Source of the DNA: Acidimicrobiaceae bacterium
Lineage (GTDB): Bacteria; Actinomycetota; Acidimicrobiia; Acidimicrobiales; Aldehydirespiratoraceae
Direction: 5' to 3'
Length of the DNA stretch: 33,716 bases
Assembly: GCA_002694825.1 (NCBI GenBank)
Contig: NZNH01000046.1
Span: forward strand, 21,545 to 55,260
Made by a program: the position numbers and the translations under genes. Position 1 is the first letter of the stretch, and each line of letters opens with the position of its first letter. The notes beneath the pieces are model-generated. The model was not told where the DNA came from. It did not search any database and saw nothing but the letters and a program-made list of their open reading frames with translations. Below, piece by piece: positions 1-33,716 of this stretch.

Positions 1-257
1 CCCTCGAACCCGGTGATGCGGTCCTTGATGTAGGTGGCGTAGCTCAGCTTTGACATCTCGCCATCCGACACGATGTCGACGCCGACCTGCACTTGGCGGG
101 CAACAACCGCCTCCACTGCCGCAGCGATCTCGGCGGCGTGCGCCTGAAGGTCGATAGCCTCGCCCCGCTCGAGAGCGAACACGCCGTCGGTGACTGCCTG
201 ATTGCGCGGCAGCGACCCGACGTGGGTGGTGAGGATGCGGTCGATGCTCTGCTCCAC
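1..257 (-). CDS. MetE C-terminal-domain-like protein (cobalamin-independent methionine synthase superfamily), partial
   Basis: Only the first 85 or so codons are present; the gene runs off the left edge. It is read from GTG at 257, two bases after the ABC ATPase stop, so it is probably the next gene of the same operon. The N-terminus contains RILTTHVGSLPR and, further on, GVDIVSDGEMSK followed by a YATYIKDRITGFEG-like stretch. This is the opening beta-alpha unit of the zinc-dependent MetE C-terminal barrel as seen in standalone, short MetE-like proteins, not the full two-domain MetE. Members of this superfamily transfer methyl or alkyl groups to thiols (methionine synthase, epoxyalkane:coenzyme M transferase). 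The Zn ligands (His, Cys, Glu, Cys) would lie beyond the edge, so catalysis cannot be judged. The role in this operon is unknown; a methyl- or alkyl-transfer step on the imported substrate is my inference. Confidence 0.75.
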   Translation of the reverse strand, partial: MEQSIDRILTTHVGSLPRNQAVTDGVFALERGEAIDLQAHAAEIAAAVEAVVARQVQVGVDIVSDGEMSKLSYATYIKDRITGFE

Positions 258-259
258 GT

Positions 260-1438
260 TCAGTCCCGGATCGCGAGGTGTGACGTCTTATCGAAGAAGT
301 GGAATTTGCTTGCGTTGACGGTGATCTGGATCGTCTCGCCCACGTTTGCCTCGGTCAGCGGCGAGAATCGCCCGGTGCACCGAGAGCTGGACTCGTCGCC
401 GAGTTCGTCGAGTGCGTCAGGATCGCCTGAGTCGACATGTGGCGCATCGACACCAAAGTGGACAAGCGTCTCCGCGCCCAATGCCTCTCGCACATCAATG
501 GTGGCGTGGATGCGCTGGTCACCGGGATGGTCCGGGAAGATTGCCGCATCATCAAGATCCTCGGGTCGGATGCCGACCACAACCGGTTGATCGAGATAGC
601 TAGCAAGCGCAGGGCGAGCCTCGATCGCTTCGGTGGGCACGGCGATCGACTGCGACCCGAGCTGCACGCTGTATGCGCCCGTCGAACCGTCCCGGCTGAC
701 AACACCCTCGAACAGATTCATCGACGGCGAGCCGATAAAGGCGGCAACGAAGACGTTGTCGGGATTCGCGTAGAGGTTCTCGGGGGCATCGACCTGCTGA
801 AGGTGGCCGTCCTTGATGACAGCAACCCGGTCGCCCATGGTCATTGCTTCAACCTGATCGTGGGTCACGTAGAACGTCGTGACGCCGAGTTCGCGTTGAA
901 TGCCAGCGATGTCGGCTCGCATCTGCACGCGCAGCTTGGCGTCGAGATTCGAAAGAGGCTCGTCCATGAGAAACAGCTTGGGACGACGCACGATCGCACG
1001 ACCCATCGCCACACGCTGGCGTTGGCCTCCGGAAAGCTGGCCAGGCTTCTTGTCGAGCTGCTCCGTGAGTTCGAGGATTTCGGCCGCTTCCTGAACCTGG
1101 CGGTGCAGCGCCCCCTTCTCTACCTTTCGGAGCTTCAAGGGAAACGCAATATTTTCTCGCACTGACATCTGCGGATAGAGCGCGTAATTCTGAAACACCA
1201 TGGCGATGTCTCGGTCCTTCGGCTCGACCTCATTCACGGTCTTGCCGTCGATGACGAGCGAACCGTCCGTGATGTCCTCGAGCCCGGCAATCATCCGAAG
1301 TGCTGTCGATTTGCCGCAGCCCGACGGCCCGACGAGCACCATAAATTCACCGTCCTCAAGCTCCAGACTCAGGTCAGTAACAGCTTGGAAGCCGTTCGGG
1401 TAGACCTTGGTGATCTTGTCCAGGGTGACGGGAGCCAT
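260..1438 (-). CDS. ABC transporter ATP-binding protein, MalK/UgpC family
   Basis: 392-residue ATPase that would energise the permease pair encoded just upstream. Visible motifs: Walker A GPSGCGKST (about residues 37-45), Q-loop VFQNYALYPQ, signature LSGGQRQRVAMGRA, Walker B LFLMDEPLSNLDAKLR, and the switch His in TFYVTHDQVEA. Beyond about residue 240 lies the MalK-type regulatory OB/TOBE region (IGSPSMNLFEG, VGIRPEDL), which marks the carbohydrate-importer (CUT1) subfamily. An acidic Asp/Ser-rich insertion around residues 325-350 is longer than usual. Start: ATG at 1438 has AGGAGG six bases upstream and overlaps the stop of the preceding gene by one base (TGATG); an in-frame GTG at 1441 is less likely. 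The family is secure. The substrate is unknown, and CUT1 ATPases are often shared between importers. Confidence 0.95.
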   Translation of the reverse strand: MAPVTLDKITKVYPNGFQAVTDLSLELEDGEFMVLVGPSGCGKSTALRMIAGLEDITDGSLVIDGKTVNEVEPKDRDIAMVFQNYALYPQMSVRENIAFPLKLRKVEKGALHRQVQEAAEILELTEQLDKKPGQLSGGQRQRVAMGRAIVRRPKLFLMDEPLSNLDAKLRVQMRADIAGIQRELGVTTFYVTHDQVEAMTMGDRVAVIKDGHLQQVDAPENLYANPDNVFVAAFIGSPSMNLFEGVVSRDGSTGAYSVQLGSQSIAVPTEAIEARPALASYLDQPVVVGIRPEDLDDAAIFPDHPGDQRIHATIDVREALGAETLVHFGVDAPHVDSGDPDALDELGDESSSRCTGRFSPLTEANVGETIQITVNASKFHFFDKTSHLAIRD

Positions 1439-2034
1439 CACTCCCCTCCTTCTCGTTGTTGAGGGCCGTCGGAAACGGTCGCATCGTTGACATGCAAATC
1501 CTGGAGATGGGGCGGAACCGGCGGGGTGCGCTCACCCCGGTCGAACGCCTCCCAGCCTTCACCGTCGAACACGTCAACACCGATCTGGGCCAGGACATGC
1601 GGAAAGTCGACCATGACCCAGTTGTCGACGATCTTGCCATCGACGACCTTCCAGAAATCCATGTAGCGGATCTCGATGCGCTTGCCCGTGGGTGGGACCC
1701 CCATGAAGGTTCCACCGTGCGTCGCCTCTTGGCGGCCGAATGCTGCTGCCCACTCACCCATGTAGAGGCGGGCTTCGTCAATACATACCTTGTCGTGAAA
1801 GGCGGCCTGGAAGGGCTTTTGCCAGTTGTCCTGGAATTCGCGGACGCCTTGCTTTGTGCCGCAGCCGGTGTTGCCCATCCACCGGAACGATTCCGAGAAG
1901 AACTCGTCGATGTCAGCAACCCGATGATCGTTGAGTCCGTCGACCATGCCCTCGATAACTGCGCGGGTTGCATCAGTCTTCGACATGTCGGTGTGGCGGC
2001 TCAGGACAGCCTGCTCGGGTCGGTTCATGGCCAT
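1438..2034 (-). CDS. SnoaL-like (NTF2-fold) protein, single domain
   Basis: 198 residues. The central part (about residues 25-165) follows the SnoaL/ester-cyclase pattern: an N-terminal helix, GVREFQDNWQKPF, then GTFMGVPPTGKRIEIRYMDF and DGKIVDNWVMVDFPHVLAQIGVD, where the GxPPTGK loop and the GKIxxxW strand are characteristic of the NTF2-like fold. Known SnoaL relatives catalyse aldol cyclisation, isomerisation or hydrolysis of small molecules, but many are annotated only as polyketide cyclase. Its place between permease and ATPase genes argues for a catabolic role, not polyketide synthesis (inference). Start: ATG at 2034 with GGAGG seven bases upstream, overlapping the previous stop by one base (TGATG); a longer frame upstream has no support. 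The C-terminal 35 residues are Pro/Asp-rich and probably disordered. Confidence 0.85.
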   Translation of the reverse strand: MAMNRPEQAVLSRHTDMSKTDATRAVIEGMVDGLNDHRVADIDEFFSESFRWMGNTGCGTKQGVREFQDNWQKPFQAAFHDKVCIDEARLYMGEWAAAFGRQEATHGGTFMGVPPTGKRIEIRYMDFWKVVDGKIVDNWVMVDFPHVLAQIGVDVFDGEGWEAFDRGERTPPVPPHLQDLHVNDATVSDGPQQREGGE

Positions 2035-3065
2035 CAGAGATCCTCCTGACCGGTGAGCTGGCGCATCCGCGCGAGCACGTCGAGGCCTTGCATGTGGAGC
2101 CAATGAAGCAGGTCGATGAAGACCCAGTTCTCGGCGAGCTTGTCGCCATCACGGCGATACACGTCGACGACGCGCATGTCGGCGGGGCGCGACGCAGGAA
2201 GACCGAGAAAGCCGCCCGACGGCACGTTGGTGAGGTTCGCCCAACCAAAGAAACACGCGTAGTTGCCCTCGGCGAATCGCGCGATGTGGCCGTTGAAGGT
2301 CTTGCCTTCGAGGTTCATCCTGAACGGATATTGGTGCTGTTGCTGGTACCGGTCGATCGTGTAGGTCGCTCCGATCCCCTCGGGACCCGACCAGATCATG
2401 TCCTCATGCCAGGTTTGGGCGAGGACATCCCTGGGCATGCGGTCACCGCTGGACTCAGCGTCGCCATTGGCCTTGGACAGCACCTCGACCATCCGGTGCA
2501 CGAGATCCATGGTCTTCGCCCCTGCAGCTGGGTCCTGTGGTTCGAGCAGCACACCGTCGTGGGTCATGGGACCGGGATGGATGTGTGATGACCCCGTCGA
2601 CGGAGGCAGTGGGTACTGGCCCGCCTGACGCATCACACTCAAGACATCGACAAACATCGCTGTCTCAGCGATCTGATCACCTACGACCCGATGGAACTCG
2701 GCGTATCGCAGGAACACCATCTTGCGAGTCGGCGGAATGCACAGCCACGGCCGATCGAACAGGCCCAGCAGATGCCCCATCTGACAGACCCACACGTCAG
2801 CCTCGCCACCTTCGACGACGGACTCGCCTGCGAGGAAAACATCGGCACGACGCTGGAGAGGCGAAAACGCTTCGAGGGTCGGGACCCAAAAGGTCTCGGC
2901 AACGGCATCGGCACCCTCGTGCTCGTAAAACGGGTGCATACCGCGCCACGAGTAGTCGTCGGTGGTGTGCTTACGGAGCACGACGGCAACGTCGTCGACC
3001 GTCGCCGCATCCATGTCCTGGTAAAACTCGAGGACGACCTGCTTGGCGTGTTGAAGATCGCCCAT
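2034..3065 (-). CDS. Tandem SnoaL-like protein (two NTF2-fold domains)
   Basis: 343 residues with two SnoaL-like halves, about 5-160 and 180-340. The first half has WVPTLEAFSPLQRR, then PPTRKMVFLRYAEFHRV and AETAMFVDVLSVMRQAG. The second has FLGLPASRPADMRVVDVYR and ENWVFIDLLHWLHMQGLDV. Both follow the pattern proximal loop, beta strand, ENW-type strand, terminal helix. The linker (about 160-185) is Pro/His-rich. A standard SnoaL protein is 130-150 residues, so this is an internal duplication or fusion. A homologue of similar layout is encoded at 11656-12624. Start ATG at 3065, one base after the permease stop, with AAAGGG five to six bases upstream. The function is unknown; acting on an intermediate of the imported substrate is inferred from context. 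Confidence 0.82.
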   Translation of the reverse strand: MGDLQHAKQVVLEFYQDMDAATVDDVAVVLRKHTTDDYSWRGMHPFYEHEGADAVAETFWVPTLEAFSPLQRRADVFLAGESVVEGGEADVWVCQMGHLLGLFDRPWLCIPPTRKMVFLRYAEFHRVVGDQIAETAMFVDVLSVMRQAGQYPLPPSTGSSHIHPGPMTHDGVLLEPQDPAAGAKTMDLVHRMVEVLSKANGDAESSGDRMPRDVLAQTWHEDMIWSGPEGIGATYTIDRYQQQHQYPFRMNLEGKTFNGHIARFAEGNYACFFGWANLTNVPSGGFLGLPASRPADMRVVDVYRRDGDKLAENWVFIDLLHWLHMQGLDVLARMRQLTGQEDL

Positions 3066-3066
3066 G

Positions 3067-4308
3067 TCAGCCCTTTACCGCTCCGGCGCCGAGGCCTTTC
3101 ACCAGGTGCTTCTGGAACAAGATGATGACTAGGACGATCGGCAGCGTGATCGACACCGATGCCGCGGCGGCTTCGGTGATCGTTCGTGAACTCTCACCAC
3201 CGGTCAATGAGACGATGGCGACCGGCAAGGTCCATTCAGTCGGCGCCAGTACACGAACGAACAGATACTCGTTATAGGCGAGGAGCAGCGTGAAGAGGCC
3301 GGTAGCGATGATCGCCGGCCACATGACGGGGATGATGACCTTGCGGAACGCCTGAACCCGAGTTGCCCCGTCCATCATCGCGGCTTCCTCGAGTTCCTTC
3401 GGTACATCCATAAAGAACGAGCGGAACATCCAAATCGTGAACGGTTGGTTCACCGCAACGAGCGCCAGGACGATACCGAGGCGGCTGTCGAGGATCTGCA
3501 ACTCGTCGATGAAGGGGAAGTCGATTAGCGGAAAGTCCCAGTCGGAGAGTCCGCTGTCGCGCAACCACCGATCGACCCGGTTGGCGCCAAAGAAATACGG
3601 CAGCACAAAGGCCGTCCGGGGAAGAGCACGAAAACCGAGTGCCACAATCAGGATCACAGCGCCAGAGATCCCGGTGTAGCGAGCGAGGCCGTAGCCCGCC
3701 AGGAGACCGATCGTGAGCGAGATCAACATGGTCAGCACCGTCACGACGATGCTGTTGATCAGGAACTCGTAGGTCGATTCAGTCTCCCAGATCTTCGGGA
3801 AGCGCCACAGCCCGTACCAGAGGGTCATCACAACGCCGCCGATGAACCAATTCTTCGGATCCCACTCCTCACGGGTGCGCATCAGGAAGACGATGATCCC
3901 GACCAGAACCAGGTACCAGACCACCGGCCAGACTCGGACGCCATCGGCAATCCACAGCAAGTGAAGACCCATGACGGCGAGGTAGCCGAGGAACCAGGGG
4001 CGACCATCGCCACCTCGGCGATTCATCACGCCGAAGAAGGCCATAACGGCCAGAACGGCAAGGACGTACCAGAGAACGTTCCAGAGGCTGGCTTCGCCAT
4101 CCTCGAACCGGTCGGTGTCGAGCCAGAAGTTGCGATAGGCGTTCCCGGTGGTCTCGTAGCCCCAGAGCACCGGCTCCTTGGACGCCACATCTCGGGTGAA
4201 CTTGATCGAGGTTTGCATCGTCCAGACGAACGGCAGGACGCTCCATACGACGAGGACGATCAGGGTGAAATGGAGACTGATTCGGCTCAGGACATTCGAC
4301 GCGCGCAT
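3067..4308 (-). CDS. ABC transporter permease, MalG/UgpE-like, with extra membrane segments
   Basis: 413-residue inner-membrane permease of the CUT1 importer. The C-terminal two thirds is canonical: FLINSIVVTVLTMLISLTIG starts the conserved core near residue 182, and the ATPase-contacting EAA loop reads ELEEAAMMDGATRVQAFRKVIIP (about 305-327). Family members are normally about 270-300 residues. Here TM1 (about 12-30) is followed by roughly 100 additional residues with about four hydrophobic stretches (about 75-95, 105-121, 126-143, 154-170) before the core. A second insertion (about 230-275) widens a periplasmic loop. The start ATG at 4308 is one base from the stop of the partner permease, with GAGGAG upstream; the longer frame to 4371 would overlap the partner by 62 bases and is not a membrane-protein N-terminus. 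Confidence 0.93.
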   Translation of the reverse strand: MRASNVLSRISLHFTLIVLVVWSVLPFVWTMQTSIKFTRDVASKEPVLWGYETTGNAYRNFWLDTDRFEDGEASLWNVLWYVLAVLAVMAFFGVMNRRGGDGRPWFLGYLAVMGLHLLWIADGVRVWPVVWYLVLVGIIVFLMRTREEWDPKNWFIGGVVMTLWYGLWRFPKIWETESTYEFLINSIVVTVLTMLISLTIGLLAGYGLARYTGISGAVILIVALGFRALPRTAFVLPYFFGANRVDRWLRDSGLSDWDFPLIDFPFIDELQILDSRLGIVLALVAVNQPFTIWMFRSFFMDVPKELEEAAMMDGATRVQAFRKVIIPVMWPAIIATGLFTLLLAYNEYLFVRVLAPTEWTLPVAIVSLTGGESSRTITEAAAASVSITLPIVLVIILFQKHLVKGLGAGAVKG

Positions 4309-4309
4309 C

Positions 4310-5176
4310 TCAGTTTCGCTCCTCGATCTGGTCCTTGTAACTGCGGTACAAGAACGGAATGAGCACGACAAAGATGCCGATCACAGTGAGGATCGACATC
4401 GCGTTGCCTTTGCCGACCCGCCCGATATCGAAGGCGGTAGCGGTCCGGACGTTGTAGACGGCCAGAGTGTGGGCGTCGGTGAACCGGTTCCCGGTCCAGA
4501 CAAAAACTTGGTCGTAGACCCGGTACATGTCCATGATCGAGATCAGGGCCACGAAGAGGATGAGGGTCCGGAGGTGCGGCAGAGTCACGTGCCAGAGTTG
4601 GCGCCAGAAACCGGCGCCGTCGATCTGTGCTGCCTCGACCCGTTCTCCGGGAAGGGTCTGCAGGCCGGCGAAGAACGTGATCATGGCGAACGGGGTCACC
4701 GCCCAGACCAGTTGGATCACGATCAGCCACCGGACGTTTCCGGCCGTGACCTCGAACGGTGAGTCGAAAACGACCTCGTAGAGCCAAGAGAGAAGACCGC
4801 CACGATCGAAAAGATCCTTGTACACCAACGAGCCGACAACCGGCGTGACGATGAATGGAGTCAGCAGCGCCGCCATATAGAACGACCGGCCGCGAGTGAC
4901 TCGATCAAGGAGCAGGGCCACACTCAAGCCCAAGAGCATCTGAATCGGCACCACGATCATGACGAGGAGGATCGTCCATCGGGCTGCGGCCCAGAACTCC
5001 GGGTCGGTAAGCAGATCTCGGTAGTTCTGCAGGCCGATGAACTCCGGGTTCTGCAGGTCGCGAAGTGTCAGTCGTTGGAAACCCAGCCAGATCGTGGCCA
5101 CCAAGGGCACGACCATCAGGGACAACATCACGGCGACACTCGGCACCGTGAAACCCCAGAACGTCCGTTTGTTCAT
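4310..5176 (-). CDS. ABC transporter permease, MalF/UgpA-like
   Basis: 288 residues with six predicted membrane segments, the normal length for this family. It begins MNKRTFWGFTVPSVAVMLSL and carries the EAA loop ERVEAAQIDGAGFWRQLWHVTLP (about residues 185-207), which docks onto the ATPase. It pairs with the permease encoded one base downstream to form the translocation pore of the importer. The ATG at 5176 is preceded by GGGGGAGC; the upstream in-frame extension to 5353 is Arg/Pro-rich, lies over the intergenic hairpin, and is rejected. It follows the solute-binding gene after a 91-base gap that holds a hairpin. Confidence 0.94.
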   Translation of the reverse strand: MNKRTFWGFTVPSVAVMLSLMVVPLVATIWLGFQRLTLRDLQNPEFIGLQNYRDLLTDPEFWAAARWTILLVMIVVPIQMLLGLSVALLLDRVTRGRSFYMAALLTPFIVTPVVGSLVYKDLFDRGGLLSWLYEVVFDSPFEVTAGNVRWLIVIQLVWAVTPFAMITFFAGLQTLPGERVEAAQIDGAGFWRQLWHVTLPHLRTLILFVALISIMDMYRVYDQVFVWTGNRFTDAHTLAVYNVRTATAFDIGRVGKGNAMSILTVIGIFVVLIPFLYRSYKDQIEERN

Positions 5177-5213
5177 CCGCTCCCCCGCGGTGTGTGGATA
5201 GGGGCCCTCCCCC

Positions 5214-5241
5214 GGGGCGGTGCCGTTGCCGACACCGCCCC
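5214..5241 (-). terminator. Intergenic hairpin between the binding-protein and permease genes
   Basis: GGGGCGGTG (5214-5222) pairs perfectly with CACCGCCCC (5233-5241) around a 10-base loop. It lies 26 bases after the stop of the solute-binding protein and 37 bases before the permease start. No T-run follows, so a full intrinsic terminator is unlikely. In many ABC import operons such a hairpin stabilises the upstream binding-protein message or weakens read-through, so more binding protein than permease is made; that role here is inferred. Confidence 0.6.
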
Positions 5242-5267
5242 AGGTCCTGGAGGCACCGTATGTGGCC

Positions 5268-6680
5268 TTAGCTGAGCAGACCCTGTTCGCCGGCTTCGGC
5301 GAGGTAGGCCTCTTCGGCGGCAGCAAGCGCATCTTCGACGGACGTGCCGTCAAGAATGGTCACCAGCGCCTCACCCAGCTTGGCGCGGGCGATGCCGGCA
5401 GCCGGGTGGGTCAGGTCGGCACCACGGCCGTTGACGAGGGAGGCTTGGGCGGCAGCAGCGTCACGCGGACCGTTGGGGTGGCTGACGCCGGTTCGGGTCA
5501 CGAGGCCGAACTCAGCAGCAGCTTCCATCGACTCGAGATCGGTGGCAGCAAGCGCCGCAAGGAAGATCGCGTCCACATCACCCTCGACGCCAACCGGGAT
5601 GCCCCAGCCGTCGATGTAGGCGGGAGCGGCCGCAATGCCCTGACCCGACGTCAGTGCCTGGGCGTACTGGATGTCACCGACAACGGTCGATGCTTCAGGG
5701 TCGTCCATGGCAGCTGCACGAGAAGCCCACGTGTGACCGAGAATGGCCTCGCCGGTCTGGAAGGCGGCCTGAAGGTCGTCGGTGCTGTAGCTGGCCGACG
5801 CGTTCGGGGCGCACTGTTCCCACATGTTCTTGAGCGTGGTCGCAGCCTCGATACCCTCGGGGCTGTTGAAGTTCGGCTGACCGGTCGTGGGGTCGATCGG
5901 CGACACGCCGAGCGAGCCAAGGACCGAGTCGAACTCGATCTGCCAGGCCCAACCGGCCGACAGCATGTAGAGGAAGCCGATGTCGTAGCCAGCATCCTGG
6001 ATGGCGGCGCACGCAGTGAAGGCCTCGTCGAAGGTGGTCGGAACCTCGACACCGATCTCGGCGAGAGCCGGCTCGTTGTAGAACACGTGCATGGTGTTCG
6101 ACACCATCGGCACGGCGTAGATCTGGCCGTCGATGGACGCCATGTCCCAGAACGCTTGGTCGATCTGATCCAGATCGAACTCATCGCGGTACTTGTCGAC
6201 AAGATCGTTGAGCGGCATCAAGAAGCCCTGGTTGGCAAGCTCGCCGATGAACGCGTTGGAGCCCTGGTAGAGCTCAAAGGTCGGGGCGCCGGTAGCGGCG
6301 TCCTGCGTCATCGCGCTGCGGGCCTCCGTGCTGTCGAGGAACTGGTAGTTCAGCTCGTAGTTGCCGTCGGTGCACTCCTCGAGTTCCGCCGCAAAGGCGG
6401 TGATGATCGGGAACTCCCAGCCCATCACGTCCAGCTCGACGGTCTCCTCGGGGTTGGGAATGGCACACTCGTCGGAGATGAGCTCGGCGACCACCTCGTC
6501 GTCGTGCTCCTCACCGTCGTCGTGGTCGTCGTCGGTTGCCTCCGACGACGAGTCGGATTCGCCTGCGGTGTCTTGCGAGGCAGTGTCACCTTCGTCGTCA
6601 TCGCCGCATGCGGCACTCACGACCGTGAACGCCAAGAGGACGGCCAGGAGCCGCCACCAGCGCTTTGTTGTTGCATTCAT
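5268..6680 (-). CDS. ABC transporter extracellular solute-binding lipoprotein (family 1, CUT1 type)
   Basis: 470 residues. The N-terminus MNATTKRWW is followed by a hydrophobic stretch LLAVLLAFTVVSAAC ending in a lipobox (SAAC, Cys at about 25), so the mature protein is a lipid-anchored surface receptor. Residues 26-70 form a highly acidic, Ser/Thr-rich linker that includes a DDDHDDGEEHDDE cluster. The folded domain has family-1 features: FPIITAFAAELEE, QGFLMPLNDLVDKY, IDGQIYAVPMVSNTMHVFYNEPAL, and PTTFDEAFTAC. The pattern resembles binding proteins for sugars and related polar compounds. ATG at 6680 has GGAGGGG eight bases upstream and overlaps the hydrolase stop by four bases. The ligand cannot be read from sequence. 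Confidence 0.95.
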   Translation of the reverse strand: MNATTKRWWRLLAVLLAFTVVSAACGDDDEGDTASQDTAGESDSSSEATDDDHDDGEEHDDEVVAELISDECAIPNPEETVELDVMGWEFPIITAFAAELEECTDGNYELNYQFLDSTEARSAMTQDAATGAPTFELYQGSNAFIGELANQGFLMPLNDLVDKYRDEFDLDQIDQAFWDMASIDGQIYAVPMVSNTMHVFYNEPALAEIGVEVPTTFDEAFTACAAIQDAGYDIGFLYMLSAGWAWQIEFDSVLGSLGVSPIDPTTGQPNFNSPEGIEAATTLKNMWEQCAPNASASYSTDDLQAAFQTGEAILGHTWASRAAAMDDPEASTVVGDIQYAQALTSGQGIAAAPAYIDGWGIPVGVEGDVDAIFLAALAATDLESMEAAAEFGLVTRTGVSHPNGPRDAAAAQASLVNGRGADLTHPAAGIARAKLGEALVTILDGTSVEDALAAAEEAYLAEAGEQGLLS

Positions 6681-7390
6681 GTGGAATACCCCTCCATGGT
6701 GGGTTGTGTGTGGACAGTGGTGATCCAGCCGCGGAGCGCTGAGGACAGCGCCTCGGGCTGATCGAGTGTGACGAGGTGTCCAGCCCCATCGAACCCGACC
6801 AGCTCCGCATCGGATCGGTAGGCCACCAGCTCTGCGTGCAGGGCGGGCGGACAAACGGCATCGGCGAACCCAAAGCCGACGAATACTGGGCCGGGGAAGC
6901 GGCTCAGCTCTCGACGACGATCACGGGTGCGATGCAAGAGTGCATGGTTCTGGTTCAAGAACGCCTTAGGGCCGATCGCCATCGCCATGTCGACGACGAG
7001 CGGGCCGTGGGTGATGGGGTCGACGGAAAGGCTGGGAACCATCTCCTCCACGACAACGGGAAGCAGCCCGGCACGAACATCGGATTGCCAGCGTTCGCGG
7101 CGTTCAACCTGGGCCGGATCGACGGGTGCCAGGTTGGTATCGAGCAAGGCAAGCCCTGCGACACGCTCTGGCGCAAGGCCCGCAATCTCGGCAGCAACGA
7201 TGGCGCCGAGCGAAAGCCCGATGGCGATGAAGCGCTCAGGGGCATCGGCGAGGACGTCTTGCGCCATGCCGCCGATCGAGTCGCGGCTCGTCAGGTCGGC
7301 GTGCACGATCGAGTGTTCGCCGAGGTCGAGCGCAGCGAACACTCGATCGTCACACAGCGAACCGGGCAGCAACACGATCGGCAGGCTCAC
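6677..7390 (-). CDS. Alpha/beta-hydrolase fold protein
   Basis: 237 residues. It starts SLPIVLLPGSLCDDRVF, where LLPG is the usual oxyanion-region strand and loop. The nucleophile elbow reads GLSLGA (GxSxG), and the likely acid and base are the Asp in GFADAVCPP and the His in GAGHLVTLDQP. That completes a Ser-Asp-His triad, so the enzyme is probably active on an ester, thioester or lactone (inference). GTG at 7390 overlaps the cupin stop by four bases (GTGA), with GGAGGG upstream; the longer frame to 7489 begins in Arg-rich nonsense inside the cupin gene. It sits between cupin and binding-protein genes in the operon. The exact substrate is unknown. Confidence 0.88.
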   Translation of the reverse strand: MSLPIVLLPGSLCDDRVFAALDLGEHSIVHADLTSRDSIGGMAQDVLADAPERFIAIGLSLGAIVAAEIAGLAPERVAGLALLDTNLAPVDPAQVERRERWQSDVRAGLLPVVVEEMVPSLSVDPITHGPLVVDMAMAIGPKAFLNQNHALLHRTRDRRRELSRFPGPVFVGFGFADAVCPPALHAELVAYRSDAELVGFDGAGHLVTLDQPEALSSALRGWITTVHTQPTMEGYST

Positions 7391-8508
7391 GACCCGACCC
7401 TCCGCAAGAGCGAGATCGGAGCTGTTGCGCCTGCGGCATCGAGCCCCCAGCCTGCCTCGGCAGCCGCCGTGGCGACGTCGGCGTGCCACTCGAGCCGGGT
7501 CGGAGAGTCCGACCCGTTGACGATGACGGCAAGGGCGGGTTCGGCACCGATATTGAGGAAGTCACGCCAAACCCCGCTTGGCACCGAGACGATGCTTCCT
7601 GGTGACGGCGCCTCGCGTTCACGTTCGTCGCCTTCGCCGAGAACGATCTCCCAATCGCCCTCGACGCAGAACATCACCTGCGTGTCGCTGTGCCGATGGA
7701 TCCCCGTGCGCTCTCCCGGCGCGACACGTAGCCACTCAAGCGAGAAGCCGTGCGGGGTGGTGATCGGCGGCTGCTGATGGCGGTCCTGACTCATGCCGTG
7801 ACCCACAACAGGAGCCAACTCGCCACCAAGACCGTCAACAAAGGACGACAGCAACGCCCTTGAGGACCACGCGAGGTCGTCGCGGCCGACACGACGGGCA
7901 GCGAGGTCAGCGTCGCTGTACCAGTCGATGTCGCCAAGCTGATCGGCCGTGAGCGGCTCGATCACGTCGGCGGGGACGGCCCCTTCGGCCTCAATGACAG
8001 CGTTGTCGAGGCCGAGATACAGCCCCGTCTCGGCGGCCCGCTCGAGGACCGACGGTGCCCAGATGATTCCGCCCGTGTTGTCCTCTCCAAGAACCACGAA
8101 AAGCCAGCCGTCGTCGGGCCCGGTGTTGGTGAAACCTCGGAAGATCCACGGCGGTGCGCTGAAGACGTCACCGGCACGAACGGTGAGGGTCTGCTCAGCG
8201 TGCTCACCGAAGTCGAAGCGCCATTCACCCCGAGTGCAGAGGAACAATTCGACCGTGTAGTGCAGGTGTGGGTTGTTGGTGACACCGTGAGGCATCGAGG
8301 CAGCACCCACGTTGAAGCCATGCGGTTCGACGAGGTTGATGGTCTGGGCTGCGTTCTGCGAGACACCAGGGCCGATGAAGGAATATGACGCCTTTCCGAC
8401 CGAACCTTCGATCTTCACGTCAACGAAGGCGCTCGTGTCAGCAACGAAGTCCGACGGTTCGATGATGCGCCGGCGGAGGCTCGACGTCTCAGGCGGCGTG
8501 ATGGTCAT
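7387..8508 (-). CDS. Double-cupin (bicupin) protein
   Basis: 373 residues with two cupin barrels. The first (about residues 60-140) has PHLHYTVELFLCTRGEWRF, with the HxH...E metal-binding pattern, and ends in a GDVFSAPPWIFRGFTNTG-type motif 2. The second (about 255-340) has GIHRHSDTQVMFCVEGDWEI, then VPSGVWRDFLNIG. HxH plus Glu is kept in the first barrel; in the second the HxH is kept but the Glu position is Gln or Val. At least one metal site is therefore plausible. Bicupins include dioxygenases, isomerases and decarboxylases, and some are only binding proteins. ATG at 8508 overlaps the SDR stop by four bases. The function in this pathway is unknown. Confidence 0.85.
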   Translation of the reverse strand: MTITPPETSSLRRRIIEPSDFVADTSAFVDVKIEGSVGKASYSFIGPGVSQNAAQTINLVEPHGFNVGAASMPHGVTNNPHLHYTVELFLCTRGEWRFDFGEHAEQTLTVRAGDVFSAPPWIFRGFTNTGPDDGWLFVVLGEDNTGGIIWAPSVLERAAETGLYLGLDNAVIEAEGAVPADVIEPLTADQLGDIDWYSDADLAARRVGRDDLAWSSRALLSSFVDGLGGELAPVVGHGMSQDRHQQPPITTPHGFSLEWLRVAPGERTGIHRHSDTQVMFCVEGDWEIVLGEGDEREREAPSPGSIVSVPSGVWRDFLNIGAEPALAVIVNGSDSPTRLEWHADVATAAAEAGWGLDAAGATAPISLLRRVGS

Positions 8509-9248
8509 GCCACCCCCAGAGGTCGGCCACCATCAACGTTGACGATGGAACCGGTACTGCACGGGAGATCGCGGATGACCGCCGACACTGCGGCGGCGAC
8601 ATCATCACCAGTAGCAAGACGGCGAAGCGGTGTTGCGTCGCGTTGGGCGGCGATGACATCTTCGGGCATTCGGGCGGCGTAGTCCCCCATGACCCAACCC
8701 GGAGAGACCGACATGATCCGGATGGATGGGGCGAGGGCTCGGCCTAGCGAGCGGGTCATCGAGTCGAGAGCGGCCTTCGATGCGCAGTACGCAACGTTGG
8801 AACCCTGGCCGGTGATACCGGCGACCGAACTGATGTTCACGATGATCGGATCGGGTGCCGCCTCAAGCAGCGATCGAAATGCTCGAATCGTGGCGAATGG
8901 ACCGCGCCAATTGGTGACGAAGATCTGGTCAATGAGGTCGTCGTCAAGGGCGTCGAGATCGTCGTGCGCGACCGGGCGAGTTACCCCTGCACAGTTGACA
9001 AGCGCATCGATGCGGCCCTCGGTGGAGGCGACGGCAGCAGCGACGGCCGCGAGCGCCTCGCTGTCATCGACCGGGACCTGCAGTGCTCGATGCCCTTCGC
9101 CGGTCAACTCGGACACGACTCGATCGGCGCGATCGACCGACGCTCGGTAGCCGACCAGGACACGCATGCCGTCGGACGCGAGCCGGCGACTAATGGCGGA
9201 ACCGATACCGCCACCACCACCGGTCACGAGTGCGACGGGCGATGTCAT
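8505..9248 (-). CDS. Short-chain dehydrogenase/reductase (SDR, FabG-like)
   Basis: 247 residues, standard classical-SDR length. The cofactor loop is TGGGGGIG (about 9-16), followed by NCAGV (NAG motif). The catalytic Ser lies in VNISSVAG and the Tyr/Lys in YCASK. The C-terminus has GSIVNVDGG, as in FabG-type enzymes. The segment [10 protein letters not shown] after beta2 (Arg near residue 35) is compatible with NADP(H) preference, which is an inference. It probably oxidises or reduces a hydroxyl group of a pathway intermediate, next to the HisD-family enzyme. ATG at 9248 overlaps the HisD-like stop by four bases, so the genes are translationally coupled. Confidence 0.92.
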
Positions 9249-10528
9249 CCCTGCGCCCCCGAATAGCGCTCAACACGGATATCGGCCTGCGCCTGGTGGC
9301 CAGCGAAGTTCTCGATCGCGCACAGCCGGCTGCAGTACTCCCCGATCATCGCAGAAGAGGCCGGGTCCGAGACCCGCTGGTAGGTCACCGTCTTGATGAA
9401 CTTTCCGACCCACAGGCCACCGGTGTAGCGAGCCGCACCCTGCGTCGGCAGCGTGTGGTTGGTACCGATGACCTTGTCACCGAAGGACACGTTGGTCATC
9501 GGACCGAGGAACAGCGCTCCGTAGTTGTACATATTGGCCAAGAAGAAGTCATCGTCGTTCGTCATGATCTGAACGTGCTCGAACGCCATCTCGTTGGCGA
9601 TCTCGAGCATCTCCTGGTTGTCCTCGCACACGATGACCCGCCCGTAGTCACGCCACGCGACTGCTGCGATATCCGCCGTGGCGAGGGTCTCGAGCTGACG
9701 ATCAACCTCGGCGATCGTGGCGAGTCCGAGTTCTCGGCTCGTCGTGAGGAGCACAGCAGGTGAGCTCGGGCCGTGCTCTGCTTGACCAAGGAGATCGGTT
9801 GCGCAGATCTCCGCGTCGACCGTGTCGTCGGCGACAACGAGCGTTTCCGTGGGACCGGCCGGCAAGTCGATACCGACGCGGCCATAAAGCTGTCGCTTCG
9901 CCTCGGCAACAAAGGCATTGCCAGGACCCACGATGATGTCAACCGGATCGACAAACTCGGTGCCGATCGCAAGCGAAGCGATCGCCTGGATGCCACCCAG
10001 GAGATAGATCTCGTCAGCGCCAGCAAGGTGCATTGCGGCGACCGTCTCGTTGGGCACGGCGCCGTTGATCGGCGGGGTGCACGCAGCGACACGGGGTACA
10101 CCTGCGACCTTGGCCGTGAGCACACTCATGTGCGCTGAGGCGACCATTGGGTAGCGGCCGCCCGGAACATAGGCGCCAACGGCGCGCGCCGGGATGTGCT
10201 TGTGGCCGAGCGTGACGCCCGGCAGGGTCTCGACCTCAACGGGCAGCATCGAGTCAAGTTGGGCCTGAGCGAAGCCGCGGATCTGCGTTTGAGCGAACTT
10301 GATGTCGGCAATCGTCTCGGGAGCGACGCTCGCAACTGCCGTTTCGATCTGCTCCGGGGTGAGACGGAACTGTTCGGGCTCCCAGTTGTCGAACTGGGAG
10401 GACAGTTCGCGAACGGCGGCCTCACCGCGGTTCTCGATGTCGGCGATGATGCCGTGCACTTTCTCGGTGAGGGCGAAGTCGGCGCCGTGAGCGCCCTTGG
10501 ACGTTGCGTCCTTGAGGATCTCAGCCAT
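9245..10528 (-). CDS. Histidinol-dehydrogenase-family oxidoreductase (catabolic paralogue)
   Basis: 427 residues, the normal HisD length. Metal and catalytic positions of the family are recognisable: QAEH (Gln and His ligands), FEH (catalytic Glu-His), the Asp in [11 protein letters not shown], and the late His in ENFAGHQ. HisD enzymes oxidise an alcohol to a carboxylate in two NAD+-dependent steps. The context (LacI regulator, ABC importer, no other his gene) and the motif [14 protein letters not shown] argue for a catabolic paralogue of the kind that includes sulfopropanediol 3-dehydrogenase (HpsN), not histidine biosynthesis. The subfamily resemblance is from memory and not tested. Start: ATG at 10528, preceded by AGGAAGG, overlaps the lacI stop by eight bases; the extension to 10642 lies within lacI. 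Confidence 0.9.
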
Positions 10529-11561
10529 GGTCCTTCCTGGATTCGAAAATGGATGAAGACTTCGTGGTGCGGCCGAGGCGGAGCTCGCCAGCAACGACGA
10601 TGTCGGCGGGCTCCGGCTCGGATGGTCCGAGGAGAAGCGCAATCGCCTGCTCGACGAGCAACTCGACAGGCTGGGTCAGCGTGGTGAGGTCGTAGCCAGC
10701 CCACGAGGCCTGTGGAAGACCATCGAAGCCGGTGACCATGACCTCGGTAGGCACCGAGACTCCCCGGTCCTCCAGCGCATCGATCACCCCGAACGCAAGC
10801 TCATCGCCCGCCACCATGATGGCGTCGGGAAGCTCGCCGAGTTCGACGAGCTCGCGTGCTGCGCCGTAGCCATGCTCGTAGGCCCACCCGCCAGACTCGG
10901 TGTAGGGACAGGCGATACCAGCCTGAGCAAGCGCTTGCGCCGCACCGCGATAGCGGGTCTGGTCGGTGGAGGTCGCAGCAACACCACCGATGTACGCCAC
11001 CCGACGTGCACCGTTTTCGACGACGTGAGCCGCAAGGCGGCGCATACCGAGATCGTTGTCGACCGAAACCGACGGCACGAGGCCGGAGGCAGCCGGCTGG
11101 TTGAACGCTACGAGCGGCAACTGCTGTGATCCGACGCGCGCAAGGCGCCCGGCATCAATGCTCGCTGATGCGAGGATCACACCATCGACGCGGTACTGCG
11201 CAAGCGAGGTGAGCACGTCCTCGAGTTGGGCCGGGTCGGAGAAGCTGAAGAGGAGCAACTGCTGACGGCGATCGGCGAGTTGCTTGGAAAAGGCGGTGAG
11301 GACGCTTTGCCAGTACTCGCCGACTGACGGCACGACGGCAGCGATGATGTTGGTGCGCTGAGACTTCAGACTGCGGGCAATGGCGTTCGGCACATAACCG
11401 AGTTCGGCAGCTGCTGCCTCGACCCGCTTGCGGGTTGCCGGAGCCACCTTCTCGGGGCTCGAGAAGGCGCGCGCAACGGTGGCTTGAGAAACACCGACGT
11501 GGGCTGCGACATCCGTCGACGTCACAGAACCCCCGGCACGCTGTGAGGTACTCCCAGCCAA
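10521..11561 (-). CDS. LacI-family transcriptional regulator
   Basis: 346 residues. The helix-turn-helix (about residues 13-35, [20 protein letters not shown]) is followed by the hinge helix NAIARSLKS, whose Leu normally inserts at the central CpG of the operator. Residues 65-340 are a periplasmic-binding-protein-like effector domain ([60 protein letters not shown]). It is the first gene of the catabolic operon. It probably represses its own promoter and that of the 11656-12624 gene through the twin palindromes, with a pathway sugar or derivative as inducer (inference). The start taken is TTG at 11561, because AAAGGA lies seven bases upstream and it follows the predicted transcription start by about 20 bases; GTG twelve codons later is an alternative. 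Confidence 0.93.
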
Positions 11562-11587
11562 ACCGCTTTCCTTTCGCGAACCGTGAC

Positions 11588-11617
11588 AGCATTGATGACT
11601 ACGTAGTCATTTGTCAA
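11588..11617 (-). promoter_or_regulatory. Predicted promoter of the lacI-headed catabolic operon
   Basis: On the minus strand a perfect -35 box TTGACA (11617-11612) is followed, after 18 bases, by AATGCT (11593-11588). The palindromic operator fills the spacer. Transcription would begin near 11581, giving a leader of about 20 bases to the TTG start of lacI. The -10 match is weak (3 of 6), but the -35 match and operator placement support it. Confidence 0.6.
11595..11610. promoter_or_regulatory. Operator 1: 16-bp perfect palindrome, probable LacI-family site
   Basis: ATGACTACGTAGTCAT is its own reverse complement. It is even-length with a central CG, as LacI-family operators usually are, and lies between the predicted -35 and -10 of the lacI operon. 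The same 14-bp core recurs at 12638-12651. Confidence 0.82.
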
Positions 11618-11626
11618 GCGCAGGCA

Positions 11627-11641
11627 GGTGAATCATTCACC
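11627..11641. promoter_or_regulatory. Second inverted repeat upstream of the lacI promoter
   Basis: GGTGAAT (11627-11633) and ATTCACC (11635-11641) form a perfect odd palindrome around one base. It lies 10 bases upstream of the -35 box and 15 bases after the stop of the 11656-12624 gene. It could be a binding site for another regulator, or a weak hairpin (5-bp stem, 5-base loop) ending the upstream transcript. I saw no second copy in the intergenic regions I read. Confidence 0.4.
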
Positions 11642-11655
11642 ACGCCGCTTCGAGA

Positions 11656-12624
11656 TCAGCCCGTCGCGAGCAGGATCTGTTTCCAAACGGCCGTCTCGTC
11701 GAAGATCACGAACTCTCGACGAAGACCCCACGGTCCGTACTCGGCGTGGCTCAGACCCATCACATGAACCGGCGCGCCGGTCGGCGCCCCGAACGCACCC
11801 CAGCCACTATGGGTGCCATCAAGCGACCAGCGGATCGCAGCCCGCGGTGCGGACCCGTCGTCGTTGCGGCCGATCTGATGGTGAATCGTGAAGGTGGCGT
11901 CAGGGAATGAGGACCGCAGACCCAACCAGAACTCGTCGGCATCAGACCAACCGTGACCGGTGACTCCCCCAGGCAATTCGAGCTGGCAAGCTCGGTCGTA
12001 GTCGCGCTCGATGGCGGCAAAGTCAGCGGCCATGATCGCGTTGAGGGTCGCGGCGTAGCGATGACCGGGCTCCCCGTCATTTCCCGTTCCCGTGTAACCG
12101 CCCTGCCGGTCGATTGCAGGCGTGAAAGGACGCACGCACGCCTCGTAACCACCTTCGGCCTCGATCAGGTCGGCGGCATAGCGCTTGGGGTCTATGCCGA
12201 GCTGCCGCACGATGGCGCCCTGGTCACGAATAAGCCACTCGTCGAAAATCTGATTGTCCTTTGCCGCACAGTCGGCGATGATCCGGTACCTCAGCTGCGC
12301 ACCGGATGCAGCGCCGTAGACGCCATCGCCTGCGTGCGTTGCCGTGGAGTAGATCCGGTGGCTCGAGAGGAATCCGCTCTCCTCATCCCCCGACCAGATG
12401 ACGTCCTCGCCCAGCAACTGGCGGTCCGGGAATTCGGCAAGTGTCGCCATGGTGGCCGCGATCACACCCTGATTACCGACAACGACTCCACTCGGCGAGC
12501 GCACGACGATATCGGCGGCGTAGTAGTCGTTCAGGGTCGAAATCCCTCGGTCTTCCCAGATCTCCTTGGTGATCTTGATGATGTAGTCGGGCAGGTCTGC
12601 GAACGTTGGATCAAAGCCCTTCAT
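11656..12624 (-). CDS. Tandem SnoaL-like protein (second copy)
   Basis: 322 residues, again with two NTF2/SnoaL-like halves (about 10-150 and 185-320). The first has LNDYYAADIVVRSPSGVVVG, then FPDRQLLGEDVIWSGDEE and QIFDEWLIRDQGAIVRQLG. The second has DEFWLGLRSSFPDATFTIHHQIG, RWSLDGTHSGWGAFGAPTGAPVHVMGLSHAEY and a closing REFVIFDETAVWKQIL. The pattern RWSLDGTHxG...PTGxPVxVxG is typical of SnoaL/ester-cyclase relatives. It lies upstream of lacI on the same strand but has its own operator-controlled promoter. The predicted -10 ends seven bases before ATG 12624 and no ribosome binding site is visible, so the mRNA is probably leaderless. Function unknown. Confidence 0.85.
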   Translation of the reverse strand: MKGFDPTFADLPDYIIKITKEIWEDRGISTLNDYYAADIVVRSPSGVVVGNQGVIAATMATLAEFPDRQLLGEDVIWSGDEESGFLSSHRIYSTATHAGDGVYGAASGAQLRYRIIADCAAKDNQIFDEWLIRDQGAIVRQLGIDPKRYAADLIEAEGGYEACVRPFTPAIDRQGGYTGTGNDGEPGHRYAATLNAIMAADFAAIERDYDRACQLELPGGVTGHGWSDADEFWLGLRSSFPDATFTIHHQIGRNDDGSAPRAAIRWSLDGTHSGWGAFGAPTGAPVHVMGLSHAEYGPWGLRREFVIFDETAVWKQILLATG

Positions 12625-12631
12625 GGACGCG

Positions 12632-12660
12632 ACCGTATGACTACGTAGTCAAGCTGTCAA
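12632..12660 (-). promoter_or_regulatory. Predicted leaderless promoter of the 11656-12624 SnoaL-like gene
   Basis: Minus strand: TTGACA (12660-12655), 17-base spacer, TACGGT (12637-12632), seven bases, then ATG at 12624. The transcription start would coincide with the A of the start codon. Operator 2 occupies most of the spacer. Confidence 0.68.
12638..12651. promoter_or_regulatory. Operator 2: 14-bp perfect palindrome, probable LacI-family site
   Basis: TGACTACGTAGTCA is an exact repeat of the core of operator 1. It lies in the -35/-10 spacer of the minus-strand promoter and about 50 bases upstream of the divergent SMP-30-like gene, so one site may control both directions. Confidence 0.82.
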
Positions 12661-12668
12661 TGAAGCGA

Positions 12669-12697
12669 CCGACACAGGCATCTCCGTGTGGCATGCT
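12669..12697 (+). promoter_or_regulatory. Possible promoter of the SMP-30-like gene
   Basis: Plus strand: CCGACA (12669-12674), 17-base spacer, CATGCT (12692-12697), then six bases to ATG 12704. That would also give a leaderless message. The matches are partial (4 of 6 and 3-4 of 6), and this is only a candidate. Confidence 0.35.
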
Positions 12698-12703
12698 GCG
12701 ATC

Positions 12704-13600
12704 ATGTCGAACCCCGATGTCCGAGCTGCCGTCGCCACCCCTGCGCTGCTTGGCGAATGCCCACTTTGGGCACCCGAAGAAGGCCTCCTCTACTGGCTCG
12801 ACATCGAGGGGCGGGTCCTCCACCGATACGACCCAACGGCCGGCACCAACGAAACCCGTGGCATGCCAGGACGGCCCGGCGCTGCTGCGCTCGGCCCCAA
12901 TCCGGGCGAGCTCATCATCGCAATGGAACATGAACTCGTCCGCTTTTCTTGGGACGACCCTGCCTCACTCCAACCGATCCGTGCGCTCGAAGCGGCCAGA
13001 ACCGGAAATCGACTGAACGACGGCCGGACCGACCCAGCAGGTCGCTTTGTCGTCGGTTCCATGTGGGCGGACCCGGCAGCCGGAAAGGCCACCGGCACGC
13101 TCTACCAGGTGGACGACACGGACTGTCATCACCTCCGAACTGGCGTCGGCTGCCCCAACGGACTCGCCTTCGACGCAGTTCGGCAGCGGGTCTATTGGAC
13201 CGACACCCCGACCGAGCGCATCGTTGTTGCCGACTACGACGCCGAAACCGGCGCATGGGAGAACGAGCGACTGTTTTTCGACTACACCGACCTGCCCGGA
13301 AAGCCGGACGGTGCCTGCATCGACGTCGAGGGCGGGTACTGGTCTGCGTCCGTCTACGGCTGGGCAGTGATCCGGATCTCACCTGAGGGCACGGTCGATG
13401 CTCGCATCGACCTACCGGTTGAAAAGCCGTCGATGCCCGCCTTCGGTGGTCCGGGACTCGAAACGCTGTACGTGACGACCATCGGAGCGGGAGGCGGTGT
13501 TCCTTCGGCACCAGGCCGCGATGGGTTCATTCCCGGCTCATTGCTAGCGATCGACGGTCTCGGCGTAGCGGGCTTCACCGATCCGCCGTTTGCGGGCTGA
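12704..13600 (+). CDS. SMP-30/gluconolactonase-like protein (sugar lactonase family)
   Basis: 298-residue six-bladed beta-propeller of the SMP-30/regucalcin/gluconolactonase family. These enzymes use one divalent metal to hydrolyse aldonolactones. The usual metal ligands are in place: Glu in LLGECPLW, Asn in NRLNDGRTD, Asn in CPNGLAF, and Asp in GKPDGACID. Blade repeats such as VYWTDTPTERI and GGYWSASVYGWAVIRISPEG are clear. ATG at 12704 (MSNPDVRAAV) matches the family start better than GTG at 12686; no strong ribosome site is seen. It is divergent from the SnoaL-like gene, shares the operator region with it, and probably belongs to the same regulon. That suggests a lactone intermediate in the pathway (inference). 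Confidence 0.92.
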   Translation: MSNPDVRAAVATPALLGECPLWAPEEGLLYWLDIEGRVLHRYDPTAGTNETRGMPGRPGAAALGPNPGELIIAMEHELVRFSWDDPASLQPIRALEAARTGNRLNDGRTDPAGRFVVGSMWADPAAGKATGTLYQVDDTDCHHLRTGVGCPNGLAFDAVRQRVYWTDTPTERIVVADYDAETGAWENERLFFDYTDLPGKPDGACIDVEGGYWSASVYGWAVIRISPEGTVDARIDLPVEKPSMPAFGGPGLETLYVTTIGAGGGVPSAPGRDGFIPGSLLAIDGLGVAGFTDPPFAG

Positions 13601-13605
13601 ACGCA

Positions 13606-13635
13606 AACGAGCCGAGCCATACGGCCCGGCTCGTT
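13606..13635. terminator. Bidirectional terminator-like hairpin between the SMP-30-like gene and atpC
   Basis: AACGAGCCG (13606-13614) pairs with CGGCTCGTT (13627-13635); after an A/C mismatch, GCC pairs with GGC around an ATAC loop. It lies five bases after the stop of the plus-strand gene and 25 bases after the atpC stop on the other strand, so it could end both convergent transcripts. There is no long T-run. Confidence 0.7.
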
Positions 13636-13660
13636 CCGTGATCTCAATGATCAGGTGGAG

Positions 13661-14053
13661 CTATTCGCCAGCTGCGACCCGGATCCGCACCTCGGCACGG
13701 GCCTTGTCGTAGGCGGCACCTGCATCGTCGGCATCGGCCGAGAGCGCCTGTTCCGCCTCAGCGAGGGCCCGCTCGGCTCGGGGTACGTCGATCTCGTCCT
13801 TGGCCTCGGACACGTCGGACAGGATCGTGATGTCGGTGTCGCTGACCTGCACGAAGCCGCGGTGGACGGCGAAAGTGTCGCGGGATCCGTCCTCTTTGAC
13901 GACGTCGACCGACCACACCTGGAGGATCCCGATGAACGGGATATGACCGGGCTGGAAGGCAATGTCGCCACCCTCGACGGTGCGAGCGACGACCATCGAA
14001 GCCTCACCGGTGTACGACACCGATTCGGGAGAGACGACCTGGACGTTGAGCAT
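13661..14053 (-). CDS. atpC: F1Fo ATP synthase epsilon subunit
   Basis: 130 residues, normal for the family. The N-terminal beta-sandwich (about 1-85) contains VVSPESVSYTGEASMVVARTVEGGDIAFQ, GHIPFIGIL and HRGFVQVSDTDITILSD. The C-terminal helical part (about 90-130) is Ala/Glu/Asp-rich (RALAEAEQAL). Epsilon links the gamma stalk to the c-ring and can inhibit ATP hydrolysis. It is the last gene of the atp operon, 35 bases after atpD. ATG at 14053 has GAGGAACC just upstream. Confidence 0.97.
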   Translation of the reverse strand: MLNVQVVSPESVSYTGEASMVVARTVEGGDIAFQPGHIPFIGILQVWSVDVVKEDGSRDTFAVHRGFVQVSDTDITILSDVSEAKDEIDVPRAERALAEAEQALSADADDAGAAYDKARAEVRIRVAAGE

Positions 14054-14088
14054 GGTTCCTCTGTTCTCGGAGTGTTCCGATCAGCCGA

Positions 14089-15597
<1,509 letters not shown>

Positions 15598-16590
15598 TCA
15601 GCCCTCGTTCGTGGGGTCGGAAGCGGTGGCGGACTCGGGCGTTGCGCCGATCTGGGCGAACATGCCCTCGAGATCGATCGCCTGAGCACCATCACCGCTC
15701 TCATCAAGCGCCTCGGCACCACCGACGATCTCCATGATCTCGGTGGTGATCGCGGCCTGACGAGCAGCGTTCATCTGACGGCTGAGCTTGGTGATCAGCT
15801 CTTCGGCGTTGTCGGTGGCTGACTTCATCGCCCGCTGGCGGTTGGCGTGCTCTGACGCTGCGCAATCGAGCAACGCACCGAAGAGGCGGGCCTCGATGTA
15901 GCGAGGAAGTAGCGCTTCGAGCACCGAGTCGGGCGACGGCTCGAACTCGAAACTGGCGGCGGCCTCCGCATCGCCACCGCCGGACTCGGCCATGACGGCG
16001 GTGTCCTCGAGCGGCAGGAAACGGCGGACCGACACGCGCTGGGTGCCCATCGAGATGAACTCGGTGTAGATGAGTTCAACCTCGTCGATTTCGCCACTGA
16101 TGAACGCCGCAGCGACATCGTCGGCGATCCGGCGGGCGTCTTCGTACGACGGATTGTCGGTGAAGCCCTGGTAGTCGTAGTCGACCCGGTAGTTGCGGAA
16201 GGTGAAGTAGGCCGCCGCCTTCTTGCCGACGCAGAACAGGGCGTAGTCCTTGCCCTCGGCACGGTGACCCTGGAGCTGACGCTCCGCGGCACGAATCGGG
16301 TTGGTGTTGTAGGCACCGGCAAGGCCGCGGTCGCCGGCCATGACGATGAAGCCGACCTTCTTGACCTCGTCGGCTTGGCGCAGCAACGGGTGGTTGGTCT
16401 CGGCGCCGCCGGCCGCCAGGTTCTCGATGACCGAGGTGATCTGCCGCGAGTAGGGACGCGCTGCATCGGCGCGCTGCATCGCCTTCACCACGCGGGTGGC
16501 GGCGATGAGCTCCATAGCTCGGGTGATCTTTTTGGTGGATTGAACGCTGGAGATCCTGCGACGGAGCTCGCGTTCCTTACCTCCCGGCAT
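15598..16590 (-). CDS. atpG: F1Fo ATP synthase gamma subunit, with C-terminal extension
   Basis: 330 residues; most bacterial gammas are about 285-305. The N-terminal helix KERELRRRISSVQSTKKITRAMELIAA and the C-terminal family signature ARQAAITTEIMEIVGGAEAL are both present, so the rotor shaft is complete. About 35 further residues follow the signature (acidic, Gly/Ala/Ser-rich, probably flexible). An internal acidic/Ala stretch GGGDAEAAASFEFEP (about 205-220) is also longer than in E. coli. Gamma transmits rotation between the c-ring and the catalytic alpha3beta3 head. It starts eight bases after atpA. Confidence 0.97.
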   Translation of the reverse strand: MPGGKERELRRRISSVQSTKKITRAMELIAATRVVKAMQRADAARPYSRQITSVIENLAAGGAETNHPLLRQADEVKKVGFIVMAGDRGLAGAYNTNPIRAAERQLQGHRAEGKDYALFCVGKKAAAYFTFRNYRVDYDYQGFTDNPSYEDARRIADDVAAAFISGEIDEVELIYTEFISMGTQRVSVRRFLPLEDTAVMAESGGGDAEAAASFEFEPSPDSVLEALLPRYIEARLFGALLDCAASEHANRQRAMKSATDNAEELITKLSRQMNAARQAAITTEIMEIVGGAEALDESGDGAQAIDLEGMFAQIGATPESATASDPTNEG

Positions 16591-16598
16591 GAGTTACC

Positions 16599-18221
16599 TC
16601 AGTCCTCGTCGCGGGTGATGTCTTCTTCGGGCAGGGTGGTGTCGGAGTCGACGAGCTCGGCCTGGGCATCGCCCTGGGCCTCGGCGTCGGGCTCGGCGCC
16701 AGAACCATCGGAGGTCTGGAACTGCTCGGCGAAGGCCTTGATGCCGGCTTCGAAGGCGTCCTCGTCGGGGATGACGCCATCGTTCTTGATCGAGTTCATG
16801 ATGTCGGCGTGGCGGGTGCGGAACCACTCGAGGAGCTCGGCCTCGAAGCGCAGCACATCCTCGACAGGCAGGGCGTCGAGGTAGCCGCGGGTACCGGCGT
16901 AGATCGACACGGTCTGCTCGTCGACGGGGTACGGGCTGTTGACGCCTTGCTTCAGGAGCTCGGTCAGACGGTAGCCACGTTCGAGCTGGGCCTTGGACAC
17001 GGCGTCGAGGTCGGAACCGAAGGCGGCGAACGCCTCGAGCTCACGGAACTGCTGCAGGTCGCCCTTCAGCGTGCCGGTCGCCGTCTTCATCGCCTTGACC
17101 TGCGCAGCCGAACCGACTCGGGACACCGAGATACCCACGTCGACGGCGGGGCGGATACCCGACTTGAACAGGTCGTCCTGAAGGAAGATCTGGCCGTCGG
17201 TGATCGAGATCACGTTGGTGGGAATGAACGCCGACACGTCGCCGGCCTTGGTCTCGATGACCGGGAGTGCGGTGAGCGAACCGGCGCCGAGCTCGTCGGA
17301 GAGCTTGGCGGCCCGCTCGAGGAGGCGCGAGTGGAGGTAGAACACGTCACCGGGGAAGGCCTCGCGGCCCGGCGGGCGGCGCAGCAGCAGCGACACCTGA
17401 CGGTAGGCCTCGGCCTGCTTGGAGAGGTCGTCGTAGACGATGAGCGAGTGCTCGCCGTTCTCCATCCAGTGCTGGCCCATGGCGCAACCGCCGTAGGGAG
17501 CCAGGTACTTGAACGGTGCCGGGTCGGAAGCCGGGGCGACCACGACGGTGGTGTACTCCATAGCCCCGAGCTCTTCGAGCGTGGCAACCGACTGGGCAAC
17601 GGTCGAGGCCTTCTGACCGATCGCCACATAGATGCACTTCACGCCCAGACCCTTCTGGTTCAGGATCGTGTCGAGCGCAATGGTGGTCTTGCCGGTCTTG
17701 CGGTCGCCGATGATCAACTCTCGCTGGCCACGGCCGACCGGGATGAGTGAGTCGATCGACTTGATGCCGGTCTGCATCGGCTCGTGCACCGGCTTGCGAC
17801 CGGTGATGCCCGGCGCCTGGATCTCCATACGGCGGGGCTGCACATTGGTGAGCGGACCCTTGCCGTCGACCGGCTCGCCGAGCGGGTTGACGACACGGCC
17901 CAGCAGGCCGTCGCCGACGGGCACGGACAAGATGTCGCCGGTGGCGACCACAGTCTGGCCTTCCTCGATGCCTTCGACATCGCCGAGGACCACGGCGCCG
18001 ATCGAATCCTCGTCGAGGTTGAGGGCGAGACCGACGAGACCGTTCTCGAAGCGGAGCATCTCGTTGACCGCCGCGTTGGGCAGGCCCGACACGCGTGCAA
18101 TGCCGTCGCCGACCTCGAGCACCCGACCGACGGTGGTCTGCTCGACCGAGGGGGTGAAGCCCTCGAGGTTCGCCTTCAGCGCTGCGGTGATCTCATCGGT
18201 GTTGATCTGCAGATCAGCCAT
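16599..18221 (-). CDS. atpA: F1Fo ATP synthase alpha subunit, with acidic C-terminal tail
   Basis: 540 residues. Non-catalytic nucleotide-binding subunit of F1. The P-loop is [15 protein letters not shown]; the Arg-finger region and the signature [17 protein letters not shown] are present. The N-terminal delta-binding helix is [21 protein letters not shown]. The conserved fold ends near AFAEQFQ (about 508), and about 32 very acidic residues follow ([14 protein letters not shown]..., ending DITRDED). Mycobacterial alpha subunits also carry a C-terminal extension that suppresses ATP hydrolysis, but the sequence here is not obviously the same. Start ATG 18221, with AGAGAGAT upstream. Confidence 0.98.
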
Positions 18222-18281
18222 TTTCGTCTATCTCTCTGGTGTGAAGTTCTGGGTGGGGCGGTGAATCGTTGGAGTGACAGG

Positions 18282-18806
18282 TCAGCCGATATGGCTCTTG
18301 ACCTGGGCGAGGCGGCTGCGGACGCTGCCGTCGATGACGGTGTCGCCGATCGTGGTGACGATGCCCCCAAGCACGGAGGGATCGACCGTCACGCGAACGT
18401 CGACATCCTTGCCGGTCGCCTGCTTGAGCGAGGCGGCGAGGCGCGACACCTGATCCTCGGAGAGGGCCACGGCGGAGCGAACCTCGGCGACGTCTCGGCC
18501 GCTGGCGGTGGCCAGCTTGGCGACGAGGGCCCGAGCGATGGCCGGGAAGTCACCGGCCCGACCAGCGCCGACGACGAGCGACACGGCGGCGGTCGTGACA
18601 TCGGAGGCCTTCCCCTGGAGGAGGTCTTCAACGATCTGCTGACGGGTGGCGGCCGGCACGTGGGGGTCGGCGAGGGTGTTGCGCAACTCGTCGTTGGCTT
18701 CGAGGGCCTGGGCGAAGCGCAGGATCTCGTCGTCGGCCCCCGTATCGCCCTCGGCTCGCAGCACAGCGAGGAGAGCGGCGGCGTAGGCGTCGATGGTGTC
18801 GCTCAT
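18282..18806 (-). CDS. atpH: F1Fo ATP synthase delta subunit
   Basis: 174 residues, normal length. The N-terminal helical domain starts DTIDAYAAALLAVLRAEG. The C-terminal domain has the family signature GKDVDVRVTVDPSVLGGIVTTIGDTVIDGSVRSRL (about 135-168). Delta joins the b-type peripheral stalk to the top of F1. In mycobacteria delta is fused to a b-like segment; here it is a free protein 22 bases after the second b-type gene. Confidence 0.96.
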   Translation of the reverse strand: MSDTIDAYAAALLAVLRAEGDTGADDEILRFAQALEANDELRNTLADPHVPAATRQQIVEDLLQGKASDVTTAAVSLVVGAGRAGDFPAIARALVAKLATASGRDVAEVRSAVALSEDQVSRLAASLKQATGKDVDVRVTVDPSVLGGIVTTIGDTVIDGSVRSRLAQVKSHIG

Positions 18807-18828
18807 GAGATGGTCTTTCGTTCCGCGG

Positions 18829-19353
18829 TCAGCTGGCGCCGACGCTGGAGATGTAGTCGTCGATCAGTGCGGACTGGGTGGAGTCGTCGAGGTTGTTGCG
18901 CACCACGGCGTCAGCCGCAACGCGAGCCTGCTCGGCAACGGCGGCCCGAAGGTCGGCCAAAGCCTGGTCGCGCTGGGCGGCGACCTCGATCCGGGCCCGT
19001 TCCTTGGCCTCGGCGACGTCGCTTTCTGCCCGAGCGATCAGGTCTGCCTCGAGGCGGGTGGCCTGGTCGCGAGCGTCGGCAATGATCGCTTCGGCTTCGG
19101 CGCCGGCGTCACCGAGCGAGGAGGTCAGGGCCTCCAACTCGGCCTCGGCCTCAGCCTTGGCCTGCTCGGCCTCGGCGAGTTCGCCCTCGACCTTGGCAGA
19201 GGTCGCCTTCATGGCGGCCTTGATGGCAGGCACGCCCTTCATGACGAACACCACGGCGATGATAAGGAACGCAGCCGAGCCCCAGTAGAGCTCGTTGGGA
19301 TCGCCGGGGATCCAGTTCCCGTTTGGTCCTTCGGCGGCGAAGATTCCGATCAT
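18829..19353 (-). CDS. atpF: F1Fo ATP synthase b-type subunit, second copy
   Basis: 174 residues. One membrane segment near residues 25-43 (WGSAAFLIIAVVFVMKGVPA) is followed by a long Ala/Glu-rich coiled coil (about 50-150) and a short C-terminal region (NNLDDSTQSALIDDYISSVGAS) that should bind delta. The N-terminal 20 residues (FAAEGPNGNWIPGDPNELY) are probably outside the membrane core. Together with the b subunit encoded just upstream it could form a heterodimeric peripheral stalk. The paired arrangement resembles b/b' of photosynthetic bacteria, or the b-delta fusion partner of mycobacteria before fusion. ATG at 19353, 11 bases after the preceding gene. Confidence 0.93.
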   Translation of the reverse strand: MIGIFAAEGPNGNWIPGDPNELYWGSAAFLIIAVVFVMKGVPAIKAAMKATSAKVEGELAEAEQAKAEAEAELEALTSSLGDAGAEAEAIIADARDQATRLEADLIARAESDVAEAKERARIEVAAQRDQALADLRAAVAEQARVAADAVVRNNLDDSTQSALIDDYISSVGAS

Positions 19354-19364
19354 GGTCGTCTCCT

Positions 19365-19901
19365 TCAGTCGGCCGAGAGGGCCTGGTCGATGACGGACTG
19401 CTGGTTGCCGGCGTCGAGATCACGGCCGAGCACGATCTGTGCGGCCCCGACGGCAAGCGACGAGACGTCGCCTCGCATGCCGGAAAGCGCTTCGGCTCGA
19501 GCCTCATCGATCTCGGCTTGTGCACTGCGCCGCATCTCGGCGATTTCCGTGTCGGCCTCGGCCTGCAGCGCAGCGCGACGCTCGTCGGCGGCGGCACGCG
19601 CCCCGGCGAGGATGGCGTTGGCTTCGGCACGAGCCTCCGCAAGGGTGGCCTCGTGGTCCCGGCGAGCCGAGCCAAGCGCAGCGGTGGCCGCATCGGCGGC
19701 GTCCTTGCCCGACTGGATGGTGCTGGAACGCTCCTCCATTGCCCGCAAGATCGGGGGCAGGAGGACGAACTTCATCATCGCCCAGAGGGCGAAGAAGAAG
19801 ATCGCCGCCCAGACGATCTCGTTCTCGACGGGAATGACGGGGTTCGGCGGATCGCCGGCCTCTTCTTCGGCCGCTACAACGATGGCCAAGAGATTGATCA
19901 C
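19365..19901 (-). CDS. atpF: F1Fo ATP synthase b-type subunit, first copy
   Basis: 178 residues. A short N-terminal stretch (LLAIVVAAEEEAGDPPNPVIP) is followed by one membrane segment (IVWAAIFFFALWAMMKFVLLPPI, about 30-52), then a long polar coiled coil ending in VGAAQIVLGRDLDAGNQQSVIDQALSAD, the delta-contact region. The start of the coiled coil (ILRAMEERSSTIQSGKDAAD) matches the classic b pattern. It follows atpE after 91 bases that hold a strong hairpin. ATG at 19901 has an AGGTGA-type site upstream. Confidence 0.95.
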   Translation of the reverse strand: MINLLAIVVAAEEEAGDPPNPVIPVENEIVWAAIFFFALWAMMKFVLLPPILRAMEERSSTIQSGKDAADAATAALGSARRDHEATLAEARAEANAILAGARAAADERRAALQAEADTEIAEMRRSAQAEIDEARAEALSGMRGDVSSLAVGAAQIVLGRDLDAGNQQSVIDQALSAD

Positions 19902-19951
19902 GGATTCACCTCAGGTGGTACGGGTGACGAACGGATGTTCAGAACAGTGCA

Positions 19952-19972
19952 CCGGGTCGGCAAACGACCCGG
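19952..19972 (-). terminator. Hairpin between atpE and the first atpF gene
   Basis: CCGGGTCG (19952-19959) pairs perfectly with CGACCCGG (19965-19972) around a 5-base loop. It lies about 20 bases after the atpE stop on the minus strand. There is no T-run. A likely role is to stabilise the atpE message or reduce read-through, since the c subunit is needed in many copies per complex (inference). Confidence 0.6.
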
Positions 19973-19992
19973 GACGCCGACAGGCGGCGGAA

Positions 19993-21114
<1,122 letters not shown>

Positions 21115-21118
<4 letters not shown>

Positions 21119-21624
21119 TGGTGCTCCTTGGTTTCGGAGAGGTCGGAGATCGTTGGGCTGTTGCTGGCCTGGGCGGCGTCGAGTCCGGGCTTCGGCTTCA
21201 GCCCGGGAAAGGCTAGCGAGGCGGACACGAAACGCATCTCCCAGAACAACAATCCAAGATGGGTGATGATGAGCGTGAGCCCGAGGGGGATCAGCTCGAC
21301 CCAGGCGGCGTCGCGAACGAGCAACACGGCCAGGGTGATGAGACCAAGGCGGATCAAAAACCCGAAGAGGGCCACGCCCGCCATGAGGGCGATCGAGATG
21401 CGGGCCGCAAAGCCGAGCGACCAGGCCGCCAGCAAGAAGTTCACGACCACGATGGCCAGGGCATAGGCGACCGACACAGCCCCGTCCGTGCCCCAGAAAA
21501 TGGCGCCGACCATTGCCGCCACCGGGGCGATCAATGCACCTCGACGAGCGAGGTCTTTCGCCACCTCGACGGCGGGCGACGGACCTTCCATGCGCATGGC
21601 GAGGGGGTTGGCCGGGGCGTTCAC
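21115..21624 (-). CDS. Small membrane protein of the atp operon, ATP synthase I (UncI)-like
   Basis: 169 residues with about four hydrophobic segments between residues 28 and 125 (ALIAPVAAMVGAIFW, VAYALAIVVVNFLLAAW, ISIALMAGVALFGFLIRLGLITLAVLLV, IPLGLTLIITHLGLLFWEM), then a polar tail. Position before atpB and overall layout match AtpI/UncI-type proteins, which in other bacteria help c-ring assembly or Mg2+ supply. Direct sequence signatures are weak, so the family call rests mainly on location and topology. ATG at 21624 overlaps the preceding stop by four bases. Confidence 0.75.
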
Positions 21625-21971
21625 GACTCGGATCCCTCGAGCGGCATCGAGTCGATTTCACCGGTGAGGTCTCGGACTGGGCGGGCGCCGAGTTCGGCTG
21701 CCTCCGCTCGAAGACGCGCCGCTTCTTCGCGGACTGCAGCGACGTGTTCGGCTGCTTCGGTCATACCTCGCTGGTAGTCGTAATAGACCTTCAGGACGGC
21801 GCCGACCGTGCCGAACGCGAGAAAGGCGAGCATGAAGACGGGTCGGGTGCCGGCGGCGGAGTCGATCCAGAGGCCGAGGAGCGCAATGAGCACGGGGGCG
21901 AGGACGAGGTCGAAGCCACCACTTGAGCGCCAGATGGCGTCGTGGAGATCGCGCTTTGCCGCAGCGTCCAT
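21621..21971 (-). CDS. AtpZ/AtpI-like membrane protein, first gene of the atp operon
   Basis: 116 residues. Two hydrophobic segments (about 18-35, GFDLVLAPVLIALLGLWID, and 42-60, PVFMLAFLAFGTVGAVLKVYY) with the conserved GLWIDxxxGTRPVF turn between them, the AtpZ/AtpI_2 pattern. A polar helix and a 40-residue Glu/Ala/Arg-rich tail follow. In other bacteria such proteins form a complex with AtpI and assist Mg2+ or Ca2+ transport or ATP synthase assembly. ATG at 21971 (MDAAAKRDLHDA) has GGGGACAG upstream; the extension to 22070 covers the promoter region and is rejected. Confidence 0.82.
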   Translation of the reverse strand: MDAAAKRDLHDAIWRSSGGFDLVLAPVLIALLGLWIDSAAGTRPVFMLAFLAFGTVGAVLKVYYDYQRGMTEAAEHVAAVREEAARLRAEAAELGARPVRDLTGEIDSMPLEGSES

Positions 21972-22041
21972 TCTCTGTCCCCGGAGACCTGTTCTCGAGC
22001 GAGTCACTGCGCCGACAACGGCTGCTCGTGAACCCGTGCAC

Positions 22042-22070
22042 AAGCTAGCTTGACGCCGATCGCCTGGCAA
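22042..22070 (-). promoter_or_regulatory. Predicted promoter of the atp operon
   Basis: Minus strand: TTGCCA (22070-22065), 17-base spacer, TAGCTT (22047-22042). Transcription would start near 22035, leaving a leader of about 64 bases before ATG 21971. A 12-bp palindrome CAAGCTAGCTTG (22041-22052) covers the -10 box. It sits in the longest gene-free stretch of the window (21972-22165). Confidence 0.5.
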
Positions 22071-22127
22071 CCCCGGCCCTTAGCGCCTCCACTCCCGGTC
22101 GAGGTCGGCCGCGAACAAAGCGAGCCA

Positions 22128-22145
22128 TCAGCGACAAACCGCTGA
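22128..22145 (-). terminator. Weak hairpin after the 22166-23152 gene
   Basis: TCAGCG (22128-22133) pairs with CGCTGA (22140-22145) around a 6-base loop, about 20 bases after the stop of the minus-strand gene. The stem is short and no T-run follows. It might mark the end of the argS-to-22166 transcription unit before the atp promoter. Confidence 0.3.
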
Positions 22146-22165
22146 ATCGAAACCGGTGAGCGCCG

Positions 22166-23152
22166 TCAGTCGACCCAGGGGGTGCCGATCGACCGGAACG
22201 ATGCCGGGACCGGCAACCGGGAGGCGAGGCGTTCGACATACGGCAAACGATCACGCTCGGGCATGACGATCCTGACTTCCGCAGGGGCATGCACGCTCAC
22301 CAGGTCGGCGATGGCGGGTATCAGCCCGAGATCGACCCCCACGGAGCACACGACGAGAACCCGCCGGTCGCCGTCGCGGCCGAGCAGCGATGCCGGAGCG
22401 GCCTCGAGCAGGTTGGGGCGAGGTGGAATCGGCTCGACGAGCTCGGGCAACGACACCCCTGCCAGGAACGGGTCCTGCACGACGAGGTGACGAAGCCACC
22501 GCTCCCGAGCCAGACGATTCACCGCATGGGAAACGGCCCCCGGCGTGCGATGCGGACGCACCTGGGCAACAGCATCGTGAAGTGCGTCAGCCGGGTTACG
22601 CCCGGCGTGCAGCAGGGCCCCGGCTTCTCGGTCGAATCGCCCGACACCCGCTTCGAGAACGGGGCCGTCGGGGCCGTGCAGGATTCGAGCGACCTCGAGT
22701 CCCGCCAACTCGCCGCGCACGAGTCCGTTCTCGCAGACGATCTCGAGTCCTTCGTCGACCAGCATCGCTTCGAGATGCGCAATGTCGTCGGCTCGGGGCA
22801 GGGCGGGCGGGACGGGCTCGGGTTCGGCCTCGACCACCGTGTCACCAACCGCCTTCCACACCCGGAGTTCGGGGGCGAGCACGGCGGCGCGCCTCGCATG
22901 GACGGGTGCGTGATGGTCGACGACCAACGTCGCGGCCTCGGGAGCATGGCGGTCGAGCCACACGAGCACCCCGCCGAGCGCGGCGAGGTCGTCACTCATC
23001 GAGACGATCCAGGCCTGCTCCTCGGAACGGACTGTGATCCCGAACGGCGCAGCGTCAGGAGTCGACGACGGGCTGATGTCGAAGCACTGCCGCAACAACG
23101 CAACGGCGCGTGCCCGCTCGAGTTGAGCCCGACGATCAGCGTCGAGCGCCAT
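22166..23152 (-). CDS. Unrecognised protein, 328 residues, between rpmE and the atp operon
   Basis: I do not recognise this protein. It has no signal peptide and no clear membrane segment. Mixed alpha/beta character is visible: a stretch GGVLVWLDRHAPEAATLVVDHHAP (about 58-81), an Arg/Glu-rich middle (DIAHLEAMLVDEGLEIVCENGLVRGELAGLEVARI) and a C-terminal segment RRVLVVCSVGVDLGLIPAIADLV followed by VRIVMPERDRLPYVERLASRL. The last part looks like a nucleotide- or substrate-binding Rossmann-like unit, but no motif is decisive. ATG at 23152 is six bases after rpmE and has no strong ribosome site, so it is probably coupled to rpmE. It occupies the place where prfA and prmC often lie in other actinobacteria. 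Confidence 0.75.
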   Translation of the reverse strand: MALDADRRAQLERARAVALLRQCFDISPSSTPDAAPFGITVRSEEQAWIVSMSDDLAALGGVLVWLDRHAPEAATLVVDHHAPVHARRAAVLAPELRVWKAVGDTVVEAEPEPVPPALPRADDIAHLEAMLVDEGLEIVCENGLVRGELAGLEVARILHGPDGPVLEAGVGRFDREAGALLHAGRNPADALHDAVAQVRPHRTPGAVSHAVNRLARERWLRHLVVQDPFLAGVSLPELVEPIPPRPNLLEAAPASLLGRDGDRRVLVVCSVGVDLGLIPAIADLVSVHAPAEVRIVMPERDRLPYVERLASRLPVPASFRSIGTPWVD

Positions 23153-23158
23153 GAGAGG

Positions 23159-23458
23159 TCAGCTCTCGTCGCCCTCGGCGGCAGCTTCGTCGGCAGCCGG
23201 AGCGTCGGTCTTCTTGCGACGGCCGTAGCGCTTCTCGAAGCGCTCGACGCGACCGGCGGTGTCGACGATCTTCATCTGGCCGGTGAAGAAGGGATGGCTC
23301 TCGCTCGAGATCTCCACCTTGGCGAGGGGGTACTCGTTGCCGTCCTCCCAGGTGACGGTCTCGCTGGTGGCGATCGTCGAACGGATGATGAACGACGTGC
23401 CGGCGGACACGTCCTGGAAGACGACCGGGCGGTACTCGGGGTGGATGTCGGACTTCAT
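23159..23458 (-). CDS. rpmE: 50S ribosomal protein L31, type B-like (no zinc Cys pairs)
   Basis: 99 residues. The N-terminus [16 protein letters not shown], then [25 protein letters not shown] and [14 protein letters not shown], matches the B-type (Cys-free) L31, longer than the A type. No Cys is present, so it does not bind zinc as A-type L31 does. The last 18 residues are acidic ([14 protein letters not shown]). ATG at 23458 has GGGAG seven bases upstream. It follows rho by 14 bases, the usual place for L31 in this group. The ytiA/rpmE2 symbol could also apply. Confidence 0.96.
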
Positions 23459-23472
23459 AGCGATCTCCCAGG

Positions 23473-25005
23473 CTAGGAGGCGGAGGCCGACTTGGCGACC
23501 TCGCGCAGGAATTCGTCGTTGGTCTTGGAGGCACCAAGCCGGTCGAGCAGCTCCGCATGGGCGGCGGGGCCGCCGCTGGTGGCGATCAGGTCGGCGAGGT
23601 GGCGTCGCAGGGCGACGATCTGATCACGGGTCGCGTCGTCGAGCAGGGCGTCCTCGTGGCGGGTGGTCGACCCGGCGACGTCGATCGCCGGATACGCACG
23701 CCGCTCAGCGAGCGCTCGATCGAGACGGAGCTCGAGATTCGCCGCACCGGACAACTCGGCCAGAATCGCCTCGTCGGCACTGTTGCCGTTGTCGGTGGTC
23801 GCCGTGGCGAGGATCGTCAGCGAACCACCCTCTTCGACGTTGCGAGCAGCGGCGAAGAACTGCTTCGGGCCGATCATGGCGGTGGCATCGAGACCGCCCG
23901 GCAGCACCTTGTTCGACTGGGGGGTCTCCGTCGCATAGGCCCGGGCCAAGCGAGTGATCCCGTCGACGAGCACGACGACATCGCGCCCGTCCTCCACCAG
24001 ACGTTTGGCTCGCTCGATCGCCAGGTCGGCGATGTGCACGTGTTCGTCGGTGGGCCGGTCGAAGAGCGAGGCCACGACCTCTCCCCCATCACCGAGGGCA
24101 CGCGTCATCGAGGTGACCTCTTCGGGACGTTCGTCGATCAACAAGATGATCAGGTGAGCATCGGCGTGGTTGGCCTTCAACGAGCGGACGATCTGGTTCA
24201 TCACCGTCGACTTGCCGGCGCGGGGCGGCGCCACGATCAGGCCTCGCTGGCCTTTGCCGATCGGGGCGACCAGGTCGATCAGGCGGGCGGCAGCGTCGTC
24301 ACCATCACCGCGTTCGAGCGTGAGGCGCTCGGCCGGATGCACGGGCACGAGATCGTCGAAGTCGGGACGGGCGGTCGCTGCGTCGGGCTCGCCGCCGTTG
24401 ACGGACTCGACGGACATGAGCGCCGGGTTCTTCTCGTTGCGATTGGCCGGACGCGACGGGCCGGCGATCACGTCGCCCTTGCGCAGGCCGTACTGCCGGA
24501 CAAGCTTCACCGGCACATAGGCGTCGTCACGGCTCGGGATGTAGCCGTTCACCCGCAGGAAGCCGTAGCCCTCGCTGCGGAGGTCGAGCCGCCCCTCGGC
24601 CGGGATCGGATCGCCGTCCCACTGCTCGTTCGCGTCGTTGCGGTTGTCGCGATCGCGACCACGTCGGCGACGACGACGGTTGCCGGGTTCGGGACGGTTG
24701 TCCGCGTCGACGCTGGCATCGCCGCTGTCGTTCGCAGGCTGATCGTCGTCGCTATCGGTGTCGTCGTCCGAGGCATCGCCGGTGTCCGGCGACACCGTTG
24801 CGTCGGTGACATCGGTGTCGGGTGGGTCGGACTCTTCGGCATTCCCGCCACCGTCACCACCTGCGGCCAGGTCGAGAATGAGGTCGATGATCTCGCCCTT
24901 GCGGGCGCGCGACGAGGGCTTCTTGCCCAGCGTCGTCGCGATCTGGGTCAACTCGTCTCGGTCTTTGCGCTGCAGCGTCGAACGACGCATCTCCGCGGTT
25001 TCCAC
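23473..25005 (-). CDS. rho: Transcription termination factor Rho, diverged in RNA-binding loops
   Basis: 510 residues. Hexameric RNA-dependent helicase. The N-terminal Rho_N helical region (about 5-48) is followed by a 70-residue acidic then Arg-rich low-complexity insertion (about 50-122). Next comes the OB-fold primary RNA site with [10 protein letters not shown], then the ATPase core: Walker [10 protein letters not shown], Walker [17 protein letters not shown], and [10 protein letters not shown] near the Arg-finger. Two stretches differ from the usual Rho consensus. The Q-loop side has [20 protein letters not shown], where HRPKRFFGAARN is near-universal. The R-loop has [23 protein letters not shown], where [22 protein letters not shown] is usual. 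GTG at 25005 has GAGGAGCG upstream. Confidence 0.96.
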
Positions 25006-25096
25006 GGGCTCGCTCCTCGGGTGAGGCCGGGCCGCTCGTCCCCCATGGAGGAGCGGCGTTGTCGGGGTGTTCGCCCGATCGAATGATCAGAATCCC

Positions 25097-25116
25097 TGCC
25101 GTCGCTGCCGACGGCA
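25097..25116 (-). terminator. Hairpin in the thrC-rho gap
   Basis: TGCCGTC (25097-25103) pairs with GACGGCA (25110-25116) around a 6-base loop, in the 143-base gap between thrC and rho. It could be a weak terminator or part of an attenuating leader for rho, which is autoregulated in many bacteria. No T-run is seen. Confidence 0.45.
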
Positions 25117-25148
25117 TCATTGGCGAACGAGGTTGAGGGTAGCGGCGA

Positions 25149-26525
25149 TCAGCGGCGTCGCACGCTGTCGACAAAATCTTCGACGGTGGCGAGATCGTTC
25201 GGGAGGTCGGTAATCCGCTCCGTGCGCTCGTAGAGATCGGCGAGGTGAGCCGGCAAGGGTGGCCGCACACCGGTGGCCTGCTCGACGGCGTCGGGGAACT
25301 TGGCCGGATGGGCGGTCGCCAGCGTCACGACCGTTTCGTCGACGCGACGGAGACGTCGGGCGACGCCGATGCCAACCGCCGTGTGGGGTTCGACAAGCAT
25401 TCCTGTCGAGTCGTGGATGTCGCGGATGACGTCGAGCGTCTCAGAGTCGTCGAGTCGACCGCCGGCGAATCCGGCGATCAGTTCGGCGTGCTGTTCGGGC
25501 CGAAGCGAGGCGCTCCCGGTGGCTCGGAAGTCGGTGAGCAGTTCGGCGGTTGCCGGGCCGTTGGCGCCGAGCAGTTCGAACAGGAGTCGCTCCAGGTTCG
25601 ACGAGATCTGGATGTCCATGCTCGGCGAGAGCGTCGGGACGACCTCTTCGGCGGTCATCGTCCCGGTGTGAATCAGCCGGGTGAGGATGTCGTTGGTGTT
25701 CGACGCGACGAGCAGCCGTTCGATCGGGAGCCCCATACGGCGAGCGCAGTGCCCGGCGAACACGTTGCCGAAGTTGCCGGTCGGCACGCAGAACGTGGTG
25801 GGGGTGTCGCGTCGGTCGAGCTGCTGAGCGGCCCACACGTAGTAGACGATCTGGGCCATCACGCGGGCCCAGTTGATGGAGTTGACCGCCGAGAGGCCGA
25901 CGCGAGTGCGGAACGCCTCGTCGGCAAACATTGCTTTCACGAGGTCCTGACAGTCGTCGAACGTGCCGTCGACGGCGACGGCGTGGACATTCGGCGCGTC
26001 GAGGGTGGTCATCTGGCGACGTTGGACCTCACTCGTGCGGCCCTTCGGAAAGAGGATGACGATGTCGACCCGGTCGCGATCACGTACGGCGTCCATCGCT
26101 GCCGACCCGGTGTCGCCCGATGTCGCCCCCACGATCGTCACTCGCTGGTCTCGCCGTTCCAGCTCATGGTCGAACAGGCGGCCGAGCAACTGCAGAGCGA
26201 CATCTTTGAACGCCAGGGTCGGGCCGTGGAAGAGCTCGAGCAGGTGATGCCCGGGCTCGAGTTCAACCAGCGGGCACACCTGGGGGTCCGAGAAGGCCGC
26301 ATAGGCATCCTCAACCATCGACCCGAAGTCGTCGAGGCCGATCGTGTCGGCAACGAACGGTGCCATCACGGCGGTGGCGATCGAGGCGTAGTCGCCCTCG
26401 GTCTTCGTAAGCTCCGGCCACGCGGTCGGGAGGTACAGACCACCGTCGGGGGCGAGGCCGCCGAGCAGGGTGTCGCCGAACCCGATCTCGGGTGAACGTC
26501 CCCGGGAGCTGTGGTAGGTGACCAT
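25149..26525 (-). CDS. thrC: Threonine synthase
   Basis: 458 residues. PLP enzyme converting O-phosphohomoserine to threonine. The PLP Lys is in HGPTLAFKDVALQLLG and the phosphate-binding loop in TSGDTGSAAM; the N-terminus VTYHSSRGRSPEIGFGDTLLGGLAPDGGLYLP is that of the longer (E. coli/yeast-like) class. The central SINWARVMAQIVYYVWA and CVPTGNFGNVFAGHCARRMGLP are further family blocks. ATG at 26525 is four bases after hom. Homoserine kinase, the enzyme before it in the pathway, is not encoded in this window. Confidence 0.97.
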   Translation of the reverse strand: MVTYHSSRGRSPEIGFGDTLLGGLAPDGGLYLPTAWPELTKTEGDYASIATAVMAPFVADTIGLDDFGSMVEDAYAAFSDPQVCPLVELEPGHHLLELFHGPTLAFKDVALQLLGRLFDHELERRDQRVTIVGATSGDTGSAAMDAVRDRDRVDIVILFPKGRTSEVQRRQMTTLDAPNVHAVAVDGTFDDCQDLVKAMFADEAFRTRVGLSAVNSINWARVMAQIVYYVWAAQQLDRRDTPTTFCVPTGNFGNVFAGHCARRMGLPIERLLVASNTNDILTRLIHTGTMTAEEVVPTLSPSMDIQISSNLERLLFELLGANGPATAELLTDFRATGSASLRPEQHAELIAGFAGGRLDDSETLDVIRDIHDSTGMLVEPHTAVGIGVARRLRRVDETVVTLATAHPAKFPDAVEQATGVRPPLPAHLADLYERTERITDLPNDLATVEDFVDSVRRR

Positions 26526-26529
26526 TGGC

Positions 26530-27810
26530 TCAGTCGTCGCTGACGAGGCGGATCACCGAGCCGATCCCTCGCACAACGTCTAGACCATTGAGCTCATCGA
26601 GGGTCGCGTGGAGGGCGGCCTCGGTGGTCTCGTGCAAGATGAGGCACAGCTCGGCGTCACCACCGGTCCCCGACTGCTCCATCACCTGGATCGACACCCC
26701 GTGGATGCCGAAGACCGTCGCCACCTGGGCGAGCACGCCGGGCTCATCGGAGACCACCATGGTCAGGTAGAACTGCGACGAGAGTTCGTCGACCGAACGC
26801 AGCCTCGCTTTTTCGGTGATCGACAGCCGGGCCGCAGCACCGTTGGCCACGTTGACGGCGGCGTCGACGAGATCGCCGAGGACGGCGGAGGCAGTTGGAC
26901 CGCCACCCGCACCGCGCCCGTAGAACATGAGATCGCCGACCGTGGCGCCTTCGACGAAGACAGCGTTGAACGAGTCGTTGACGTTCGCGAGTGGATGGCC
27001 GGTGGGTACCATCGCCGGATGCACTCGGACGGCGACCTCGCCGTCGGCGCGCTCGATCACGGCGAGCGCCTTGATGACGTAGCCGAGGCGCTTGGCGGTG
27101 TCGATGTCGGCGGCGGTGATCGATGAGATGCCCTCGTGCTGCACATCGCTGGATCGAACGTCGACGCCGAACACGATCGACGCGATGATCGCAGCCTTGG
27201 CGCCGGCGTCGTAGCCCTCGACGTCGGCGGTCGGGTCGGCCTCGGCGTACCCGAGCGCCTGCGCGTCGGCGAGGGCGTCGGCGTAGTCGGCACCCTCCTG
27301 CGACATCTTGGTGAGGATGTAGTTGGTCGTGCCGTTGATGATGCCCATCACCCGGCTGATGTCCTCGCCCACGAGCGACTCGCGCAACGGGCGAATCAGG
27401 GGGATGCCCCCAGCGACGGCGGCCTCGAAGAGCAGGTCGACGCCGTGCTCGGCGGCAACGGCGTACAGCTCCGGCCCGTGCGCAGCGAGGAGTTCCTTGT
27501 TGCCGGTGATCACCGGCTTGCCGTTCTCGAGCGCGGTGCGAACGAGCGTCAACGCCGGGTCGGTGCCGCCGATGAGTTCTATGACGATGTCGACCTCGGG
27601 ATCAGCGACGACCGCCGCCGAATCGGTGGTGAGCAGCGACGGATCCGCGAGACGGTCCTGGTGCTTGGCGGTATCGCGTACGGCGATCGCACCGATGCGC
27701 AGCTCCACTCCTGTACGGGCGGTGATGGTGGCGCGGCGGGCGTCGAGCAGGTCGACGAGCGCTCCGCCGACCGTGCCGCAACCGAGAAGTCCGATGGTGA
27801 GGTTGGTCAC
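26530..27810 (-). CDS. hom: Homoserine dehydrogenase
   Basis: 426 residues. Reduces aspartate-semialdehyde to homoserine, the branch to threonine and methionine. The N-terminal Rossmann motif is GLLGCGTVGGAL (about 8-19). The catalytic block NGTTNYILTKMSQEGADYADALADAQALGYAEADPTADVEGYDA is intact, including the conserved Lys and Asp/Glu region. The C-terminal ACT domain (about 345-425, FYLTMVVSDEPGVLAQVATVFGIHGVSIQVMEQ) suggests threonine feedback control, as in other actinobacterial Hom proteins. ATG at 27810; the gap to the upstream gene is 42 bases. Confidence 0.97.
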   Translation of the reverse strand: MTNLTIGLLGCGTVGGALVDLLDARRATITARTGVELRIGAIAVRDTAKHQDRLADPSLLTTDSAAVVADPEVDIVIELIGGTDPALTLVRTALENGKPVITGNKELLAAHGPELYAVAAEHGVDLLFEAAVAGGIPLIRPLRESLVGEDISRVMGIINGTTNYILTKMSQEGADYADALADAQALGYAEADPTADVEGYDAGAKAAIIASIVFGVDVRSSDVQHEGISSITAADIDTAKRLGYVIKALAVIERADGEVAVRVHPAMVPTGHPLANVNDSFNAVFVEGATVGDLMFYGRGAGGGPTASAVLGDLVDAAVNVANGAAARLSITEKARLRSVDELSSQFYLTMVVSDEPGVLAQVATVFGIHGVSIQVMEQSGTGGDAELCLILHETTEAALHATLDELNGLDVVRGIGSVIRLVSDD

Positions 27811-27852
27811 GAAGCTGAGCGTAGCCGCTTGCCTCAGCGGGCCGACTCGGCG

Positions 27853-28863
27853 TCAGCCGAGCCGACGAGAGGTGAGAGAGCGCAACAACGCAGGCTTGTC
27901 GCGCCAAGGCACCACCGTGAGCGACGCCAGCGCCTGTCGACGGACGCGTCCATCGCGATCTGCGTAGCTAGCGAGCAGGCGACGATCGCGACTGCGAGGC
28001 CGATGAGCCTCGGCCCAGTCGATGATCGGATGCCGAGCGCCGATCGAACCAGCGGCGGCGAAGCCGACAGCGGCAGGCGCCTCGGCTCCCCAGCGCACGA
28101 TGGTGCGCATTACCCGGTCGACATCAAGGTTGGTTCGCTCGAGGAGCAACGCAAGGTCGCGGACGTCGCCGAGCCGAGGCTCGACACCCCCGAGCGCGAT
28201 ATGCAACGAGGCATGAACCAGATGGAGTTCGGGTCGGAGGGTGAGCACATCGACGCCGTCAACTTCGACGGTGACGGTCGACGCAGCGAGTTCGTCGAGA
28301 TCGACCAGATGTCCGTACGGACCTGGCGCAAGTGTGCGGTGCAGGTTGAGCTCGGTGCCGGTCCGCCAACCGATCGTGACCGATGGGCCGAACCGCCGCT
28401 CCCAGTCAAGCGATATCGCAGGCTGGCTCCGAGTTGCCCCGAACGCCTCCAGGGCTGAAGCGGCAGCGTCGAGTTGGTCGGCCGGTACGAGCAGGTCGAT
28501 GTCGGCGGAGATTCGTTGGTCCGGTTCGGGGAGCAGGCGGGCGATCGCCGGCCCCTTCAGGAGGCAAGGAGTGATGCCGACATCGAGGAGGATCTCCACC
28601 GACTCGAGCATGGCGGAGTCGAGCAGCCGTGCATGGGCCAGCGCCCGCTCATGCGCCTCGACGACGACCTCAGGTCGATCGACCTCCACCTCGCCGGCTC
28701 GCATCGCCGCCAACAACACGCCGATGAGCCGTTGCTCTGCGACCACCGACAGATGTCGATCGACCTCGACGGTGTCGATGGTGTCGATCATCCCGTCGGA
28801 GAGGTCCCAACCGGCGAGGAACTCGAGCAGGTCGCTCACGAGCGGGACTCTCGCATACGCCAT
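27853..28863 (-). CDS. Nucleotidyltransferase-fold protein (NTP_transf_5-like)
   Basis: 336 residues. The diagnostic stretch is CLLKGPAIARLLPEPDQRISADIDLLVPADQLDAAASALEAFG (about 140-182): LKG, the R..xDIDLLV acidic pair, and the following helix define this nucleotidyltransferase-like family, often found with polysaccharide or nucleotide-sugar genes. The C-terminal part has the HaSLHIALGG and GDVRDLALLLERT motifs, then a basic tail (RRQALASLTVVPWRDKPALLRSLTSRRLG). The partner and substrate are unknown, and its place in an amino-acid operon is unusual. ATG at 28863 is ten bases after lysA; the 99-residue extension to 29160 is Ser/Arg-rich and overlaps lysA. Confidence 0.85.
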   Translation of the reverse strand: MAYARVPLVSDLLEFLAGWDLSDGMIDTIDTVEVDRHLSVVAEQRLIGVLLAAMRAGEVEVDRPEVVVEAHERALAHARLLDSAMLESVEILLDVGITPCLLKGPAIARLLPEPDQRISADIDLLVPADQLDAAASALEAFGATRSQPAISLDWERRFGPSVTIGWRTGTELNLHRTLAPGPYGHLVDLDELAASTVTVEVDGVDVLTLRPELHLVHASLHIALGGVEPRLGDVRDLALLLERTNLDVDRVMRTIVRWGAEAPAAVGFAAAGSIGARHPIIDWAEAHRPRSRDRRLLASYADRDGRVRRQALASLTVVPWRDKPALLRSLTSRRLG

Positions 28864-28873
28864 CCGACCTGCG

Positions 28874-30139
28874 TCAGACGTCGAGCCTCGTGAGATCGTC
28901 GAAGGTCTCCCGCCGAACCACGAGCCGTGCATCTCCGTCGCGTACGAACACGACCGGTGGACGAAGGACCTTGTTGTAGTTGGAGCCCATCGAGTGGCCG
29001 TAGGCGCCGGTGACGGGGGTTGCGAGGATGTCGCCGACCGCGATATCACCGGGCACGAGACCCTCACGAACCAGGATGTCGCCGGACTCGCAGTGCTTCC
29101 CGACGAGGCGGATCGGCAGCGTTCGGTCGGCATCGACCGACCGCGGGAGGAAGGTCTCATAGCCCGAGCCGTAGAGGACGGGCCTCGGGTTGTCGCTCAT
29201 GCCGCCATCGACGGAGACGTAGGTCCGCACCCCCTCGATCTCCTTGATCGTGCCGACGGTGTAGAGCGTCACGGCGGCCGCAGCAACGATTGAACGACCG
29301 GGTTCGGCGAGGATCGTGGCGGTGACGCCGGCAGCGGCGCAGGCGTCGCGGACGACCTTGCCCCACTCGCCGATTGTCGGGGCGGTCTCATCGTCGACAT
29401 AGGGCACGCCAAGTCCCCCACCGACCGACATCTCGGCGAAGTCGAAGGCGGTGGCGATCTCGCCGATGACGCCCGCGGCCTTCCCGAGCGACCCGACGGC
29501 GAAGACCTGGCTACCGATGTGAGCGTGGATGCCGAGCACCTCGACGGCCGGAGACATCTGGGCCCGTTCGATCGCGCGCTCGGCGGCACCGGTGGAGACG
29601 GTGAATCCGAATTTGGAGTCGTCCTGGCCCGTGGAGATGTAGTCGTGGGTCTCGGCCTTGATGCCGGGCGTGAGCCGCAGGAGGACCTTCGGGGCGATAC
29701 CGGTCTCGGCGTACAGCATGTCGAGACGATCGAGTTCGTCGAAGCTATCGACAACGATACGACCGATGCCGGCCTCGATCGCCAGACGAAGCTCGGCCAT
29801 CGACTTGTTGTTGCCGTGCAGCACGAGCCGTTCGGCCGGAACCCCGGCGTGGAGCGCAATATGGAGTTCGCCGCCGGTGGCGACGTCGAGGTGCATGCCT
29901 TCCTCATGGGCGAGGCGAGCCATCGCCCCGCATAGGAACGCCTTCGTGGCGTAGGCGACACCGTCGCCGAATGCCTCGACCGCCTCGCGGCAGCGATCAC
30001 GGAGATGCTGCTCGTCGTAGACGAAAACCGGGGTTCCGAACTCTTGTGCAAGCTCAAGGGTGTTGCACCCTCCGATGTGGAGCACGCCGTCGATGACCTC
30101 GGCCGAGTCGGGCAACAGGCGGGTGGGCAGCGGACGCAC
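28874..30139 (-). CDS. lysA: Diaminopimelate decarboxylase
   Basis: 421 residues. Converts meso-diaminopimelate to L-lysine with PLP. The PLP Lys is in VAYATKAFLCGAM, the glycine-rich phosphate loop in SVGGGLGVPY, and EPGRSIVAAA is the next PLP-contact block. The partner-subunit Cys of the active site is in GKHCESGDIL. The length is typical. GTG at 30139 lies two bases after argS and has no strong ribosome site, consistent with coupling to argS. This argS-lysA-hom-thrC order is common in Actinobacteria. Confidence 0.97.
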   Translation of the reverse strand: MRPLPTRLLPDSAEVIDGVLHIGGCNTLELAQEFGTPVFVYDEQHLRDRCREAVEAFGDGVAYATKAFLCGAMARLAHEEGMHLDVATGGELHIALHAGVPAERLVLHGNNKSMAELRLAIEAGIGRIVVDSFDELDRLDMLYAETGIAPKVLLRLTPGIKAETHDYISTGQDDSKFGFTVSTGAAERAIERAQMSPAVEVLGIHAHIGSQVFAVGSLGKAAGVIGEIATAFDFAEMSVGGGLGVPYVDDETAPTIGEWGKVVRDACAAAGVTATILAEPGRSIVAAAAVTLYTVGTIKEIEGVRTYVSVDGGMSDNPRPVLYGSGYETFLPRSVDADRTLPIRLVGKHCESGDILVREGLVPGDIAVGDILATPVTGAYGHSMGSNYNKVLRPPVVFVRDGDARLVVRRETFDDLTRLDV

Positions 30140-30141
30140 GG

Positions 30142-31749
30142 TTACATCGCCTCCGGGGCGGAGACACCGAGCAGCTGCAGGGCGATCTGGAGACCGACCT
30201 GGCTGGCCGCGACGAGCGCAAGGCGGGCCTGGGTGAGCTCGGGAGCGATGGCGTCACTCATGACATAACAGTCGTGGTAGAAGCCGTGCAGCGCGGCGGC
30301 CTGCTCGCGCGACCACGCGGCGATGCGATGCGGAGCGTTGTCGACACACGCCACCCGCACGATGTCGGGTAGTTCCTGTAGCGAGCGGAGCAGGTCGAGT
30401 TCCCGCTCGTGGACGAGCAGCGACGTATCGACATCGGCCAGCGGCGAACGCTCCACGCCGGCCTCGGCGGCCTTGGCGAAGATCGAGCAGATGCGAGCGT
30501 GGGCATACTGGACGTAGAAGACCGGGTTGTCCATGCCCTGCTTGGCGACCTCTTCGAGGTCGAAGGTCTGACGGCTGTCGACCGACTGCATGAGGTAGGT
30601 GAAGCGAGCGGCGTCGGCACCGACCTCGGCGATGACGTCGTCGAGCGCGATGAAATCACCCGACCGGCCGCTCATCTTCACTTCTTCCCCACCTCGGGCG
30701 AAGTCGACCATCTGGGTGATGGCGATCTCGAGTTCGTCGGGATCGTGGCCGAGCAGCTGCATCGCCGCCTTCATGCGGGTGACATAGCCGTGGTGGTCGG
30801 CACCCCAGACGTTGAAGAGGAGTTCAGAGCGGGAGAACTTGTCGCGGTGATAGGCGATGTCGGGCGTGAGGTAGGTGAGATCACCGTCGCTCTTGACGAG
30901 GACGCGATCCTTGTCGTCGCCGAACTCGGTCGAGCGAAGCCACACTGCGCCGTCATCCTCGAAGACCGCGTTGTGGGCTCGAAGGTCGTCCATTGCATCG
31001 TCGATGGCGCCAGTAGGAACGAGCGACCGCTCGCTGAACCAGACCTCATGGTGGATGTCGAGCGCTTCGAGCGTGGCCCGATGCGAGTCGAGGCCGCGCT
31101 GGAGACCCCATTCGAGCGGGTCGGCGTCGGCCGGCATCTCACCAGCCCACGCATGGATGTACGCGCCGTGGTAGCCGTCCTCCGGGATCGGCTCATCGGC
31201 CTTCGCAGCGGCGAGCGACTTGGCGTAGTTGGTCATCTGCACGCCGCGGTCATTGATGTAGGTCTCACGGGTGACACGAAAACCGCATCGTTCCTTGAGA
31301 CGGGCGATCGAGTCGCCGTAGCAGGCGCCGCGACCATGCCCGGCGTGCAGCGGCTTGTTCGGGTTGGCCGAGACGAACTCGACGTTGAGGTGGGCTCCGG
31401 CACCGAGATCCGGTGAGGCGTATCCATCGACACCCTGCTCGAGCACGTCGGTCATGACCTCATGGAGCCAGGTGTCGGCCAGCCGGAAGTTCACGAACCC
31501 AGGGCCGGCGATCTCGACAGCGGTGACATGGGCCGGTGGGCGCGCGATGAGGAAGTCGACCAGCGCCTGACCGAGTTCGCGCGGATTCTTGCCCGCCTTC
31601 TTCGCGGTGGCGAGCGCGATGTTCGACGACCAGTCGCCGTGGTCGCGATTGGCAGGACGCTCGAGCGCGATGTCGTCGGGAAGCGGGTCGATGCCGGCTT
31701 CGGCGAGGGCGGCCCGCAGGCCGTTGCGGAGATGTTCCCGGACGTCCAT
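30142..31749 (-). CDS. argS: Arginyl-tRNA synthetase
   Basis: 535 residues, class I synthetase. The HIGH-like motif is HAGHGRG within NPNKPLHAGHGRGACYGDSI, and the KMSK-like motif is KMSGRSGDFIALDDV. The N-terminal Arg-S add-on domain (about 1-100) and the C-terminal anticodon-binding helical domain (DALR-type, ending GVSAPEAM) are complete. ATG at 31749 starts MDVREHLRNGLRAALAEAG. It heads the minus-strand run, with the tRNA-Arg gene divergent 83 bases away, so enzyme and one of its tRNA substrates are neighbours. Confidence 0.98.
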   Translation of the reverse strand: MDVREHLRNGLRAALAEAGIDPLPDDIALERPANRDHGDWSSNIALATAKKAGKNPRELGQALVDFLIARPPAHVTAVEIAGPGFVNFRLADTWLHEVMTDVLEQGVDGYASPDLGAGAHLNVEFVSANPNKPLHAGHGRGACYGDSIARLKERCGFRVTRETYINDRGVQMTNYAKSLAAAKADEPIPEDGYHGAYIHAWAGEMPADADPLEWGLQRGLDSHRATLEALDIHHEVWFSERSLVPTGAIDDAMDDLRAHNAVFEDDGAVWLRSTEFGDDKDRVLVKSDGDLTYLTPDIAYHRDKFSRSELLFNVWGADHHGYVTRMKAAMQLLGHDPDELEIAITQMVDFARGGEEVKMSGRSGDFIALDDVIAEVGADAARFTYLMQSVDSRQTFDLEEVAKQGMDNPVFYVQYAHARICSIFAKAAEAGVERSPLADVDTSLLVHERELDLLRSLQELPDIVRVACVDNAPHRIAAWSREQAAALHGFYHDCYVMSDAIAPELTQARLALVAASQVGLQIALQLLGVSAPEAM

Positions 31750-31778
31750 GAACGCCTGATGCTACCGGCCGACCCCCG

Positions 31779-31806
31779 TTGTCAGAGTGACGATCGCGGG
31801 TAGGGT
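31779..31806 (+). promoter_or_regulatory. Predicted promoter of the tRNA-Arg gene
   Basis: Plus strand: TTGTCA (31779-31784), 16-base spacer, TAGGGT (31801-31806). Transcription would begin near 31813, 20 bases before the mature tRNA. It lies in the 83-base gap opposite argS. Confidence 0.5.
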
Positions 31807-31832
31807 GACGCCTCGTCCCTCCCGAGGGGCAT

Positions 31833-31904
31833 GCCCTCGTAGCTCAGCGGATAGAGCATCGGCCTCCGGAGCCGTGTGCGCAGGTTCGAGTCCTGCCGAG
31901 GGCG
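31833..31904 (+). tRNA. tRNA-Arg (anticodon CCG)
   Basis: Acceptor arms GCCCTCG and CGAGGGC pair perfectly. The D-stem is GCTC/GAGC, the anticodon loop CTCCGGA gives CCG at 31866-31868 (reads CGG codons), the variable region is short (GTGC), and the T-arm is GCAGG-TTCGAGT-CCTGC. The discriminator is G and no CCA is encoded. One anticodon-stem pair (27-43) is T-T, as read here. Confidence 0.95.
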
Positions 31905-31963
31905 CTCACCGACGTTGCGGTGCGCTGGTCGCAGCCACGCCTCGGCGTGCCACACTCGGAGCC

Positions 31964-32746
31964 ATGGACGTCGACATCGTCGCCGAAGCGATCCGAGAGG
32001 CCGAGGCGGCGACGATCGCCCCACGCTTTCGGGCGCTCACCGATGACGACGTCGCCTTCAAGGGTCCCGACGACCCCGTGACCATCGCCGATCGCGCCTG
32101 CGAAGCGATGCTCGGTGCCTCGCTCCGAATGATCGACGATCTGCCGGTCGTCGGGGAGGAAGCGGCCGCCGCCGACCCGTCGCTGCTCGGCGCCACAGAC
32201 CATGACGCCTGGATCGTCGACCCTCTCGACGGCACGAAAAACTTCGCGAACGGCTGGGGCGGCTACGCCGTGATGGTCGCCAGGGTGCGCAGCGGTGAGA
32301 CAACCCATGCGTGGATCTGGATCCCGCAGCGGGGCCAGATGGCGATCGCCGAGCACGGCGCTGGGGCGACCATCGACGGCGTCCGGGTGCAGGCCGGTCC
32401 CGTCGCAGCCGATCCGACCATGTGGACGGCGGTCGTGAAGAAGCGCTACGTCCCTGTCGAAGATCGGCTCGTCGTCGACCGTTTCGCCGCCCGCATCGGT
32501 GACCCTGTCGAGGGCATCGGATGCGCAGGCATCGAGTACATCGATCTCGTGCTCGGCCGATACGACCTCTTGATGTACTGGCGGACACTGCCGTGGGACC
32601 ACGCCCCTGGCAGCCTCCTCGCCACCGAAGCCGGGTTGGAAGCCATCCGACCCGACGGTCGCCCCTACCGACCTGGGGAGGATGCACTCGGCCTCCTCGT
32701 CGGCCGCCACGCGACATCAGCGGTGCCGCATCTCGATCCGCGCTGA
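31964..32746 (+). CDS. Inositol-monophosphatase-family phosphatase
   Basis: 260 residues. The metal-binding motifs of the family are present: GEEAA (about 65-69), DPLDGTKNFANG (about 86-97, the DPxDGT motif) and the late WDHAPGSLLATEAG (WDxAaG). This gives a Mg2+-dependent, Li+-sensitive-type phosphatase. Substrates in the family include inositol-1-phosphate, histidinol phosphate and PAP, and cannot be chosen here. Relatives acting as histidinol phosphatase (HisN) occur in Actinobacteria. ATG at 31964 has GGAG close upstream; the longer frame to 31787 would run through the tRNA gene and is rejected. Confidence 0.93.
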   Translation: MDVDIVAEAIREAEAATIAPRFRALTDDDVAFKGPDDPVTIADRACEAMLGASLRMIDDLPVVGEEAAAADPSLLGATDHDAWIVDPLDGTKNFANGWGGYAVMVARVRSGETTHAWIWIPQRGQMAIAEHGAGATIDGVRVQAGPVAADPTMWTAVVKKRYVPVEDRLVVDRFAARIGDPVEGIGCAGIEYIDLVLGRYDLLMYWRTLPWDHAPGSLLATEAGLEAIRPDGRPYRPGEDALGLLVGRHATSAVPHLDPR

Positions 32747-32779
32747 CGCTCGTGCCCAACCATCGAACGCCCAAGCCGG

Positions 32780-32796
32780 CCGACCCGCCGGGTCGG
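32780..32796. terminator. Hairpin between the phosphatase and ketopantoate-reductase-like genes
   Basis: CCGACCC (32780-32786) pairs with GGGTCGG (32790-32796) around a GCC loop, 34 bases after the phosphatase stop. No T-run follows. It may be a weak terminator. The rest of the gap 32747-32894 shows nothing else I can name. Confidence 0.45.
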
Positions 32797-32894
32797 GCAT
32801 GTGCACCCATGCGGCGCGCCGACCTAGCGTTTGGCATGGCGACCACGCACGTTCGGCATCTCGACATCTGCTCGACGGGGCGGGACGACGTCGA

Positions 32895-33716
32895 ATGACA
32901 CGCGTGCTGCTCGTCGGTCCGGGGGCGATCGGACTCACCGTCGCGGGAGCTGTCCTGCAACGCCCCGAAATGGCGCTTGCGGTCGCCGCCCGCACGCCAT
33001 TCGACACGATCGCCGTCGAACTCGACGAGGAGCGAATCGAGTGCGAGGTGCCGGTGCTGACCGACCCCTTTGCGATCACGGGTCCGTTCCACCTGGTCCT
33101 GCTCGGCACCAAGGCCCATCAGACCCCCGCCGTGGCGCCGTGGCTCGCTGCAGCGTGCGGGCCGGACACCGACGTCGTCGTCCTTCAGAACGGCATCACC
33201 CACCGTGAACGCGTCGAGCCGCTTATCGGGTCGGCATCGCTGGTACCCGCTGTCGTCAACATCCCGGCCGATCGAGAGGCTCCCGGCCATGTCCGAGTCG
33301 GATTTCGGCGGCACCTCGTCGTGCCCGACGACGACCCCGGTCGCCGCACGGCCCATCGGTTCACCGACACCTTTCTCGACGTCGACACCACCGCCGACTG
33401 GCACACGGCAGCGTGGCGCAAGCTTGTGATGAACGCCGTCGTCGGCACGATTACCGTGCTGACCCGCACGACCAACACCGTCCTCCTCGACCGGGATGCC
33501 CGGACCCTCGCCGTCGCGCTCGCCGATGAGGTGCAACAGGTCGCCATCGCCGACGGTGCCGCCCTGGAGCCCCGCGACTACGGGCCGGTCATCGACCTGG
33601 TGGGCGACGCCGGCGGCGACCACCGTTCGTCGATGACCACCGATCGGGTCAACGGCGTCCCCTCCGAATGGCGGGTCCGCAACCTCGACGTGATCCAACG
33701 CGCGGAAAAACACGGG
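32895..33716 (+). CDS. Ketopantoate reductase-like protein (PanE/ApbA family), partial
   Basis: 274 codons are present before the right edge. The N-terminal Rossmann motif is LLVGPGAIG (GxGxxG type). LGTKAHQT and VVLQNGIT (about 75-100, the K and QNG motifs) and WRKLVMNAVVGTITVLT (about 173-189, the catalytic Lys and Asn region) are all of the PanE family, as is RVNGVPSEWRVRN near the end. PanE reduces 2-dehydropantoate to pantoate with NADPH, but many family members act on other 2-keto acids or oxidise hydroxy acids, so panE itself is not claimed. ATG at 32895 has no strong ribosome site. Confidence 0.9.
   Translation, partial: MTRVLLVGPGAIGLTVAGAVLQRPEMALAVAARTPFDTIAVELDEERIECEVPVLTDPFAITGPFHLVLLGTKAHQTPAVAPWLAAACGPDTDVVVLQNGITHRERVEPLIGSASLVPAVVNIPADREAPGHVRVGFRRHLVVPDDDPGRRTAHRFTDTFLDVDTTADWHTAAWRKLVMNAVVGTITVLTRTTNTVLLDRDARTLAVALADEVQQVAIADGAALEPRDYGPVIDLVGDAGGDHRSSMTTDRVNGVPSEWRVRNLDVIQRAEKHG

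Follow-up and report, generated by a model that had tools for sequence, protein, structure and literature searches.

The window, a 33,716-nucleotide stretch of an Acidimicrobiaceae bacterium genome (contig NZNH01000046.1, positions 21,545 to 55,260 of the forward strand), carries two identical palindromes that flank a gene for a SnoaL-like protein and adjoin a gene of the LacI family. The locus raises the question of whether these palindromes are operators, which protein would bind them and which genes would be controlled from them. They are very probably the operators of a local, autoregulated LacI-family repressor (11561-10521, minus strand), which would act by occluding two promoters.

Palindromes and promoters

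Two exact copies of the palindrome TGACTACGTAGTCA are present in the window, at 12638-12651 (operator 1) and at 11596-11609 (operator 2), confirming the twin identical 14-bp palindromes with a central CG that were reported in the preliminary description, which was also right that they flank the gene at 11656-12624 and are neighbours of the LacI gene. The copy at 12638-12651 is 14 bp long, and the copy at 11596-11609 is contained in a 16-bp perfect palindrome, ATGACTACGTAGTCAT, at 11595-11610. No further match to TGACTACGTAGTCA with up to three mismatches was present in the window, and shuffled sequences gave a mean of 0.51 such matches per window, with exact matches far rarer. A search of the whole genome at up to one mismatch had been proposed in the preliminary description as a check, with many unrelated copies counting against the proposal; in the assembly (2.73 Mb in 107 contigs, 89 % complete) a pattern search recovered the two window copies as the only sites with zero or one mismatch. 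Three sites with two mismatches were found, a count similar to that for a reversed control pattern; two of them fall clearly within an acyltransferase-like reading frame, one of these repeating the sequence on a different contig, and the remaining site overlaps a long open frame. A candidate for a further operator at window position 19895 was rejected and taken as a chance match, as it scored 11.7 with the ortholog matrix, below the ortholog sites (at least 16.8). The exact 14-mer was also found in 92 stretches of IMG/VR, which are probably the chance background of a very large collection.

Among other genomes of the order, the exact 14-mer is present in six, and in five of these it lies directly upstream of the LacI ortholog. 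In the sixth (G090) it stands at 9478-9491 of locus L156 within a response-regulator gene, where it codes for DYVV (in GADDYVVKP), and genes of this kind will give false matches in naive palindrome scans. The 14-mer can thus arise in coding DNA, but a chance palindrome or a coding-sequence motif is an extremely unlikely account of the window copies, both of which are intergenic, lie in promoters and are conserved across families.

Both promoters are read on the minus strand. Promoter 1, upstream of the SnoaL-like gene, consists of a TTGACA -35 box (12660-12655), a 17-nt spacer of which operator 1 forms the last 14 nt, a TACGGT -10 box (12637-12632) and 7 nt before the ATG at 12624; because the predicted transcription start falls at the start codon, the mRNA of this gene is probably leaderless. 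Promoter 2, upstream of lacI and the downstream operon, has a TTGACA -35 box (11617-11612) followed by operator 2, a weak -10 region (11595-11588) and purine-rich sequence leading up to the TTG start codon of lacI at 11561; the -10 candidates are TCAATG, CAATGC and AATGCT, at spacers of 16, 17 and 18 nt, respectively. The preliminary description had placed each operator between a perfect TTGACA and a -10-like box on the minus strand, which holds for both TTGACA boxes and for TACGGT, the lacI-side -10 being weak. A plain sigma-70 consensus scan called neither promoter and found no promoter or terminator, a null result that is not decisive because the conserved -10 box is TANNNT rather than TATAAT. 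The conserved layout is TTG-N16/18-TANNNT with the operator within the spacer. Of 33 sites upstream of lacI orthologs, 29 have the TTG in place; the operator is followed immediately by TANNNT, an element that the window genome lacks here, in 26, and TTG and TANNNT occur together in 26; at the sites upstream of the SnoaL-like gene, TTG and TANNNT are both present in 11 of 15. A -10 box six to eight nt before the ATG of the SnoaL-like gene was also seen in the relatives L134, L148, L155 and L190.

The LacI-family regulator and its proposed mode of action

The regulator gene lacI (10521-11561, minus strand) codes for a protein of 346 amino acids with the recognition helix SQATVAR and the hinge SLKSQRT. 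An N-terminal helix-turn-helix domain (PF00356) and a C-terminal periplasmic-binding-like domain (PF13377/PF00532) were both identified above gathering score, and the best solved relative is CcpA of Bacillus (1zvv/1rzr, E about 2e-39), with which the protein shares, by sequence, the full-length LacI-family fold; CcpA is a global regulator, whereas the protein described here appears to serve a one-locus regulon. Even palindromes with a central CG are the norm for LacI/GalR operators (PMC4052901), and the recognition code of the family links Arg20 to G at -6 and Leu54 to the central CG (PMC2978694). In 20 aligned orthologs Q26, T28, V29, R31, L65 and K66 are invariant and the hinge motif SLK is present in all 20; the central CG is invariant in 32 ortholog sites, and the invariant R31 is matched by an invariant G at the operator position corresponding to -6. 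On its domain composition and on the match of hinge Leu to central CG, the protein is assigned to the LacI/GalR family.

A search of 397 genomes of the order gave LacI orthologs with 53 to 65 % identity in 22 genomes besides that of the window. When up to three mismatches are allowed, 33 of 34 loci have a site ahead of lacI, against a chance expectation of 0.5 % in Markov shuffles, and 15 of 31 have one ahead of the SnoaL-like gene, against 0.6 %; these counts overstate the independent evidence in that orthologous loci share ancestry. The position of operator 2 and its retention in nearly every locus are those expected of a regulator that controls itself and its neighbours from a site ahead of the operon that encodes it. 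The earlier proposal that the palindromes define the regulon of the adjacent LacI protein is supported at the level of sequence by the co-occurrence of site and LacI ortholog, the location within the promoter spacer and the covariation of recognition helix and operator, with the reservations that the twin layout is common and not universal and that the lacI-side -10 is weak.

In the proposed mechanism, a LacI dimer would occupy each operator when the small-molecule inducer is absent, with the hinge helix inserted at the central CG, and its position in the spacer between the -35 and -10 boxes would close both promoters to RNA polymerase. Promoter 1 would serve the SnoaL-like gene, and promoter 2 would serve lacI together with about ten downstream genes (HisD-like, SDR, cupin, hydrolase, ABC importer and further SnoaL genes). 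A nutrient, or an intermediate formed from it, would then free the operators of the repressor. The sites, their conservation, their co-occurrence with the regulator and their location in promoters can be read from the sequences; binding by LacI, repression rather than activation, the inducer and the operon transcript are inferred.

Three other readings keep the sites functional. Activation is known for some members of the LacI family, and the protein might act here as an activator or as a dual regulator, which is considered quite unlikely, as the site fills the spacer between the -35 and -10 boxes in most loci, the position of a repressor. It is very unlikely that a different regulator, encoded elsewhere, uses the sites and that the LacI protein is a passenger: although binding of LacI at these sites is itself a prediction, the presence of the site tracks the LacI ortholog, the operator has the central CG and architecture of the LacI type, and it is altered where the recognition helix is altered. 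The last point comes from genus g2 (L141-L144), in which the helix reads SQATVGR, an Ala-to-Gly change from SQATVAR, and lacI is preceded by two altered operators in tandem, TGCTTACGTAAGCA and TGACTACGTAAGCA, with a spacing of about 23 bp; this covariation of helix and operator counts as one evolutionary event.

The remaining reading accepts both the sites and the regulator and has a LacI tetramer bridge the operators, 1042 bp apart, by looping the DNA between them, as in the lac operon of E. coli. Two identical strong sites, present as a pair in roughly half of the loci, are compatible with such a loop, but it is improbable, as the spacings in relatives (for example 987, 1038, 1055, 1065, 1083, 1089 and 1224 bp) have no common helical phase and simply track the length of the SnoaL gene, many loci have a single site, and the tail beyond residue 315 does not align with E. 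coli LacI. Neither the helical phasing nor the tetramerisation tail of a lac-type looping tetramer was thus seen, and separate occlusion of the two promoters by dimers is the preferred reading.

Co-occurrence of operator, regulator and target genes

Searches for TGANTACGTANTCA gave 17 matches in the 23 genomes that carry lacI, all at this locus, and no match in 23 relatives that lack lacI. The SnoaL-like gene likewise had no match at E <= 1e-20 in these 23 lacI-less relatives; that search had no internal positive control, and the same query finds homologs in the lacI-bearing loci. Neither lacI nor the SnoaL-like gene was found in the four genus-mates that were searched, which suggests recent gain or loss of the cluster. 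From these patterns of co-occurrence it appears that operator, regulator and target genes are gained and lost together, even within the genus of the window. The regulon directly adjoins an ATP synthase operon (window 13661-21661).

Nearly all of the 20-kb neighbourhoods contain genes for a SnoaL-like protein, LacI, a HisD-like enzyme, a short-chain dehydrogenase/reductase (SDR), a cupin, a substrate-binding protein, two permeases, more SnoaL-like proteins and an ABC ATPase. In L149, L150 and L152 lacI, the operator and the importer are kept and the HisD-like gene is absent from the stretch read, so this enzyme does not appear to be a constant part of the pathway.

The same switch is seen again in distantly related bacteria. 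In an Acidobacteria MAG with a LacI protein of 46 % identity, TGAATACGTATTCA takes the corresponding place in the promoter, between TTGACA and TAATCC. Plasmids of Ruegeria and Paracoccus carry a homologous ABC/HisD/SnoaL/cupin/LacI operon, preceded by a pair of TGCATACGTATGCA-like sites within the divergent intergenic region; similar sites were found in Octadecabacter (two), in Ensifer (one) and in Vibrio pelagius, though the last has no LacI gene in the stretch of the cluster that was read. These Proteobacterial operators were located by motif search of short intergenic regions. The distant operators have a TACGTA core with few changes and TG and CA at their ends. In Rhodobacterales plasmids (L234, L235, L238 and L239) MetE-like and RraA-family genes are added to the cluster in several cases.

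The predicted target genes and their possible substrate

The gene between the two operators (11656-12624, minus strand) codes for a SnoaL-like protein with two SnoaL domains, homologs of which, at 60 to 75 % identity, stand beside lacI in most related loci. Downstream of lacI on the same strand follow the genes for a HisD-like dehydrogenase (9245-10528), an SDR (8505-9248), a double-cupin protein with weak likeness to gentisate 1,2-dioxygenase (7387-8508), an alpha/beta hydrolase (6677-7489), an ABC substrate-binding protein of the carbohydrate type, supported by ortholog synteny (5268-6719), ABC permease 1 of the UgpA/MalF type (4310-5353), ABC permease 2 of the UgpE/MalG type (3067-4371), a second double SnoaL-like protein (2034-3065), a single-domain SnoaL-like protein (1438-2058) and an ABC ATPase of the MalK/UgpC type (260-1441). 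From lacI through the ABC ATPase the genes overlap or abut on one strand, and a single operon transcript would fit this arrangement. An SMP-30/gluconolactonase-like gene (12704-13600, plus strand) is divergent from operator 1 and is a possible third target of the regulator; an SMP-30-like gene is also found beside the locus in L135, L136, L138, L151, L152, L154, L159 and L160.

The arrangement resembles that of the local LacI/GalR repressors of sugar catabolism compiled in RegPrecise (PMC4052901), which likewise combine a helix-turn-helix with a periplasmic-binding-like domain, bind an even palindrome with a central CG near the start codon, regulate themselves and control an ABC importer together with catabolic genes. 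It differs from them in its targets: in place of a classical sugar pathway, the predicted regulon comprises SnoaL-like proteins together with a HisD-like dehydrogenase and a cupin. No named ortholog was found. In the open-licence literature, supplementary regulon tables aside, neither the operator string nor the gene combination was found to be described. The mechanism of the switch is thus of the textbook LacI-family kind, and the regulon is, as far as could be found, undescribed. For an uncharacterised LacI-type regulator of the Acidimicrobiales, most of which are uncultured, the analysis provides an exact operator, the two promoters targeted and a regulon confined to one locus. Since the operon is present or absent together with its operator and regulator, the regulator could be used as a sensor for the substrate of a widespread ABC-importer/SnoaL/HisD-like cluster.

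The nature of that substrate was approached through the HisD-like enzyme, which is closest to the 2,3-dihydroxypropane-1-sulfonate (DHPS) 3-dehydrogenase HpsN (8v35, E 1.5e-112). The catalytic Glu-His and Asp-Lys residues and the metal ligands appear to be retained in the alignment with HpsN. A diagnostic feature of HpsN is the sulfonate-binding His126 in the motif GRY(A/S)H (PMC11382572), whereas all 18 of the orthologs read here have GRYPM, with Met at the His126 position, and PM is also present in Alphaproteobacterial homologs. The interpretation of the cluster as a DHPS degradation operon was accordingly not accepted. The motif GSAPL of HisD from histidine synthesis is also lacking, GRYPM being found at the same place. 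The GRYPM signature possibly marks a third substrate class of HisD-type dehydrogenases, and a sugar-like or polyol-like substrate may be guessed from the importer class and the SMP-30-like protein. A broader proposal, put forward tentatively and with somewhat less than even confidence, is that the LacI protein serves as sensor for an undescribed catabolic regulon of Actinomycetota, Acidobacteriota and Proteobacteria, with a near-fixed TACGTA-core operator, for the degradation of an abundant marine or soil compound through several SnoaL-like enzymes and a third, GRYPM-bearing class of HisD-type enzyme that would act on neither histidinol nor DHPS. In public records the dehydrogenase of such clusters is labelled histidinol dehydrogenase.
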